From Clostridiales bacterium (GTDB lineage Bacteria > Bacillota > Clostridia > Christensenellales > UBA1242), in NCBI GenBank assembly GCA_918262735.1, contig CAKJYJ010000001.1:1-64000 (forward strand): DNA of 64,000 nucleotides, given 5' to 3'. Shown here in pieces: positions 1 to 64,000 of the stretch. A program made the position numbers and the translations under genes. The notes beneath the pieces were generated by a model that was not told the DNA's origin, searched no databases, and saw only the letters and a program-made list of their open reading frames with translations. Positions within the stretch are counted from its first letter, which is position 1; each line of letters opens with the position of its first letter.

Positions 1-325
1 TGAATATAACATAAAGTGAGTTGGTATTTTTGTTTTCAACATTTATTGTTATTGTTATTTCATCTTCTTCTCCAAACTCCAAATTCACTTGCCATGATGC
101 AAGTTCCGATGCAGTTGGTTTTGCCCCTTCACTATATGTTAGGTCACTTAGCGTTATGCTATTTGCATTTCCACTTACCGAACCTGTTATTTTGGCATAA
201 ACGCCCTCATATGTATTAAAAAATATTCCGTTCTTTGCCCTGCCTTTTGGTAAGAACAAAAATGCAGCCACACCAATAAGTGCAACCAAAATGATAAATG
301 CCACTAATCCAATTCTAAATTTCAT
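1..325 (-). CDS. Membrane-anchored protein, C-terminally truncated by the window edge
   Basis: The reading frame starts at the ATG at 325-323 behind a good ribosome site (AAGGAG) and runs off the left edge, so only about 108 residues are visible. The N-terminus is short and basic and is followed by one hydrophobic segment (about residues 5-24) with no clear signal-peptidase site. The rest is a polar region rich in Thr, Asn and Glu that looks extracellular and beta-rich. I do not recognise a family. It is separated from spoIIE by about 100 bases and is read in the same direction, so it could be co-transcribed or have its own promoter. The function is unknown. Confidence 0.7.
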   Translation of the reverse strand, partial: MKFRIGLVAFIILVALIGVAAFLFLPKGRAKNGIFFNTYEGVYAKITGSVSGNANSITLSDLTYSEGAKPTASELASWQVNLEFGEEDEITITINVENKNTNSLYVIF

Positions 326-428
326 AACAAACTCCTTTTTATTATTCTAACAAAAAACATAAATAAAAATCAAATATTTTCATGTTTTTGTAAATATTTT
401 AAGGAATGGTTGATAAATTTTAATTAAA

Positions 429-2732
429 TTACCTTTCAAATATCTTTGCAACAATAATACTCATATCGTCTTTCGCAATTCCTCCACAGGTTGCAACTGC
501 CTTTGAAATTATATCATCTGCAATGGTCTGTGGGTTTGTGCTTGTTATGTTGTTGATGTGGTCTTGCATTTTGTCTGCCGTGCCAAAAGCGTCAACAATA
601 CCATCGGTTGCAAGAATTATTTTGTCTCCACTCGTGAAATATATTTGTTCGGATTTACTTTCGGCGTTTTGAATTATTCCAAGCGGGAGTGCCCCAATTT
701 TAACTTGCTCGGTTGTGTCTTTATGTTTAATAAAACTCTCTGGTGCCCCCATTTTTATAAAGTCGCCCTCGCCAACTCTGGTGTCAACAACACACAAATC
801 AAGTGCACTAAAAACTTCATTTTTACCAAGGCTTATTAGTTTGTTGACACTAGATAGAATTATCTCTTTATCAAAGCCAGCTTTATAAAAATTCTCTATT
901 AAATCTATCGCCGTGTTACTAGTTCTTTGTGCCATTTCTCCACTACCCATACCATCACAAAGCGCAAATAAATATTTTTCGTCCTTTATTTTAATAACAG
1001 AATAACAATCACCACTTTTAACAGAGCCCGTTTTTGTTTTTGAGGCGATGCCAAAAACAATGCCGTACTTTGGTGCTGATTTTAATGTTAAAATTTGCCA
1101 ACCAGCACGGGTGCTACTAACCTCGTCAACCACTTCCATTTTTTGTTTACACACCCTACTAACAACCTTGCATATGCCACTTTTATCTTTGTCATCTTTT
1201 CTAACCGAAAGTGTAACCGATAATATATGCTCCCTATCCTGAAAAACAAGGGCGTCAGAGCAAATAATATTATTGTATGTTAGTTCATCAATTATTTTTT
1301 TCTCTTTCCCACTTTCAAAAATAACGCCTTTGTTAACCTCTAATGATAAGTCTTTCATTATTTCACTAACACCCTCTAATTGTTCTGCCAAAAGCACCTT
1401 ACTTGCATCAATGTTATTCATAAGCCCAGCATAATTTTTATATTGATTAATTAAATCATTTATTGAGCTAACAAGGGTGTTCAATTTCTCACATTTGCCA
1501 GCAAATTCGGTTGGAACATCCAAAAGATTCACCTTGCCTTTTTTTATTCCAAGATTGACCATAACTGCCAAACAATTTGCTGTTTCGCCACCACCAATTC
1601 TATAACATTTACCAAAACTTGGGCAATTTTTACAATGTTTAATTTTTATTTCGTTAAGTATTAATCGCCTTTCGTCCTCCCCCATTATTCCGCCATTTAT
1701 CATACTTAAATACACCTTGTTCATCTCTGCAAAAACATCGCCAAGTTCAACAAGCCTATGATATAACATTTCCCGATTTCTATTAATAACGCTCTGCTGT
1801 GTTAAACTTGCAAGAGTACTTTGAAATTCGTTCCCAAAACTATCTAAAATTTTGCTTGGTATTAAAAGGTATACTAAACAGGCAATAATTGTTGGTAGAA
1901 TTGAAACAATAGAAAACTCGGTGCCAATATTAAAATATAGACCAAATAAACATTCAACCAATAGTACAGCAATACATGATATATATTTATTTTTTGTCTT
2001 GAATGCCGAAACCGTAAGACCCAAAATTGCAAACATTGTTAAAAAAGTTGGGTTATGCAAAAATAAAAAAGTGCCAAGTCCAGAACTGATTGAAATTAGC
2101 ATGACAGTTGTTACATTTGCAACATATGCCGCGGTCAAAAAGGTTAAAACGCCGAACAGTTTTACCAAATAAAATTCACCAAAATTAAAACTCATAAGCC
2201 CACAAAATGTTGCACAAAAAATTACCATTGCACAGATTATTTCTGTTGAAGTAAAACGACTACAAACTCCCCGAACACAAACCCCTTCAAAAATTTTAAT
2301 GCAAGCAAATGTATACATAAGCCCAAAAACAAATTCCACAAAAATTAAAACAATATTTGAATTAAGAAAGTAAATTTCAATGAATATTTTTGGAATGTTG
2401 CAAAGACAAGCATATATCAACAAATGAATATATTTAAGCGGTTTCTTTGTTTTATAATGAACAAAATATATGATTGCAAAAATCACACAAAATAAAGAAT
2501 TCTCTAGCAATATATATGTGGAAAAAGAGGATAAATACCCAGCCAAAACATAAATTATTGAAAGAATAATAACATTTTGATTACACCAAACAAGTGCAAA
2601 AAATAGCCCAAAAACAAAGGGCGTTATTGCTTCATTTAAACAGGCTCGCCCCGCAATGAATATCAACATAAAAAACATTATATATTTAGTAGCTAAAATA
2701 ACTTTTTTGTTTTTGCCTAGAGTATCTATCAT
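429..2732 (-). CDS. spoIIE: Stage II sporulation protein E, serine phosphatase
   Basis: SpoIIE dephosphorylates the anti-anti-sigma factor SpoIIAA, which releases sigma-F in the forespore, and it also localises to the asymmetric septum. The 767-residue protein has the family layout: about ten membrane segments in the first 300 residues, a central cytoplasmic region with a Cys cluster (HCKNCPSFGKC), and a C-terminal PP2C phosphatase domain from about residue 545. Metal-site motifs of PP2C are visible: CDGMGSGEMA, the stretch GAPESF, and ATDGIVDAF. The length is close to the usual ~800. The start has a good AGGAG site. Upstream there is a TTTTTGTCAA stretch resembling a Spo0A box, but I could not assign a promoter. 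Its presence indicates a spore-forming lineage. Confidence 0.95.
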   Translation of the reverse strand: MIDTLGKNKKVILATKYIMFFMLIFIAGRACLNEAITPFVFGLFFALVWCNQNVIILSIIYVLAGYLSSFSTYILLENSLFCVIFAIIYFVHYKTKKPLKYIHLLIYACLCNIPKIFIEIYFLNSNIVLIFVEFVFGLMYTFACIKIFEGVCVRGVCSRFTSTEIICAMVIFCATFCGLMSFNFGEFYLVKLFGVLTFLTAAYVANVTTVMLISISSGLGTFLFLHNPTFLTMFAILGLTVSAFKTKNKYISCIAVLLVECLFGLYFNIGTEFSIVSILPTIIACLVYLLIPSKILDSFGNEFQSTLASLTQQSVINRNREMLYHRLVELGDVFAEMNKVYLSMINGGIMGEDERRLILNEIKIKHCKNCPSFGKCYRIGGGETANCLAVMVNLGIKKGKVNLLDVPTEFAGKCEKLNTLVSSINDLINQYKNYAGLMNNIDASKVLLAEQLEGVSEIMKDLSLEVNKGVIFESGKEKKIIDELTYNNIICSDALVFQDREHILSVTLSVRKDDKDKSGICKVVSRVCKQKMEVVDEVSSTRAGWQILTLKSAPKYGIVFGIASKTKTGSVKSGDCYSVIKIKDEKYLFALCDGMGSGEMAQRTSNTAIDLIENFYKAGFDKEIILSSVNKLISLGKNEVFSALDLCVVDTRVGEGDFIKMGAPESFIKHKDTTEQVKIGALPLGIIQNAESKSEQIYFTSGDKIILATDGIVDAFGTADKMQDHINNITSTNPQTIADDIISKAVATCGGIAKDDMSIIVAKIFER

Positions 2733-2801
2733 AAAATCTCCTCTTAATATAGGGTGCTGTATTCTTCTTTAAATGATTGTAAGACACTATTGACAAAAAC
2801 T

Positions 2802-2825
2802 AAAAAAAGAAATGTGAACATTTCT
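2802..2825 (-). terminator. Rho-independent terminator of the mscL operon
   Basis: A perfect 7-bp stem (AGAAATG/CATTTCT) with a 4-base loop is followed on the minus strand by a run of six or more T. It lies about 60 bases beyond the mscL stop and before the spoIIE start. Confidence 0.75.
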
Positions 2826-2885
2826 GTCACATTCCTTGTTTTTTTGTTAAATTATACCGGCCTGAAATTAAAGTCCTCGCCACAA

Positions 2886-3521
2886 TTATTTTGTTTTGTT
2901 TTCGCCACACCCGGCAGATAATAAATCCCTTATTTGCGTTAAAAGTTCTTTTTCGGTTGGATTGTTTAGGCGCTCCTCTTCTTCGGCCTTTTGTTTAGCC
3001 TCTTCCTCTAACCTTGCTTTTTCCTCGGCTTCTGCCTTTTGTTCTGCCTCATACTCTGCCCAAACCTCTTTGAATTTTCTCTTTTCTTTTCTTGCCTTTA
3101 CTTTTAGTTCTCTTATTTTGTTGAGCTTTGCGATTTTTGCAGCCCTTTTTTCTGCATTTGATATTTCTTCAAGTTGTTTTCTAGAAGCGTTTACAACTTT
3201 AATAATTATAAATATAACCAGAGCAACCAATAAGAAGTTTAGAATTGCGGTGATAAATGCACCCCAGTCAATAAATATGCTCTTTTCTAAATCAATGCCA
3301 TTTGCAACATCGTTATCAATATACACTTTTTTTAAGAATGTGTATGCTGATTCTAAACCATTACCGGCAGACAAAATGTAGTTAATAACTGGCATAATAA
3401 TTTTGTTTGTAAGTGCGGTAACAATTGCTGTGAATGCCCCGCCAACAACAACCGCAACAGCTAAATCTAAAATGTTTCCTCTTGAAATAAATGCCTTAAA
3501 TTCTCTAAAAAACTTTCTCAT
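2886..3521 (-). CDS. mscL: Large-conductance mechanosensitive channel MscL with long charged tail
   Basis: MscL opens under membrane tension and releases solutes during osmotic downshock. The N-terminal amphipathic helix and first membrane helix carry the family signature (FISRGNILDLAVAVVVGGAF). A periplasmic-type loop and a second membrane helix (about residues 90-112) follow. The cytoplasmic helix is then extended by about 80 residues of Lys/Glu/Ala-rich, predicted coiled-coil sequence, making 211 residues against the usual 130-150. The start codon overlaps the stop of the SHOCT-domain gene by an ATGA junction, so the two are translationally coupled. A terminator follows. The long tail is unusual and could interact with the partner protein. 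Confidence 0.93.
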   Translation of the reverse strand: MRKFFREFKAFISRGNILDLAVAVVVGGAFTAIVTALTNKIIMPVINYILSAGNGLESAYTFLKKVYIDNDVANGIDLEKSIFIDWGAFITAILNFLLVALVIFIIIKVVNASRKQLEEISNAEKRAAKIAKLNKIRELKVKARKEKRKFKEVWAEYEAEQKAEAEEKARLEEEAKQKAEEEERLNNPTEKELLTQIRDLLSAGCGENKTK

Positions 3522-4366
3522 GCTTTGTACCTCTTAATTGCTTTTTGCCTTAATTTTGTGTATTCTCTTTCGGTTATTTGCCCCTGTTCTTTTAACTCGT
3601 TAAGTTGCATAACCTTTTTAACCAACTCTTGTGCTTTTTCATTTGACTCTTTTATGTTCTCAACAATTTCAATTCCGCCACCATCATCAGATTTATGAAT
3701 TTTAACATCATCTTTTTGTTCCTGATACTCGTTTGAATAAAAATATAAACTTGATGCCGTTCTAATTCTTCTACCACCCTTTCTTTTGAATGTTAAATAC
3801 GGATTTTTAACCATTAGAGTAATGAATCCGTACAGACATATAATAAACGTCATAATCGATAGTATAAGTGCTTTGGATAAAACAATACTGCTACCAGCTG
3901 ACTGTGCTAACTGTTTTAATATTTCTGGCGAATTTGTGTTTAGAAAGTTTGTGAACACAGAATAATTAAACCTTGTTATCACAATTGAATATCCATACAA
4001 AACTGTTATTGCCAGTGTTGTAAACTCGGAAATAATAAAAAACGTTGTGCTCGCGAAATACTTATCATCTTTGAAAAGTTGTGCTGTTCCAATAAGCCCC
4101 AAAATCGATATAAACAATAATGCCGCCGACAAGGCAATGATTATTGTTGATGCCATTTCTGCAGAAACATAGGTTATGTTACCATAGAACAAATATTCAA
4201 TTGGAAGAATTATTTCGGCGCCAAGTGCATATGCATAATTAATTGCATCAAACTCCACAAATTTGCCAGCAATCATCAGTCCCAACAAAGCAACTGACAG
4301 CACACACAGCACTGCCAAAACAAGCCGAAGCATCACAACAAAAAATCCTTTTGCCCCATTTTCCAT
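3518..4366 (-). CDS. Four-helix membrane protein with C-terminal SHOCT domain
   Basis: This is a membrane protein of 282 residues with about four hydrophobic segments (around residues 10-35, 65-95, 100-125 and 155-185). A charged cytoplasmic region follows, and the last ~35 residues form a SHOCT domain, recognised by the pattern LNELKEQGQITEREYTKLR. SHOCT domains often sit at the ends of membrane or oligomeric proteins; their role is poorly defined. I chose the ATG at 4366 over an in-frame TTG at 4384 because a promoter (TTGTTA, 17 bases, TATATT) ends six bases before this ATG, which implies a leaderless transcript. It is coupled to mscL, suggesting a function in envelope stress or osmotic response (inference). 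Confidence 0.75.
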   Translation of the reverse strand: MENGAKGFFVVMLRLVLAVLCVLSVALLGLMIAGKFVEFDAINYAYALGAEIILPIEYLFYGNITYVSAEMASTIIIALSAALLFISILGLIGTAQLFKDDKYFASTTFFIISEFTTLAITVLYGYSIVITRFNYSVFTNFLNTNSPEILKQLAQSAGSSIVLSKALILSIMTFIICLYGFITLMVKNPYLTFKRKGGRRIRTASSLYFYSNEYQEQKDDVKIHKSDDGGGIEIVENIKESNEKAQELVKKVMQLNELKEQGQITEREYTKLRQKAIKRYKA

Positions 4367-4372
4367 ACTATT

Positions 4373-4401
4373 AATATACCACAAAAAAAATAAAGTAACA
4401 A
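4373..4401 (-). promoter_or_regulatory. Promoter placing the start of the SHOCT-mscL transcript at the ATG
   Basis: On the minus strand a TTGTTA box is followed after 17 bases by TATATT. The -10 box ends six bases before the ATG at 4366 and there is no Shine-Dalgarno site, so the mRNA is probably leaderless. Confidence 0.55.
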
Positions 4402-4540
4402 ATAAATTGACAAATATTTATCCATATTATAAAATAAATGTAATTCAAAAATATTCAGTTATTATTTCTATAATATGGTTGCCTAAAGCATGGCCATCTG
4501 ATATACTATTTTTGAAAACAATTAAATTGTGAGGTTAAAT

Positions 4541-4918
4541 ATGAAAAATCCATACGGAAATAACGCAATTATAATTTGGACCGACAAAAAAAGAATACTT
4601 GGAATGCCAATTTCTTTCACAAGATATAGCCTTGTTACAAACAATACAGACTGGACAAAACTTTTTGTTAAAACCGGTATTTTATCAACAATTATTGATG
4701 AAGTAAATTTATTTAGAATTTATGATATTCAATGTTCACAAACACTAACACAAAAAATGTTTGGTGTTGGAACAGTAACACTTTATTCAAAAGATTTAAC
4801 AATGCCAGTTGTTAAATTGCATAACATTAAAGAACCATATAAAATTAGAAATATGTTTGCTGAAAAAATTGAACAATCAAGAACACAAAAAGGTGTTCGT
4901 ATTGGCGAATTCTATTAA
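4541..4918 (+). CDS. Small PH-domain-like (DUF304-type) protein
   Basis: The protein has 125 residues and no membrane segment. Its pattern of short beta strands with the stretches GMPISFTRYSLV, VNLFRIYDIQCSQTL and GVGTVTLYSKDLTMP matches the bacterial PH-like domains (DUF304/bPH2), where a strand describing a property such as LYSKD follows a GVGTV turn. These domains are usually found in membrane-associated proteins of unknown role. The ATG at 4541 is chosen because GAGGT sits seven bases before it; a GTG 12 bases upstream lies within the ribosome site itself. The gene stands alone between a divergent neighbour and its own terminator. Exact function is unknown. Confidence 0.7.
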   Translation: MKNPYGNNAIIIWTDKKRILGMPISFTRYSLVTNNTDWTKLFVKTGILSTIIDEVNLFRIYDIQCSQTLTQKMFGVGTVTLYSKDLTMPVVKLHNIKEPYKIRNMFAEKIEQSRTQKGVRIGEFY

Positions 4919-4933
4919 TATTTTAAACAAAAT

Positions 4934-4959
4934 AAAACGCTCCGATAGGGGCGTTTTTT
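4934..4959 (+). terminator. Rho-independent terminator after the PH-like gene
   Basis: AAACGC(T)CC pairs with GGGGCGTTT around a GATA loop and is followed by six T. The stem also reads as a weak terminator for the converging minus-strand nrtR transcript. Confidence 0.85.
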
Positions 4960-4978
4960 AATTAATATTTTAGTGAAT

Positions 4979-5845
4979 TTACTCTAAATTGTTAAAATCA
5001 AATGAACTTGTGCGGGTGTAATATCTGGAACTTCTATACCCTTTACCCTGCTCATATTCTTTTGTTGGCTCAACAAGTTTTGCTGTTTTTCTTCTAAAGT
5101 TTGCATCTAATAATTTTACTCCCAAAATTTTTTCATAGCAAAGCTTTAATTCTGTTAGTGTGAATTTTTTTGGAATTAAGTTAAAAATTATGTCGGTATA
5201 TTCCAATTTATTTTTAAGCCTTTCAATTGCGTAAAAAATTATTTTTGCATGGTCAAACGCAAGATTTGTTGATTTTATTTCAACATTTTTAACCTCTCCT
5301 TCATCACCCTTCTTTAGTGTTATTATCAATTTGTTAGTTAATGTGGTTTTGCCGTTTTTTAACGTTAAGTTAACGGTTTTTGTTTGTGTTATAACATTAT
5401 TCACAACCCTAACTTCAACTTCACCATCCTCAATTTCAACATCAAACCATTCGCCATCAGTTACTTTTTCATCTTCGGTGGTAAGGAGCATATAACTTGT
5501 GCTAAGCACCCTTGTTCTTGGATCCCTTGATTTTTCGCCAAATGTAAATAGTTGTTCAAAATAAAATTTTTCTAGCCCAACCTTCTTTTTAACGCAAAGC
5601 CTCATTGTTTCCGAAAGCTCAAAATTTAAGTCGATAAATGTCCCCGGAATTGCATATTTGTTTACAAATGGTGGATACTTTCTTTTAAGAAGTAAAACCT
5701 GTAATTTTTTTTCTGGAAGTTTCCTATAGTTGCCGACCTCGTTGCTAGCCAGCCTAAAAATTACCGCATCGGTTGTTACCGAGGGCTTGTCATATTCACT
5801 ATCACTATATAATTCCAAAAAAGACTTGTCTTCTTTTGTTAACAT
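4979..5845 (-). CDS. nrtR: NrtR-type Nudix-related regulator of NAD metabolism
   Basis: NrtR proteins sense ADP-ribose or NAD-derived ligands with a catalytically dead Nudix domain and repress NAD genes with a winged helix. Here residues ~20-140 form the Nudix-like domain. Its Nudix box is degenerate: the catalytic Glu pair in the REUXEEXG part is replaced by Lys (RLCVKKKVGL). The C-terminal ~80 residues contain the winged helix (FTLTELKLCYEKILG...FRRKTAKL). A beta-rich insert of about 70 residues lies between. The total is 288 residues. The ATG at 5845 is preferred over one at 5878 because a perfect GGAGG sits five bases before it and the overlap with nadE disappears. It is the last gene of the leftward NAD operon and probably regulates both divergent operons. 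Confidence 0.85.
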   Translation of the reverse strand: MLTKEDKSFLELYSDSEYDKPSVTTDAVIFRLASNEVGNYRKLPEKKLQVLLLKRKYPPFVNKYAIPGTFIDLNFELSETMRLCVKKKVGLEKFYFEQLFTFGEKSRDPRTRVLSTSYMLLTTEDEKVTDGEWFDVEIEDGEVEVRVVNNVITQTKTVNLTLKNGKTTLTNKLIITLKKGDEGEVKNVEIKSTNLAFDHAKIIFYAIERLKNKLEYTDIIFNLIPKKFTLTELKLCYEKILGVKLLDANFRRKTAKLVEPTKEYEQGKGYRSSRYYTRTSSFDFNNLE

Positions 5846-5858
5846 ACTAACCTCCAAT

Positions 5859-6632
5859 TTATCTTTCCATTCCACCATTAAAATGATTTATTTTTTTATT
5901 GTCATACTTTATAGCCCCATCTCGTTTATGCTTTGAATTTTGATGTAGTTTTTTTATTCTTTCAAAGTTTGCACCAATTTTTCCTTCACGGATATAATCC
6001 TCAAGTTCACCATATGTTATACCCATATTGTCTTCATCACTTTTGCCAGAAAGTCCATCACTTGGCGTTTTTAGAACTAAATCTTTTGGCAAACCCAAAA
6101 GAAGTCCAATTTCACAAACCTCATTTTTTGTATAATTAGCAATTGGTGCAAAATCCCCAACATTATCACCCCATTTGGTTGTGTATCCAACCATTGCTTC
6201 AGAAAGATTTGAGGTGTTTGCAACCAAATATCCCATGCTTCCAGCAATAGCATAAAGATATGTCATTCTGATTCTTGGTGGAGTGTTGAATGTTGTTACT
6301 GTACTTAAATTATTATTTGTTTCTTTTATAATTGGCTCAACATTTTCAATAATTGAATTATAGGTTTTAGAAATATCAATTTCTTTATACCTAATCCCCA
6401 AATATTCACAGGTTCTCCTCGCATCGTTTTTATCAATCATCTTTCCGTTTGGCATAATAACGCCAAAAACCCTATCTTTTCCAAGCGCATTTATGCAAAG
6501 TGAAGCGGTAACCAAACTATCTTTGCCACCACTCATTCCAATAACAACACCCTTAAAAAATGGATTATTGTTAAAATATCCCTTTATCCACTCTATTATA
6601 CCGTTAACCTCATCAATTGTTACCTTGTTCAT
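5859..6632 (-). CDS. nadE: NAD(+) synthetase, ammonia-dependent type
   Basis: NadE amidates nicotinate adenine dinucleotide to NAD, the last step of the pathway. The protein is 257 residues, the length of the ammonia-dependent form without a glutaminase domain. The PP-loop ATP pyrophosphatase motif is SGGKDSLVTA (about residues 34-43). Other family stretches are GYTTKWGDNVGDFAPIAN and LPKDLVLKTPSDGLSGKSDE. The start overlaps the end of the upstream phosphoribosyl gene by 20 bases and has a clear AAAGGAG site, so the overlap is real. It sits between the PRPP-synthetase-like gene and nrtR in the leftward NAD operon. Confidence 0.95.
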   Translation of the reverse strand: MNKVTIDEVNGIIEWIKGYFNNNPFFKGVVIGMSGGKDSLVTASLCINALGKDRVFGVIMPNGKMIDKNDARRTCEYLGIRYKEIDISKTYNSIIENVEPIIKETNNNLSTVTTFNTPPRIRMTYLYAIAGSMGYLVANTSNLSEAMVGYTTKWGDNVGDFAPIANYTKNEVCEIGLLLGLPKDLVLKTPSDGLSGKSDEDNMGITYGELEDYIREGKIGANFERIKKLHQNSKHKRDGAIKYDNKKINHFNGGMER

Positions 6633-7410
6633 TTATAATCTCCTTTATATCAAATATTTTTAATTTTTTATTGTTTGAAGTTTTCGTTAAACTGTTTGAT
6701 GTGTAAACCGCTTTAACGTTTTTAATATCAAATATTCTATTGTTATACTTATTCTCTTCAAAATGTCCACAAACAATATATATGTTAAAGTCGCCAATTT
6801 CTAAAAGTTTGTTTATTGCACAAATAATAGTGTCGCCAGATGATATTATGTCATCAACAATAATTATATTTTTAACCCCAGTAAAATCTCCAACAACTTC
6901 ATAGCTATTTATAAGCCCGGTAGTTTTGTCTCTGGTTTTTTGAGCATACAAATAATCTTCACTAAGTTTCCTACACTTTTCTCTTATTCCCTTGTCTGTG
7001 TAAAATAATTTGTAATTAGGGATATCTTTTTGTACCAACCTTAAAATTGGCTTAACAAGTTCAATCATTTTTGAATTGTTAAAGTAACTTAATTCACAGT
7101 GTGGTTCACAAACATAAATGCCATTCAGCTTTAAGTCATTAAAAAGTTCACTAACATACTTTAAAGTTTCAACCTCGTAACCATTATTATGATTCATTCT
7201 TTGATAAGGAAGATAATTTAATGTTAAATATACATCATAATCATTACTCTTATAGTATTTAACAATAATAAATAGTTCAAAAATTGAAATATCTTCGCCG
7301 TCATACAAAATATCAACTCGCTTTTCGCTAGTTTCTAAATCTTGGCTTAGCAGCTTTAACTCCCCGCTTGAAAATCTTTTTGGCGAGAATTTTTTGCCAT
7401 TTATATACAT
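6613..7410 (-). CDS. Ribose-phosphate pyrophosphokinase-like protein of the NAD cluster
   Basis: The protein has 265 residues and two halves like PRPP synthetase (Prs). The first half has counterparts of the Prs N-domain (RFSSGELK; YLPYQRMN corresponding to the YxRQD loop). The second half has the PRPP-binding loop IIIVDDIISSGDT (about residues 185-198). It is shorter and more divergent than housekeeping Prs (~315 residues). Being first in the leftward NAD operon, it most likely supplies PRPP to the nicotinate phosphoribosyltransferase of the facing operon. An alternative is a Prs paralogue acting on ADP-ribose, as in some phage NAD-rebuilding pathways. The substrate cannot be settled from sequence. 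Confidence 0.75.
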   Translation of the reverse strand: MYINGKKFSPKRFSSGELKLLSQDLETSEKRVDILYDGEDISIFELFIIVKYYKSNDYDVYLTLNYLPYQRMNHNNGYEVETLKYVSELFNDLKLNGIYVCEPHCELSYFNNSKMIELVKPILRLVQKDIPNYKLFYTDKGIREKCRKLSEDYLYAQKTRDKTTGLINSYEVVGDFTGVKNIIIVDDIISSGDTIICAINKLLEIGDFNIYIVCGHFEENKYNNRIFDIKNVKAVYTSNSLTKTSNNKKLKIFDIKEIINEQGNN

Positions 7411-7440
7411 TTTTCTTCCTCTTAAATTTTATTTACAATT

Positions 7441-7455
7441 TGATATTATCATTTT
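7441..7455. promoter_or_regulatory. Putative NAD-regulon operator, copy 1
   Basis: TGATATTATCATTTT is found twice in the divergent intergenic region. Its core TGATA-T-TATCA is a perfect inverted repeat, as expected for a dimeric repressor. This copy covers the -10 box of the leftward promoter. NrtR is the natural candidate to bind it, but that is an inference. Confidence 0.6.
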
Positions 7456-7471
7456 AATAATATTTTGTCAA
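7443..7471 (-). promoter_or_regulatory. Promoter of the leftward NAD operon
   Basis: On the minus strand TTGACA is separated by 17 bases from TAATAT. The -10 box lies inside the first copy of the 15-bp repeat, so a bound repressor would block the polymerase. Confidence 0.8.
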
Positions 7472-7489
7472 TAATTTTTTAAAAAATAC

Positions 7490-7518
7490 TTGACATGCCA
7501 GCAAATTTGTGATATTAT
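7490..7518 (+). promoter_or_regulatory. Promoter of the rightward NAD salvage operon
   Basis: A perfect TTGACA is followed after 17 bases by TATTAT, about 32 bases before the nicotinamidase start. The -10 box lies inside operator copy 2. Confidence 0.85.
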
Positions 7519-7524
7519 CATTTT
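7510..7524. promoter_or_regulatory. Putative NAD-regulon operator, copy 2
   Basis: This is an identical 15-bp copy of TGATATTATCATTTT, 69 bases after copy 1 in the same orientation. It covers the -10 box of the rightward promoter. The two copies give one regulator control over both operons. Confidence 0.6.
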
Positions 7525-7549
7525 GAAAATATCAAAAGGGAGAGAAAAA

Positions 7550-8122
7550 ATGAAAGATTGTTTAGTAATAATTGATATGGTAAATGGCTTTGTGAATGAA
7601 GGGGCGCTGGCCGATAAAAGAATTAATAAAATAACCCCAAACATTGAAAAACTTATTAAAGGGGCAATGTCAAACGGCACTCCAATAATTGTGTTTAAGG
7701 ACACACATGCGGAAGACGATGAGGAATTTAACACCTACCCACCACACTGCATTAAAGGAACAAATGAGTGTGAGTTAATTCCAGAATTAAAAAAATATGA
7801 GAAAAATTTTCACATTATTGAAAAAAACACAACAAATGGTTTCAAAACAGAAACATTTCAACATTTAGTTAAATGGATAGAGTTTGATAGAGTTATCGTT
7901 ACTGGCTGTTGCACAGATATATGTGTTCGTGATTTTTCACTTTCTTATATGAACTATATAAAAAACACCGGTGCAAAAACGCAAATAATTGTTCCTGAAA
8001 ATGCCGTTGAAACATTTGATGCCCCAAATCACAATGCAACACAATACAATAAAAAAGCATTGGCAGAAATGAAGGAAAATGGAATTTTTGTCGTTAACGA
8101 TTTAGAAAACACAAGAGGTTAA
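7550..8122 (+). CDS. pncA: Nicotinamidase / isochorismatase-family hydrolase
   Basis: Nicotinamidase hydrolyses nicotinamide to nicotinate for the Preiss-Handler route. The 190-residue protein shows the family triad: Asp9 in VIIDMVNGF, a Lys in the EKNTTNGF stretch, and the nucleophile Cys in VTGCCTDICV. A YPPHCIKGT segment matches the metal/substrate loop of nicotinamidases. The ATG at 7550 follows AAGGGAGAG; a longer frame reaching back to 7490 would begin inside the promoter. It is the first gene of a tightly spaced rightward operon (two-base gap to the next gene). The neighbours pncB and nadE support nicotinamide over isochorismate as substrate. Confidence 0.88.
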   Translation: MKDCLVIIDMVNGFVNEGALADKRINKITPNIEKLIKGAMSNGTPIIVFKDTHAEDDEEFNTYPPHCIKGTNECELIPELKKYEKNFHIIEKNTTNGFKTETFQHLVKWIEFDRVIVTGCCTDICVRDFSLSYMNYIKNTGAKTQIIVPENAVETFDAPNHNATQYNKKALAEMKENGIFVVNDLENTRG

Positions 8123-8124
8123 TA

Positions 8125-8730
8125 ATGAAAACAAATCATAAGCTAGAAAAAATAGAAAAAAAGACGGATAACAAATACTTAAATTATTATGTTTTAACCT
8201 ACGATAATAACGGCAAAGAATTTAATTATTTTATGGCGTCTAGAAGAAGTGAAGACAATTTGGTTGCAACTAATCCAAATAATAAAATTGCCGATGCTGT
8301 TAGGGTTGTTCCATATTTTTATAAGAACGGTAAAATTTATGTGGTTTTAATTAAAGAGTTTAGGTACGCCTTAAACAAATATATTCTGAGCACACCGGCC
8401 GGTGTTGTTGACCCCGGCGAAACTGAGCTTACAACCGCAAGAAGAGAATTAAAAGAAGAAATTGGAGCAAGGGTTAAAAAAATTCAAAGAATAACCAGGG
8501 CTTGTTATTCTAGTGCTGGACTGTCTGACGAAAGCATATCTTGTTTTGAAGCCGAAGTTGAACTTTGCGAAAAACAAGCATTGGGAAATTCTGAAGATAT
8601 TGAAATTATTTGTTGTGAGGTTAACAAATTGCCAGCACTCTTCAAAACAAAAGAGTTTGGCTTACAATCTAGACTGCATTTGGAACTGTTTTACCAGAAA
8701 TATAAATCTAATGATTTAGAAAGGAAGTAA
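8125..8730 (+). CDS. Nudix hydrolase, ADP-ribose pyrophosphatase-like
   Basis: The protein has 201 residues with one intact Nudix box, GVVDPGETELTTARRELKEE, which keeps the Glu residues that bind metal (GX5EX7REUXEEXG pattern, about residues 93-115). The upstream part has a typical beta strand set (KIYVVLIKEFRYALNKY) found in ADP-ribose pyrophosphatases. Such enzymes split ADP-ribose into AMP and ribose 5-phosphate, which could feed the PRPP-synthetase-like enzyme of the facing operon. It lies two bases after pncA and two bases before the adenylyltransferase gene. The exact substrate is an inference from context. Confidence 0.85.
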   Translation: MKTNHKLEKIEKKTDNKYLNYYVLTYDNNGKEFNYFMASRRSEDNLVATNPNNKIADAVRVVPYFYKNGKIYVVLIKEFRYALNKYILSTPAGVVDPGETELTTARRELKEEIGARVKKIQRITRACYSSAGLSDESISCFEAEVELCEKQALGNSEDIEIICCEVNKLPALFKTKEFGLQSRLHLELFYQKYKSNDLERK

Positions 8731-8732
8731 TA

Positions 8733-9233
8733 ATGAAAGTTGGAGCGTTTGTTGGAAAGTTTTATCCACCACATATTGGGCATCTGTCGGTTATTGATGA
8801 TATGGCAAATAAATTAGATAAGTTGTATGTTATCATCTCCAAAAATAACACAAGAAGCAAAAACTTATCAAAAAATTTTGAAGAGTTAGATGCTGAGTTG
8901 ATTCAAAAATGGTTTATGAAACACTACTCTAAAAGCAAAAATATTGTGGTTGAAGTTTTTGACGAAAGTAACCTAAAACCATTCCCTGACGACTTAGATA
9001 AATGGTCTGCAAAATTCAAAAAACAATTTCCAGATGTAAACATTAAAATTGCCGATGAAAGCTATAGAGAATTTAACCAAGAGTATTTTTCAGAATACGA
9101 ATTTTGGCCAATTGATAGGGATATAATACCAATTCACTCAACCCAAATTAGAAATAATGTTTTAGAAAATATCAATTACATTATTCCTGAGGCCAGAAAA
9201 TATTTTTTGAAAAAATACACACTTGAAAAGTAA
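8733..9233 (+). CDS. NadR-like nicotinamide/nicotinate mononucleotide adenylyltransferase
   Basis: The 166-residue protein is a single HxGH-type nucleotidyltransferase domain. The N-terminal motif GKFYPPHIGH (about residues 8-17) and the C-terminal motif IHSTQIRNN (the ISSTxxR-type ATP site) are both present. The family transfers AMP from ATP to nicotinate or nicotinamide mononucleotide. The central region (KPFPDDLDKWSAKF) resembles the NadR nucleotidyltransferase domain, but there is no N-terminal helix-turn-helix and no C-terminal ribosylnicotinamide kinase domain. In this operon it would convert NaMN from PncB into NaAD for NadE. It may replace or supplement a NadD encoded elsewhere. Confidence 0.82.
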   Translation: MKVGAFVGKFYPPHIGHLSVIDDMANKLDKLYVIISKNNTRSKNLSKNFEELDAELIQKWFMKHYSKSKNIVVEVFDESNLKPFPDDLDKWSAKFKKQFPDVNIKIADESYREFNQEYFSEYEFWPIDRDIIPIHSTQIRNNVLENINYIIPEARKYFLKKYTLEK

Positions 9234-9254
9234 ATTACAGGAGAATATAGATTT

Positions 9255-9692
9255 ATGAAAATATATTTAGCCGGGCCGTTCTTTAATAAGATTGAACGAA
9301 GCAACATTATGCTTGCACGTGATATTTTGCGCGGTAAGGGGTTAGATGTATTTGTTCCAATGGAACATAAATTCCCAGATGATGACAAAATGTCAAACGA
9401 AGCGTGGAGTAAACTTGTTTATAATTTAGACAAAAATGAAATATACAATTGCGATGCTGTTGTTGCGGTGTACTATGGAATGTATAGCGACACGGGTACC
9501 GCCTGGGAAATTGGATTTGCAAAGGCATTAAATAAAAGAATAATAATCGTACATACCAATTACGTGGGTGTGGCAAGCCTAATGATTAACAGCTGTGCGG
9601 ATTATAATATTGATGGAATTAACAGCTTAAACAATTTTGATTTTAATAATTTTAATAACAATACATCAAATGTGTGTATTGAACAAAAATAA
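9255..9692 (+). CDS. Nucleoside 2-deoxyribosyltransferase-family protein
   Basis: The protein has 145 residues and matches the Nuc_deoxyrib_tr family. It has the N-terminal YLAGPFF strand-loop, a central NCDAVVAVYYG strand, and the catalytic-type motif SDTGTAWEIGFA with the conserved Glu. Family members cleave or exchange the N-glycosidic bond of (deoxy)nucleosides or nucleotides. The placement within an NAD salvage operon suggests a glycosidic-bond reaction on a nicotinamide or ADP-ribose-related compound (inference). The last ~20 residues are Asn-rich. It has its own AGGAG site and lies 21 bases after the adenylyltransferase gene. Confidence 0.8.
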   Translation: MKIYLAGPFFNKIERSNIMLARDILRGKGLDVFVPMEHKFPDDDKMSNEAWSKLVYNLDKNEIYNCDAVVAVYYGMYSDTGTAWEIGFAKALNKRIIIVHTNYVGVASLMINSCADYNIDGINSLNNFDFNNFNNNTSNVCIEQK

Positions 9693-9704
9693 AGTGAGGA
9701 TTTT

Positions 9705-11150
9705 ATGGAAAAATATGAAAATTTACTAATGGATTTTTATGAACTAACAATGGGGCAAGCATACTTTAATAAAAAAGTACAAAATAAGGTTGCCTACTTT
9801 GATTTATTCTTTAGAAAATGTCCAGACGGAGCAAGCTTTGTTATTGCAAACGGGGTTAAAAAATGCGTTGAGTTTTTAAGTCAATTTCATTTTGAGCCAA
9901 GCGATATTGAATATTTAAGGTCGACTGGACAATTCACTGAAGAATACTTACAATATCTTTCAAAATTAAAATTTACTGGCGATATGTGGGCGGTTAAAGA
10001 TGGCACGGTGGTTTTCCCTAATGAGCCAATGATTACCGTTCGAGCACCACTTGTTGAAGCACAACTCGTTGAAACTGCACTACTTTTATATTTTAACCAT
10101 GCAAGCTTAATTACCACCAAGGCAAACCGAATTGTTAGAAGTGCAAAAGGCAGAGCCGTTATGGAATTCGGAACAAGGCGCGCCCAAGGAGAAAGTGCCG
10201 CTGTTGATGGTGCTGTTTATGCGGTTGAGGCTGGTGCCAGTGGAACAGCATGCACCGTTGCTGGCAAAAAATATGGTGTTAAAACTCTTGGCACAATGGC
10301 ACATAGTTTTGTTCAGTCATTTGATAGTGAATTTGAAGCATTTAAGGCGTACGCCGAAAGTTTCCCAGATAACTGTGTGCTTTTGGTTGACACATTTAAC
10401 ACTCTTAAAAGTGGAATACCAAATGCTATTAAAACACACAATGAAGTGCTAAAGCCAATGGGTAAAAAACTTGCTGGAATTAGAATTGATAGTGGCGACC
10501 TTGCATATTTATCTAAACAAGCAAGAAAAATGCTAGATGAGGCAGGAATAAAAGATGCAAAGATTTGCACATCTAACTCACTAGATGAAAATATAATTGA
10601 ATCATTGCTCGCCGAAGGTGCACCAATTGATAGTTTTGGGGTTGGTGAAAATTTAATAACCGCAAAATCTAATCCAGTTTTTGGCGGTGTTTATAAACTG
10701 GTTGCAGTTGAAAAAGACGGCGAAATAATACCAAAAATTAAAATTTCTGATAATAGCGAAAAAATAATCAATCCACATTTTAAGAAGATTGTTAGATATT
10801 TCGACAAAGACGGAAAACTAATAACTGACGTTTTATATGAAAACAATGAAGTTGTACCAACTGGAAGACTAACCCTTAAGCACCCAACACAATCTTGGAC
10901 AACAAAAGATATTGAAGGCTACTCTTGCCTGGATATCAGAGACAAAATGATTGAAAATGGAAAGGTTATAACCACCCTTCCAACAATTAAACAAGTTTCA
11001 GATAATATACAAAAAGAATTAAATACCCTTTGGCCAGAGGCTCTAAGACTTCAAAACCCTCACACCTACACGGTTAATCTTTCGGATAAACTTGCAAAAA
11101 CAAAACAAGATTTATTAAACAAAGCAAAGGAAGATAATGAAAAATTATAG
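9705..11150 (+). CDS. pncB: Nicotinate phosphoribosyltransferase
   Basis: PncB joins nicotinate to PRPP, making nicotinate mononucleotide and pyrophosphate in the Preiss-Handler pathway. The 481-residue length fits the family. Diagnostic stretches are YELTMGQAYF near the N-terminus, EFGTRRAQG (about 148-156), GTMAHSFVQSF (about 197-207, with the His that is phosphorylated in the ATP-coupled reaction) and LLVDTFNTL. It is the last gene of the rightward NAD operon, 12 bases after the deoxyribosyltransferase gene. Together with pncA, the adenylyltransferase and nadE, it gives a full route from nicotinamide to NAD. Confidence 0.95.
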   Translation: MEKYENLLMDFYELTMGQAYFNKKVQNKVAYFDLFFRKCPDGASFVIANGVKKCVEFLSQFHFEPSDIEYLRSTGQFTEEYLQYLSKLKFTGDMWAVKDGTVVFPNEPMITVRAPLVEAQLVETALLLYFNHASLITTKANRIVRSAKGRAVMEFGTRRAQGESAAVDGAVYAVEAGASGTACTVAGKKYGVKTLGTMAHSFVQSFDSEFEAFKAYAESFPDNCVLLVDTFNTLKSGIPNAIKTHNEVLKPMGKKLAGIRIDSGDLAYLSKQARKMLDEAGIKDAKICTSNSLDENIIESLLAEGAPIDSFGVGENLITAKSNPVFGGVYKLVAVEKDGEIIPKIKISDNSEKIINPHFKKIVRYFDKDGKLITDVLYENNEVVPTGRLTLKHPTQSWTTKDIEGYSCLDIRDKMIENGKVITTLPTIKQVSDNIQKELNTLWPEALRLQNPHTYTVNLSDKLAKTKQDLLNKAKEDNEKL

Positions 11151-11159
11151 TAATTTAGT

Positions 11160-11187
11160 TTGTTGTTAATTGATAATAATGTATAAT
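11160..11187 (+). promoter_or_regulatory. Promoter of the histidine phosphatase gene
   Basis: TTGTTG is followed after 16 bases by a perfect TATAAT, 17 bases before the ATG. It may give this gene expression independent of the NAD operon. Confidence 0.55.
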
Positions 11188-11204
11188 ATGCTAGAGGAAA
11201 TGAA

Positions 11205-11714
11205 ATGAAAATAATATTTGTTAGACATGGCAATGATGACAGTAATGGCAAATTGACCCGTATTGGTAAAAAACAGGCTCGGCTTGTGTGCTTGGAACTA
11301 GATTATGAAAATATCGATAAAATATATTGTTCGCCAACCACAAGGACTCGTGAAACAGCCGACATTATTTCAAAAAAATTAAAAATTAACAACATTTGCA
11401 TAGACGCCCGAATAACCGAGCGAGACAAACTTCCTACAAACCTTCCACAGAAAGAAATTGATGAATTCAACAAAAACTACTTAAATCCCAAATTTTCCAG
11501 AACCAACCCTGAAGGTTGCAAAGAATATGTTGATCGCATCTTCGACTTTTTGAATGATATAATTAAAAACAACCCACAAGACAGCACGGTTTTGATTGTT
11601 GGACATAGTAGTATGCTTTATGCTATTAATGCATACATATATAAAACACCAAAAACCAAAGATATTATTTGGACACGAATTGGAAATTGTGGAAAAATAT
11701 GCTATGAAGTTTAG
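11205..11714 (+). CDS. Histidine phosphatase superfamily protein
   Basis: The protein has 169 residues and the phosphoglycerate-mutase-like fold. The catalytic RHG motif is at residues 7-9 (FVRHGND), SPTTRTRETADII provides the second phosphate-binding arginine, and VGHSSMLYAI carries the second catalytic His. Family members range from phosphoglycerate mutases to phosphatases of small metabolites or proteins, and the short length favours a phosphatase. It follows the NAD operon by 54 bases but has its own promoter and is followed by a strong terminator. The substrate is unknown. Confidence 0.85.
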   Translation: MKIIFVRHGNDDSNGKLTRIGKKQARLVCLELDYENIDKIYCSPTTRTRETADIISKKLKINNICIDARITERDKLPTNLPQKEIDEFNKNYLNPKFSRTNPEGCKEYVDRIFDFLNDIIKNNPQDSTVLIVGHSSMLYAINAYIYKTPKTKDIIWTRIGNCGKICYEV

Positions 11715-11754
11715 CAATAAAATACAACAAGAACAAATAAATGAAACATTAAAG

Positions 11755-11784
11755 AATATCACCCCCAACTGGTGATATTTTTTT
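11755..11784 (+). terminator. Bidirectional terminator between the phosphatase gene and htpG
   Basis: AATATCACC pairs with GGTGATATT around a 7-base loop and is followed by seven T. It separates the two converging transcripts. Confidence 0.9.
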
Positions 11785-11809
11785 GTTTATTCTGTCCGCA
11801 CTTTTAAGG

Positions 11810-13639
11810 CTAAATTAACTCACAAACAAGTTTTGTGTAATTTGTGGCATCTTCTAGTTCAAGCCCTGCAGAAAGCCTTGCCTGTTCATATAAAACCTTA
11901 ACCAATTTTTCTGCATAATCCTTATTGTCTATAATTGACTTTTTAAGTTTTTCAAACACAGAAGATTGCATGTTAATTTGCAAAATCTTTTTTGCTTTAA
12001 CCGAATTTTCGTTTGGCGTTCCAACAAAGCTTTTTTCCATATCAAGCGATATTTCGCCATCGGCAAGTAACCCAACAGGGTGATCTTTTAACTTTTGGGT
12101 TAGTTTAACCTCTTCAACCTTATCCCCCAAAATACCCTTTGCAAACGTTTCAACATTTTTATCTTCATCGGTTAAGGTTAATTCCTCCTTTTCTCCGCTT
12201 TCGTTCATAACATTTGCAAACTGCCTGTCAGCGTATTTAACAATCATTTTAAGCACAAGTTCATCAATGTTGTCGGTTAAAACCAAAACGTCATTACCCT
12301 TTTCTAAAACCTCGTCAACCATTGGCATTGTTTTAACAATGTCTTTATTTTTTGCTGGAATATAGTAAATTTTACTCTCGCCCTCTTTGCTCTTTTCAAC
12401 ATACTCCTTAAAGGTTATATTCTTTCCCTCTTTGGTTGAATAGAACATTAAAAGATCTTGAAGCTTTTCCTTGTTTAGACCAAATTCTTTATATATTGTA
12501 TATTTTAATTGAAGCCCAAATTGCTCATAGAACTTTTCATATTTTTCTCTGTCATTTTTTAATATATTCTCAAGTTCTGTTTTAATTTTATTTTCAATAT
12601 TTAACGCAATAACCTGAACGTCTTTACTGTGTTGCAATGTTTCTCTGCTAACATTTAGTGGAAGCTCGGCATCAACAACACCTTTAACAAAGCTAAAATA
12701 GTCTGGCAAAAGTTCCGCATATTTATCGGTTATTAAAACACCATTTGTAAAAAGCTTTAACCCCTTTTCATAATCCTTGGTGTAAAAATTATAGTCAACT
12801 TTTGAAGGAAAATAAAGAAGTGCCTTAAAAGAAACCTTGCCCTCAACACTGTAATGAATTATGTGAAGTGGATTTTCATAATCGTAAAAATTGTTTTTAT
12901 AAAAATCGTTATACTCTTCTTCTTTTATATCTGCCTTATTTCTTTTCCAAAGTGGCACCATTGAATTAACCGTTTCATAAACATTTTCAGTTACTTCATC
13001 TCCCGCATCATTTTTAGAGTTTACAATCTTACTCATCTCAATTGGATACCTAATGTAGTCAGAGTATTTTTTTATAAGGTTTCTAATTTCATATTCCTCT
13101 AAATACTTGTCATAGTTAAAATCCTCAGAATTTGTTTTTATGTGAAGAACAATCTTGGTTCCAACCTCTCCGCCATCTAACTCCTCAATGTCATAACCGC
13201 TTGCCCCATGGCTCTGCCACTTACTAGCCTTGCCATCAAATGTTTTTGAATAAACCTCAACAAAGTCTGCAACCATAAATGCAGAATAAAAACCAACACC
13301 AAATTGACCAATAACCTCTAGGTCCGATTTTTCGCCAAGTTCTTTTTTGAACTCTTCAGTTCCACTCTTGGCAATAGTACCCAAATTCTTTTCAAGTTCC
13401 AAAGCGTCCATTCCAATACCATTATCAGTTATGGTTAGTGTTCTGGCATTCTTATCAATGTCAACCTTAATTTTATATTCCCTTTGCCTATCCGAATTTG
13501 TTAGCGCATCAAAATGTGCCTTATCTATTGCATCACTTGCATTTGATATTAACTCCCTTAAAAATATGTCCTTGTTTGTGTAAATTGAATTAATCATCAT
13601 GTCTAAAATCTTTTTAGATTCCGTCTTAAACGCTTTCAT
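11810..13639 (-). CDS. htpG: Chaperone HtpG (Hsp90 family)
   Basis: HtpG is the bacterial Hsp90, an ATP-dependent dimeric chaperone. The 609-residue protein carries the GHKL ATPase motifs in order: ELISNASDAIDKAHF (about residues 28-42), ITDNGIGM, GTIAKSGTEEF and GQFGVGFYSAFMVAD. The middle domain includes the catalytic-loop region with NVSRETLQHSKDVQ. The C-terminal dimerisation domain is present, so the protein is full length. The gene is monocistronic with a promoter and a CIRCE operator just upstream, which implies HrcA control and heat induction. In Bacillus subtilis htpG is not controlled by CIRCE, so the regulation differs here. Confidence 0.97.
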   Translation of the reverse strand: MKAFKTESKKILDMMINSIYTNKDIFLRELISNASDAIDKAHFDALTNSDRQREYKIKVDIDKNARTLTITDNGIGMDALELEKNLGTIAKSGTEEFKKELGEKSDLEVIGQFGVGFYSAFMVADFVEVYSKTFDGKASKWQSHGASGYDIEELDGGEVGTKIVLHIKTNSEDFNYDKYLEEYEIRNLIKKYSDYIRYPIEMSKIVNSKNDAGDEVTENVYETVNSMVPLWKRNKADIKEEEYNDFYKNNFYDYENPLHIIHYSVEGKVSFKALLYFPSKVDYNFYTKDYEKGLKLFTNGVLITDKYAELLPDYFSFVKGVVDAELPLNVSRETLQHSKDVQVIALNIENKIKTELENILKNDREKYEKFYEQFGLQLKYTIYKEFGLNKEKLQDLLMFYSTKEGKNITFKEYVEKSKEGESKIYYIPAKNKDIVKTMPMVDEVLEKGNDVLVLTDNIDELVLKMIVKYADRQFANVMNESGEKEELTLTDEDKNVETFAKGILGDKVEEVKLTQKLKDHPVGLLADGEISLDMEKSFVGTPNENSVKAKKILQINMQSSVFEKLKKSIIDNKDYAEKLVKVLYEQARLSAGLELEDATNYTKLVCELI

Positions 13640-13664
13640 TCTTTGCCTCCAAATAAATATATTG

Positions 13665-13691
13665 CTAACACTCTTTGTGTGTGAGTGCTAA
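13665..13691 (-). promoter_or_regulatory. CIRCE operator (HrcA site) before htpG
   Basis: The arms CTAACACTC and GAGTGCTAA are separated by nine bases. The right arm matches the CIRCE consensus TTAGCACTC-N9-GAGTGCTAA at 9 of 9 positions and the left arm at 7 of 9. It lies between the promoter and the start codon. Confidence 0.88.
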
Positions 13692-13692
13692 T

Positions 13693-13722
13693 ATTTTAAC
13701 TCTTTTATAGTAAACTTGTCAA
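13693..13722 (-). promoter_or_regulatory. htpG promoter
   Basis: TTGACA is followed after 18 bases by TAAAAT on the minus strand, immediately before the CIRCE element. Confidence 0.75.
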
Positions 13723-13923
13723 CTTAATTTAATGTGTTTTTTTAACTATTTTTGAAAACGCTTTCGTAAAAAATATAATTAATTAATTAAAAATGCCGAA
13801 TAAAATTAATTAAAAATATTTTTCTTAATAATTATTTATGCCTTTCTTTCCCGCGAAATATAACGGTTTTGCTCAAATTTACAAAAAAAATAAAAAAATA
13901 TTAAAAAAATAATAAAAAATGTT

Positions 13924-13954
13924 TTGCAATATTTAAAATATATGATAATATAAT
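13924..13954 (+). promoter_or_regulatory. Promoter of the pilin-like gene
   Basis: TTGCAA is followed after 16 bases by TAATAT, or after 19 bases by an overlapping TATAAT. The leader of ~70 bases can fold a stem between 13961 and 13996 (AAACGA with TCGTTT). The rest of the 13,723-14,029 gap is very AT-rich and holds nothing else I can identify. Confidence 0.5.
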
Positions 13955-14029
13955 GGTGTAACAAAATCAAACGAGAATAAATAATTTCGTTTTTGTAAAA
14001 GATAAATATATTTTGTTTGGAGGTTTATT

Positions 14030-14359
14030 ATGAACAAACTTTATGTAAAAGCATTAACAATGATGCTAGATCCAGAAATTGACGAAAAGTTCCAATGGGT
14101 TAATCAAGTATCCGCAGCAATCCGTTCGGTGCTTATGCCAATTTTAATTGTTGTTGCCGCTGCTGGAACAATTTATGCTGTTGTTCTTGGTGTTAACATG
14201 GCAAGAGCTGACTCTGCTGAAAAAAGAGAAGAAGCAAAGAAAAGAGTTGTTAACGTTTTGATTGGTATGGTCATTATTATTGCGTTGATTCTATTGTTTA
14301 ACTTGTTCATCGATAAAATACTTGGCGTGTTCATTGGAAGCAACGGCGAAACCGCTTAA
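14030..14359 (+). CDS. Small two-helix membrane protein, VirB2/TrbC pilin-like
   Basis: The 109-residue protein has a short N-terminal polar region and two long hydrophobic helices (about residues 34-56 and 76-98) joined by a charged loop (ADSAEKREEAKKR). This layout is that of the VirB2/TrbC-type pilins of type IV secretion systems and of equivalent small proteins of Gram-positive conjugation systems. The next gene in the same direction is VirB6-like, which supports the reading. A strong GGAGG site and a following terminator suggest high, independent expression. A specific family match cannot be proved by eye, because short two-helix proteins are common. Confidence 0.55.
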   Translation: MNKLYVKALTMMLDPEIDEKFQWVNQVSAAIRSVLMPILIVVAAAGTIYAVVLGVNMARADSAEKREEAKKRVVNVLIGMVIIIALILLFNLFIDKILGVFIGSNGETA

Positions 14360-14371
14360 TAACAAATTATA

Positions 14372-14399
14372 TAAATCCCCTTTTGATAGGGGATTTTTT
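14372..14399 (+). terminator. Terminator after the pilin-like gene
   Basis: AAATCCCC pairs with GGGGATTT across an 8-base loop and is followed by T6. Confidence 0.9.
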
Positions 14400-14435
14400 G
14401 TTGCCCAAAATTTATGCATTCATTCTCACACACTT

Positions 14436-14533
14436 CCGCCTGTTCGTTTGTTCACATAACAAATACCTCACCTCTTTACTAACGCTAGGAGCGGTATAAC
14501 ATACCGTAATGCCATTTCAACCAAGCCAGGCGG
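14436..14533. other. Candidate structured RNA or palindromic element in a gene gap
   Basis: The 335-base gap between two type IV secretion-like genes contains nested inverted repeats. CCGCCTG (14436-14442) can pair with CAGGCGG (14527-14533). Inside are a 7-bp hairpin GTTTGTT/AACAAAT (14446-14464) and a perfect hairpin CGGTAT-AAC-ATACCG (14492-14506). This gives a three-way-junction shape on either strand. The G+C content is above that of the neighbouring sequence. No known RNA family is recognised. Confidence 0.35.
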
Positions 14534-14564
14534 CACGTGGAGAAATCTAAAAACATCACCATTG

Positions 14565-14602
14565 TGCGTACGCAAGCGCGCGTACTCGTATATTACGCGT
14601 AT
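14565..14602. other. CpG-dense palindromic cluster before the VirB6-like gene
   Basis: A GTACGC/GCGTAC hairpin (14568-14585) is followed by the palindrome TACGCGTA (about 14594-14601). CpG-rich sequence is rare in this AT-rich DNA. It lies ~95 bases before the next start codon and could be an operator or leader structure. Confidence 0.3.
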
Positions 14603-14695
14603 ATATTTAATTAATATATTTTTGTATTTTTTGAAAAAAGTATGTACAAATATTAAAGTTTTTGTTATACTAATAAAAAAAGGAGGTACGAAGTT

Positions 14696-16918
14696 ATGGC
14701 TCTTAGTTTATTGGGTGGCATCACTGATTTCTTCAGCAACACTGTTGTGACGTGGATATTGAACTTTTTGTCATTCATTCCAAAACTTGTGTACTTTATT
14801 GCAACCTGCCTACTTTCGGTTGTTGATTTCTTTCAGGTAACTTTTAGAAAACTTGCTGGTATGGACCCAGTTATGATTGGCCAAGAAGTAACCAAAGGAG
14901 ACTCTGTTTATAAAATTATCTCCGACGCTCTTTTAACTGGAAAATATCCTGCAATTAACACAATGTTCTGGTCGCTGATTATTCTTGGAATATTAATGCT
15001 AATTGTAACTTCAATAATGGCAGTTATTAGAATTGAGTACCGCCCAGATAAAGAAAAAGGAAATTCAAAAGCAGGTATTGTTAAAAACTTCTTAACCGCC
15101 CTATTCACATTTGCAATTGTTCCAATTGCTTCATTGTTTGGAATGTTCCTTGCAAACGAACTTGTTCAAGCTGTTGTTGAAATAACTGCATCCGCCACAC
15201 CTGTGGACGAAACATATAACTACTTTGACACGTGGGATGGGGTTCAACCCGGTGAAGAAATTGACCCAAATTTATACGATATAACCAATTCATATATGGC
15301 GTTTGATATATTTGGAGAAACAATACCAACCAACACTCAACCATTTAGTGGCGTTGTGTTTAAGGCTTGTGCTCATGGGTGTAATCGTTTTAGAATGTAC
15401 GGAGACGCATACCTTGCAGAAATAAACAACAGTTCAACCGACCTTGGAATTTTTGGCACCGGTCAAATAACCGAAGCTTCGGTTGCGGCAGACATTATTG
15501 ACACTGCGTTCTCAATTAACGCAAGAATGAAAAACACAAGCTCTGGCGGGTATTCATTAGATAAGAATATCTCTGGCGAATACTACAACGATTGGCTCGG
15601 CTTCTTTGGTAGCACAAAAGATTTAACACATTTTAGTAAATATAACGTTGAATTAGTTTGGTACTTCTATTACCTTTGGATATTTAACTATATTATTGCA
15701 TTCGCTGCACTTGTTTTAATGAGTAAAATGTATATGCAATACTGCTTATCATTAATGGCAAGGTTATTTGAAATTGCTGGTCTATTCATATTTGCTCCAG
15801 TTCCAGTTTCAATGATGCCATTAGATAACGGCGCCGCACTAGATAGGTGGCGAGGCGACTATATTAAAAGGTTCTCACTCCTACTATTCATGGTGTTTGG
15901 AATGAATTTGGTTTATCCATTTATGACAATATTTGGAAGTATTAAATTCTTTGGCTCACCAATATTGGATTATATTATTTCAACATTCGTTATTGTTGCC
16001 GGATTAAATGCCGTGCAAAGCATTTCAAAAATGCTCACAGGAATCTTACTTGAAAAGGGTGGTGAAACATTTGAATCTTCAATGAAATCCGCCGGCGATG
16101 CATTAACCGCAACCAGTCAAGGTTTCCAAGCAACAAAACGTGCAGCCAACCTTGCTTCAACCCCACTTAAACTCGCAGGAAGAGGTGCCGCTTGGGGTGC
16201 AGGGGAAATACATCGTGTACGTCAAGAGGGTGCTGAACAACGATATAATAACAATATTAATCGAACAAACCAAGAAGAACGACAAGAAATCAATAACAAT
16301 CTAAATTATGACGCAACTCAGCAAGCCAATTGGAGAAACACTTATGACACAGATGCCGCAGCAAGAAACGAAATGGCTGGAGACTTTATGGCAACTGAAC
16401 AGGGGCGCCAATTTGCAAGAAGATATTATCATGGAAATATGACCGCAGCAGAAAATGCGATACGTCGTGGTACAACAGCCAGCGGTAACCCAATAAGCGA
16501 CGCACAAAGAGATCAACTCGCAGAATTTATGTTCCATAGAGATAGGTATAGTCATTCTCAAGCAGGTCAGGCAGCACAGGCTTCTGGTGACACCAGAGGA
16601 TTCCAACAAGGACTTAATAATTATATGCAGTCTGACCATAATCAAAGAATTGAAGCATTAGTTGGTGGAAACTTATCTGCAAGACAAACAGCAATTCAAA
16701 CTGAACGTCAAGGTTATGAAAATGAGCATCAAAGACGTGAAAACAGACACCAACGTCTTGCTCGTGTTGGTGGAGTTCTTGGTAGGTCAAGAGAACGTGT
16801 GTTTAACCCTGTATTCTCTAGTGGAGCAAGCAACATGCAAGACTTGTTAGATTTAATTCATGGCCGAGATTTATTCTTTAGAAGAAGAGATGGTGGCGGC
16901 AATGGCGGAAGAAGATAA
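14696..16918 (+). CDS. VirB6/TrbL-like polytopic membrane protein with polar tail
   Basis: The 740-residue protein has about seven membrane segments: around residues 17-40, 90-110, 130-162, 325-343, 345-372, 393-415 and 424-440. A large extracytoplasmic loop (about 165-320) lies between the third and fourth. The segment ARLFEIAGLFIFAPVPVS followed by a WRGDYIKRFS stretch resembles the conserved core of VirB6-like proteins of Gram-positive conjugative elements, which form the inner-membrane channel. From residue ~475 the protein is hydrophilic and rich in Gln, Asn, Arg and Ala, ending in a Gly/Arg-rich tail. The start has AAAGGAGGT eight bases before. No relaxase or integrase is nearby, so transfer of DNA is not implied. 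Confidence 0.65.
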   Translation: MALSLLGGITDFFSNTVVTWILNFLSFIPKLVYFIATCLLSVVDFFQVTFRKLAGMDPVMIGQEVTKGDSVYKIISDALLTGKYPAINTMFWSLIILGILMLIVTSIMAVIRIEYRPDKEKGNSKAGIVKNFLTALFTFAIVPIASLFGMFLANELVQAVVEITASATPVDETYNYFDTWDGVQPGEEIDPNLYDITNSYMAFDIFGETIPTNTQPFSGVVFKACAHGCNRFRMYGDAYLAEINNSSTDLGIFGTGQITEASVAADIIDTAFSINARMKNTSSGGYSLDKNISGEYYNDWLGFFGSTKDLTHFSKYNVELVWYFYYLWIFNYIIAFAALVLMSKMYMQYCLSLMARLFEIAGLFIFAPVPVSMMPLDNGAALDRWRGDYIKRFSLLLFMVFGMNLVYPFMTIFGSIKFFGSPILDYIISTFVIVAGLNAVQSISKMLTGILLEKGGETFESSMKSAGDALTATSQGFQATKRAANLASTPLKLAGRGAAWGAGEIHRVRQEGAEQRYNNNINRTNQEERQEINNNLNYDATQQANWRNTYDTDAAARNEMAGDFMATEQGRQFARRYYHGNMTAAENAIRRGTTASGNPISDAQRDQLAEFMFHRDRYSHSQAGQAAQASGDTRGFQQGLNNYMQSDHNQRIEALVGGNLSARQTAIQTERQGYENEHQRRENRHQRLARVGGVLGRSRERVFNPVFSSGASNMQDLLDLIHGRDLFFRRRDGGGNGGRR

Positions 16919-16970
16919 TTCACACGAACCAGAATTATCACTTACTACAAAATATTTATTGTTTAATAAA

Positions 16971-17001
16971 AAACAAGCACCACAATTTGTGATGCTTGTT
17001 T
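16971..17001. terminator. Bidirectional terminator between converging membrane-protein genes
   Basis: AAACAAGCA pairs with TGCTTGTTT, with an inner CAC/GTG stem. A-rich and T-rich flanks let it act on both strands. Confidence 0.75.
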
Positions 17002-17013
17002 ATTTTATATTTT

Positions 17014-18327
17014 TTATTCATATTCAGAATATGAGTCCGTTATAATAAAGTACGAATCGGCGTCAATATCTAGGTAAATATAATTATTGGCTTTAATATT
17101 TTCTAAAAGTGCTTGCTCGGAATAATCACCAAGGGTATCGTTAAAATATGTTTCAAATGTATTTTCTCTAAGCATTGTGAAAAGCGACTTCCCTTCTGCC
17201 AAATAATTAATATTGTTCTCGTCTATTGCTTCAAAAATTGAAAGTGGATACTCCGACAAATCAACGTCTAGCGATACATCAATTTTGCCATCAACAAACC
17301 ATGTTTCATCTGCGGTTGCTTCTTCAATTGTTTCTGGAGGCAATGCACCTTCTTTATATTTAACAGCAATATCTGCAGTTCTTGTGTTATCTAAAATTGC
17401 AACGAATGCCGAATCTGTTATTGTTACATCTTTGTTTGGCATGAATACCATTCCAAAATAATTTTTCTTTGGAAGTTCTTTTAATCCAGACTCTGCGTCT
17501 TCAAACAAATAATCTTTAATAATTATTTTGCTACATACATTTTTCATATAGCGGTAATCGGCATCAAACACCTCTCTTATTTTTAGTGCCAATGCCTCTT
17601 GGGTTACCCCACCGCCAACCAAGCCATTTGAAACCAAATAATTTGACATATTGGCAATTACCGTTTGGGTTTCCAATTCAGTAAATCCATAGTGGTCAAT
17701 TAGGTTTGTGTGATAGTTAAGGGAGTATTCTTCATTGTTTGAACCGCTTAGCGCTTTTGCATAGCTATATGTTATGTTATTAATTGCCTGATTATTATTT
17801 GGTTCAATTGCAAATGAAATACTTATGGTATAGTTACTATCCTCATTAACATCTCTTAATATGTTATATGTGAATTCTTTATATATTCCAGACATTTCCT
17901 CTGAGGAATATGCGCTATCGTAATATAAATATCTCTCCCCATAAAAAGCATCGCCCTTTACTCCGAGACCCGGAGAATATAGCCCATTTTGATATTCTCC
18001 ATTAAACATTGCAGAAGCATAAGAAGTTATGGCAACCACAATAACAATCACAATAATAACAACTAGTATTATTAGCCACACCCACCAGCCCAAGGACGCG
18101 AGAATTGTGCCAATCCACTTTATTACTGCCCATATGGCCTTACCAATTGCTTTGAGCATTTCTTTCATGGCTTTAGCGGATTTCTTTTTTAGTTTGTTTT
18201 TTGCTTCTTTATTCTGTTTTTTCTTTTTATTGCGCTTCGTATTCTTTTCAGACTCTCCGCCACCGTCATCTGCACTAGCTTGTAGCCCTTCAATTATAGA
18301 AGATTCGCCGTTGTTTTCCTCGTCCAT
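17014..18327 (-). CDS. Type II membrane protein with basic cytoplasmic tail, unknown function
   Basis: I do not recognise a family. The 437-residue protein begins with an acidic stretch, then a very basic Lys/Asn-rich region (about residues 30-60) predicted to be cytoplasmic. One membrane helix follows (about 78-102). The remaining ~335 residues are extracytoplasmic and mixed alpha/beta, with no catalytic motif I can see. The start ATG has a strong AAAGGAGGGG site. The gene faces the VirB6-like gene and lies between it and the AT-hook protein gene, so it is probably part of the same membrane apparatus. The basic tail could contact nucleic acid or acidic lipids (inference). Confidence 0.75.
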   Translation of the reverse strand: MDEENNGESSIIEGLQASADDGGGESEKNTKRNKKKKQNKEAKNKLKKKSAKAMKEMLKAIGKAIWAVIKWIGTILASLGWWVWLIILVVIIVIVIVVAITSYASAMFNGEYQNGLYSPGLGVKGDAFYGERYLYYDSAYSSEEMSGIYKEFTYNILRDVNEDSNYTISISFAIEPNNNQAINNITYSYAKALSGSNNEEYSLNYHTNLIDHYGFTELETQTVIANMSNYLVSNGLVGGGVTQEALALKIREVFDADYRYMKNVCSKIIIKDYLFEDAESGLKELPKKNYFGMVFMPNKDVTITDSAFVAILDNTRTADIAVKYKEGALPPETIEEATADETWFVDGKIDVSLDVDLSEYPLSIFEAIDENNINYLAEGKSLFTMLRENTFETYFNDTLGDYSEQALLENIKANNYIYLDIDADSYFIITDSYSEYE

Positions 18328-18496
18328 GGCCCCTCCTTTATTTTTAGTATAACATTAAAACAAAATATAATCAAGGCGAATAAATAAAAATATTTGTATA
18401 TATTTTTAACCCCCGCAAAGCTAAATTTCCACCACTTAATATTTGTATAAAAAGAAAATTAACAAACCAAATTGATGTTTTTGATGGCACAATAAA

Positions 18497-18526
18497 AATG
18501 TATGGGAAGATATCTTCCCACACACC
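18497..18526 (-). terminator. Terminator after the AT-hook protein gene
   Basis: A perfect 18-base palindrome, TGGGAAGATATCTTCCCA (18503-18520), is followed on the minus strand by a T-rich stretch. It lies 30 bases after the stop codon. The remaining bases up to 18,327 show no other feature. Confidence 0.6.
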
Positions 18527-18549
18527 TTTATTATTCTTATTTGTGACCA

Positions 18550-21072
18550 TTATTTTTTCTTTGGTCTACCAACGCTACGTTTTTCTTCTTTCTTTGGTCT
18601 GCCAACACTGCGCTTTTCTTCTTTCTTCGGTCTGCCAACGCTACGTTTTTCCTCTTTTTTGGGTCTACCAACGCTGCGCTTTGGTTCAGCTTTCTCTTCT
18701 TTCTTTGGTCTGCCAACACTGCGCTTTTCTTCTTTCTTTGGCCTGCCAACACTGCGTTTTCGCTCTGCAGGTTCTTCTTTCTTTGGTCTGCCAACACTAC
18801 GCTTTGGAGATTCTTCGTCTTTTCTTGGTCTGCCGGCGCTTCGTCTTTCTTCTTTCTTTGGCCTACCAACGCTGCGTTTTTCTTCTGTGGCTTTATTTGC
18901 ATTTTCATCTTTTCTTGGTCTGCCGGCCTTTCTTTTTGGAGCAACATCTTCTTCAGGCTCTTCTTCATCGGCTTCTTCTTCGGTTTCAGCCTCACCAACC
19001 TCTTCGCTAACCTCTTCTTCTGGCTCAGTCTCAACATCTTCTTCAGTCTCGGTTTCTTCTGCCTCTAAAGAATCTTCTTGGGCAGCATCTTCTTCTTTTA
19101 CAGGTTGTTCAGTTGCGCCAGTTTCTGTTGCTTCTTTTTCAACAACTTGATTAGTTGAAACCAAGTTGCCATCACTATCGTAAACATTTCCTTCTAAATC
19201 GTGATAAAGCCCATTTGTATCATAATATGTTTCATCATTAAACCAATAATACCCGTTGCTATCATAGTGCCCATCAGCGTCTTCATCTTTTTGTTCCTCT
19301 GCTTCTTGTTGAGCCGTGATTTCCTGTTGTGCCTCATTTAATTCATTTAATGTTTCTTCGCTAACAATTGGTTCTTCTGTTGCAACTTGTTCCTCTTGTT
19401 CTTTTACCTCGTTTTCAACCTGAGGCTCTGGCTCTTGGGCTTGAGTGCTAACCTCTGGCTCAGGAACATATTCGTAATACTCTGGTTCAGCATTTGGTTG
19501 TTCATCTTGTGCTGGGTATTCTTCATATTGAGGCTCTGGTTGCATTTGTGAATATAGTTGCTCGGCATAATTTGCGCCGTCAACATAGCCTTCATCAACG
19601 TTGCCAACATATGCCTGATTTCCACTCTTTAATTTTTCAATTTCTTCTTTAAGCATATTAACTTGACGTTGATATTCTTCTATAGATTGGTCTTTGGTTT
19701 GAATTAAAGAATCTTTGTTGTCAACATCCGACTTCAAATATGCAATTGCTTGAGCATATTGTTCTTTTTCTTTTTCAACCCTCTCAACTGTTTCGTCGGC
19801 ATATTTTTTAAGGTCATCAGAAATGGTTGTGTATAGTTTGTTTGAGAATGTTTGATACTCGTTTGTCATTGCGTCTTGAACTTTTTGAAGTTTTGACTCG
19901 AGGTCTGTTCTTCTCTTTTCAATTTCTTCATTTAATGACTTAATTTCTGCATTAAATTTATTTGTTGCATCATTCAAATCTTTTTCAATTTGTTCTTGCT
20001 TTTTAACTTCATCTTGTTGTTGTTTTCTTATGTAGTTAACTTCAATACGGTTAGTTGACTCTTCCTGTTGTTGTCTTAACCTCTCCATATTTTCTTTAGA
20101 AGCTTGCAGTTTTCTTTGATAATCTTTTGAAGTGTTTTCATAATTCTTTTTAAGTGTTGAAATTTCTGCTTCAAATTGTTGAATTTCCGCATATATTCTC
20201 TGTTTTGCATTTAAGTATGTTTCTGACTCTTTCATTGCACGTTCTAGCACAAGCGAACCATCAACTCCAGAAGTCGAAAAGTCATATTGTTCATGAGAAA
20301 CCGCATTGCGTTGTGCCTCTTCAAGTTCCTCTTGCTCCTGACGAGCACGTTTTTCTAGGTATTCACCAAGAATTGGAATTCCATTTTTAATTTCTTTCTT
20401 TGTGAACAAAACTTCAAAGTCAACATATTTTGGAATGGTTGCACTTGCCTTGTCGATATATCTATTAAATATATGGAATGTTTGATACAAACTTGCCATA
20501 TTATAATTTTGCATTGTTCTTAAAATTAATGTGAACACAACATATATTATTAAAATTAAAACTGGTGCAACTAAAGACAATGAAATATAAACTATGAAAG
20601 TTTCAGTTCTAAAAGCGTAGTACACTAAAGATAAGAAGAACGTAACAAATGCAGTAACTTTTAATATTATTCCAAAGTTTTTAATATTTGCCAAAAAACT
20701 ACTTGTTTTTAATGGCTTGTCAATACAGTTATATGCACTCATATATTCGCTTGGGTTCTTATCTCTATACAGCATATATTGTTGCCAATGTTTTCTTAAA
20801 ATTTTTGGAGTTCTGCCATCTTTAATCATTTTGTTAAATTCAATTAAATTATCTCCAGTTATGGTTTGGTTTTTATAAAGCCACTCATTAATTCTGTTAA
20901 CAGCTTTTTCTAGCTTTACCTCATACGCGAGTGATGACTTAATAAAGAAGAATAAAACCATTAATAATGCGAAGCCAACGCCCACATAAAAAATTCTGTC
21001 AATGGTAACAACCGAACTAACAGCGGTTTGTATAGCGTCCCAAATTGTTTGTACAACCTCTACTAACAACAT
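18550..21072 (-). CDS. Membrane coiled-coil protein with ten C-terminal AT-hooks
   Basis: The 840-residue protein has a membrane segment near residues 27-44 and two more near 128-150 and 155-185. A long coiled coil rich in Glu, Gln and Lys follows (about 235-470). Next is an acidic Pro/Glu/Gln-rich linker containing an Asp/Tyr/Gly repeat region (about 608-665, for example DSNGYYWFND and DTNGLYHDLE). The last ~128 residues hold ten copies of the AT-hook core GRPKK/GRPRK, mostly in an 11-residue repeat KRSVGRPKKEE. AT-hooks bind the minor groove of AT-rich DNA. With its membrane anchor, the protein could tether DNA at the membrane, either as part of the neighbouring secretion-like apparatus or in chromosome organisation. 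No known bacterial protein with this architecture comes to mind. The start overlaps no other gene. Confidence 0.85.
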   Translation of the reverse strand: MLLVEVVQTIWDAIQTAVSSVVTIDRIFYVGVGFALLMVLFFFIKSSLAYEVKLEKAVNRINEWLYKNQTITGDNLIEFNKMIKDGRTPKILRKHWQQYMLYRDKNPSEYMSAYNCIDKPLKTSSFLANIKNFGIILKVTAFVTFFLSLVYYAFRTETFIVYISLSLVAPVLILIIYVVFTLILRTMQNYNMASLYQTFHIFNRYIDKASATIPKYVDFEVLFTKKEIKNGIPILGEYLEKRARQEQEELEEAQRNAVSHEQYDFSTSGVDGSLVLERAMKESETYLNAKQRIYAEIQQFEAEISTLKKNYENTSKDYQRKLQASKENMERLRQQQEESTNRIEVNYIRKQQQDEVKKQEQIEKDLNDATNKFNAEIKSLNEEIEKRRTDLESKLQKVQDAMTNEYQTFSNKLYTTISDDLKKYADETVERVEKEKEQYAQAIAYLKSDVDNKDSLIQTKDQSIEEYQRQVNMLKEEIEKLKSGNQAYVGNVDEGYVDGANYAEQLYSQMQPEPQYEEYPAQDEQPNAEPEYYEYVPEPEVSTQAQEPEPQVENEVKEQEEQVATEEPIVSEETLNELNEAQQEITAQQEAEEQKDEDADGHYDSNGYYWFNDETYYDTNGLYHDLEGNVYDSDGNLVSTNQVVEKEATETGATEQPVKEEDAAQEDSLEAEETETEEDVETEPEEEVSEEVGEAETEEEADEEEPEEDVAPKRKAGRPRKDENANKATEEKRSVGRPKKEERRSAGRPRKDEESPKRSVGRPKKEEPAERKRSVGRPKKEEKRSVGRPKKEEKAEPKRSVGRPKKEEKRSVGRPKKEEKRSVGRPKKEEKRSVGRPKKK
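18553..18936 (-). repeat. 33-bp tandem repeat encoding AT-hooks
   Basis: The 3' end of the gene is built from 33-bp units that encode KRSVGRPKKEE, interrupted by a few variant units and short spacers. Ten GRP cores are present. The last four units are nearly uninterrupted, which points to recent unit gain or loss. Long open frames on the other strand and in other frames are by-products of this repeat. Confidence 0.9.
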
Positions 21073-21249
21073 AATACACCTCTTAATTTTTATTTTTAAT
21101 CAAAATTAGTATATCATATACTTTTTAATTTAACTAATATTTTTTAATATTTTCAAAATATTTTTCAAAAATTTTTTTAATAATTATTGCCAATCCGTTT
21201 ATTTTGGCGGTATTAAGACTAATATTTGTCATAATATTTATTAAATTTA

Positions 21250-21284
21250 CAAAAAATTATGGCCATATTTTACCATGACCATAA
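21250..21284 (-). terminator. Terminator of the addBA operon
   Basis: A 10-bp stem (TTATGG-T-CAT with ATG-G-CCATAA) with an 8-base loop is followed on the minus strand by T6. It lies 13 bases after the addA stop. Confidence 0.75.
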
Positions 21285-21296
21285 CCTTTTATTCCT

Positions 21297-24200
21297 CTAT
21301 AAACTTATTAAACTATTCTTTGATAAATTAAGTATGTATCTTTTCACACTAGCCCCACCAAAGCCAAGCCTTAATGCTTTTGTGTAAATATCTATTTGTT
21401 TTTTGTATGAAGATATTATTTGCTCATCACTTTTGTTTGTGTATTTATAATCAAATAGCACTATTTTATCCTCGGCCAAAACAACTAAATCCATTATCCC
21501 TTGAACCAATATTTTACATTCCTCTCCACCATCAACCAAACTTGAATGTGGAACCCTCATAACAAACTTTTGCTCTTTAAGAATCTTCTTTCCTGTTGTG
21601 TATTTTTTTAGTATTTCAATATTGTTAAATATTTTTTCATATCCAAATTGTTTTATCGTTTCTATCTCTTCGTTTGAAAAATTGCAACTAACAAATTGTT
21701 CAACATCAAACACGCTATTAATATTTTCAAAATCAATCTTTTCTAGCAGCAAATGATATAGTGTGCCGTCGTCGGTTGATATTTCGTTTAGATGCTCGTT
21801 CTTGTTTAATAACTTTGGCATCATATTAACGCAAGAATAGTCATCAAGTGCAATTCCAGACACCGAATTTTTTAGTGCCAAATTTTTTTGCTTCTTTAAC
21901 AAATCAATGTTCAAATATTCTGCTAACTTTGAAGCATATTTTTCATTTTCTTCCACAACAACCTTTTCACCGGCAAATTTGTTTTCTTCAACTTTAACCT
22001 CGTCCGCACAAAGTTTTAATTTGTTGTTGTTAAATAAATTTGCATCAAATGTTTCTAGCTTATTTATTCTATCAATTTCTTCTTGGCTTAAACTTCCAAT
22101 AATAAGGCTTAAAAAATTATTTTGTCTTAAAATGTTCATGTCACTGGTTAAACGTTTGAACTTGCCATTATTAATTCCTGTTAGTATTAACTTATTCTCT
22201 GCCCTTGTGATTGCAACATACAAAAGCCTAATTTTTTCGCTGGTTTCTGACACTTTATTCTTGAGCTTACATGCATCATAAAATATTCCGTAATTTACGG
22301 ATCTTTCGTCATCATTAAACAACTTAATTCCAACGCCTAATTCTTTATTAATTTCAATAACCGAGCCAACCCTAACCCTGCCATCTGGCGAATACCCATT
22401 TCCACTGTTGTTGAAATTCTGGCTAAGACCCGGCAAAATAACAACCGGATATTCCAACCCCTTAGATGAGTGCATGGTTGCAATTTGAACAGCCTTTGAA
22501 GACGCCTTTGTGTTTTTAACACCAACATCTCTTTGTGTTGACTCTCTAAAAGTTACATAACTACACAAATCAAAGTTATATTTAGAGTTCCAAAAACTAT
22601 CAATAAATGCCCGAATGTTTACCCGTCTGTTTTCAAAATCCGGCTCAAATGATATCTTTAATAGATATTCGCTCTCTTTAACTATTCTTGAAAGAGCATA
22701 ATATATTCCCTTATATTTTGCATTAAAAGAAAATTCCTCAATCGTTTTATAAAATTCTTTTAATTTATTTGCCAACTCATCATTAAACTTTTGGGCATAC
22801 TCATAAAGAGCTTCGTAAAAATATTCACAATCCGTTTTTAATCTAACGCTTGCAAAATCGCCGTCAGAAAAATTAAATAGACTAGAAGAAATAACACTAT
22901 ATATTGCATAGTCATCACTCTTGTTATATGCAAGTTTAATAAGGTTAAACAGCACAGTGTTGTCGTAAAGACTTTCCAGTTCATCATTGTTGGATACCGT
23001 GTATGGTATTCCAAGTTCAACAAAGTGTTTAATTAAGTAGTTTTGATATGGCTTTCTTTTCCTAAGTAATATTGTTATGTCTGAAAAATCAATCGCTCGC
23101 TCTTTTTTTAATTCTTTATCATATATCTTTTGCCCAAGCAACTCCGCAATTTTATTACAAATAAACAAACATTCCTCGTCATACTTATTTATTGCAACGT
23201 TTAACCCCCTATCCTCTTTAATGTCATAAACCGTCGTTGGTTTTGGAAGCTCGCCCCCCTCAACAGCAGAATTAATGAGATTTAGTGAAACACATACCTC
23301 ATTATCAACATCTTCAATTTTTGCCTTTGGGTCAAACTGTGCCTTTGCCCTATAATTAATTCCTGCCGTTTTTTCTGTCATAATAACATTAAATATTTCA
23401 TTGGCAAAATATAGGATATTCTTATTTGTTCTAAAATTGCAATTTAGTGTTTTTGCAACACTATTTTCATCTTCCCCACCGAAATCCTTTTCAATATCTA
23501 AAAATATATCTGGGTCGGATTGCCTAAATGCATATATTGATTGTTTTGTGTCGCCAACAAAAAACAAGTTATTATTCTTAATTAACGATATTATTTTTTC
23601 TTGAACGGCGTTTGCATCTTGAAACTCGTCAACAAAAATATATTTATATGATTTTTTTATTTGCTCTTTTAGTTCTTCTTTTTCTAAAAGTTTAATTGTA
23701 AGTCTTTCAATATCATTAAAGTCAAATTTATTTGCTCCAATTTTGGCAGTTTGATATTTTTCTATAAATCTATTGAGCAGTTCAAAAATAGAATTAATTA
23801 ATTTGCCACAATAATCATATGATGCCTCAATTTCTTCTGGCGTGCCGTAAGACTCTTTTATTGTCTTAAATGTTTCAACCATGTCATCTCTAATATCTTT
23901 TATTTCGTCTTTCAGCCCCAGGTTGTCGCCACGCTCTTTTCTAAGAGTTCCAAAATCAAAATTGTCTATTACCGAAACCTTTTTTGAAAATGACTCAGAA
24001 ATTAAAAAACCATCACAGATGCTGATTAAATTTGTTATATATTCAACATATCTACCAAACTCCAGCTCAACTGCCCGCCCGCGCTGTTCTTCCAACCTTG
24101 CCTTATAGTCACCAACAACATCATTGTAATATTCGCATAAATATTTTTCTGCAATTCTTTCGTTTTTGTCATATAATGATTTTGTTTTGTTCCAAAATTC

Positions 24201-24761
24201 TTCAATGCTTAAAATTGAAGTTGAATAATTATATATTTTTAGAATGGTTGCTTTTATTGAATTTTCATCTCTATTGGAAGCTAAGTTTTCAATTAGATGA
24301 GAATACATTTCTGGCTCGGCAGATTTCATTTCTGCAATTGCTTTTTCCATCGCCTTGGCTTGTTCGTAAACTTCATCTTTTTCGTCCAACACAGAAAATG
24401 AGGGGTCAATATCCAAAACATAAAAGTACTTTTTTATAAGTTTTTGACAAAAACTATCAAACGTTGAAATGTCGGCGGTTTGAACTTTGTCTAACTCGTC
24501 TTGCAAAAACTCTTTTTCGTTAACGCTTTCTTTTAATCTGTCTAACAGCCTTTTTTTCATTTCCATTGCGGCAGATTTTGTGTAGGTTAAAACCAGCAAT
24601 TCGTCAACGTGACAATCGCCATCTAAAATGTATTGAAATATCTTTTTAATCATTATGTGGGTTTTACCACTTCCAGCGGAAGCCGACACAATCATATTTT
24701 TATTCTTAATATGCATTATCTCTTCTTGCTCTGGAATAATTATTTCCTCACCTTTAGACAT
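21297..24761 (-). CDS. addA: ATP-dependent helicase/nuclease subunit A
   Basis: AddA is the UvrD-type helicase and nuclease subunit of AddAB, which processes double-strand breaks for recombination. The 1,154 residues carry the SF1A motifs: Walker A SASAGSGKT (about residues 31-39), FVDEFQDAN, GDTKQSIYAFRQSDPDIF, TMHSSKGLEYPVVILPG and LLYVAITRAENKL. The C-terminal RecB-type nuclease motif is GIMDLVVLAEDKIVLFDYKYT with the Asp...Asp-x-Lys residues. The start overlaps the addB stop by 8 bases and has a GGGGAG site inside addB, so the two are translationally coupled. Confidence 0.96.
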   Translation of the reverse strand: MSKGEEIIIPEQEEIMHIKNKNMIVSASAGSGKTHIMIKKIFQYILDGDCHVDELLVLTYTKSAAMEMKKRLLDRLKESVNEKEFLQDELDKVQTADISTFDSFCQKLIKKYFYVLDIDPSFSVLDEKDEVYEQAKAMEKAIAEMKSAEPEMYSHLIENLASNRDENSIKATILKIYNYSTSILSIEEFWNKTKSLYDKNERIAEKYLCEYYNDVVGDYKARLEEQRGRAVELEFGRYVEYITNLISICDGFLISESFSKKVSVIDNFDFGTLRKERGDNLGLKDEIKDIRDDMVETFKTIKESYGTPEEIEASYDYCGKLINSIFELLNRFIEKYQTAKIGANKFDFNDIERLTIKLLEKEELKEQIKKSYKYIFVDEFQDANAVQEKIISLIKNNNLFFVGDTKQSIYAFRQSDPDIFLDIEKDFGGEDENSVAKTLNCNFRTNKNILYFANEIFNVIMTEKTAGINYRAKAQFDPKAKIEDVDNEVCVSLNLINSAVEGGELPKPTTVYDIKEDRGLNVAINKYDEECLFICNKIAELLGQKIYDKELKKERAIDFSDITILLRKRKPYQNYLIKHFVELGIPYTVSNNDELESLYDNTVLFNLIKLAYNKSDDYAIYSVISSSLFNFSDGDFASVRLKTDCEYFYEALYEYAQKFNDELANKLKEFYKTIEEFSFNAKYKGIYYALSRIVKESEYLLKISFEPDFENRRVNIRAFIDSFWNSKYNFDLCSYVTFRESTQRDVGVKNTKASSKAVQIATMHSSKGLEYPVVILPGLSQNFNNSGNGYSPDGRVRVGSVIEINKELGVGIKLFNDDERSVNYGIFYDACKLKNKVSETSEKIRLLYVAITRAENKLILTGINNGKFKRLTSDMNILRQNNFLSLIIGSLSQEEIDRINKLETFDANLFNNNKLKLCADEVKVEENKFAGEKVVVEENEKYASKLAEYLNIDLLKKQKNLALKNSVSGIALDDYSCVNMMPKLLNKNEHLNEISTDDGTLYHLLLEKIDFENINSVFDVEQFVSCNFSNEEIETIKQFGYEKIFNNIEILKKYTTGKKILKEQKFVMRVPHSSLVDGGEECKILVQGIMDLVVLAEDKIVLFDYKYTNKSDEQIISSYKKQIDIYTKALRLGFGGASVKRYILNLSKNSLISL

Positions 24762-27700
24762 TCAAAATCTCCCCAAAATTTTCATTAGCAATTAAAAACC
24801 CTTCCACACGCCGCAAACTTTCATCTCCAGAATATTTACAAATTTCATTAAACTCGCAACTATCACATTTGTTGCTAAATGGAGAATATGCAATGTATCC
24901 TTCTTGCATGTTTTTAATTGATTTTTTAACAATTTCAATTGCATACAAACAAAATGCCTCAAGCTCTTTCTCGCTTAATTGGTTGACCTTCTTTTTTAGC
25001 ACAAGTTCGCCACTTTCATTTGGCTTGTTAAGCGAAACACCAATAATGTCGCTCTTATTATTTGTTCCTAATTTATTGTCACAATCTCTGGCAAGTGCAA
25101 CCGAGTTTTCAAAAAATCCACACAATGAAAACTGTGCCTTATTATCTTTTGTGAAAACATTTCTAATTGGCAGATAAAAAGCCCCAAATAACTTTTTATT
25201 TACGTTTCTTTTTATTGCCTTGGCATACACAAAAAGCTGAACCTTTTGCCCGTAATACAATTTCTCTTTTCCTTTTGTGATGTTGGTTGCTCCGGTTTTA
25301 TAATCAATTATTCTAAAATAATCACCATTTATGTCAATCCTATCAACAATGCCCGAAATTAAATATTCTTCCCCATCAACTTCAACTTTAATACCGCTGA
25401 ATTGCGAATTATTTCCAAAGTATTTTTCAACATATTTGGGCTTAAATTTAGAAACCGATTGCTCATAGTTTAGAAACACACAAAAACGCACACATTCGTC
25501 ACAAATAAGCTTAAACAAAAATACATTTTCGCTTAACTTTAATGCATAAAAATCCTCATCATCAACCGTAAGGTTACATAGTTTATTAACGGTCATCCTT
25601 ATTTCTTCTTCGTAAAGCGTGCCAAGTTTTAACATATTTTCTTTAACAAACATCTCTGCAATTTTGTGTATGAATGTTCCAATAATATTTGCTTCAACTG
25701 TTTTCTTTTTTAATTTTTTTATCTGCAATCCATTTGCAAGAAATGCTGAACGTGGACAAGAATTATATTTCTCAACCAAAGAAACCGAAGCTTTATTATT
25801 TTTGAAGAATAAATTTTTATAATCTGAAAAGTTATCTCTGTTTTTTTGCAAAACAAACAAACCGCCGTCAGATATGAGGGCCGCTTTAATAATTGGAGCA
25901 ACCATGCTATTATCAATATTTCGTAAATTAATGTTCGCGTTATAATTATCAACAGCATTATAACAAATTTTATTAATGCCCAACATGTTTCTATCATAAT
26001 ATTTCAAACCGTCAACGTTAATATCGTTAATTTGTAGTAGGTATTTCAGTTCTGTTATTATTTCTGCAGGTTGCAAATTTTTACCGTCATCTTCAACCAT
26101 ATGATAAAATAAATATGATTTTTTTGTTGGAGACAAAATAACGTCTAGAGTTTTGAATTTGTTTCTTTTATTTATTATTGCCGTTGTTGGCTCAATTTTT
26201 GCTTTTATTGTTTCGCTTAATATTTCTTTATCAGTAATCAACCCACAGTCATTCAAAATGTCTGGAGTCACACCCTCATTCAGCCCGAGCGTAAAGAGGT
26301 ATTTAACATCGCCATAAAAACTTTTATAGTCACCAACAAACACCTCACTAACTCCACATGGCACTCCCGATATTGTAGAATTACCAAATGATGTTTCAAG
26401 AAGTTCTATAAAGTTTTCAAAGCTCAATATCTCTTCCCCTAACACTTCTTCACACTCGCCTAAAAGACCTGTTATTTTTTGCGATAATTGCTTATATTCT
26501 TTTTGAAGCTGAATTTCACCAGTCTCATTTACCCTTTCACAAAAATCCTCAATTTTGCCAAAAATTTCTAATTTGTCAATTATGCTATTAACAAAATTTA
26601 TGTAACCCCCAACAGACTCATTGCTGTTTTTAATCCTATATGTAAGAATTTGTTTTAGTATTGCCACTAAATCTTCATCTAGATTTTTCTCATATTTCAA
26701 AATTGTTTCAACGCTTAAATATTGATAAATAAAATTAATTAGTTTTTCGCTTTGCTCTTTTTTTATTCCAAAAAAATCATTTGAGACAATCTGTGTGAAA
26801 AATTCAGTAGCACCCGTTTGTGCATATTTCAAAATTGACAAAATTAGTTTAACTGGTTCAAAATTAATTAATTTATTCTTTTCGTCTTGATATGTTGGAA
26901 CGCCAATATTATTAAGTTTAGAAACAATGAGTCCATGGTATGCGCTTGGAGCACAAACCGCAACATCATTAAAATCAATATCTTCCGTTTTTAACAAATA
27001 ATTAATACTTTTAATTACCGCATCAATTTCATCTGTAACTGAAGATGCCCTATATATGTTTATAAAGCCATTACCCGAAAATACATTCTTTCTACTAAAA
27101 ACATTGTTTAGAACAATATTTGCCTCGTCATTCTCAAATTTCAAATCTTCATTTCTAAACTCAGCCTTAATTTTGTTTTCTTTGCACATTTTAATAATGC
27201 CATCTAAAAAACTAGTGTCATATATTCTTTTATTGTTCTGATCAATTGGAGCAACAACCCCAAGGTATGTGAACCTAGAATTTTTACAAACGTTACAAAC
27301 AACCTCAACGCCTTGCTTGGTCATAGAGTCAAACCCAACAAAAAAAACATTGCTATTAGAAAGATATGACGACTCAAAACATATTTTGTTAAATAGTGAT
27401 AGGGTTTCACCACTATCTAACTTATTTCCTCTTAATTTTTCATATTCTCTGTATATTAAAATAATGTCATCAAATTTTAGTTTTGTTCCAATATCGGCAT
27501 TTTCGTCAATTAAGTTTTCAATATCAACACCGCTTGACTTTAACTGTTCAATTTTTGCATACATTTCATCAACAAAACCAAGTGTATAACTTTTAGAAAA
27601 ACATTTAAAATTATTACAAACGTTTTGAACAGCCTTCAAAACCAAAAGTTTAGATTCAAATTCGGAACAAAATGTAAATTCTAAATTGTTTTCTTTTATA

Positions 27701-27921
27701 ATCTTATTTGCAAATTTTGATATTCCGGTAACTTCAATATTAAAATATATGTCAACTCCAAGCAGGTCAAAAATTTGTTGCTCGGTAATTAGGCTAAGCC
27801 TGTCCGGAACAATAACAATATTATTAACACTAATATCACCCATAACTCCACGCAGTTGTTTAATCATGTGCTTAAACAACATTTTTGTATTATTGGAAGT
27901 TATAACCGTCAATTTGCTCAT
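24754..27921 (-). CDS. addB: ATP-dependent nuclease subunit B
   Basis: AddB partners AddA and contributes the second nuclease and, in known homologues, Chi recognition. The 1,055-residue protein has a degenerate helicase core and a C-terminal PD-(D/E)XK nuclease (ISGIVDRIDINGDYFRIIDYKTG). An iron-sulfur cluster is suggested by one Cys in YNSCPRSAFLANG and three in CDSCEFNEIC near the end, as in AddB. The usual Walker A at the N-terminus is not obvious. There is no Shine-Dalgarno site; a TATAAT box ends six bases before the ATG, so translation probably begins at the very 5' end of the mRNA. Confidence 0.93.
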   Translation of the reverse strand: MSKLTVITSNNTKMLFKHMIKQLRGVMGDISVNNIVIVPDRLSLITEQQIFDLLGVDIYFNIEVTGISKFANKIIKENNLEFTFCSEFESKLLVLKAVQNVCNNFKCFSKSYTLGFVDEMYAKIEQLKSSGVDIENLIDENADIGTKLKFDDIILIYREYEKLRGNKLDSGETLSLFNKICFESSYLSNSNVFFVGFDSMTKQGVEVVCNVCKNSRFTYLGVVAPIDQNNKRIYDTSFLDGIIKMCKENKIKAEFRNEDLKFENDEANIVLNNVFSRKNVFSGNGFINIYRASSVTDEIDAVIKSINYLLKTEDIDFNDVAVCAPSAYHGLIVSKLNNIGVPTYQDEKNKLINFEPVKLILSILKYAQTGATEFFTQIVSNDFFGIKKEQSEKLINFIYQYLSVETILKYEKNLDEDLVAILKQILTYRIKNSNESVGGYINFVNSIIDKLEIFGKIEDFCERVNETGEIQLQKEYKQLSQKITGLLGECEEVLGEEILSFENFIELLETSFGNSTISGVPCGVSEVFVGDYKSFYGDVKYLFTLGLNEGVTPDILNDCGLITDKEILSETIKAKIEPTTAIINKRNKFKTLDVILSPTKKSYLFYHMVEDDGKNLQPAEIITELKYLLQINDINVDGLKYYDRNMLGINKICYNAVDNYNANINLRNIDNSMVAPIIKAALISDGGLFVLQKNRDNFSDYKNLFFKNNKASVSLVEKYNSCPRSAFLANGLQIKKLKKKTVEANIIGTFIHKIAEMFVKENMLKLGTLYEEEIRMTVNKLCNLTVDDEDFYALKLSENVFLFKLICDECVRFCVFLNYEQSVSKFKPKYVEKYFGNNSQFSGIKVEVDGEEYLISGIVDRIDINGDYFRIIDYKTGATNITKGKEKLYYGQKVQLFVYAKAIKRNVNKKLFGAFYLPIRNVFTKDNKAQFSLCGFFENSVALARDCDNKLGTNNKSDIIGVSLNKPNESGELVLKKKVNQLSEKELEAFCLYAIEIVKKSIKNMQEGYIAYSPFSNKCDSCEFNEICKYSGDESLRRVEGFLIANENFGEILNV

Positions 27922-27927
27922 ACCACC

Positions 27928-27955
27928 ATTATATCACATCTCCCCAAAAACACAA
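27928..27955 (-). promoter_or_regulatory. Promoter of addBA, leaderless arrangement
   Basis: TTGTGT is followed after 16 bases by TATAAT with an upstream TG (extended -10). The -10 box ends six bases before the addB ATG. Confidence 0.6.
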
Positions 27956-27998
27956 ATAAATATATTGTATATATTTAACACCCACGGTCAATTTCGCA

Positions 27999-28064
27999 TT
28001 CCGCACCCCTCTAACCAATTTTAACAATAAAAAAACTTGCATCTCTGCAAGCTCATTTCTGTCA
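27999..28064. repeat. Truncated copy A of the tRNA-associated repeat unit
   Basis: This copy holds the CTCTAACCAATTTTAACAAT stretch and the CTTGCA-TCTC-TGCAAG terminator hairpin found in the tandem array at 29.0-29.5 kb. It breaks off right after TTTCTG, where the other copies continue into the tRNA-Glu 3' end. Confidence 0.75.
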
Positions 28065-28086
28065 AAGTAGAAATGTTTTAATACAA

Positions 28087-28161
28087 TTTTAGCACCCTAC
28101 CTTATAATCGTGTAAATTTTTTAGCACCCTTAAGTCAAATCGTGTAAAAAATTAGCACCCT
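28087..28161. repeat. Iterated TTAGCACCCT / AATCGTGTAAA motifs
   Basis: TTAGCACCCT occurs at 28089, 28121 and 28152, and AATCGTGTAAA at 28106 and 28138, a period of 31-32 bases. Iterated motifs of this kind occur at transposon ends and at regulatory regions. No transposase gene is attached. Confidence 0.65.
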
Positions 28162-28220
28162 ATTTTTAACACTTTATTAAATGCGTACAGTTAAACTCCC
28201 AGATAAACTGGAATTTGTCG

Positions 28221-28733
28221 TTATAAATCGATATTGATTTCGTATTGATTATCAATGAGTATGTAATTCGCATTATGCTTTTGTGCAAGGGAAAGAACTT
28301 CAGCATTATCTGCCAATATACTCTGCATTGTACACCATTCATCATCCACACGATTTTCAATGGCATTTGCATAATTCTTTATGTCAGCAAAGTGGTTTTT
28401 GATATATTTCTCACTCATTACAAGGCAGAAATATTTGATGTTTTCAAGATACTCAGAGTCAAAGTCCTTTTGCCAATCGAACGGAATATAGCAACCTTCA
28501 ATAATTAAGTTCTGCTTGTTTTCAATAGCAGTTTTTATCATTTCACAAACAATTGGCCACAAGTATTCGGTTAATTCATTATCGTCCATAGGGGTAAGTT
28601 CTGTGTTGCCACTACGAATTAATCCCATTTTAAGATGGCCGATTGAGAAATATGGGTATTTATATTTTTCGAGCAATCTTTGGGCAAGTACGGTTTTACC
28701 CGTGTGCGATGCTCCCGTTATTAAAACAATCAT
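28221..28733 (-). CDS. Small P-loop NTPase, kinase-like
   Basis: The 170-residue protein begins with a Walker A motif, LITGASHTGKTVLAQRLL (GASHTGKT at about residues 7-14). It continues like small-molecule kinases of the adenylate-kinase type: YFSIGHLKMGLI, NLIIEGCYIPFDW as the Walker-B-like strand, and MSEKYIKNHF. The substrate is unknown. Similar stand-alone kinases are common in accessory regions of Clostridia. It has a strong promoter of its own and lies inside the putative insert, so it may have been acquired. Confidence 0.75.
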   Translation of the reverse strand: MIVLITGASHTGKTVLAQRLLEKYKYPYFSIGHLKMGLIRSGNTELTPMDDNELTEYLWPIVCEMIKTAIENKQNLIIEGCYIPFDWQKDFDSEYLENIKYFCLVMSEKYIKNHFADIKNYANAIENRVDDEWCTMQSILADNAEVLSLAQKHNANYILIDNQYEINIDL

Positions 28734-28772
28734 ACTTTATATCCTTACAAATTCTTGTTTCTCGTTCAGTTT

Positions 28773-28801
28773 ATTATAGCACAACAATCGCATTTTTTCA
28801 A
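28773..28801 (-). promoter_or_regulatory. Promoter of the P-loop kinase gene
   Basis: TTGAAA is followed after 17 bases by TATAAT, with TG one base before the -10 box, on the minus strand. Confidence 0.8.
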
Positions 28802-28890
28802 TATATTCGCCTGCCGTATAACGAAAAAACCTTGGTAAAATCTATCGTTCCGTTGATAGACCTTTCGTTCCGTAGTTATTATATATAAAG

Positions 28891-28936
28891 AAAAAGAGCC
28901 TTGCAAAAGTGCGGTTAAACACTCCTACAAGGCTCT
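28891..28936 (-). terminator. Strong minus-strand terminator inside the insert
   Basis: A 9-bp stem AGAGCCTTG/CAAGGCTCT with an inner stem is followed on the minus strand by five T. It would stop read-through from the tRNA/repeat side into the kinase gene. Confidence 0.75.
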
Positions 28937-28977
28937 GCTGTTTACTTACAGAAAGGAACTAACTCCCTTTATGCAAA

Positions 28978-29011
28978 GAAAAAAGGTTCAATACTTTTGT
29001 ATCAAACCTTT
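28978..29011 (-). terminator. Second minus-strand terminator at the end of the repeat array
   Basis: AAAGGTTTGATAC pairs imperfectly with GTATTGAACCTTT around AAAA and is followed by T-rich sequence on the minus strand. Confidence 0.65.
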
Positions 29012-29021
29012 GCTTTTCTTA

Positions 29022-29486
29022 TGGTGACCTCGGCGGAATCGCTCCGCTCTCGCTTTCACGCCTGGTGCGGCAAAACGCAATACCATTGCCTTTTGCTTTT
29101 CGCACACGTTCGATTCCCGCATCCCTCTAACCAATTTTAACAATAAAAAAACTTGCATCTCTGCAAACTCATTTCTGGTGACCTCGGCGGGTATCGCTCC
29201 GCTCCCGCTTTCACGCCTGGTGCGGCAAAACGCAATACCATTGCCTTTTGCTTTTCGCACACGTTCGATTCCCACATCCCTCTAACCGATTTTAACAATA
29301 AAAAAACTTGCATCTCTGCAAGCTCATTTCTGGTGACCTCGGCGGGAATCGCTCCGCTCTCGCTTTCACGCCTGGTGCGGCAAAACGCAATACTATTGCC
29401 TTTTGCTTTTCGCACACGTTCGATTCCCACATCCCACTAATCAATTTTTAACAATAAAAAAACTTGCATCTCTGCAAGCTTATTTC
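29022..29486. repeat. Three tandem ~155-bp units carrying the tRNA-Glu 3' end
   Basis: Units begin at 29022, 29176 and 29331, and the intact tRNA-Glu gene begins the next period at 29487. Each unit has the last ~20 bases of the tRNA gene (GGTGACCTCGGCGG...), then a long hairpin (GTGCG...CGCAC, for example 29220-29260), then the tRNA terminator hairpin CTTGCA-TCTC-TGCAAG. The spurious open frames across the array repeat with it and are not genes. Confidence 0.9.
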
Positions 29487-29562
29487 TGGTGACCTCGGCG
29501 GGAATCGAACCCACAACTACGCCGTGAAAGGGCGTTGTATTAACCTTTTTACCACGAGGCCA
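29487..29562 (-). tRNA. tRNA-Glu (anticodon TTC)
   Basis: The minus strand folds into a cloverleaf. The acceptor arm TGGCCTC pairs with GAGGTCA, the anticodon arm CGCCC-TTTCACG-GCG presents TTC, the T loop is GTTCGATTC, and the CCA end is encoded. It follows tRNA-Met by seven bases. Confidence 0.93.
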
Positions 29563-29569
29563 AATTTTA

Positions 29570-29646
29570 TGGTAGCGGCGAGTAGGGTCGAACTACTGAC
29601 CTTACGGGTATGAACCGTACGCTCTAGCCAACTGAGCTACGCCGCC
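29570..29646 (-). tRNA. tRNA-Met (anticodon CAT)
   Basis: The minus strand folds into a cloverleaf with acceptor GGCGGCG/CGCCGCT, a D arm GCTCAGTTGGCTAGAGC, an anticodon loop TTCATAC giving CAT, a T loop GTTCGACCC, and an encoded CCA. Features fit an elongator methionine tRNA more than the initiator. Confidence 0.92.
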
Positions 29647-29659
29647 ACAATACCCCACT

Positions 29660-29688
29660 AGTATACAGAATAAGCATTTGTTTGTCAA
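29660..29688 (-). promoter_or_regulatory. Promoter of the tRNA-Met/tRNA-Glu transcript
   Basis: A perfect TTGACA is followed after 17 bases by TATACT, 13 bases before the tRNA-Met gene. The rest of the gap to 29,903 is AT-rich and shows nothing else. Confidence 0.85.
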
Positions 29689-29903
29689 CACCTTTTTCAA
29701 AAATACTATAAGATTTCAAAAATAATAAAATATGTGCAAAAATATTAATATTATATAAAAATATATACATTTTATCGTTTTTTTACAGTATTTTTAAATT
29801 TTTAATGTCAATTTTGATTATTTTTATAAATCCTAACACCACACTAACAAGCCATCTGCACTTGAAACATTTTTATAATTAAACATTCTTTTGTTAATTT
29901 GTT

Positions 29904-29941
29904 ATATAAAAAATACATTTGCAAACAATTACAAATGTATT
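29904..29941 (-). terminator. Terminator after tmk
   Basis: AATACATTTG pairs with CAAATGTATT around a 10-base loop and is followed on the minus strand by T6. Confidence 0.8.
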
Positions 29942-29963
29942 AAACGATTACTAAAATAAAATT

Positions 29964-30650
29964 TTATTTTTTTATATTTTTTAAATATTCCAACACCGTT
30001 CCCGTGAGTTGCTTATTAATATCTTCTATTGAAAGAATTTTATTGCCATCGGTGCAGTTTATTACCTTTGCCCCATATCTATCCGCAAGGCTTAAATATG
30101 TTTCCTCAGACCTTTTTAAATAATCAATATCCATTTCGTTTTGATCCGGTTTTTCAGCTCTTCCACGTTTTAACTCATTACCTGCCCATACCGGCATATA
30201 TAATATAATCAACAGATCAACTTTCGGTAATTTTAGCAGGTCAAATTCTAATTTTTCAATAAAATTAAACATTTGTTCTCTTTTGTCGGGTGGCAGTTTT
30301 GAGCCTTGGTGTGCCATATTTGATTGTACATACCTATCCAACACAACAACATACCCGTCGTCCAAATCTTTTTGAATTGGTTCAATATTATATTTCCTAT
30401 CCATTGCATATAATAGGCAAGAACAATATGGATCAACATTTGGTGCACCCTCTGGAAAAAGTGGAGGCTCGTAGCCTGCCTTGCCTAAAAATGGCCCAGC
30501 AATTATCTTTCCAGTTGGAGAATTATAATTTGGAAATGCATATTTTTTTGTTTTTATGCCATTTCTATTCAAAAAATCAACCAAGAGGTTGCTTTGAGTT
30601 TCTTTCCCGGAACAATCAGTCCCTTCAATATTAATTAATATCCCTTTCAT
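29964..30650 (-). CDS. tmk: Thymidylate kinase-like protein
   Basis: Thymidylate kinase phosphorylates dTMP to dTDP. The 228-residue protein has the P-loop IEGTDCSGKETQS (about residues 8-20) and the thymidylate-kinase DR(Y/F) motif in LDRYVQSNMAHQG. The P-loop is EGTDCSGK instead of the usual EGxDGxGK. The lid region is Arg/Lys-rich (KRGRAEKPDQNE). The protein is slightly longer than the usual ~210, with an insert around AGYEPPLFPEGAPNVDPYC. It stands alone with an AGGAAG site and a terminator. A second tmk elsewhere cannot be excluded. Confidence 0.85.
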   Translation of the reverse strand: MKGILINIEGTDCSGKETQSNLLVDFLNRNGIKTKKYAFPNYNSPTGKIIAGPFLGKAGYEPPLFPEGAPNVDPYCSCLLYAMDRKYNIEPIQKDLDDGYVVVLDRYVQSNMAHQGSKLPPDKREQMFNFIEKLEFDLLKLPKVDLLIILYMPVWAGNELKRGRAEKPDQNEMDIDYLKRSEETYLSLADRYGAKVINCTDGNKILSIEDINKQLTGTVLEYLKNIKK

Positions 30651-30786
30651 AAATCTTCCTGAAGCAATTATTCTAATGAATCAGATATACAAAATCTTAT
30701 TAAACCTAATAACCATTTGCATCAAATCCACAATATTTATTATATCACATTAGTCAGAAAAACTGAAATTATTATCAAAAGTTTTA

Positions 30787-31134
30787 TTAGAATTTTAACG
30801 AAACTAAACTATCAATTGCATAGTTCATTATTTCATTAATAAATTTATTATGAAGTGAGTATAATATAATTTTTCCATTCCTGCATGAGTCAACAATACA
30901 CTGATTTTTAAGGTATTTTAACTGATGACTGATTGTTGTTTGATTAATATTTAATATAACCGACAAATCGTTAACACAAAGGTCGTTTATACTAAGCGCT
31001 GATATAATTTTAAGCCTAGTTGGGTCAGAAAAGTTTTGAAAAAAGCAAGCCATATCCCTTAATTTTTTTTCGGATGGTAAATAATCATTAATTGCCGTTT
31101 CTTCAAACTTATTTAATAATAAATAATTATTCAA
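30787..31134 (-). CDS. ArsR-family winged-helix transcriptional regulator
   Basis: The 115-residue protein is a single ArsR/SmtB domain with the recognition region LSVILNINQTTISHQLKYLKN and a following wing (CRNGKIILYSL). The stretch DLCVNDL has a Cys at the place where metal-sensing members carry ELCVCDL, but the second Cys is Asn, so metal sensing is doubtful. The start is a TTG with a GGGAGG site 11 bases upstream. The gene is divergent from a small hydrophobic protein gene and may regulate it. Confidence 0.85.
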   Translation of the reverse strand: MNNYLLLNKFEETAINDYLPSEKKLRDMACFFQNFSDPTRLKIISALSINDLCVNDLSVILNINQTTISHQLKYLKNQCIVDSCRNGKIILYSLHNKFINEIMNYAIDSLVSLKF

Positions 31135-31313
31135 TATATAAAAATCCTCCCTTAAGTAACATCAACCATTAATACATCATATATAATGTTATAAGTAATC
31201 ACAGCATTAAATGTAAAAGTCTTTTATTGTGAATACATTAACATTTTTTAATTCACTAATAATGACTATTATTGTTGAAGATTATTGTTTTTAGTCGAAA
31301 GGGAGGTTCACAT

Positions 31314-31511
31314 ATGAACACTAACACAGATCAATTTTTACTTCTGATATTAATTGGTGTGATAGCCAATGCAAATGATTTAGACCTTGCAAATAACACA
31401 ACCATTCTTTTACTGCTTGCTTTAATATTATTCGGCAACAATTTTAGTAGTGGCTGTTGTTGGAATAATCAAAATAATTGCTTTTGTAGAGGGACTCGCA
31501 CATTGTTGTAA
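31314..31511 (+). CDS. Small hydrophobic Cys-rich protein
   Basis: The 65-residue protein starts at the ATG at 31314 behind AAGGGAGG; a longer frame from 31272 has no ribosome site. It has two short hydrophobic stretches (about residues 7-19 and 27-41) and ends in a Cys/Asn-rich tail (GCCWNNQNNCFC). Similar small Cys-tailed proteins occur in spore-forming Clostridia, but I do not recognise a family. It is divergent from the ArsR-type gene, with both promoters in the 180-base gap, so the two may form a regulator-target pair. The 200 bases after it hold no clear terminator or gene. Confidence 0.6.
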   Translation: MNTNTDQFLLLILIGVIANANDLDLANNTTILLLLALILFGNNFSSGCCWNNQNNCFCRGTRTLL

Positions 31512-31670
31512 ACTAAAAAATACCCCTTAATTCTGGGGCGCATACATGTTTTAACCATGTTTATTAACAAAACAGGAATACATAATAAATAAACCATAAT
31601 AATATATAAATAATAATAAAATAAAACATATCAATATAACACGGTATAGCATTACGGGGTAAAAAATAGA

Positions 31671-31698
31671 GGCGATTGTTTCACGTGAAACAATCGCC
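31671..31698. promoter_or_regulatory. parS site inside a terminator-like palindrome
   Basis: TGTTTCACGTGAAACA (31677-31692) matches the ParB/Spo0J parS consensus perfectly. It is the centre of a perfect 28-base palindrome extended by GGCGAT/ATCGCC. On the minus strand the palindrome follows the parB stop by 25 bases and is followed by TCTATTTTTT, so it may also end parAB transcription. Confidence 0.93.
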
Positions 31699-31722
31699 AC
31701 AATTTAATAGTAATAACGTATT

Positions 31723-32649
31723 CTATTTTCTTTTATTAAACTCACTCAATTCTTTTAATGTGAGTTTTTTAGTTTTAAGAAGCTCCATCATTTCCGCAAT
31801 TCTGTCTAAATCATCCCTAGAATAATAATCAATATATATTCTACCCTTTCTGTCATTACCAATAACAGAAACCTTAGTTGCAAACGTTCTTTGCATTTCA
31901 TTAACAAGCTCTTTAAGCTCAATACTTTGCTCAACAGGTATTCTTTGTGCTTGCACCTTTGGATTTAGGTAGTTTTTAACAGATTTTTCTAATTCACGAA
32001 CAGAAACCTTGTTGTCACATGCGGACATAGCAAATTTAACCTGGTAATCATAATTTTGGATAGGAACCAAACATCTTGCATGACCGGCAGACAACCTATT
32101 ATCCTCAATCAACTTAATAACTTCAGGACACAGCGTTAACAATCGCAACGTATTGGCAATATTTGGCCTGCTGACACCAATTCTCTCTGAAACAGCCTCT
32201 TGCGTCATGTTATATTCATCCATCAACTGCCTAATTGCCCTTGCTGACTCTATTGGATTTAAGTCTTCACGTTGCAGATTCTCAATAATTGATATTTCTT
32301 TAATTTGTTTTTCTGAATAATTTTTAATGATACATGGTATTTTATCTAGTCCGGCAATTTTTGATGCTCTATATCTTCTTTCTCCGGCTATAATTAAATA
32401 AGTACCATCTTTCTGATCATTTACAACCAAAGGCTGAATAACTCCGTGAGTTTTAATAGATAGCGCCAATTCATTTAGGGCATTTTTATCAAAATTTTTT
32501 CTTGGTTGGTTTGGGTTTGCCACTAACTTTTTTATATCTATTTCTTCACCACCAATGTTGTTACCAGTTTTAACCGTATCGTCGTAATCGTCATAAGCAG
32601 ATAACAATGCACCAAGACCTTTTCCAAGCCCACTTTTCTTTGTTGTCAT
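31723..32649 (-). CDS. parB: Chromosome partitioning protein ParB (Spo0J family)
   Basis: ParB is the CTP-dependent clamp that loads at parS and spreads, recruiting SMC and guiding origin segregation. The 308-residue protein has the CTP-binding motifs GERRYRA (about residues 85-91) and ENLQREDLNPIESA (about 113-126). The helix-turn-helix region is TQEAVSERIGVSRPNIANTLRLL, and a C-terminal dimerisation domain is present. It overlaps nothing and lies one base after parA. Two parS sites flank the operon. Confidence 0.96.
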   Translation of the reverse strand: MTTKKSGLGKGLGALLSAYDDYDDTVKTGNNIGGEEIDIKKLVANPNQPRKNFDKNALNELALSIKTHGVIQPLVVNDQKDGTYLIIAGERRYRASKIAGLDKIPCIIKNYSEKQIKEISIIENLQREDLNPIESARAIRQLMDEYNMTQEAVSERIGVSRPNIANTLRLLTLCPEVIKLIEDNRLSAGHARCLVPIQNYDYQVKFAMSACDNKVSVRELEKSVKNYLNPKVQAQRIPVEQSIELKELVNEMQRTFATKVSVIGNDRKGRIYIDYYSRDDLDRIAEMMELLKTKKLTLKELSEFNKRK

Positions 32650-32650
32650 A

Positions 32651-33457
32651 TTATTTTCTCTCCTTTAATTTTCTTTTGTTAAACTTAACATTTTCGCCAT
32701 TTCGCTGTAATAACTCGACAGCAAGGGCTGAATATGCCTCTGCACCCTTTGAATTAATGTCATATGTTACAATTGCCTCTCCATGGCTTGGAGCTTCGGC
32801 AAGCTTTATATTCCTTGGAATATATGTCTGAAAAACTTTTGCCCCGAAAAACTTTTTAATCTCGTCACTAACTTGGCTTACAAGATTTGAACGATTATCT
32901 TTCATCGTTAAAACAACGCCCTCTATCTGTAGTTTTGGATTAAGATGGTGAATAATCAGCCTAATAGTATTCATTAATTGCGTTAATCCTTCAAGAGCAT
33001 AAAACTCACACTGAATTGGAATAATAACAGAGTCAGAAGCCGTTAACGAGTTTACCGTAAGCAATCCAAGTGATGGGGGACAATCAATCATTATATAGTC
33101 ATAACGATCGCGCACCCTTTGCAAAACCTCACCAACAACACGTTCTCTGGCCTGCATTTGTACCAAATCTATTTCAGCACCGGCCAAATCTACAGTTGAC
33201 GGAATTAAATCAAGTCCATCGATATATGTATGTTGAATAACTTCATCAATGTAGCATTCTTTATTAATAAGATTATACATTGTTTTTGTATTCTTTGTTT
33301 TTTCTATGCCAAGACCACTACTAGCATTGCCTTGAGGGTCCATATCAACTAAAAGAACGTTTTTACCAAGCATCGCAACAAATGCAGACATGTTTACACA
33401 TGTTGTTGTTTTACCAACGCCCCCTTTTTGATTGGCAAAAGCTATAATTTTTCCCAA
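32651..33457 (-). CDS. parA: Chromosome partitioning ATPase ParA (Soj family)
   Basis: ParA is a deviant Walker ATPase that works with ParB in origin segregation and, in Bacillus, affects DnaA. The 268 residues carry the deviant P-loop NQKGGVGKTTTCVN (about residues 9-22), MIDCPPSLG, and VDMDPQGNASSGLG. The start is a TTG with GGAGG six bases upstream. An ATG alternative is not available nearby. It is the first gene of the parAB operon. Confidence 0.96.
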   Translation of the reverse strand: MGKIIAFANQKGGVGKTTTCVNMSAFVAMLGKNVLLVDMDPQGNASSGLGIEKTKNTKTMYNLINKECYIDEVIQHTYIDGLDLIPSTVDLAGAEIDLVQMQARERVVGEVLQRVRDRYDYIMIDCPPSLGLLTVNSLTASDSVIIPIQCEFYALEGLTQLMNTIRLIIHHLNPKLQIEGVVLTMKDNRSNLVSQVSDEIKKFFGAKVFQTYIPRNIKLAEAPSHGEAIVTYDINSKGAEAYSALAVELLQRNGENVKFNKRKLKERK

Positions 33458-33534
33458 ATAACACCTCCCAGCTTGTTTGTATTATAACACACAATAATTA
33501 AAATGTATATAAATTTTTTAATTATTTATAAAAA

Positions 33535-33550
33535 TGTTTCACGTGAAACA
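33535..33550. promoter_or_regulatory. parS site between parA and recD2
   Basis: A perfect TGTTTCACGTGAAACA lies between the divergent parAB and recD2 genes. It overlaps no start codon and is 1.86 kb from the other site, so the two parS sites flank parAB. Confidence 0.95.
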
Positions 33551-33569
33551 ATTTCCCCTTATTATTCAT

Positions 33570-33598
33570 TTTACATTTTCGGAAAAGTTATATATAAT
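33570..33598 (+). promoter_or_regulatory. Promoter of recD2, leaderless arrangement
   Basis: TTTACA is followed after 17 bases by TATAAT. The -10 box ends eight bases before the ATG at 33607, so the transcript probably starts at or just before this codon. Confidence 0.65.
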
Positions 33599-33606
33599 AT
33601 ATGTAT

Positions 33607-35850
33607 ATGGAATTGATCGGCTGTATTGAAGAAATTATATTTAGAAATGAGGAGAACGGATATACCGTTGCAACTTTATCATACCTAGAAAATGGGGTTG
33701 AACAATATGTTACCATTAATGGTAAAATGCCCGATATTCATATTGGGCAAAACGTGAAACTAATTGGCAATTATTCAAATACAAAATACGGGGAACAGTT
33801 TGTTTTTACCGATTGCACAATAACATATCCAACAACACTTGCCGGAATTGTTAAATACCTCTCTAGCGGTTTAATTAAGGGGGTTGGGCCAATAACCGCA
33901 TCTCTGATAGTTGATAAATTTAAGTATGATACTTTAGATATTATTGAATATGCTCCAAATAAACTAACAACCATACATGGAATAAGTAGTAAAAAAGCAG
34001 AGCAGATTACAAACTCATTCAATGAGATAAAAAAAATGCAAAACAGTGTTATGTTTTTACAAAACTATAACATTACTGTAAATATGGCAATAAAAATATA
34101 TAACACATATGGCGACGAAACAATAGAGGTTGTTAAAACAAATCCATACAGGTTGGTTGAAGATATTGATGGCATTGGATTCTTTACGGCAGACACAATA
34201 GCATCAAATATGGGGGTTGAACTATCTTCTGAGTTTAGAATAAGGGCTGGACTGTTACATGTTATGAAAGAAAACTCCGAAAAGAACGGAAACACCTTTT
34301 TATATAGAAAAACATTAATTGAGAATACGAGCGAGTTACTTGGCTTGGATTATGACGGAAATAGTGATAAGTTTGAGGGGGCGCTAGATAATTTGGGTTC
34401 AGATAGAGTGTTTAGCTGCTTTAAGAATAATAATGGCGCAGATATTGTTATGCTTACAAAAATGTATTTTACCGAAAGCGCCGTTGCCCAAAAATTATCG
34501 TTACTAAACCTAACAGCAAAAGAAACAAACATTAATATTTCCGACGAAATAAAAGCCTTTGAAAAGATTAATGATATCACATTTGATGAGCAACAAAAAA
34601 ATGCAATAGAAAACTCAATTAAAAATGGGGTGAGTGTAATAACCGGTGGTCCAGGAACCGGCAAAACCACAATTATAAAATGTATATTAGATATCCTTGA
34701 GCAACAGGGCAATAGAGTAATGTTGCTCGCACCAACAGGAAGAGCAAGTAAGCGACTGTCAGAAAGCACGGGCAGGGAAGCAAAAACCATTCATCGCGGA
34801 CTTGAAGTAAATTTTAGAGGGGATACCAAAACCTTTGTTTATAATGAAACAAATCCCCTAAACACAAACGCCGTTATTGTTGATGAAGTTTCAATGGTTG
34901 ATATAATGTTAATGTCATCGCTGTTAAAAGCCCTACCTAGAGATTGTAAATTAATATTGGTTGGCGATAAAGACCAATTACCAAGCGTTGGTGCAGGCAA
35001 TGTTCTAGACGACGTGTTAAAAAGTGGATTAATATCTGTAACATATTTAACTAAAATATTTAGACAAGATGAAAAAAGCTTAATTGTGTCAAATGCCCAC
35101 CTAATTAATGATGGTAAAATGCCAATAATTGATAATTCTTCAAATGATTTCTTTTTTGAAAACAAAGAAGATCCTATTGAAATAAAAGAATCTATCATAA
35201 ATATGGTAACAAAACGACTTCCAAACTTTGCCAAAACAGAACCAATAAAAATTCAGGTTTTAGCACCACTAAAGGCTGGCGCAAGCGGAATTGAAAGCTT
35301 AAATTGCGATTTGCAACAAAAAATCAACCCTCCAACACACACCAAACAAGAATTAATTGTTGGAAAAACAATTTTTAGAGAGGGCGATAAAGTTATGCAA
35401 ACAGCAAATGACTACGACCTTCTATGGAAAAGATATAATGGGCACTTCTGCGAGGAGGGTAGTGGCGTGTTTAATGGTGATATTGGCTATATACACAAAA
35501 TTAATTATGGTTCTGGAGAAACCGAAGTGTGGTTTGAAGACGGTAGAGAATGCGTTTACCCAAGAACACAACTGAGCGAACTGTCACTTGCCTATGCAAT
35601 CACAATACACAAAAGCCAAGGTTGCGAATTTGACACGGTTGTTATTCCCGTGATTAGTGGTCCAAGCATAATTTTAACCAGAAATTTAATATATACCGCA
35701 GTAACTCGAGCAAAAAAAATGGTTGTTCTGGTTGGTAGCAGAAAAAATTTAAGAAGAATGGTGTCAAACACATACACCGTTCAAAGATTAACAATGCTAA
35801 AAGATTTTTTAATAGAATCTGACGAAAAATTAAGATTAATGTATGACTAA
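33607..35850 (+). CDS. recD2: RecD2-type ATP-dependent DNA helicase
   Basis: RecD2 is a stand-alone SF1B 5'-3' helicase found in bacteria that lack RecBC. The 747-residue protein has an N-terminal OB-like region, a helix-hairpin-helix region, and a helicase core with Walker A VITGGPGTGKTT (about residues 343-354). Further motifs are VDEVSMVD, LVGDKDQLPSVGAGNVL and LAYAITIHKSQGCEFDTV. I chose the ATG at 33607 because family members begin with MELIG-like sequence and because the promoter makes an upstream ATG at 33601 unlikely to be within the mRNA. No Shine-Dalgarno site is present. Confidence 0.93.
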   Translation: MELIGCIEEIIFRNEENGYTVATLSYLENGVEQYVTINGKMPDIHIGQNVKLIGNYSNTKYGEQFVFTDCTITYPTTLAGIVKYLSSGLIKGVGPITASLIVDKFKYDTLDIIEYAPNKLTTIHGISSKKAEQITNSFNEIKKMQNSVMFLQNYNITVNMAIKIYNTYGDETIEVVKTNPYRLVEDIDGIGFFTADTIASNMGVELSSEFRIRAGLLHVMKENSEKNGNTFLYRKTLIENTSELLGLDYDGNSDKFEGALDNLGSDRVFSCFKNNNGADIVMLTKMYFTESAVAQKLSLLNLTAKETNINISDEIKAFEKINDITFDEQQKNAIENSIKNGVSVITGGPGTGKTTIIKCILDILEQQGNRVMLLAPTGRASKRLSESTGREAKTIHRGLEVNFRGDTKTFVYNETNPLNTNAVIVDEVSMVDIMLMSSLLKALPRDCKLILVGDKDQLPSVGAGNVLDDVLKSGLISVTYLTKIFRQDEKSLIVSNAHLINDGKMPIIDNSSNDFFFENKEDPIEIKESIINMVTKRLPNFAKTEPIKIQVLAPLKAGASGIESLNCDLQQKINPPTHTKQELIVGKTIFREGDKVMQTANDYDLLWKRYNGHFCEEGSGVFNGDIGYIHKINYGSGETEVWFEDGRECVYPRTQLSELSLAYAITIHKSQGCEFDTVVIPVISGPSIILTRNLIYTAVTRAKKMVVLVGSRKNLRRMVSNTYTVQRLTMLKDFLIESDEKLRLMYD

Positions 35851-35902
35851 TCGTAAAAATATTACAACAATAATAGAATAATGAACAAAATTTGATAATT
35901 AT

Positions 35903-35931
35903 TTGTTATTTTTAAGAAAATATGCTATTAT
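35903..35931 (+). promoter_or_regulatory. Promoter of the gene at 35,959
   Basis: TTGTTA is followed after 17 bases by TATTAT with TG before the -10 box. Confidence 0.7.
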
Positions 35932-35958
35932 TAAAATGAAGAGATTTTGGAGGGGACT

Positions 35959-36339
35959 ATGGATATAGTTGAGGCAGTAACAAGACTTGCAAAAGTAACA
36001 ACCATTAAAAAAATTGACAATAAACAGTATGAAATTATTACCGGAGCAAAAATTAATGACAAAACTCCAATCAGATTTTTTTTAGTGGCAGATGAAACTG
36101 GCGTTAAATTTGCAGATGGTAAAACAACATTAAAATACATGTCACAAGTTTACGAGCTGAAATCAGCCGATGTTAAAAATTGTATTGCTTCTGTTGTTAA
36201 AATATATGGTTTTAACATTGTTTCGGGAGAACTTGTGGCAAACATAAAACAAAACCAAAACATTGTGGAGACATTTTATAGTTATATAATTTGCATTGGT
36301 CAATTAGCAAATATGTACGCTTTCTTTGATCAACCATAA
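35959..36339 (+). CDS. Hypothetical protein of 126 residues
   Basis: I do not recognise a family. The protein is soluble, mixed alpha/beta, with a beta-rich first half (QYEIITGAKIND, IRFFLVADETGVKFADG) and a helical second half. The first half has a loose likeness to DUF1828-type domains, which I would not rely on. The ATG at 35959 is chosen because GGAGGGG precedes it; a TTG at 35947 lies within the ribosome-site region. It has its own promoter and terminator, so it is expressed as a single gene. The next gene is a Spo0A-C-like protein. Confidence 0.65.
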   Translation: MDIVEAVTRLAKVTTIKKIDNKQYEIITGAKINDKTPIRFFLVADETGVKFADGKTTLKYMSQVYELKSADVKNCIASVVKIYGFNIVSGELVANIKQNQNIVETFYSYIICIGQLANMYAFFDQP

Positions 36340-36378
36340 CCGTCATAACCAATTTAATCAAAATGAATAAACAATTAA

Positions 36379-36414
36379 AAACATAACCGGATTATATTTG
36401 GTTATGTTTTTTTG
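36379..36414 (+). terminator. Terminator after the 126-residue protein gene
   Basis: ACATAACC pairs with GGTTATGT around an 11-base loop and is followed by T7. Confidence 0.9.
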
Positions 36415-36526
36415 TTAAAAGTTTCATGAACAATACAGATATATTTATATTATCGGTAATTATTATACAAAAAACATAAAAATTCCGTATTTTTATTATA
36501 TATTTTGATATTTTTACAATATTTTT

Positions 36527-36564
36527 ACATTTGTACATAAATATCTTGACATTTTTACAAATGT
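36527..36564. promoter_or_regulatory. Inverted repeat around the -35 box of the Spo0A-C-like gene
   Basis: ACATTTGTA (36527-36535) and TACAAATGT (36556-36564) form a 9-bp inverted repeat that brackets the -35 box. ATTTTTACA also occurs three times (36510, 36521, 36551). Both suggest an operator, perhaps autoregulatory. Confidence 0.5.
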
Positions 36565-36574
36565 TTAGTAATAT
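36546..36574 (+). promoter_or_regulatory. Promoter of the Spo0A-C-like gene
   Basis: A perfect TTGACA is followed after 17 bases by TAATAT, about 35 bases before the start codon. Confidence 0.8.
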
Positions 36575-36609
36575 GTTTACAATAAATATTTACACCATAG
36601 GAGAAAACA

Positions 36610-36957
36610 ATGGATAGCACATATTACATAACAAAAAAACACTCTGACATCGATTTAAGAAAACATTTAACAGAACTTGGATTTGACTTTACACTAATTG
36701 GTAGTATATACCTTAAAGATTTATTGTCTTTGGTTATTGAAAAACCAATGAGGGTATTTTCTCTTAGTTCCAACGCCATGGTTATAGTATCTGAAAAATA
36801 TAATAAGTCAATTTGTTCAATAGATAGAGATGTTAGATGGACAATTAGAAAATCTTATGAGCGTGGATGTTTTGATAAGTATCCGCCACTTAAAAATAAG
36901 GTGCCAACTGTAAAACAGGTTTTAGTCTGGCTGTTTGATTTTTACATTAATTTTTAA
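36610..36957 (+). CDS. Stand-alone Spo0A C-terminal-domain-like DNA-binding protein
   Basis: The 115-residue protein aligns by eye with the whole Spo0A effector domain. DIDLRKHLTELGFDFTLIGSIYLKDLL matches the N-terminal helices (LGIPAHIKGYxYL in Spo0A). VIVSEKYNKSICSIDRDVRWTIRKSYERG matches the recognition helix region (IAKKYxTTxSRVERAIRHAIExAWxRG). There is no receiver domain, so it cannot be phosphorylated in the usual way. It might bind 0A-like boxes constitutively or antagonise Spo0A. The upstream inverted repeat hints at self-control. It shares a bidirectional terminator with the converging gene. Confidence 0.75.
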   Translation: MDSTYYITKKHSDIDLRKHLTELGFDFTLIGSIYLKDLLSLVIEKPMRVFSLSSNAMVIVSEKYNKSICSIDRDVRWTIRKSYERGCFDKYPPLKNKVPTVKQVLVWLFDFYINF

Positions 36958-37042
36958 TTTTTGTTTAAAAATATTTTTGTGAAAGTTTTACCTAAAGTCA
37001 AAAAATAATTCAATACCCATAAATAATTAACAATAACACTAA

Positions 37043-37074
37043 AAAACACCCAAGCAATAAAGCTTGAGTGTTTT
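37043..37074. terminator. Bidirectional terminator between converging genes
   Basis: AACAC..AAGC pairs with GCTT..GTGTT around AATAAA, with A-rich and T-rich flanks on each side. Confidence 0.8.
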
Positions 37075-37090
37075 GTTAAATTCCTATATA

Positions 37091-37624
37091 TTATCTTGCA
37101 AGATTTCTATCATACTCTTGAACTTTAATAAGTTTGGCTAATTTTTTAATTGTTGCCTCTCTTGCAAGTTTGCTGTTTGTTTTATAAAACTCTTGTGCAT
37201 ACTTATATTCTAACATATTTTCACAACTTGGCATTACTCCAAGTTTTGTTGCAAATTCTCTTAAATTTGCATTCTTAATTCCGCAGTCTTTAATAACCTC
37301 AATATAGTTTTTTGCAAATTCTTCATTGGTCATCTTTTTTAGCAATTCGTTCCAACGTAATAAATCATGATACATTTTTATAAAACAGATTGCCCCATAC
37401 TCTTTTTTGGAAATATAATCACCAACTCTGTATGTTCCGCTTTTTTTATAGAATTCCTCCTCAGGAAAATTATTCTCAATGCATAGGTGCCTATAACATT
37501 CATCTGCATATTCTTTACCCTTTGAATATAATGATAACTCTAGTACACGCCCTTCTCTTACTGCAACTGCAGCGGTGTTTTCATCAATGAGTTTCATTAA
37601 GTTAGTTAGTTTTTCTTCTTTCAT
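37091..37624 (-). CDS. Hypothetical helical protein of 177 residues
   Basis: I do not recognise a family. The protein is soluble, mostly helical and rich in Lys, Glu and Tyr, with no membrane segment or catalytic motif that I can see. The ATG at 37624 follows AAAGGAG by seven bases; an upstream in-frame start at 37657 has none. It is divergent from the TIR-like gene across a 157-base gap with promoters both ways. The element GCGAA recurs in the gap near both promoters, so the two genes may be co-regulated or form a functional pair (inference). Confidence 0.65.
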   Translation of the reverse strand: MKEEKLTNLMKLIDENTAAVAVREGRVLELSLYSKGKEYADECYRHLCIENNFPEEEFYKKSGTYRVGDYISKKEYGAICFIKMYHDLLRWNELLKKMTNEEFAKNYIEVIKDCGIKNANLREFATKLGVMPSCENMLEYKYAQEFYKTNSKLAREATIKKLAKLIKVQEYDRNLAR

Positions 37625-37726
37625 TTTAATACTCCTTTCGCATATTAGTTTACACAAAATATTTTATTTGTCAATACATAACTTTCGCTAATTTCTTAAA
37701 ATATTGTATTATTTTTATGCGAAGTA

Positions 37727-37755
37727 TTGACATTGAGTTGTGCATGTTATACTAT
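37727..37755 (+). promoter_or_regulatory. Promoter of the TIR-like protein gene
   Basis: TTGACA is followed after 17 bases by TACTAT. On the other strand a TTGACA (near 37,672) with TAAACT after 16 bases may serve the divergent gene. ATGCGAA-like sequence lies next to both. Confidence 0.6.
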
Positions 37756-37781
37756 AATAGTATAAAGTTGAGGTTATGAAT

Positions 37782-39293
37782 ATGGAGTATGAAACCCACG
37801 AGGGTGAACAATATCTTGTTATAAATCCACAAGAATATGTTAAACAAAGAGCCAATCAATGTTTTGTTGGTTCAAAGTTTTCTAGCATAACAGCAAGAAA
37901 AGGTTATGTTGGTGAAAAAATTAAAACAATAATGAAAAATGGGTTAACAGAAACTGTTAATGTTGTTACATATGATGCCGAAACGGGTGAACCTGATTGG
38001 GTTGTAACGCAAGAAAGTGGCGAACAAATGATTGTTACCGACAAAAAGTTTAAGAGCCTTTATCAAACAGAACCAGTTGCCGAAGGTGAAGTTATTAAAC
38101 CTAGTGGCAAATATAGACCAATGATTTTTGTTGACGAAAATGTTTGCCTTAAAACCAGTTGGGGCGAAATGCAGTACATTAAAAAGGGTGGGGTTTTAGT
38201 AACACTTTCTTCCGATGATATATATGGTATTCAAGAAACTGAATTTTTTGGTTCATATACTGTTATTTACGATGTTGATGGAACTCAAATGTTAGAGGAA
38301 AATTTAAGTAAAACGGCCGATACAAAAAAAATGCCAACCGTGTTTTTAAGCGTTGCTTACCCATATGACAGCAAGGAAGACCAAGCCTTTATGAAAGAAG
38401 TCATACAATACGTTAATAGCAAAGGCATTAAAGCAATAAATGTTAAAAAAATTGAAGAATCAAATATAAACCTTGTTAATGAAATAATTAACTGTTTGCA
38501 AAAATGTGATGGGGTTCTTTCGCTTGCATTTAATAAAGGGGAAGATAGAACAAGCCCGTTTATTCAAATTGAAACAGCGCTTGCTCAGTCCTTAAATTTA
38601 ACAAATCTTATGATTGTTCCAGATTCGGTTAAAAAAGAGGGAATGTTATTCTCTGATAATGTTGATGGAAAAATTCAAATTATCGGGGATGGTAAATCAT
38701 TATTTGATGAATCAAATAACCATATTAGAAAGGCTTTAGATGAACTCTGTGAAGAAATTATTTCAAGATATAGTTTTCAAATTGAAAAGAGTGATTTAGC
38801 CCAATTTAGAAGTGGCCTTTTTGATACTGAAAAGGTAGATGAAACAAAAAATAATATTGTTCAATTCCTTAAAAATTTCTACAAGGTTGACGAAGACATA
38901 AACCTTAACAACATATTTGTTAAAAGACCAACAAAAATTAAAGCCGTTATTATTGAAGAAGACGGCGATTATGAAACCAAAAACGGAACAACAAGATTAA
39001 AAAAGGGTGATTTTTTAATTACCGATATTGATGGTAAAGTTTATTCAGTTGGTAAAAAAGAATTCGAAATGAGATATATGAAAGCCAATGGCGAAGAAAA
39101 CACTTATGTTTCAAAACTTATTCCAACAATTGCTCATAAAAAGGGTGATAATGTTGAGGTTTGTGCAATGAGCGACATGGCCGATAAATACGAAATGCCA
39201 AAGGAAAGATTTGCTATGGGTTATCAATCGCTTCAAGATTATATCATGGATTTAACTTTAACCAATGATAATAAAAATATTAGACAGTTTTAA
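37782..39293 (+). CDS. Protein with central TIR-like domain flanked by PGDYG-like modules
   Basis: The 503-residue protein has a central alpha/beta domain (about residues 183-340) of TIR or nucleoside-deoxyribosyltransferase-like type: PTVFLSVAYPYD, a helix, CDGVLSLAF, and SPFIQIETALAQSLNLTNLM with a Glu in the place of the catalytic residue of NAD-cleaving TIR domains. Before and after it are beta-rich modules resembling PGDYG domains, best seen as RLKKGDFLITDIDGKVYSVGKKEF (about 405-428) and as YIKKGGVLVTLSSDDIYGI upstream. The ATG at 37782 is chosen because GAGG lies eight bases before it; the ATG at 37776 is too close. The role could be defence or nucleotide signalling, but neither is shown. 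Confidence 0.6.
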   Translation: MEYETHEGEQYLVINPQEYVKQRANQCFVGSKFSSITARKGYVGEKIKTIMKNGLTETVNVVTYDAETGEPDWVVTQESGEQMIVTDKKFKSLYQTEPVAEGEVIKPSGKYRPMIFVDENVCLKTSWGEMQYIKKGGVLVTLSSDDIYGIQETEFFGSYTVIYDVDGTQMLEENLSKTADTKKMPTVFLSVAYPYDSKEDQAFMKEVIQYVNSKGIKAINVKKIEESNINLVNEIINCLQKCDGVLSLAFNKGEDRTSPFIQIETALAQSLNLTNLMIVPDSVKKEGMLFSDNVDGKIQIIGDGKSLFDESNNHIRKALDELCEEIISRYSFQIEKSDLAQFRSGLFDTEKVDETKNNIVQFLKNFYKVDEDINLNNIFVKRPTKIKAVIIEEDGDYETKNGTTRLKKGDFLITDIDGKVYSVGKKEFEMRYMKANGEENTYVSKLIPTIAHKKGDNVEVCAMSDMADKYEMPKERFAMGYQSLQDYIMDLTLTNDNKNIRQF

Positions 39294-39320
39294 TTTCAAA
39301 AACAACTTAAACAATAAATA

Positions 39321-39361
39321 AAAATAGCGCATAACAGAATTTTGTTATGTACTATTTTTTA
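39321..39361. terminator. Bidirectional terminator
   Basis: AAATAG..CATAACA pairs with TGTTATG..CTATTT and is followed by T6. It serves the TIR-like gene and the converging COG2426 gene. Confidence 0.8.
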
Positions 39362-39374
39362 ATTATTAAAACAA

Positions 39375-40016
39375 CTATACATTTGTGGTATTATTCTCTT
39401 TTCTTAAACTTGTTATAATTCTAAATAATAAGAATAATGCCACGCCAATTAAAAACGCAACTAAAAGAATGTCCGTTATCGCTGGAAAAACAACACATAT
39501 GGTTGTAATTATAATTCCTGTAATTATGTTTCCAATTGTAACAAAAAGAATTGTTTGCCAAATATTAAATTTTAATAATATTGCAAGGACTGTGCCTGTG
39601 TAAACACCCGTTCCTGGAACTGGAATTGCAACAAATAAAATTATTGCAAACATTTTTTTTATAAAACTTTTTCTGTTGTCTTTTAACTCTATTTCTTTTT
39701 CATTCTCATTAATTCTATTAGCTGTCTTATTTATGTCAGATGTGAAAAAATCAATAATTTTCTTAAAAAATTTTTTACTTTTTAATTTGCTATAGATTGG
39801 TCTAAAAATAATAACCAAAAGTGTTGTTATTATAATTCCACCTAAAATAGATAGAATAAAAGATTGCCAAGTTGAAAGAGAATACTCACCCCATAAATAT
39901 ACACTAACACCAAAAGGTATTGCGCCTTTTATTTCTATTAAAGGAATCATTGACATAAGAATAACCGCTAACGCCACATTGTTGCCAAATAAGATTTTAA
40001 TATATTCTCCTATCAT
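39375..40016 (-). CDS. COG2426 small multidrug-export-family membrane protein
   Basis: The 213-residue protein has about five hydrophobic segments. It carries the family signature MIPLIEIKGAIPFGVSVY near the N-terminus and VAIPVPGTGVYTGTVLAILL in the middle, which resembles the SNARE-associated/DedA-type re-entrant motifs. The family is annotated as putative small multidrug export protein, but its substrate is unproven. The start codon overlaps the uppS stop by one base (TAATG), so translation is coupled. A link to undecaprenyl or envelope metabolism is possible. Confidence 0.8.
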   Translation of the reverse strand: MIGEYIKILFGNNVALAVILMSMIPLIEIKGAIPFGVSVYLWGEYSLSTWQSFILSILGGIIITTLLVIIFRPIYSKLKSKKFFKKIIDFFTSDINKTANRINENEKEIELKDNRKSFIKKMFAIILFVAIPVPGTGVYTGTVLAILLKFNIWQTILFVTIGNIITGIIITTICVVFPAITDILLVAFLIGVALFLLFRIITSLRKENNTTNV

Positions 40017-40744
40017 TATTTCGCCTCGCCATCTTCCTTTATTTTCCCAAAGCGCCTGTCTTTGTTTATAAATTCAACTAATATATCGCCAAGCTCTTTA
40101 ACAGTAAAATCTGGCCAGTATGTTTTTGTGAAAAATAGTTCTGCGTAGGCAAGTTGCCACAACATAAAATTGCTAACCCGTTGTTCACCAGAAGTTCTAA
40201 TTAAAATATCTAGTGGTGGTTGATTTTTTGTTCTTAAATAACTTTCAAATTCTTCCTTCGTTACGCTTTTTGCTCCACTTTTAAGAATGTTATTAACTGC
40301 GTTTAATATCTCATCATGCCCACCATAATTTAGCGCAACGTTATATATATATGGCCAGTTATTTTTTGTTTTTTCTTTCAGGTTTTCAATAGCCTCAATC
40401 ATGTCTTGTGGCAATCTGTCGTAACTTCCAATCATATTAAATTTAACATTTGGGTATTTTTTATTCCAATCAATTTTAAGATATTTCCTAAAAAGCTTCA
40501 TTAGATGGTCAACTTCTGCCTTTGGTCTATTCCAATTTTCTGTTGAAAAAACATATGCGCTAACAATTTGAATATTGAAATCATAAAAACAACTCTTAAC
40601 AATTTTTTCTAACGCCTTAAATCCGTGGTCATGCCCAACACTCCTTGGAAGATTTCTGCTTTTTGCCCATCTTCCATTTCCGTCAACAATAAAACCTATA
40701 TGCTTTGTTTTTTCTTTAATAATATCTTTTATTTCTTGTTTCAT
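40016..40744 (-). CDS. uppS: Isoprenyl (undecaprenyl) diphosphate synthase
   Basis: UppS condenses isopentenyl diphosphate units onto farnesyl diphosphate to make the lipid carrier for peptidoglycan. The 242-residue protein has the signature HIGFIVDGNGRWAKSRNLPRSVGH (catalytic Asp in DGNGRWA), the VSAYVFSTENWNRP stretch, and ILIRTSGEQRVSNFMLWQLAYAELFF. The ATG at 40744 follows AGGAG by seven bases; the frame extends to 40792 without a ribosome site. It is coupled to the COG2426 gene. cdsA and dxr, the usual downstream neighbours, are absent. Confidence 0.95.
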   Translation of the reverse strand: MKQEIKDIIKEKTKHIGFIVDGNGRWAKSRNLPRSVGHDHGFKALEKIVKSCFYDFNIQIVSAYVFSTENWNRPKAEVDHLMKLFRKYLKIDWNKKYPNVKFNMIGSYDRLPQDMIEAIENLKEKTKNNWPYIYNVALNYGGHDEILNAVNNILKSGAKSVTKEEFESYLRTKNQPPLDILIRTSGEQRVSNFMLWQLAYAELFFTKTYWPDFTVKELGDILVEFINKDRRFGKIKEDGEAK

Positions 40745-40851
40745 TAATTTGCTCCTAAATTCTTCTGCTAAAATACATCCGTTTAATGGCATAAAAAAAA
40801 TAATGCAATTTCAATAAGATTGAAAATCTTACATAATTTTAGTATAAGTAT

Positions 40852-40867
40852 TACATTATTTAATGTA
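40852..40867. promoter_or_regulatory. 16-bp perfect palindrome in the uppS / flavoprotein gap
   Basis: TACATTATTTAATGTA lies in the 296-base divergent gap, with TTGACA on the minus strand just beside it. It may be an operator for the leftward operon. The gap otherwise shows a TGTGC-TAAAAT extended -10 box at 41011 for the rightward gene and nothing else clear. Confidence 0.35.
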
Positions 40868-41040
40868 TTTGTCAAACAAAATGTGTTCAAACAACATAGA
40901 AAAGACAAACACATTACCCTATTAAATGTAATAATTTTCTAATTTTGTTAGTAAAAATGTCATTTATTAGAATATTTCCAATTTTGTTTTTACTTAATAC
41001 TTATTTGTGCTAAAATAGATTGTACTTTAAGAGGTGACAA

Positions 41041-42423
41041 ATGAAAAATGTTTTAATAATTGGCGCGGGACCATCAGGAATATTCACCGCACTTGAATTG
41101 GTTAGAAAGGGTGGAAATTTTAATATCACCATTATTGAACAGGGGAATTTGGTTGAAAAAAGAGTATGCCCAAAAAGCAAAACAAAAGAATGCGTACACT
41201 GCAAGCCATATTGCAACATAACTTCAGGTTTTAGTGGCGCTGGGGCTTTTTCTGACGGTAAATTATCATTAAGCCATAGCGTTGGTGGAGATTTCCCAAA
41301 CCTTGTTGGTGAAGATGTTGCACAAGAGTTTATTGATTATACCGACACAATCTATTTAGAATTCGGTGCAGATACACATGTTGAGGGTGCAGAACAAACA
41401 GATGCAATTAAAGAAATAAGAAAGAGTGCAAGTATTGCCGGATTAAAACTGGTTGATTGTCCTATTCGTCATTTAGGAACAGAAAAAGCACATCAGTTAT
41501 ATTTTGACATTGAACAATATTTATTAAACGCCGGGGTTAAAATTTTGGCAAATAAAAATTGTTCTGACATTATAATTGAAAATGAGGTGTGCATTGGCGC
41601 TGTTGTTAATGGCGAAAAAATGTATGCCGATGAAATAATAATTGCAACTGGCAGAAAGGGGGCAGATTGGTTAGACGAAATGTGCAGGCTTCATGGCATT
41701 GGTAGAGAACCTGGGGTTGTTGATATTGGCGTGCGTGTGGAAGTTCGTAATGAAATTATGGAAAAGGTCAACAACGCTCTTTATGAATCGAAACTAATTG
41801 GGTATCCAAAACCATTTTGTAATAAGGTTAGAACATTCTGTCAAAATCCTGGCGGGTTTGTTGCTCAGGAAAATTATGATAACAATTTAGCTGTCGTTAA
41901 TGGTCATAGCTACAAAGATATTAAATCGGAAAACACAAACCTTGCAATTCTTTGTTCACATCATTTTACCTGTCCTTTTGATGACCCAATTTTATACGCC
42001 CAAAAGGTTGGAGAATTAACAAATATGCTAGGCGATAATAAAATATTGGTTCAAAGATTAGGTGATATTAAATCTGGTAAACGAACATGGCAAAGCGAAT
42101 TAAACAAAACAAACATTAAACCATCATTAACCGATGCCGTTGCTGGTGATATAACCGCAGCAATACCATATAGAACAATGACATGTATTTTGAATTTTAT
42201 TGAACAGATGAATGTTGTTGTCCCTGGTTTTTCTAGTGATGAAACTCTGCTTTATGCACCAGAAATTAAGTTTTATAGTAATAGAGTTAAAATGGATAAA
42301 AACCTAAACACCAATGTTAAAAATCTTCATTGCCTAGGAGATGCAAGCGGTTGGACACGAGGTCTTATGATGGCAAGTGTTATGGGTGTTTACATGGCAA
42401 GAAAGCTTTTAGAAAATAATTAG
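41041..42423 (+). CDS. FAD-dependent dehydrogenase, COG2509 type
   Basis: The 460-residue protein has the dinucleotide-binding motif IIGAGPSGIFTALEL (about residues 5-19) and belongs to the COG2509 uncharacterised FAD-dependent dehydrogenases. Typical stretches are CNITSGFSGAGAFSDGKLSL, IIIATGRKGADW and GDASGWTRGLMMASVMG near the C-terminus. A Cys cluster (CPKSKTKECVHCKPYC) near residue 45 is also characteristic and might bind a metal or cofactor. The substrate is unknown. rdgB follows by seven bases, so they form an operon. Confidence 0.88.
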   Translation: MKNVLIIGAGPSGIFTALELVRKGGNFNITIIEQGNLVEKRVCPKSKTKECVHCKPYCNITSGFSGAGAFSDGKLSLSHSVGGDFPNLVGEDVAQEFIDYTDTIYLEFGADTHVEGAEQTDAIKEIRKSASIAGLKLVDCPIRHLGTEKAHQLYFDIEQYLLNAGVKILANKNCSDIIIENEVCIGAVVNGEKMYADEIIIATGRKGADWLDEMCRLHGIGREPGVVDIGVRVEVRNEIMEKVNNALYESKLIGYPKPFCNKVRTFCQNPGGFVAQENYDNNLAVVNGHSYKDIKSENTNLAILCSHHFTCPFDDPILYAQKVGELTNMLGDNKILVQRLGDIKSGKRTWQSELNKTNIKPSLTDAVAGDITAAIPYRTMTCILNFIEQMNVVVPGFSSDETLLYAPEIKFYSNRVKMDKNLNTNVKNLHCLGDASGWTRGLMMASVMGVYMARKLLENN

Positions 42424-42430
42424 GTGAAAT

Positions 42431-43021
42431 ATGAGAACAATTATATTAGCATCAAACAATGAACATAAGATTATTGAGTTTAATGAGATATTCAAAGATT
42501 GTAAAATTCTATCATTAAAAGATATTGGTTTTTTTGATGACATTGAAGAAAATGGCTTAACATTTTTAGATAATGCAAAAATAAAAGCGGAAGCAACAAA
42601 AAAATATACAACCAAACATAACATTTTGGGTGACATTATTGCAGACGACTCTGGGCTTTGCGTAAACTCATTAAATGGAGAACCCGGTGTTTATTCTGCA
42701 AGATATGCTGGTGGTCATGGAAACTTTGAAGAGTGCAGAAGAAAATTAATAGAAAATATGAAGGGTAAAAAAGATAGAACAGCATATTTTACAACAGTTT
42801 TATATGAAATAAAAAATGATGGAACCATACTCACCGCTGATGGAAAAACTTTTGGTGAAATATTAGAAAAAGAAACTGGCAAAACGGATTTTTGTTATGA
42901 TTGTATTTTCTATTCAAATGAATTAAATAAATCTTTTGGAGAGGCGACCCTTCAAGAAAAAAATAGTGTTTCTCATAGAAGTAGGGCAATAAAAAACCTT
43001 TTAGAAAAAGAACAAAAATAG
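42431..43021 (+). CDS. rdgB: Non-canonical purine NTP pyrophosphatase (RdgB/HAM1)
   Basis: The enzyme hydrolyses dITP, XTP and similar nucleotides to monophosphates, preventing their incorporation into DNA. The 196-residue length is standard. Signatures are IILASNNEHKIIEF at the N-terminus, IIADDSGLCVNSLNGEPGVYSARYAGG (about residues 73-99), and SHRSRAIKNL at the C-terminus. It follows the flavoprotein gene in an operon, and the terminator stem begins within its stop codon. Confidence 0.94.
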   Translation: MRTIILASNNEHKIIEFNEIFKDCKILSLKDIGFFDDIEENGLTFLDNAKIKAEATKKYTTKHNILGDIIADDSGLCVNSLNGEPGVYSARYAGGHGNFEECRRKLIENMKGKKDRTAYFTTVLYEIKNDGTILTADGKTFGEILEKETGKTDFCYDCIFYSNELNKSFGEATLQEKNSVSHRSRAIKNLLEKEQK

Positions 43022-43053
43022 AGAATATGTAAGTAAATCATATTCTCTTTTTT
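43020..43053 (+). terminator. Terminator after rdgB
   Basis: A perfect 10-bp stem AGAGAATATG/CATATTCTCT with a 9-base loop is followed by T6. Its first bases overlap the rdgB stop codon. Confidence 0.92.
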
Positions 43054-43106
43054 GAAAAAATTATATAAAAATAATGAATTTATTGTTAAAAAGTACAATA
43101 TTTTTG

Positions 43107-44195
43107 TTATTTTTTTATTTTTTCCCATGAAAACTCATTTCTCCCAAAATGACCATAACATGCTGTTTGTTTATATTTTGGTTTTAATAAATCTAGTTCG
43201 TTTATAATGTTTGCTGGGCTAAAATTAAAATTATCTTCAACATACTTGTATATTTTTTCAACTTTAACTTTTTCAGTTCCAAATGTTTCAATATAAATAG
43301 ATAGTGGTTTGGAAAGCCCAATTCCATAAGATACTTGAATTTCGCATTTATCTGCAATGCCATGTGCAACAATATTTTTTGCAACATATCTTGCATAGTA
43401 GGCACCAGACCTATCAACTTTTGTTGCATTTTTTGAACTAAAACAACCACCACCAACCCTGCCAACACCGCCATATGTGTCAACAACAATTTTTCTTCCA
43501 ACACAGCCTGAGTCTCCAAATGAACCCCAAATTGTAAATTTACCACTTGGATTAATTATAATTTCCAAATCATCTTTCTTTAGTTTTGGGTATTCACTTA
43601 AAACAACTTTAACAACATTATTATTTATTCTTTCAATTATTTGTTCCTGTTTTAATTTTGAATTATGAGAAACAGAAATTAATATGGTTTTTATTGCAAT
43701 TGGTCTATCATTTTTATATTCAATTGAAACTTGACTTTTTGCATCGGCATAAAAATCATTAACATTTAATCTTCTATACTCTTCATATTTTTTCATTAAT
43801 TTATGAGCTATTAGTATTGGCAATGGCATAAACTCTTTTGTTTCATTTGTCGCATAACCATAAACCATTCCTTGATCATTTGCTCCAATTTCATTTTTAA
43901 CAACTGCATGGTTAATATCTGGACTTTGATTGCTTATTCTTTTAATTATCTTAAACTTGTTTTGATAACCAATATCTTTCAAAATTTCTCGTGCAATTTT
44001 ATTATAATTAATTTTTGCGTTAGTGGTTGCTTCTCCATAAACAAAAAGAACATTATTTTTAATAGCACATTCAACAGCCATCTGGCTATTTTTATCCTGT
44101 TTTAATGCTTCATCCAAAAAAGCATCTGCTATCGTGTCGCAAGTTTTGTCTGGGTGCCCAATATTTACCGATTCACTGGTTATTATTTTATTCAT
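43107..44195 (-). CDS. metK: S-adenosylmethionine synthetase
   Basis: MetK makes S-adenosylmethionine from methionine and ATP. The 362-residue protein is a little shorter than the usual 380-400 and somewhat divergent. Motifs present are ESVNIGHPDKTCDTIADAFLD near the N-terminus, GANDQGMVYGYA, and VGGGCFSSKNATKVDRSGAY, where the usual GGGAFSGKD becomes GGGCFSSKN but keeps the Lys. The ATG at 44195 follows AAAGGAG by six bases; an in-frame ATG at 44219 lacks one. It is preceded by a SAM-binding riboswitch with a terminator. Confidence 0.95.
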   Translation of the reverse strand: MNKIITSESVNIGHPDKTCDTIADAFLDEALKQDKNSQMAVECAIKNNVLFVYGEATTNAKINYNKIAREILKDIGYQNKFKIIKRISNQSPDINHAVVKNEIGANDQGMVYGYATNETKEFMPLPILIAHKLMKKYEEYRRLNVNDFYADAKSQVSIEYKNDRPIAIKTILISVSHNSKLKQEQIIERINNNVVKVVLSEYPKLKKDDLEIIINPSGKFTIWGSFGDSGCVGRKIVVDTYGGVGRVGGGCFSSKNATKVDRSGAYYARYVAKNIVAHGIADKCEIQVSYGIGLSKPLSIYIETFGTEKVKVEKIYKYVEDNFNFSPANIINELDLLKPKYKQTACYGHFGRNEFSWEKIKK

Positions 44196-44248
44196 ACTAT
44201 TCTCCTTTATTTTAACCATAAAGAAAAATTTATTTATTCTTAGTATAT

Positions 44249-44280
44249 AAAAAATTCCACCTATTGAAGATGGGATTTTA
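44249..44280 (-). terminator. Riboswitch-associated terminator before metK
   Basis: On the minus strand AATCCCATCT pairs with AGGTGGAATT, with one mismatch and one GU pair, around TCAAT and is followed by T6. It lies between the aptamer and the metK start and is the likely expression switch. Confidence 0.75.
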
Positions 44281-44310
44281 ATAGTTTTTATTTAAGAATA
44301 AACATATTTC

Positions 44311-44395
44311 CCATAGACTTCAAACTTTAGCACCTTTCCAAAAGGGGAGGTTGCTGTGTGGTCATTGAGTTTGATCTCTCGCACACTCTTTATGG
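44311..44395 (-). ncRNA. SAM-I-clan (S-box) riboswitch controlling metK
   Basis: The minus strand shows P1 CCATA/TATGG, P2 GTGTG/CACAC with a GA-rich kink (GAGAGATC and CAATGA), the conserved AGCAACC, P3 ACCT..CC/GG..AGGT, and the conserved GGTGCTAA. The P2 loop TCAAACT can pair perfectly with AGTTTGA just after GCTAA, a 7-bp pseudoknot. A separate P4 hairpin is not seen, so it may be a SAM-I/IV variant. When bound to SAM it should favour the downstream terminator and lower metK expression. Confidence 0.85.
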
Positions 44396-44403
44396 TTGAA
44401 TAA

Positions 44404-44433
44404 ATTATATCACAACGATTTTTATTTGTACAA
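44404..44433 (-). promoter_or_regulatory. metK promoter
   Basis: TTGTAC is followed after 18 bases by a perfect TATAAT on the minus strand, just upstream of the riboswitch. Confidence 0.7.
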
Positions 44434-44442
44434 TAAAAAATA

Positions 44443-44475
44443 AAAAAACTTCTAACTGACGGCTAAAAGTTTTTT
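44443..44475 (-). terminator. Terminator after dnaN
   Basis: AAAAAACTT and AAGTTTTTT form a 9-bp stem with a T-rich end on the minus strand, 30 bases after the dnaN stop. Confidence 0.75.
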
Positions 44476-44506
44476 CATTTATATTCATATAAAACGTTAA
44501 CAGTTA

Positions 44507-45607
44507 TTATATTATTCTAACTGGAAGAATTAAGTATAGATATTCTTCGCCAGAGGTTGGAACAACAACACAAGGATTTGAAGCACTATTAAATTTAATT
44601 TTAACAAATTCGTCATTAATTGTTCTGAATGCTTCCATAAAGTATCTTGCATTAAATGCAATAAATATATCTTTACCATTTAGTGTTATGTTAATATTTT
44701 CTTTAATGTTACCAATCTCAGAATTTGATGTTAATGTTAGGTTATTTTCTTTAATATCAAATTTAACAAGATTATTCTGTCCAACTTTAGAAAGTAGGGA
44801 AGCTCTTTCCAAAGCATCGGTTATTTGTTCTTTATTAATTGTTATTTCAGTTGTGTACTCATTTGCGATTATTTGTTTGTAATTTAAGAATTCTCCTTCC
44901 AATGTTCTTGAAATAACTTTTGTGTCTCCAATGTCAACCATTAGATATTTATTATCTATGTAAACATTAACAACTTCATCAGAGTCATCTAAAAGTTTTG
45001 CAATTTCTGCAAGTGAACGGGCAGGAATAATAACTCCACCATTAATTGTTGAATTAACAATTGGCTCTGTTACAAGTGCAAGCCTATAACCATCTAATGC
45101 AACTGCTTTAACACTGTTTTGACCAACCTCAAATAAAGTTCCTTTAAGAATTGGTCTAGACTCATCAACAGCAACTGAAAAAATACTTTTATTAATTAAG
45201 TTTTTAAGATTGTTACATGTTAATGAAAAATACTCATTTGTTTCAATACTATTAAAACTTGGATACTCATCTGTAACAAAACATTGAATGTATGTTTCAG
45301 AATCAATGTATTTAATTTTTAATTGATTTTTATCATTAAGCTCTAACTCAATTTTTTCATTTGATAATTTTTTAATAAACTCGGAAAAGAACTTTCCAGG
45401 AACAACTGTTTCACCGGCAACTTTAACCTCTGCTTTAATTTTCTTTTCAATTGATAAATCTAAATCGGTTGCACTAAGAGTTAAAGTTTCTTCTTCAGCA
45501 ACAAGTTTAATACCTTCTAAAATTGGGTTGGTTGTTTTGTTTGCTATTGCTTTACTAACTTTAATCACTGCATCTGATAAATCTAAACCTTCACAAATAA
45601 TCTGCAT
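44507..45607 (-). CDS. dnaN: DNA polymerase III beta subunit (sliding clamp)
   Basis: DnaN is the ring-shaped processivity clamp of the replicase. The 366-residue length and three-domain repeat fit the family. Recognisable stretches are IANKTTNPILEGIKLVAEEETLTLSATDLDLSI near the N-terminus, ILKGTLFEVGQNSVKAVALDGYRLALV in the middle, and a C-terminal end with LILPVRI. It has an AGAGAGG site. It reads away from the DnaA-box cluster upstream. In most Bacillota dnaN follows dnaA; dnaA is not next to it here. Confidence 0.97.
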   Translation of the reverse strand: MQIICEGLDLSDAVIKVSKAIANKTTNPILEGIKLVAEEETLTLSATDLDLSIEKKIKAEVKVAGETVVPGKFFSEFIKKLSNEKIELELNDKNQLKIKYIDSETYIQCFVTDEYPSFNSIETNEYFSLTCNNLKNLINKSIFSVAVDESRPILKGTLFEVGQNSVKAVALDGYRLALVTEPIVNSTINGGVIIPARSLAEIAKLLDDSDEVVNVYIDNKYLMVDIGDTKVISRTLEGEFLNYKQIIANEYTTEITINKEQITDALERASLLSKVGQNNLVKFDIKENNLTLTSNSEIGNIKENINITLNGKDIFIAFNARYFMEAFRTINDEFVKIKFNSASNPCVVVPTSGEEYLYLILPVRII

Positions 45608-46287
45608 AATTAACCTCTCTATTTACTTTTTTATACTTAATATAAGTTTAACATATTTTATGAAATAAAGCAAGCAATATTAGACTTATTATTACTCACA
45701 TTAGTTAAATGTTTTATGATACACTGTTATTAAAAATGTGTATAAGTGTCAAAGTCCAATTCTTTGATTATTCTTCCAATATATATATTTTTATAATTAG
45801 ATAATTTTAATAATAATAATCTGTGTGTACATGTTAATAAAATGCAAAAAGCACAACATTTATTTTAGTTTTACTCTGTGTTAACACAACATATAGTGTT
45901 GATATATGTGTATAACTATGTTAATAGTTTTTATAACTTAAACACATATCAACATTTTGTATTTTTATAGTTAAAATTTAATAAAGAAAATGGTAAAAAT
46001 AGTAAAACATTTTTTCTATTATTAATTGGAAAAAATAATAAAAATAAATTAAATTAACAATTATTTATTTTATCCACAATTAAATAATTAAATGTGCATA
46101 AAAATATTAACAATTAATGTGTATAAGTGTTTAACTATAAGGCGATAGAGAACTATATATACAACTTTTTAATAATTATTTATAAAATATAAATAATATA
46201 TTTGGAAATAAAAAAAATATATGCTAATATTATTATTGAAAATAATAAAAATAATTAATTTATCAACTTTTCTAGAAGAGTAAAGAG
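45608..46287. other. Candidate chromosome replication origin (oriC)
   Basis: This 680-base gene-free region lies between dnaN and a divergent gene. It has five exact matches to the DnaA-box consensus TTATNCACA: TGTGNATAA at 45737-45745, 45907-45915, 46093-46101 and 46118-46126, and TTATCCACA at 46070-46078. The last three lie in 57 bases. An extremely AT-rich stretch (46,140-46,280) beside them could be the unwinding element. Adjacent dnaN, nearby parAB/parS, and genes pointing away on both sides support an origin. Confidence 0.75.
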
Positions 46288-46293
46288 GTGAAT

Positions 46294-49200
46294 ATGAGAG
46301 GTTTAGTTAAAAAACTTATAGTATATTCTTTTTTAATAACTTTGGTTTTAACTCTAGGGGTTTCATTAACAGGTAGCAAAAAAACATTTGCTATCGGTAA
46401 TGAAACTACTTATGATAGTTTTTTTGATGCAACGTTTATTTCTGATTATGAATTTAATGGAGAAGATAATCAATTTTTATACTCAGGCAAAGTTGCAAAT
46501 GCCGCAGCATTTAATAATAATGATGCCTTTTTAGTTAACAGTGATAAAAAAATTTTAGTAACACTAGGAATGGGATATTCAGATAATATAACAAATCTAG
46601 TTCAAACAATAAAAGTTAATAACACAACATTTGATATTAATCATACTGCAATACTAAACGAATACGGTTTATTTGTAAATTATGGTTGCGACCTAGTAAA
46701 TAGAGATAATAATGAAAGGTCAAACGCAGCTTTCGTTTTAGTTGTTGACCCAAGTTCACTCAGTGATATCAGTGATTTTATATATGGTAAATATGAAATT
46801 GAATTTTCTTTTGTTTACACAGATGATGAAGAAGTTCAAACTCAAGTAAACTTAACCAGGTCTTTTTATGTGTTAAATAAAAGCGATTATGCAAGCAATG
46901 TTATTTTTGCAAACTATAACACAGTGGGGTCTTCTGATTATTATTCAAATTATTCAAAAAATAATCTAATGTATTTCAGATATAACTACAAATATATTAA
47001 CATAACAATATCAAGGTTGTACCAAGGGTTAACAACAGTAACAACATTAAAAAATATAAATGGTGAGTTTACTGTTAGTTCAACAAATGAATTAGGTAAT
47101 TCAACAAACAAGCGTAATGTTGTTATTTCAATGTCTAGTGATTTTGATAATGATAACATAATATATGTAACTTTTAATGACGTTGGAACATACTACATAA
47201 GCTATGAATATATTAATCCAAGTTTACAAAATGATGTTATAACAAAATTTTATTATGACACATTAAAATCAACCGACACAGCATATGTTTTTGGTTATCA
47301 AGCATATTACACAACACAAAATGAATTAACCGAGTTTAAGAGTGTTGACCAAGACGCTCCATACATAATTAGAAAGAAATCTAACTGTGCAGACATAACA
47401 TGGTATATTGAAGCCAGCATCAGTAATGCCTTTGATGATGGCTATATAAGTAGTGTTGATGATATAGCAAAAACAAATCAAGCTCCTGTTTATTTTCAAA
47501 CAAATGCCAGAATTAATGTGGAAAATTCAGAGTATTATTATTTTGAAAATCCAACAGTTTTTTTAGAGTATGAACCAAGTAATTATGGTAGCATTCCACT
47601 TTATAATAAAGATGCAGTGCAACAAGCATATAAAGTTAAAAACTACACTGGGTCATCACTTAGCAACACAGGTGTATATTTAGTTCAATTAGCCTACACA
47701 TTTAATAGTGAAAATCCATACTATCAATATTTCTTATTCAGATTAACAGATGATGCACCAGAAGTTAAGGTTTTTACTATTGAAAAAGATGGCGGTGGAA
47801 ATATTATTTATGAAAATGACATTCCAAAACAAAAATCATTAGTTAAAAATGAATCATATACATTTGAAGATATTTGCATAACAAAATCATCTCTTGGTAT
47901 ATTTGATTCAGCATCAACTCTATCGGTTTATAAAGATGATGAATTTAACGGCACATACAGATTTTCAACTATTTTAAGAGACGATAACTATATAGTTATA
48001 ACCGACACAGCAAAGTATAAATTAGTTCTAACATATGGCAATAGTGATAAAAAAGGATTTACCTCATATTTCACAATTGATAAAACTGAAATAACTGGCA
48101 TACAAACAAGCAATGTGTATAAAGGTGTTGGCTCAAATTATTATGGTAATAGCATAATTGAAAATGGAAAAACAAGTTCACCTTTTGTTGTTTATTGGAA
48201 TGAAAAGGCGAGTGGTGCAAAAATAACACTAGAGTATAAATATTTTCCAACTAGATTTTCTTCAATATCAAGTTATTCATCTAGTGCTCTTGGAACAATG
48301 TATAATTCGGAGCAAAATAAATATTCAATTCCATCAACATACACATTCACATATAATGGTGGTGAAGTTCCAACAATTGAGTACACAAACACAAAGAATA
48401 AGGTAGTTTATTCGGAAAATGATATACTATCTGAAGGCGGTTTATACATTTTCTATATTTATGATGAAACAGGTGCCGAAGGTAAATATTTTGCAGTGTT
48501 TATGGATAACACGCCAAACAGTATTGTTTCATACTCACAAAATATTTACACAATAATAAACAATAATGAAATGACATCAATCGACACAACATTATTCTTT
48601 GGAAAATACAAGTTAATAAAGTTTAATTATGATAACATAAGTAATTATGATGATTGGTTGGTTAATTATTTAAATGATAGTAATTCAACAACATATCAAG
48701 GTTCAACATACTTAAAAATACTTATAGAAAAAACCGTTTATATTGAAATTAATTCAGATACTGTTTTAAGTTACACATTAGCAGATGGTAACAACTATGG
48801 GTATGCAATTAATTCAGAATTATCAGAAGGTGTTTATAATGAAAATCAATATTCCTTCTATTCGATTTGTGAAACAACAAATACTTACGATCCGGTTTAT
48901 GCAAGAAATACATATAATTACTACAAAAATAACTACACACAAACTCATAGCATAACATTCTCAACCGATAATTCAAGAATGATTGTGTACTATAACGATG
49001 GCAGTAGGTCTAAATTCTTAATTCAAGCACCAGCCGTTTTAAATGATAATGAAAATATAAAATACACATATTATCAACCAACAGCAAAAAACACTCTTGG
49101 GAATTTAGAGATATTAAAATTATCATATAACACAATGCCAAGTGATGAACTTATTGTTGAAAGTATCACAGTTAATTATTATCCTTTTGAAAAAGACGTA

Positions 49201-52200
49201 GAAACAGGAACATACACATTTAATTTAGAAACACCAGGAGCTGTTATTGAAGTTTATAAAAAAGGATTAAGTAATAAAGGAACATCAATAATTGGTAGTA
49301 GCTACACATTTGAATACACAATCAACGTTGAACAATATAACGGTTCATTAACAAGAACCGCAGCGGGCAGATATGAAGTAATTAGGGAATACACATCAAA
49401 TAGTATAATTCCTGTGAATGACCCATTGTATAGAAAATTGGTGTTTATTGTTGATAGAAACGGAATTATTAGTGAACCAGATACCGACCAAAATGGAAAT
49501 TCAATATACTACACCGGCAGTGCTATAAGCTTACAAATTATTAATAATTTTGGTTCAACCTATGATAACCCAGAAACATTACATTTCTATGATATATATT
49601 TTGCAAGTAAATTAAGTAAAGAAACTCTAACTCCAGTTCTAAAAACAAATCTACTTCCTGTAACAGTTTATATTCCAAGTTATAAATATGGTTATAACAC
49701 AATCAACGCACAACACTATCCATACTTTAACATAAAAGAACAAATTGTTAATTATACATATGGTGGAGCAGAGGAAAACTATTTAAGTTACTATAAACTT
49801 TCTGCATACGTTGAATATTTTCCAAGGGAAAATTCACCTAGCACACAAACATATGTTTACGACTCGGTTCTTTCTAACTACCAATATTTAACAACAAGAG
49901 GAAATGAAAACTCAATTATATCTTATAACCAAGAGGGTTATTACAGAGTAACAATAACTTCTGGGGCAGGAGATAGTTTCTCATTTGTTTTCCAAATTGA
50001 ATATTCAAAACCAGAGTTTAATTTATTAGATGTTGAAAACTCACCTCTAAACACAGATAACAATGGAACAGTATACTACACAAATAAAGATAAAATTAGA
50101 ATTGCGTGGGAAAATTCACCAAGCGAATATTTAGCAACAATTAATCAAGATCATATAACATACACAATCAATGGATATTCAAATGTTATTGACACCCAAA
50201 TTAATCCAGTTTTATCTAATGGCGATAATAAGTATTATATTGATTTAGATTTGGATAACATTGGCGCATATACAGATGGCTGTGAAATTAATATAACCTT
50301 ACAATTCAATGGTCGAGAAGAAGATTATAACAACAATGATTATTTTTCAAAAACTGTTAAGTTGGTTGTTGACCTGCAAGCACCAGTTAGCAATGTGACT
50401 AATTTAGTTTCAACAACAGGATTAAGTTTCTATGGTTTAAGAACATATATTGAAGGGAAAAAATATAACACTTCCTTAACCAGCGGACTGATGAGATATT
50501 ATTCATTCACGGTTGATAAATCTGATTTTGAAAACTACATAAAAACGCCAATCAATGCAACATACGACTACTATAAACTATACTATAGAATCTTTGAAAA
50601 AACAGGCAACAACACAAAATATGTTCCAGGTAATGCTCTAGAAACAGATATCACGGTTAGGGATTTATCAGACAGGGTATTCACACAAGTTTTTGCAGAT
50701 TCAGGTGTTTTAACATTTAATGGTATATTAGGAAATGTTAATAAATACATTGAAATTATTGAAGAAGACTATGCAGGAAATAGAACTGTTTACACAATAT
50801 ATTTAACCGACATAACCAATGAAGAAAATATTGATAAAACAGTATTAACATATTTCAGTTCATTGAGCGATTCTTCAAACATAATTAATCACGAACAAGA
50901 AATAACAAATAGTGACATTTTAGATAATAATGGAGAATTAGACCTATATTCAAAATATTCATTTAATTTGAATAGTTTAGATTTATTAAAAAATGCAAAT
51001 ATAGGCAGTTTAACATGGTCTATTATTTCAGTTAATAATGTTCTATATGTTAAATCTCCATTCACTGACGATTTGTATTATAACTATAATAATTACGCCG
51101 AAGGCAGAGAAAACGAGGCATATACCTTAGACGAATTAACAACGTTAAAACATAGTTCAAATGTTCAAATGGTAAAAATATATTCATCACCAGTGGTTAA
51201 TGTAATTCAATTAAGAGTATATGTGTTAAATCAAGTTTTAGACATATACACAACATCACAGGTGTATGGTGAAAACAGAGAAGGTATAATAATAAGAATA
51301 CCAAACAGCTTAAACGGAAATGTTTTGTATGCGCAATCTGTATCAGTAAGGGCAAACATAAGTGGAAGTTCGGTTGACTACATTTCAATTGAAGGTAGCA
51401 ATTCAAGATTCATAAGAGAAGAACAACCAGCGATTTCCGTTTCAGGTTTAGACATTTCATACATTACATACAGAACAGGAAGATATGTTCAATTAGATAT
51501 AACCAGAAACTTAAGCATGAATGACTACTTTGTTTATACCATATATGATAACTATGGTGAAATATATCGCATTGTTCACATATACGGACAAACTCAGATA
51601 ACAAATCCAATAACCTCAGAAGGAAATATTGTTAAGTCATATAACGAAGAAGGTAAAATAATTTACTATTCAAGTGAAAATATCAAATATAGATTTGACA
51701 CAACAATATATTCTAGAGCCAACATTGAAGTAATTGAGAATAATGGGTATAGCTCGGTAACAAACACATTATCAATTGTTAAAACATTAAATTCATTTAG
51801 AGTTGAATATTCTGATGAATACGAATATACAAAAGATATTAACGTGTCAATTGTAAACAACATTTTAACAATTCAAATGTTACAAAAAGGTTATGACTTT
51901 AACACAAAGCTTCTTGGCGGTAGTAAGGTGTTCATTGTAACACTTGTTGCAAATCAAGACTTTGATATTGATGATGAAGTAACTAATTTTGAAATATATA
52001 ACGAATTGCCATCTTCAATTAGTTTTATTGGTAAGCAAAGTTCAATCGACGTAACGTTAATTCTGGAAGGTAACACAGCATACACAGATGCGGTTATAAT
52101 TAATTACACACCAACAGAATTAAAATTTGACTTTGAGTTAATTGTGATGTATCCAAATGGAGATATCGTAACCTTGGTTGATGGAATGGAAATTGAAAGT

Positions 52201-53868
52201 GATGGAACTTATAGATTAATTATTAATTATCTTGGTGATTTACTTGGCTGTTCAAAAGTATTTGAATTTACAATTGCAAATAGTTCAAAATTCACATATT
52301 CAATTGTTAAGCGTTCAGACGACGGCACATATAAAGAAATAAAAGCAACTGGCAGCTCATTCTCATACACAACAAACGGAATAACATATAGCATTCCAAC
52401 CCACTATATCGTAAATGGTGATTTTGACATTATTACAAACAGCAATTTAAGACTAAGTAAAACATTAGAGAACGAAAGACCAATCAATGGTTACACATAT
52501 ATTTATTGCATTTCAAATTTAGAGGAACAAGGAAACCTAATAACCGAATATTTCTCAATTAGAATTGCAATAACAAAACTTCCAAGCACTAACAACGTTT
52601 TAAGAGAATTAAATGTTTATGGTAGTAATGTTAAAGGAGCAACTGGCAATTTATTAAACATTGCATCTCCAGTAATAACTCCGTATGTAACAACAAAAGA
52701 AGAATATAATGGTGGAACAAGAATATCTTGGTCTAAATATAGCGTAATACCAGAAAATACTGTATCAATTAATGTTTATTATGGCGATATTGACGGGGCC
52801 CCATACATTCCAGAAATAATTACCTCTGGCAACACAAACAGTGTAATATTAAAAACCTCAGGAACTTACTATATTTCTTTCACAGACGTTGCTGGTAACA
52901 CTCAATTATTTGGAACATATAACGATATTAAGTACTTCACAGTTAGATATTTAAGTAGCGTAATATTTGAAGTTAATAACGAAGCTCCAATCAATTATGC
53001 AATTTATGACAGCAAGGTAACAGTTTCTGTTCCCGATATAACGGCAGTATATTATGACGTTAATGCAAAGCCAAAGTTGAATGTTGAATTTAATGGTTCT
53101 GAGTACACAAAATACACCAAAGAAAGCAATAATGTTTGGTCTTTCACAGAGCCAGGTATATACAAAGTTTCATTTAGCGCAAAAATAGATGAAAAAGCAA
53201 TTTATGAAGCTCCAATATACTTCACAATTTTAAGTTCAAGAGAAAGTAGGCTAGGATTTAATTACAATGGCTATGGCAAATATTATATTCAAGATATATT
53301 AAAAGACGGTGTTTCTGTTAATAAAAAATTAGCCAATATAAATAGTGGCGATATGTACGGAGATTATTTAAGAACAATATCTCTTCACACAAACGATTAC
53401 AAAACAGGGACGGGTTATTGGACTTTGGTTATCAACACAAACAATGAGTTTAATCAAACATTCCAATTCACCGTTTGGGTAAACAGAGCAAGAATACCTC
53501 TAGATATTTCAATAGCAAACGGAGAAACAACAACAAATAATATTATTGTTAAATTCAATACATATAATCTATTAACCGAAGCAGGAGATTGCATACTAAG
53601 GATTAGCGGTAAAAAAGATTTAGTGTTAACAAATGAACTTTTAGAATCGGGTAAAATTGATAATACCTATGAGTTAACATTAGACGAAACAAGAGGTTAT
53701 TATATTGAAGTAACGTCGCTTAGTGGTCAACTCCTTTACACATCATATGTTGTTAAGGCAGAGCCATTAAATGCAATTTCAATAATACTTATAACAGTTG
53801 CATCTTTGGTATTTATATCAGGCGCTGTTGTGTTTGTGATTATGCGTAAGAGAATGAAGGTAAGGTAA
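46294..53868 (+). CDS. Giant cell-surface protein with Ig-like beta domains
   Basis: The 2,524-residue protein has a signal peptide (MRGLVKKLIVYSFLITLVLTL..., cleavage likely near residue 35) and one C-terminal membrane helix (about 2,490-2,512) with a short basic tail (RKRMKVR). The region between is beta-rich, very rich in Asn, Tyr, Ser and Thr, and looks like a chain of Ig-like or fibronectin-like domains; recurrent junctions such as VDLQAPVSNVT and VFMDNTPNSIV mark domain starts. No LPXTG sorting signal is present, so it is anchored in the membrane. The ATG at 46294 is preferred, with GAGG five bases upstream. It begins only ~170 bases after the last DnaA box. Adhesion or a structural surface role is plausible, not shown. 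Confidence 0.85.
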   Translation: MRGLVKKLIVYSFLITLVLTLGVSLTGSKKTFAIGNETTYDSFFDATFISDYEFNGEDNQFLYSGKVANAAAFNNNDAFLVNSDKKILVTLGMGYSDNITNLVQTIKVNNTTFDINHTAILNEYGLFVNYGCDLVNRDNNERSNAAFVLVVDPSSLSDISDFIYGKYEIEFSFVYTDDEEVQTQVNLTRSFYVLNKSDYASNVIFANYNTVGSSDYYSNYSKNNLMYFRYNYKYINITISRLYQGLTTVTTLKNINGEFTVSSTNELGNSTNKRNVVISMSSDFDNDNIIYVTFNDVGTYYISYEYINPSLQNDVITKFYYDTLKSTDTAYVFGYQAYYTTQNELTEFKSVDQDAPYIIRKKSNCADITWYIEASISNAFDDGYISSVDDIAKTNQAPVYFQTNARINVENSEYYYFENPTVFLEYEPSNYGSIPLYNKDAVQQAYKVKNYTGSSLSNTGVYLVQLAYTFNSENPYYQYFLFRLTDDAPEVKVFTIEKDGGGNIIYENDIPKQKSLVKNESYTFEDICITKSSLGIFDSASTLSVYKDDEFNGTYRFSTILRDDNYIVITDTAKYKLVLTYGNSDKKGFTSYFTIDKTEITGIQTSNVYKGVGSNYYGNSIIENGKTSSPFVVYWNEKASGAKITLEYKYFPTRFSSISSYSSSALGTMYNSEQNKYSIPSTYTFTYNGGEVPTIEYTNTKNKVVYSENDILSEGGLYIFYIYDETGAEGKYFAVFMDNTPNSIVSYSQNIYTIINNNEMTSIDTTLFFGKYKLIKFNYDNISNYDDWLVNYLNDSNSTTYQGSTYLKILIEKTVYIEINSDTVLSYTLADGNNYGYAINSELSEGVYNENQYSFYSICETTNTYDPVYARNTYNYYKNNYTQTHSITFSTDNSRMIVYYNDGSRSKFLIQAPAVLNDNENIKYTYYQPTAKNTLGNLEILKLSYNTMPSDELIVESITVNYYPFEKDVETGTYTFNLETPGAVIEVYKKGLSNKGTSIIGSSYTFEYTINVEQYNGSLTRTAAGRYEVIREYTSNSIIPVNDPLYRKLVFIVDRNGIISEPDTDQNGNSIYYTGSAISLQIINNFGSTYDNPETLHFYDIYFASKLSKETLTPVLKTNLLPVTVYIPSYKYGYNTINAQHYPYFNIKEQIVNYTYGGAEENYLSYYKLSAYVEYFPRENSPSTQTYVYDSVLSNYQYLTTRGNENSIISYNQEGYYRVTITSGAGDSFSFVFQIEYSKPEFNLLDVENSPLNTDNNGTVYYTNKDKIRIAWENSPSEYLATINQDHITYTINGYSNVIDTQINPVLSNGDNKYYIDLDLDNIGAYTDGCEINITLQFNGREEDYNNNDYFSKTVKLVVDLQAPVSNVTNLVSTTGLSFYGLRTYIEGKKYNTSLTSGLMRYYSFTVDKSDFENYIKTPINATYDYYKLYYRIFEKTGNNTKYVPGNALETDITVRDLSDRVFTQVFADSGVLTFNGILGNVNKYIEIIEEDYAGNRTVYTIYLTDITNEENIDKTVLTYFSSLSDSSNIINHEQEITNSDILDNNGELDLYSKYSFNLNSLDLLKNANIGSLTWSIISVNNVLYVKSPFTDDLYYNYNNYAEGRENEAYTLDELTTLKHSSNVQMVKIYSSPVVNVIQLRVYVLNQVLDIYTTSQVYGENREGIIIRIPNSLNGNVLYAQSVSVRANISGSSVDYISIEGSNSRFIREEQPAISVSGLDISYITYRTGRYVQLDITRNLSMNDYFVYTIYDNYGEIYRIVHIYGQTQITNPITSEGNIVKSYNEEGKIIYYSSENIKYRFDTTIYSRANIEVIENNGYSSVTNTLSIVKTLNSFRVEYSDEYEYTKDINVSIVNNILTIQMLQKGYDFNTKLLGGSKVFIVTLVANQDFDIDDEVTNFEIYNELPSSISFIGKQSSIDVTLILEGNTAYTDAVIINYTPTELKFDFELIVMYPNGDIVTLVDGMEIESDGTYRLIINYLGDLLGCSKVFEFTIANSSKFTYSIVKRSDDGTYKEIKATGSSFSYTTNGITYSIPTHYIVNGDFDIITNSNLRLSKTLENERPINGYTYIYCISNLEEQGNLITEYFSIRIAITKLPSTNNVLRELNVYGSNVKGATGNLLNIASPVITPYVTTKEEYNGGTRISWSKYSVIPENTVSINVYYGDIDGAPYIPEIITSGNTNSVILKTSGTYYISFTDVAGNTQLFGTYNDIKYFTVRYLSSVIFEVNNEAPINYAIYDSKVTVSVPDITAVYYDVNAKPKLNVEFNGSEYTKYTKESNNVWSFTEPGIYKVSFSAKIDEKAIYEAPIYFTILSSRESRLGFNYNGYGKYYIQDILKDGVSVNKKLANINSGDMYGDYLRTISLHTNDYKTGTGYWTLVINTNNEFNQTFQFTVWVNRARIPLDISIANGETTTNNIIVKFNTYNLLTEAGDCILRISGKKDLVLTNELLESGKIDNTYELTLDETRGYYIEVTSLSGQLLYTSYVVKAEPLNAISIILITVASLVFISGAVVFVIMRKRMKVR

Positions 53869-53944
53869 TTCTCTAGAGCAACTATCATATAATAAAAAAA
53901 TGCATCATTCTTAGTCACTGACTTTTGAAACTAGCGAAATAATT

Positions 53945-53979
53945 AACACTTTAATCTGAAAAGGTTAAGGTGTTTTTTT
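53945..53979 (+). terminator. Terminator after the giant surface-protein gene
   Basis: AACACTTTAATC pairs with GGTTAAGGTGTT (12 bp with two GU pairs) around a six-base loop and is followed by T7. Confidence 0.9.
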
Positions 53980-54118
53980 ATTCTCTCTTAACCAGCCAAC
54001 AAAACGGATATTATGCAGTTGTCATAGGTTGTCATTGTTATCTTAAAATTAATAATCATTAGACATTCATTTTAACCTTGACAACAAAGAATATTCGTTT
54101 ACACTAAAAAACAAAGAG

Positions 54119-54161
54119 AAAAAAAAGAGTCGTGCGATTGCTCTGCCAGCACACACTCTTT
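54119..54161 (-). terminator. Terminator of the defence-island transcript
   Basis: On the minus strand AAAGAGT..GTGC pairs with GCAC..ACTCTTT and is followed by a run of eight T. It is ~100 bases after the ATPase stop codon. Confidence 0.75.
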
Positions 54162-54186
54162 CCTCTAACCAAGTTATTTTATTTGT

Positions 54187-54235
54187 GCTTGTCTTCGGTG
54201 GAGCGATAGCTCCACCGACCTGTATTAAGACAAGC
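54187..54235. other. Long two-part hairpin in the 3' region of the defence island
   Basis: An outer 9-bp stem GCTTGTCTT/AAGACAAGC encloses an inner perfect 9-bp stem CGGTGGAGC-GATA-GCTCCACCG. It is GC-rich compared with the surroundings. Together with the terminator that follows, it could be a stable 3' UTR or a small RNA of ~150 bases. A 61-codon open frame runs through it but has no ribosome site and I do not accept it as a gene. The rest of 53,980-54,118 shows nothing. Confidence 0.5.
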
Positions 54236-54262
54236 GCACGTTTAACTGCCATTTTATATATT

Positions 54263-56095
54263 TTAATTATTAAAAATACTTTCTACACTATCAAATAAAG
54301 GTTTAAAATCTTTGAAAACTTCTTTATCTGCAATTAATAAATCTTTCCAAAAATCTTTTTTATGTACATCTTTCATTTTGTAAAAATCTAATAATTCTGA
54401 AACCTTTTCTGCTTTCCCGTTATCTCTTAAAAAATCTTCTGAAATTAATGATTCTATTTCAATAAAACAATAATTGCTAGATTTTTTATTTACATATTTT
54501 TCTAATCTGGTAGGAACGGGTATTGTCATAGCATATCTATTACAATGTGTATTTTTTAAATACAATCCAGTATTAATCGTACCTTTTTCTTCAGAGTATA
54601 ATTTTTCATCTGAGTTATTTTTAAGTGTCTTTACCTTTTTATATTTCGAATAACCCTCGTTATCAAAATCAAAAAGACAAATTCGTTTGCAATTACTATC
54701 TAATGTTGTATTTTGACAATTTAAAAAATTATATAAGCCACCAGTTGAATATCCTCCTTCAATTACAAATTGTGCTACCGCTTTAAATTTTTCATCTATG
54801 TTATTTTCTGTAATATCCGTTATATCGTTTAATTTTAAATAAGCAATCTTATAAATTTGACAGTATTCATCTTCCACCAAAAGTGCATTCCCATTTTGTC
54901 CTAAAGTTTTTTCCAATTCAATAATTCTGTCATTTTGGTTTTTTAATTTTGTATAAAAACTTTTATTCGCTTCTTTTAATTCTGCATAATCAAATTGATT
55001 GACATTAATTATTTTAGGTGAACTATTTTGTTGACTAAAAATCTCATAAAATTCAGCATAATTTGGTGCCAATGAAATAGTAGCAGGAGAATGTGTTGTT
55101 ATTACTACTTGAATGCCTTTTTTAATATAAAAATCTTCAATAACTTTGTAAAACGCTTCAGTAAGAGAAGGATTTAATGGAGCATCATATTCATCAAATA
55201 AAACTAGTTTTACATCTTTACTTATTTCTTCATCAAGTGATATTAATGCCAATTTTAAAATTGCTTTCTCACCATCACTTAAATCAGTTAATGCTCTTAT
55301 TTCATCATTATTTCTTAGTTTTGGGTTCTCTTCCATATTTGGAATATAAAACGAATAATCATCTTTAAATCTATATTTAAAGCCAAGATCTGCAAATAGT
55401 TTATTTAAGACCGTCCAAGGGGCAGTTCTTAACCATGCACTATTATCAAATTTATCAGAGGTGTTAGAACATTCTATTTGTCTATTCGCTCGTTCACAGC
55501 AAGCCATATAAAACAAATTCCCAACTTGTTGAATAATATCATTCTCATTTCTCCATATAAAATCTTGTGGAATAATATGTTCAAATTCATCTCTTGATAT
55601 ATAAAAAATACTATCATCCCTATATTTTTCTTTTAATAATGATAAAAGTTTTTCTATAGATCTCCATGATGGATTTTTTGTGCCATTATCATAAAATATA
55701 AGAGTTCCATTATTAAATTTTTGTCTTTTTCTTGTATCTAACCACTGTTGATTTTGATTAAATCCTATGTTTTGCAAATAAAATTCCCAAGCTTGATTTA
55801 TATTGATTTGTCTCAAGTTAATAGAGTACTGGCCAAAATCATTCCCTAAATCAATATTATCACGAAATGATAAAAATAAAATATTTTCAATATTTTCTAC
55901 ATTTTCGCTTTCATCTGTTATTTTTACGCTTCTAGATATTTTTTCGTTTGTATTATTGGCTATTATCTTGAGAAGTTGACTTTTCCCAGTTCCATTTACA
56001 CCAGATATTATTATTAAATCGCCATTAAAAATATAATCAGTATTATTTTTATAAGATTTATAATTTTCTAATATTTTAATTTCAAGTTTTTTCAT
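54263..56095 (-). CDS. OLD-like ATPase with TOPRIM-type C-terminal region
   Basis: The 610-residue protein has an ABC-type ATPase split in the sequence: Walker A GVNGTGKS (residues 32-39), signature LSDGEKAILKLAL, Walker B KLVLFDEYDAPLNP, and the His switch TTHSPAT. Between them is a long insert. The C-terminal third has LLVEDEYCQIYK and RICLFDFDNEGY, matching the Glu and DxD motifs of TOPRIM nucleases seen in OLD-family proteins. Such proteins act in anti-phage defence. It follows the restriction nuclease gene by 45 bases in the same direction, so it is probably part of the same island or an accessory of the restriction-modification system. The nuclease activity is inferred. Confidence 0.78.
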   Translation of the reverse strand: MKKLEIKILENYKSYKNNTDYIFNGDLIIISGVNGTGKSQLLKIIANNTNEKISRSVKITDESENVENIENILFLSFRDNIDLGNDFGQYSINLRQININQAWEFYLQNIGFNQNQQWLDTRKRQKFNNGTLIFYDNGTKNPSWRSIEKLLSLLKEKYRDDSIFYISRDEFEHIIPQDFIWRNENDIIQQVGNLFYMACCERANRQIECSNTSDKFDNSAWLRTAPWTVLNKLFADLGFKYRFKDDYSFYIPNMEENPKLRNNDEIRALTDLSDGEKAILKLALISLDEEISKDVKLVLFDEYDAPLNPSLTEAFYKVIEDFYIKKGIQVVITTHSPATISLAPNYAEFYEIFSQQNSSPKIINVNQFDYAELKEANKSFYTKLKNQNDRIIELEKTLGQNGNALLVEDEYCQIYKIAYLKLNDITDITENNIDEKFKAVAQFVIEGGYSTGGLYNFLNCQNTTLDSNCKRICLFDFDNEGYSKYKKVKTLKNNSDEKLYSEEKGTINTGLYLKNTHCNRYAMTIPVPTRLEKYVNKKSSNYCFIEIESLISEDFLRDNGKAEKVSELLDFYKMKDVHKKDFWKDLLIADKEVFKDFKPLFDSVESIFNN

Positions 56096-56140
56096 TTGAT
56101 TCTCCTATTCAAAACTTATATATAATCTTCATAGCATTGT

Positions 56141-56887
56141 TTAAAAACTATCAAAACCCTCATATGTTTTAAATGCTAATAAATACAAAGATTTTAGAAG
56201 ATTTTTATCCTTTTGTTTAAGTTCTTGGAATACAGTATCTTTTTCTCTCTTATTTGCTATTGTTTTGTTTACAATTTTCGTTATTATTTCAGGCAAAACT
56301 TTACATAGTTTAGCGAATGCATCTTTTTCTCCAGTAACTATTTCATAGAATTTATCAATAGAGATTCTTCTAATTCTTTCATTTTCAACCTTTTGCCCGC
56401 TCATAGTTCTTTGCCATTTTATATTTTGACTATTTTTAGCAATTACTTCAACTAAAGCACAAATGCAATCTGATTCTTTTAATGCTTGATTTTGCAAGTT
56501 GATGTAAACACTGTCGGCACCACCTTTATTCATTGTATTATGTTTATTCTTTAATTCTACATAATATTTTTGTGTACCATCATTAAAAATAATATCAAAA
56601 CCCATTTGTGGAACTTCACAGTTCCTTATATATTTGAAAATTTTTTGATGAAAATAGCCGATAGCGTTTGTATTGCTTTTATCTCTTTGTCTTGCAATTT
56701 CTTCATTAAGAATTGTTTTTATTTTCTTATTATAAACAATAGAGTCGAATGTTAATTTTATTGGGTCAATAATATTTTCGTTAAATCTTTCTAGATTGAT
56801 ACCTTTAAGAGTTTCTCTATATTCATCCAAAGTTTCCTTAATGTGATTTTCCAAATCGCTATCACTAATAAAATTTAAATATGCCAT
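56141..56887 (-). CDS. Eco47II/Sau96I-type type II restriction endonuclease
   Basis: The 248-residue protein matches the Eco47II family, whose members cut at GGNCC. Signatures are MAYLNFISDSDL at the N-terminus, a conserved NIIDPIKLTFDSIV stretch, IGYFHQKIFKYI, and the PD-(D/E)XK-type core FDIIFNDGTQKYYVELKNKHNTMN with Asp, Glu and Lys (about residues 99-122). Its start overlaps the methyltransferase stop by one base (TAATG), a typical coupling that makes methylase come first. The recognition site is inferred from the family. Confidence 0.88.
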   Translation of the reverse strand: MAYLNFISDSDLENHIKETLDEYRETLKGINLERFNENIIDPIKLTFDSIVYNKKIKTILNEEIARQRDKSNTNAIGYFHQKIFKYIRNCEVPQMGFDIIFNDGTQKYYVELKNKHNTMNKGGADSVYINLQNQALKESDCICALVEVIAKNSQNIKWQRTMSGQKVENERIRRISIDKFYEIVTGEKDAFAKLCKVLPEIITKIVNKTIANKREKDTVFQELKQKDKNLLKSLYLLAFKTYEGFDSF

Positions 56888-58095
56888 TATTTTATCTCCT
56901 TTAGTACTTTTATAATTGATAAACCAATTTCTTTTGCTAAATTAACAGGTACAGCATTTCCAATTTGTTTATATTTACTATTTAAACTGCCAGTAAATTG
57001 CCATGAGTCAGGGAACGATTGTATCCTAGCACTTTCTCTTATGGTAAAAGGTCTTGTTTCATCTGGATGACATCTATCTGTTTGTTTCATACAAGGCGAA
57101 CACAAAATTGTTAAACTTGGTTCATCCCATGAAATTCTTCTAGCCATTCCTGTTTTGCCTCCACCAAGATTATAAGATCCTTTCATATATGCTTTTGCAA
57201 CATCTTCAGGCAAATCTCGCCAACATCCACCTGGTGGGACTAAATCAAATACTTCTTTTTTGTTTTGTGGATATGATGCACCTTCTGATTTAGGAACATC
57301 TTTTAAAGTATCTCTCAAAACAGGTTTATATTCATAAGGGGTGGGATATACGAATTCAACTGGAATATCATTTCTAATACCAATTATAACAATTCTTTCT
57401 CGTTTTTCTGCAACTCCATAATCCCAAGCATTTAATACTTTGTATTGAACTCGATATCCGATTTCTTCAAAAACATTTATCATAGTTTGTAATGTTTTTC
57501 CACCATCATGGCTAACAAGCCCCTTAACATTTTCGGCTAAAAACATTTTTGGTTTTAATTGTTTTAGTATTTTTGCATAATAATAAAACATTGTACCCCT
57601 TACATCATTTAACCCCAATCTTTTTCCCGCATAACTAAATGATTGACAAGGGTAGCCACCAGATAGTAAATCTAATTCACCTTGTTTAATATTTAGCATT
57701 TTTAATAAATCTTGTTCTGCTAAATTTTCAACTGAATCGCAAATCACATTCCAATTTGGTCTATTTGCCGTTAATGTGTTACAAGAATCTTTGTCAAAAT
57801 CATTTGATAATAAATTTTCAAAACCTGCTTGTTCTAATCCAAGAGCCAAACCACCAGCACCTGCAAATAATTCAACATTTGTAAAAGTGTTTTTATTGGT
57901 GTCAACATTAAGAAGTTTATTTGCATCAATACTAAAATTTATAACAATCGAGCGAAGATTCTCGTAGTTTGGTTTTGATTTTCCAGACAACCAATCACTT
58001 ACTTGAGCTTGTGTTGCATTTATAATTTTTGCAAAGCTTGTTTGATTTAAGCCGTTTTCATGTATTGTTTGTTGTAGTAGTTGAGCGAATTCCAT
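56887..58095 (-). CDS. HTH-fused DNA (cytosine-5) methyltransferase
   Basis: This modification enzyme protects the host sites cut by the adjacent nuclease (likely GGNCC). Residues 1-65 are an HTH of the Cro/CI type (NQTSFAKIINATQAQVSDWLSGKSKPNYENL). The methyltransferase follows with motif I VELFAGAGGLALGLE, the catalytic Pro-Cys in GGYPCQSFSYAGKR (motif IV), motif VI LAENVKGL, motif VIII EKRERIVIIGI and motif X IGNAVPVNLA. The total is 402 residues. Fused HTH domains repress their own promoter and control restriction-modification timing. A palindrome upstream (58158-58175) is a candidate operator. Confidence 0.93.
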   Translation of the reverse strand: MEFAQLLQQTIHENGLNQTSFAKIINATQAQVSDWLSGKSKPNYENLRSIVINFSIDANKLLNVDTNKNTFTNVELFAGAGGLALGLEQAGFENLLSNDFDKDSCNTLTANRPNWNVICDSVENLAEQDLLKMLNIKQGELDLLSGGYPCQSFSYAGKRLGLNDVRGTMFYYYAKILKQLKPKMFLAENVKGLVSHDGGKTLQTMINVFEEIGYRVQYKVLNAWDYGVAEKRERIVIIGIRNDIPVEFVYPTPYEYKPVLRDTLKDVPKSEGASYPQNKKEVFDLVPPGGCWRDLPEDVAKAYMKGSYNLGGGKTGMARRISWDEPSLTILCSPCMKQTDRCHPDETRPFTIRESARIQSFPDSWQFTGSLNSKYKQIGNAVPVNLAKEIGLSIIKVLKEIK

Positions 58096-58123
58096 TTTTA
58101 CACCTCATATATTTCGTTAATTC

Positions 58124-58129
58124 ATTATA
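58124..58129 (-). promoter_or_regulatory. Extended -10 box of the methyltransferase promoter
   Basis: On the minus strand the sequence TGTGCTATAAT gives a perfect TATAAT with an upstream TG. The -35 region is weak (TACACT at 16 bases), which suits a regulated promoter. Confidence 0.6.
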
Positions 58130-58157
58130 GCACAAAATTTTTGAAAGTGTATTAATT

Positions 58158-58203
58158 TTATAGGAATTCCTATAATTTTTTTGATAATATTTTTTGGAAT
58201 TCC
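58158..58203. promoter_or_regulatory. Two GGAATTCC-centred palindromes, candidate methyltransferase operator
   Basis: A perfect 18-base palindrome TTATAGGAATTCCTATAA (58158-58175) and a second GGAATTCC (58196-58203) have centres 33 bases apart, about three helical turns. They lie just upstream of the weak -35 region and overlap the 3' end of the preceding gene. The HTH part of the methyltransferase is the likely binder. Confidence 0.5.
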
Positions 58204-59081
58204 TTTAATTTGTTCTCATCTTGCAATATTTCTAAATGCGGAATTTCAAAAATATCCAAAAAGCCGAGTCTTTTCAATTCTTCAATTTGTTCAAAAACAT
58301 TCGTATTTGCTTGGCACCACATGTTTAAACCAAATAATGCATTTGTTTTTATACATGAGTCTTGTCTGTTTTGCAAACCCTCATATGAATTAATCCCATT
58401 TTCAATAATCACTGCATACCTTTGCTTTTCTTCGTCTGACATTATTCTAATATCATCAATACTTTGTAAAGGGTATCGTTCTACTACTTTATCATAATCA
58501 TAACCAAACATTTTTGCATTTCTTCGATCTTGTTCTTCAGTATTGAATTCCTTAAAAACATGTTTTCCTTCTTCTGAAAGTTGATAAGAATGAAATGTTG
58601 AATTTGGATATTTAATTTTATTCGCATCTGTTTCTAGTGTTGCATTTATTCTATTTACCAATCTAAACAATTCTTTATCGTGTGGCACAAAATCAATAGT
58701 TATAATATCGGGCAATACCTCAGCACATATTTCTTTTACATGAAGCAGTTCATTCTTTTTATCTTGAATTTCTTCTTCTAATGTATTGTATATTCTTGAT
58801 TTATAGTCATCATCTTTATGTGCAGATTTTTTATTTCTTTCATAATAAATTCTATCTATAATTTTATCGTTCTGTTTTATATTTTTCCTTTTAGCAGTGG
58901 TATTGAATAATTCATCTAAAACATTTACTAAGTTGATGTAAAATATTTGTCTTAATTTATCAGTTCTTTCTCTTAAATCTAAATTAGACAACTCTAAAAC
59001 ATTGTTAGAAATATATAAAAAGCTATCAATACATTTTTTTGCGATTATTAAGAAATTTGCATTTTCCCATTTATTTTTCAT
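58170..59081 (-). CDS. Possible HEPN-domain protein of the defence island
   Basis: The 303-residue protein is mostly helical with no membrane segment. Its N-terminal ~110 residues carry ERNKKSAHKD, in which Arg82-Asn83-x4-His88 fits the HEPN RNase motif (R, a polar residue, four residues, H), at the expected place after two to three helices. The C-terminal two thirds are charged and not recognised (EEGKHVFKEFNTEEQ; SYEGLQNRQDS). The last gene bases overlap the palindrome that may control the methyltransferase. It reads towards the restriction-modification genes and may be co-transcribed. HEPN proteins are frequent RNases of toxin and defence systems; here the call rests on one motif. Confidence 0.5.
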   Translation of the reverse strand: MKNKWENANFLIIAKKCIDSFLYISNNVLELSNLDLRERTDKLRQIFYINLVNVLDELFNTTAKRKNIKQNDKIIDRIYYERNKKSAHKDDDYKSRIYNTLEEEIQDKKNELLHVKEICAEVLPDIITIDFVPHDKELFRLVNRINATLETDANKIKYPNSTFHSYQLSEEGKHVFKEFNTEEQDRRNAKMFGYDYDKVVERYPLQSIDDIRIMSDEEKQRYAVIIENGINSYEGLQNRQDSCIKTNALFGLNMWCQANTNVFEQIEELKRLGFLDIFEIPHLEILQDENKLKEFQKILSKKL

Positions 59082-59143
59082 TGTTTGATTCCTTTATTAT
59101 CATTTGTATAGCAATATTATATCATAAATTAAACAATCTTTGT

Positions 59144-59178
59144 ATAAAAAATATGCAAAGAATAAATCTCTGCATATT
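59144..59178 (-). terminator. Terminator after the coupling ATPase gene
   Basis: AATATGCA pairs with TGCATATT around a 13-base loop and is followed on the minus strand by T-rich sequence. It separates the coupling-protein transcript from the defence island. Confidence 0.75.
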
Positions 59179-59260
59179 ATTTTGCAAGTTTCAAAAGTCT
59201 TTAACCTTTAATGGTGCATTTTTAATATGTTTTAACTATATATAATATATAGGTTAAATA

Positions 59261-61246
59261 TTAAAAGTCAAAATCAAATGGGTCAGAAGAAGATTTTAAT
59301 ATCTTTTTGTTTCTTTCATTAATATCATATCTGATTTTATTTTCATCAAAGTATTGTGCTGGGTGGTATTCCTCCTGTGCCTTTTCCTTCGAGAATATAG
59401 GGCACTTAAACCATTGTGTCATTTGAGTTTTAATTGCAGGTTGTCCGTAGATTTTAATAATATTAACATCATATGGAAGTTGACCAAGTTCGTATGGTTC
59501 AATAAGTGGACGAGTAACGGTTTGTGAGCTTGTTGTTTTTGATGCATCACTATCACGCTTTTCAGTACGCTGAACAGAAGTGTTTTCAATTTTAAGAGTA
59601 ACATCACCGCACATTTTAGAGAATTCCTCTCTTGTTTTTTGATCCTCAGTTCCAATAAATATTTGAATATTACAGTTACCACGAATTGTATCACCAACTT
59701 CTTTTGAATATTTATTATCTAACTGGCTATAAGATTGAATAACAATTTCAAAGAAAATTCTTCTAGAACGGGCAACCGTTATCATGCTATCAAACTTTTG
59801 AATTTTTGGAAGGTTAGCAAATTCATCAAGCAAGAAGTAAACAGGTCTTTTTAATTTTAGGCCTTGTGTGTATGAAGCAATTTCAATTAATTTTTTATAT
59901 ATTTGAGAAATACACATTGTTGCAATACAGTGACGACTTTCTTTTTCATCTGGAACTTTAATAAACAAAACAGTTGGTTGATTAACAAAATCGTCAAATG
60001 AAATTTCTGTTGCACTAGTTGCATAGCAAACACCCATATCTTGGAAGATTGCAATTTTAGGTTGCATAACACCAAGGAAAGACCTAGTTGTGTTTGGTGC
60101 ATTGTTAACAACGGTTGTTGCAAGAGCTTTAACCTTTGATAAAACATCTCTACCTTCAATATATTTTTTAAGGGTGCCCATCATATTGTCTGGGTCGGCA
60201 TCTCTTGTTGTACAAATTTTTGAAACATTATAGAAATTAAATTTTTCTCTAGTCATTCCAAGTTCTGGAATAAGTGAATCTTCAAGCATCGCAAGCATCA
60301 TACTATAAACAAAGTCCTGTGCACCTTGCTCCCAAGATGGGTCATTTTTACTTTCAATTGGAAGAACGGTTGCAGCAATTTCTCTTAACTCATTTTCCGC
60401 TTCATTAATTAATGTTTGTTTGTAAGATGCAAGTTCAATTTCTAGTTGCTGTTTGTCTGGATATGCAATTCCTCTAAAACCATACCATTCAGGGCCGTAG
60501 TTATTTGCAATAACTTTATATCCAGCAAGTTTTGGATTTGTGTTTTTGAACACCTTAACTTCTTTGTGAAGATTGTGTGCTCTTGTGTATTGACAGAATG
60601 CATTATCCATTGGATTCCATCTTGTTGATGAGTATGGATTTCTAAGGTCCAACGTAATTAATCTGTAGCCTTCTTTTCTAAGCTGAATTGAGTGGTTGTT
60701 GTAAAGCTCACCTTTTGGGTCGGTGATAACCATACATGGTTTTTCAGCACTGTGTGCATATATTCTAATTGCTGGCTCCAAAACAAATGTTGTTTTACCA
60801 GAACCGGTGGTACCAACAATCAATGCATGCATTTCTGGGAACATATTAACTCTTAGCTGACCATTTTTATATAGCGAAGAAATCACCGTACCGGTTTTTT
60901 TAAGCTTTGGCAAATCTCTAAATGTTGTTGGCATAAATTTTGGATTAACGGCAAGTTCTTTTTCTGTTATGAACCTTGCGTTGTAATGTTGATCCATTTT
61001 GTCGCCAGATTCTGTTGTTCCAGAAAAGTTACCAGATGAATCCTTAAAGAAATTTCTACCATTTAAGAATGAGAATAAACCAAGCAGAACACCAGCAGCG
61101 GCACCAACGATTGCTGTTGTTGAAGTGAAGTGATCCAAAATTTCTAAATCTTTATCAATTCCAAATGAAACTCCAACACCAATGGCATAAAGAATAACAA
61201 GCCATATGAACGCCTTTTTAATTTTACCTTTATAATCAACTTCCAT
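59261..61246 (-). CDS. VirD4/TraG-type type IV coupling ATPase
   Basis: VirD4-type proteins are hexameric inner-membrane ATPases that bring substrates to a type IV secretion channel. The 661-residue protein has two N-terminal membrane segments (about residues 10-27 and 40-62). The ATPase has Walker A IVGTTGSGKTT (about 139-149), the TDPKGELY motif, and Walker B PVYFLLDEFANLP. VARSRRIFFEIVIQSYSQL is the following conserved region. The C-terminal ~70 residues are less conserved and may bind substrate. No relaxase is nearby. It stands alone, 38 kb from the VirB6-like and pilin-like genes in this window, with which it may act. Confidence 0.9.
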   Translation of the reverse strand: MEVDYKGKIKKAFIWLVILYAIGVGVSFGIDKDLEILDHFTSTTAIVGAAAGVLLGLFSFLNGRNFFKDSSGNFSGTTESGDKMDQHYNARFITEKELAVNPKFMPTTFRDLPKLKKTGTVISSLYKNGQLRVNMFPEMHALIVGTTGSGKTTFVLEPAIRIYAHSAEKPCMVITDPKGELYNNHSIQLRKEGYRLITLDLRNPYSSTRWNPMDNAFCQYTRAHNLHKEVKVFKNTNPKLAGYKVIANNYGPEWYGFRGIAYPDKQQLEIELASYKQTLINEAENELREIAATVLPIESKNDPSWEQGAQDFVYSMMLAMLEDSLIPELGMTREKFNFYNVSKICTTRDADPDNMMGTLKKYIEGRDVLSKVKALATTVVNNAPNTTRSFLGVMQPKIAIFQDMGVCYATSATEISFDDFVNQPTVLFIKVPDEKESRHCIATMCISQIYKKLIEIASYTQGLKLKRPVYFLLDEFANLPKIQKFDSMITVARSRRIFFEIVIQSYSQLDNKYSKEVGDTIRGNCNIQIFIGTEDQKTREEFSKMCGDVTLKIENTSVQRTEKRDSDASKTTSSQTVTRPLIEPYELGQLPYDVNIIKIYGQPAIKTQMTQWFKCPIFSKEKAQEEYHPAQYFDENKIRYDINERNKKILKSSSDPFDFDF

Positions 61247-61391
61247 AAATCCCCCAGATATATATATTTTTAATATACATTAATAAATTAGAAGTGTCAA
61301 ATTATTACACAAAATTCCTAAGTTATTGTGTTAAGTATTACATAATTGATATATACAGTCAGTTTGCTAATTTTTTTTTACAAATAATACT

Positions 61392-61419
61392 TTGAAAAAA
61401 TGTAATAATATGCTAAAAT
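61392..61419 (+). promoter_or_regulatory. leuS promoter
   Basis: TTGAAA is followed after 16 bases by TAAAAT with TG upstream of the -10 box. The 211-base gap before leuS contains no T-box leader that I can recognise. Confidence 0.65.
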
Positions 61420-61457
61420 ATTCACATTAAAATCAGATAGTAATTACGGAGGCAGAA

Positions 61458-63869
61458 ATGTACGACTTTAAGGAAATTGAAAAAAAATGGCAAAAAAAAT
61501 GGGAGAATGACGAAAGATTAAGAGCGGTTGATTTTCACCCAACCAAACCAAAATATTATGTTTTATATGAGTTTTATAATATTAGTGGTAATTTGCATAT
61601 GGGGCACCTAAAAGGCACAGTTCCAGCAGATGCATTGGCAAGGTATAAACGTTTTAAGGGATACAATGTTTTATTCCCAATTGGTGGGGATTCTTTTGGT
61701 CTACCTGCAGAAAATGCAGCAATTAAACACGGCACAGACCCCCATGAATTTGTTGCAAATGGATTTAAGAATGTTATTGAACAATCAAAACAGATTGGGC
61801 TTTCTTTTGATTGGTCAAGAACATTTTGCACAAGTGATGAAGATTATTATAAATGGACACAGTGGATTTTCTTACAATTATTCAAAAATGGAAAGGCATA
61901 CAAACAAAAAGGCACTGTTAATTTTTGTCCAAAATGTCAAACCGTGCTTTCAAATGAAGACAGCCAAGGCGGAAAGTGTGACCGTTGCGGCAGTGATGTT
62001 ATTCAGGTAAACAGAGATGTTTGGTTCTTAAAAATGAAAGAGTATTCTGAAAAATTACTTGGCAATGTTGACAGAATAACAATGGCAGAAAATTTAAAGG
62101 AAGCTCAAAGAAACTGGATTGGCAGAAGTGAGGGAATTCAACTTAAACTGGATTTAGTTGATGAAAACAATAACAATCTTGGAAATATGGAAATTTTCAC
62201 GACATGTATTGAAACAGTTTACGGAATAACCTTTGTTGTGCTTGCTCCAGAAAATGAAATGTTAGAAAAATTAAAAAATAATATTAAGAATACAGAAGCT
62301 GTTAAAGAGTATCAAGAAAAAACCAAACTAAGATCAGAATTTGATAGAATTAGCCAAGTTAAAGATAAAACAGGATGCAAGGTTGATGGAATATATGCAA
62401 TTAATCCAATAACCGGAGCAAAGGTTCCTGTTTATATTGCCGATTTTGTTCTAAACACATATGGCACAGGTGCGGTTATGGCAGTTCCTTGCCACGATCA
62501 AAGAGATTATGAATTTGCACAAGCATTTAACATTCCAATGATTCAAGTAATTGATGGTGACTGCTCTAATTGTGCAGTTGAAAAATATGAATACTTAGAG
62601 AAAAACAGCACAATGTTAAATAGTGGCGAGTTCAACGGAATGCCTGTTCAAGAGGCAAAGAAAAAGATTGCCGAAATGGTAATTAACAAAGGTTATGGTA
62701 GATTGCAAGTAAACTACAAAATGCAAGACTGGCCATTTAACCGCCAACGTTATTGGGGAGAGCCAATACCTGTTGTATTCTGCGATAATTGCGGAACAGT
62801 TGCTTTATCTGAGGAGGATTTACCACTTCGTCTTCCAGCAACAAAGGATTATTTGCCAAATGCAAATGGCGATTCTCCACTATCTAAAGTTGAGAGTTTT
62901 GTTAATTGTAAATGTCCAAAATGTGGAGGAAACGCAAAAAGAGAAACCGACACAATGCCAAACTGGGCTGGGTCTAGTTGGTACTGGCTTAGATATATTG
63001 ACCCACATAACAGCGAAAAACTGGCAGATTACGACAAGTTAAAATATTGGGGAAGTGTTGATTGCTACACGGGCGGAACCGAACATATAACCCGTCACGT
63101 TTTATATGCATTCTTCTGGCAAAATTTCCTATATGAAATTGGGGCCGTTCCAACAAGAGATCCATTCTTAAGAAAAATGGGAAGCGGTTTAATATTGGAT
63201 AGCGAAGGCAAAAAGATGTCAAAAAGCTCTAAAAATGGGGTATCTCCATTAGAGGTTATAGATAAATATGGTGCCGATGTTGCAAGAATGCATGTGCATT
63301 TTCTTGCTGGCTATGAAGATAATTGCATGTGGACATTCAAAGGCATTGAAGGGGTTGTTAATTTCTTAGATAAGGTTTGGAATTTACAAGACATTATTAA
63401 GGGCGACGGTGTTTCAAAAGAGCATGAAGTTGAACTTAACCAGTTAATTAAAAAAGTTTCATACGATTATGAAAATCTTAAACTTAACACGGCAACGTCT
63501 GCGAGTATGATATTCATTAAAAAAATTAAAGAAGACGGCTATATCACTCGTGAGGAATTAAGACAATTCTTAATAATCCTAAACCCACTTGTTCCACATA
63601 TAACCAGCGAAATATATGAAAGAGTGTTTGGTAAAGATATTTTAGATGAAACATTCCCAGAGTGTGATGAAAGCAAGTTAGAAAAAGACGACATTCAAAT
63701 CCCAATGCAAATTAACGGGAAAATGAAAGGAACAATTGATATTAAAAAAACAATGACTCAGCAAGAAGTTGAAGAACTTGTTTATAACTCAGGAAAAGTT
63801 GATAAATCCACAGTTAAAAAAGTAATATATGTTCCAAATAAAATTATTAACTTTATTGTTATGGCATAA
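61458..63869 (+). CDS. leuS: Leucyl-tRNA synthetase
   Basis: LeuRS charges tRNA-Leu with leucine. The 803-residue protein has the class I HIGH motif as HMGHLKGTVPADALARYKR (about residues 52-70), a zinc-finger-like Cys cluster CPKCQTVLSNEDSQGGKCDRC, the CP1 editing domain (GTGAVMAVPCHDQRDYEFA with conserved Asp), the RQRYWGEPIP stretch, and the KMSKS loop GKKMSKSSKNG (about 580-590). The length is typical for bacterial LeuRS. The start follows GGAGG. A degV-like gene follows by ~40 bases. Confidence 0.97.
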   Translation: MYDFKEIEKKWQKKWENDERLRAVDFHPTKPKYYVLYEFYNISGNLHMGHLKGTVPADALARYKRFKGYNVLFPIGGDSFGLPAENAAIKHGTDPHEFVANGFKNVIEQSKQIGLSFDWSRTFCTSDEDYYKWTQWIFLQLFKNGKAYKQKGTVNFCPKCQTVLSNEDSQGGKCDRCGSDVIQVNRDVWFLKMKEYSEKLLGNVDRITMAENLKEAQRNWIGRSEGIQLKLDLVDENNNNLGNMEIFTTCIETVYGITFVVLAPENEMLEKLKNNIKNTEAVKEYQEKTKLRSEFDRISQVKDKTGCKVDGIYAINPITGAKVPVYIADFVLNTYGTGAVMAVPCHDQRDYEFAQAFNIPMIQVIDGDCSNCAVEKYEYLEKNSTMLNSGEFNGMPVQEAKKKIAEMVINKGYGRLQVNYKMQDWPFNRQRYWGEPIPVVFCDNCGTVALSEEDLPLRLPATKDYLPNANGDSPLSKVESFVNCKCPKCGGNAKRETDTMPNWAGSSWYWLRYIDPHNSEKLADYDKLKYWGSVDCYTGGTEHITRHVLYAFFWQNFLYEIGAVPTRDPFLRKMGSGLILDSEGKKMSKSSKNGVSPLEVIDKYGADVARMHVHFLAGYEDNCMWTFKGIEGVVNFLDKVWNLQDIIKGDGVSKEHEVELNQLIKKVSYDYENLKLNTATSASMIFIKKIKEDGYITREELRQFLIILNPLVPHITSEIYERVFGKDILDETFPECDESKLEKDDIQIPMQINGKMKGTIDIKKTMTQQEVEELVYNSGKVDKSTVKKVIYVPNKIINFIVMA

Positions 63870-63910
63870 AGTGATATAGTTTTTTGTAAAATACACAGGA
63901 GAAAATATAT

Positions 63911-64000
63911 ATGGGTAAAGTGTTAATAATAACAGACTCAAATTCTGGAATACTTCAAAGTGAAGCTAAAGAATTAGGGATTTATGTTATTCCTATGCCA
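63911..64000 (+). CDS. DegV-family protein, truncated by the window edge
   Basis: Only 30 residues are visible, starting at the ATG at 63911 behind AGGAG. The sequence VLIITDSNSGILQSEAKELGIYVIPMP matches the start of DegV (fatty-acid-binding) proteins, which begin with a DS(T/N) strand-loop for the lipid headgroup and continue into IxVxPL. Such proteins present fatty acids to the FakA kinase. The call is moderately firm because of the short length. Confidence 0.7.
   Translation, partial: MGKVLIITDSNSGILQSEAKELGIYVIPMP

What the first reader, a model, noticed from the sequence alone, without database searches (positions are those of the whole stretch)
18550..21072. Membrane coiled-coil protein with a ten-fold AT-hook tail beside type IV secretion-like genes
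Seen: three membrane segments, a long coiled coil, an acidic Asp-repeat region, and ten GRPKK/GRPRK cores in a 33-bp tandem repeat at the C-terminus. Known: AT-hooks bind the minor groove of AT-rich DNA and are common in eukaryotic chromatin proteins, while bacterial arrays this long on a membrane protein are unusual. Inference: it could tether the AT-rich chromosome or transported DNA to a membrane apparatus.
Basis: partly seen in the sequence, partly recalled or inferred. Interest (0 to 1): 0.78.

Follow-up and report, generated by a model that had tools for sequence, protein, structure and literature searches.

The report
Membrane ZorA-like protein with AT-hook tail
An unnamed membrane protein family of gut Clostridia, related to the motor-like phage-defence protein ZorA and encoded right behind the DNA-repair nuclease genes addAB, carries a long arm whose end looks built to grip DNA (ten AT-hooks here), so it probably ties DNA to the cell membrane, a role not yet described for this protein fold.

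Summary
The ORF at 18550-21072 (-), 840 aa, is real and described nearly correctly: three TM helices, long coiled coil, acidic linker, ten GRPKK/GRPRK cores. The cores are under purifying selection (pN/pS 0.13). (2) The N-terminal 250 residues are a remote ZorA homologue (MotA/TolQ/ExbB superfamily): significant PDB profile hits only to ZorA (best E 1.5e-4), Foldseek top hits ZorA/ExbB/TolQ (model pLDDT 94), and a direct profile link to a ZorA encoded beside a ZorB. (3) No ExbD/MotB partner was found and the ion-path Ser/Thr are not conserved, so it is probably a scaffold, not a motor. (4) Within its family nearly all tails are positively charged, as AT-hooks or histone-H1-like Lys-rich stretches; other families lack this. 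Best reading: a stator-derived membrane scaffold that grips DNA and probably serves AddAB. DNA binding and AddAB contact are inferred, not shown.

The parts
18550..21072 (-). Gene X: 840-aa membrane protein, ZorA-type N-terminal domain, coiled-coil arm, acidic linker, AT-hook tail
20932..21003 (-). TM helix 1 (aa 24-47)
20701..20931 (-). Predicted cytoplasmic loop (aa 48-124) with the most conserved residues (P89, W96, P107, P120); shared with ZorA-like proteins L203/L204
20617..20700 (-). TM helix 2 (aa 125-152), no fixed Ser/Thr
20515..20598 (-). TM helix 3 (aa 159-186), continuing as a cytoplasmic helix to aa 212
19627..20259 (-). Coiled-coil arm (aa 272-482)
19153..19281 (-). YYDxxG repeat, predicted short beta strands (aa 598-640)
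18943..19152 (-). Glu-rich linker (aa 641-710)
18553..18942 (-). Basic tail with ten GRP[KR]K AT-hook cores (aa 711-840)
21297..24761 (-). addA-like helicase-nuclease subunit, conserved upstream neighbour (best NCBIfam model addA_Gpos, 543.6 bits, below its equivalog cut-off 707.65)
24754..27921 (-). addB-like subunit (Pfam ADDB_N and PDDEXK_1 over cut-off)
17014..18327 (-). Genus-specific membrane protein downstream of X (weak CD1108 mobile-element family similarity); not part of the conserved unit
14696..16918 (+). VirB6-like conjugal-transfer membrane protein; neighbour only within the genus
14030..14359 (+). Pilin-like conjugal-transfer protein (T4SS_pilin); neighbour only within the genus

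Best explanation
X is a membrane scaffold derived from the ZorA branch of the MotA/TolQ/ExbB superfamily (shown: remote homology and fold). It has probably lost ion-driven motor function (supported: no recognisable B-subunit gene, no fixed Ser/Thr in TM2/TM3). In this family it gained a coiled-coil arm and a flexible cationic tail, here ten AT-hooks, which projects into the cytoplasm and binds AT-rich DNA with high avidity (inferred). Because the gene follows addB-addA across the order, the most likely task is to hold DNA, and perhaps AddAB itself, at the membrane while broken or foreign DNA ends are processed (inferred from gene order only).
For: Fold and homology: Foldseek of the N-terminal model (pLDDT 93.6, pTM 0.82) gives ZorA first (probability 1.00, TM 0.55), then ExbB, TolQ, PomA (same for the full model). 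The sequence profile hits only ZorA significantly in the PDB (E 1.5e-4), and outside the order finds ORFs L203/L204 (E ~1e-14; 52-54 bits over ~190 residues), which match ZorA models and lie before a ZorB (PADLOC ZorB1 E 2e-66; OmpA domain). No motor: no ExbD, MotB_plug or MotA_ExbB match over cut-off in G000 or the 20 other family genomes searched; TM Ser/Thr at most 49% at any TM2 core position. DNA-gripping tail: purifying selection on the ten cores; 62 of 66 distinct complete family proteins have AT-hooks or a +8/40-residue basic stretch (background ORFs 68/265), 0 of 22 in other families. AddAB link: adjacency 65/71 and 18/21 loci, median gap 126 bp.
Against: Five genomes with a whole X locus keep addAB elsewhere (e.g. 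G014, G023, G030, G034), and G003 has addAB with no X found, so neither strictly needs the other nearby. Most families of the order that have addAB show no detectable X. The window's hooks lack the Arg before GRP. A few family members have no basic tail (4 of 66). No contact with AddAB or DNA was tested. E-values to ZorA proper are modest and TM-scores ~0.55 come from a predicted model.
Confidence: 0.5

Rival explanations
1. A general nucleoid-membrane tether: X organises or anchors the AT-rich chromosome, and its position behind addAB only reflects an old operon.
For: Single-copy, vertically inherited core gene in 31 of 36 family genomes; tails of two different nucleoid-protein-like kinds; X persists in genomes where it has moved away from addAB.
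Against: The addAB linkage is kept over many families, also where X has no basic tail, so the linkage is older than the DNA-gripping tail.
Confidence: 0.25
2. An ion-driven ZorA-type motor or sensor with an unrecognised B-subunit, serving phage defence with AddAB as the nuclease.
For: Closest solved relative is ZorA; Zorya systems recruit helicase/nuclease effectors through the ZorA rod (PMC11890865).
Against: No ExbD/MotB-type partner found; polar ion-path positions not conserved and TM helices less conserved than the cytoplasmic parts; core gene rather than a patchy defence-island gene.
Confidence: 0.1
3. The tail binds something other than chromosomal DNA (RNA, acidic lipids, polyphosphate, or the protein's own acidic linker).
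For: The Glu-rich linker lies next to the cationic tail in the same protein, and Lys-rich tails are not DNA-specific in general (own knowledge).
Against: Selected GRP cores with flanking basic residues recur in most family members and pass the Pfam AT_hook model here.
Confidence: 0.1
4. DNA-handling part of a conjugation-like type IV secretion system.
For: Pilin-like and VirB6-like genes next door, and a TraG/VirD4-type coupling protein at 59261-61246 in the same window.
Against: Adjacency only in the genus (3 loci), opposite strand; X is conserved without them elsewhere.
Confidence: 0.05

Closest known systems
ZorA of Zorya anti-phage systems (MotA/TolQ/ExbB superfamily)
   Same: Three-TM N-terminal domain with large cytoplasmic loop, long cytoplasmic helical arm, detectable profile and fold similarity
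   Different: No ZorB-type partner, no conserved ion-path residues, no Zorya effector genes; AT-hook or Lys-rich tail; placed behind addAB as a core gene
ExbB, TolQ and MotA/PomA stator A-subunits
   Same: Same predicted fold
   Different: Not recognised by Pfam MotA_ExbB in this genome; partner subunit absent; TM helices poorly conserved
AT-hook proteins (HMGA family; bacterial examples such as WhiB7 and CarD)
   Same: GRP core flanked by basic residues; Pfam AT_hook over cut-off
   Different: Ten hooks on a membrane protein; the hooks here have Val/Ala before GRP instead of Arg
Bacterial histone-H1-like Lys-rich tails
   Same: Lys/Ala/Ser/Thr-rich tails in sister homologues such as L044, L050, L057
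   Different: Attached to a membrane scaffold; interchangeable with AT-hooks between related lineages

Membership tests
AT-hook proteins | GRP core flanked by basic residues, Pfam PF02178 over gathering score | tested here: met
   19.4 bits vs 17.4; ten cores
AT-hook proteins | Canonical Arg/Lys directly before GRP | tested here: not met
   0 of 10 in the window protein; met in most relatives
[quoted passage not shown]
   needs a binding assay
MotA/TolQ/ExbB superfamily (A-subunit) | Three-TM fold with large cytoplasmic domain between TM1 and TM2 and a helical extension after TM3 | tested here: met
   model pLDDT 93.6; Foldseek top hits ZorA, ExbB, TolQ, PomA
MotA/TolQ/ExbB superfamily (A-subunit) | Sequence-profile similarity to members | tested here: met
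   ZorA E 1.5e-4; ZorA-like L203/L204 52-54 bits; but no PF01618 match in G000
Ion-driven stator motor | Conserved Ser/Thr ring in TM2/TM3 | tested here: not met
   no fixed Ser/Thr position; at most 49% in the TM2 core and 35% in TM3
Ion-driven stator motor | B-subunit (ExbD, TolR, MotB, ZorB) encoded in the genome | tested here: not met
   no ExbD or MotB_plug match in G000; an OmpA-domain search was not run
Zorya defence system | zorA-zorB operon with zorC/zorD or zorE | tested here: not met
   neighbours are addA/addB; no ZorB or effector genes in the loci
Type IV secretion system component | Conserved linkage to T4SS genes | tested here: not met
   pilin/VirB6-like genes in 3 of 73 family loci, all one genus
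AddAB-associated gene | Conserved same-strand position directly after addA | tested here: met
   65/71 and 18/21 loci
AddAB-associated gene | Physical or functional interaction with AddAB | not testable with these tools
   needs experiment

The most novel reading that the evidence does not exclude
A stator-derived, partnerless ZorA relative has become a fixed core component beside AddAB: it anchors the AddAB helicase-nuclease and its DNA substrate at the membrane through AT-hook or histone-like tails, a housekeeping counterpart of the Zorya principle (membrane anchor with rod plus helicase-nuclease).
Probability: 0.3. Interest if true: 0.82.

Novelty: new variant of a known kind. Interest (0 to 1): 0.62.

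Why it matters
The family matches no Pfam or NCBIfam model over its N-terminal domain, yet it is a single-copy core gene across a family of small-genome gut Clostridia and occurs behind addAB in several other families of the order. If the reading holds, the MotA/TolQ/ExbB fold has been reused as a DNA-holding membrane scaffold, AT-hooks serve outside transcription and chromatin in bacteria, and AddAB end processing may happen at the membrane in these organisms. Each of these can be tested with one protein.

Tried and rejected
Type IV secretion component: rejected on gene order. Ion-driven motor: not supported. Antisense or low-complexity artefact: rejected by selection on the repeats and conservation of the ORF in relatives. 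Weak Pfam hits (PalH, MWFE, DUF2207 and others) are far below cut-offs and disagree with each other. JetC/MukB hits of the full protein lie in the coiled coil and are taken as coiled-coil similarity. The class-wide search returned mostly weak partial matches; only the ZorA-like L203/L204 are convincing. Literature searches for AT-hook membrane proteins of bacteria and for AddAB membrane tethering found no matching precedent in the open-access library, which is incomplete.

Full report
Observation. The ORF 18550-21072 (-) is intact, 840 aa, and has the stated anatomy. AlphaFold models three membrane helices, a compact cytoplasmic loop, a long helix aa 272-482 and a disordered tail. Ten GRP cores lie at aa 717-835 with spacings 19, 11, 14, 15, 11, 15, 11, 11, 11. 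Between copies pS is 0.61 and pN 0.08, so the peptide and not just the DNA repeat is kept. AT_hook is over the Pfam cut-off and no other place in the 1.26-Mb genome is. All ten have Val or Ala before GRP, a relaxed form; most relatives have KRGRP[KR]K.

Who it is. Relatives come from MAGs named Christensenella sp. UBA1242, Candidatus Caccopulliclostridium and uncultured Clostridia. From these names I infer the order Christensenellales and, less surely, the GTDB family UBA1242. A profile of the first 250 residues finds X in 31 of 36 family genomes searched and in 6 of 24 genomes of other families of the order. In a wider sample of the order 81 of 297 genomes matched the earlier profile. In the class, outside the order, only L203 and L204 are convincing.

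Context. In non-redundant loci X directly follows addA on the same strand in 65 of 71 family loci and 18 of 21 loci of other families, median gap 126 bp. The neighbours are called AddA and AddB from best-matching NCBIfam models (addA_Gpos 543.6 bits, addB_Gpos 273.3 bits, both below equivalog cut-offs) and from Pfam UvrD, ADDB_N and PDDEXK_1 over cut-off. The pilin-like and VirB6-like genes are beside X only in the window and in G001 and G002. G004 lacks X and shows only a helicase-level addA match and no addB; G003 has addAB but no X; G014, G023, G030 and G034 have both, apart.

Fold. No curated family matches the N-terminal domain. A first profile hit ZorA at E 0.016; a deeper one (86 sequences) hits four ZorA entries at 1.5e-4 to 1.6e-3, the next hit being 0.045. 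Foldseek of two independent models ranks ZorA first, then ExbB, TolQ and PomA. The same profile aligns over about 190 residues with L203 and L204, including the conserved Trp96 and Pro120 regions. These two ORFs score on ZorA models, and the gene after each scores on ZorB (L203: PADLOC ZorB1 2e-66, OmpA domain). I therefore take X as a remote ZorA-type member of the MotA/TolQ/ExbB superfamily.

Motor or scaffold. Zorya and Mot motors need a ring of Ser/Thr in the A-subunit around an Asp of the B-subunit (PMC11890865). In X no TM2 or TM3 position is fixed Ser/Thr; the best TM2 core positions reach 48-49%. TM helices are less conserved (1.5-1.7 bits) than the cytoplasmic loop and the post-TM3 segment (2.2-2.5 bits). 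No ExbD or MotB_plug match was found in G000. An OmpA-domain search of the genome was not run, so an unusual partner is not excluded.

Tail evolution. Of 66 distinct complete family proteins, 47 have two or more AT-hooks, 3 one, 8 an H1-like Lys-rich stretch, 4 another basic stretch and 4 none; of 22 proteins from other families none qualifies. A +8 charge in 40 residues is not rare (68 of 265 background ORFs), so the contrast matters more than the single value, and related sequences are not independent. On a tree the AT-hook label needs 4 changes, at least 3 forced by supported branches, and H1-like tails are sisters of AT-hook tails (for example L053 against L042, L050 and L054). Deep placements rest on long branches. 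Replacement of one DNA-binding-like tail by another is the best indirect evidence that the tail binds DNA.

Ancestral form. Members from other families are mostly 290-600 aa: the three-TM domain, a variable, often acidic linker, and in many a C-terminal helical peptide of the form [KR]xINxALxxLLxAM. Divergent members of the window's family (L061, L199, L200) combine that peptide with one or two AT-hooks. The peptide is reduced in the two nearest relatives and absent in the window protein, where hooks run to the last codon. This peptide pattern was read by eye and not tested statistically.

Mechanism. Shown: membrane-protein architecture by prediction, ZorA relationship, selected AT-hook array, addAB linkage. 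Inferred: cytoplasmic side of arm and tail, oligomerisation, DNA binding, cooperation with AddAB. The most economical model is an oligomeric membrane anchor whose arms place many weak AT-hooks on DNA, giving avidity, close to where AddAB works.

Noticed in passing
window 59261-61246 (-): TraG/VirD4-type coupling protein (T4SS-DNA_transf, 174 bits), so the genome does hold conjugation-like genes besides the pilin and VirB6-like ones.
   Followed up: partly
window 46288-53868 (+): 2526-aa ORF without a Pfam match; distant relatives of similar size lie next to X in L044 (G032) and L045 (G019).
   Followed up: no
window 29022-29507: 155-bp unit repeated 3.1 times at 95% match, running into a tRNA-Glu gene (29487-29561).
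   Followed up: no
L203:1491-3865 and L204:2744-5091: ZorA-like plus ZorB-like gene pair between a shikimate dehydrogenase-like gene and a pilus-type ATPase (T2SSE), without obvious Zorya effectors: perhaps a non-defence ZorAB.
   Followed up: partly
X aa 598-640 (window 19153-19281): YYDxxG repeats predicted as beta strands with pLDDT ~90; similar repeats in L044, L045, L050, L054.
   Followed up: no
window 429-2732 (-): SpoIIE homologue (sporulation phosphatase) in a genome of only 1.26 Mb.
   Followed up: no
L185:908-1555 (G017): In a genome without detectable X, a 215-aa ORF similar to the window's pilin-like gene follows addA.
   Followed up: no
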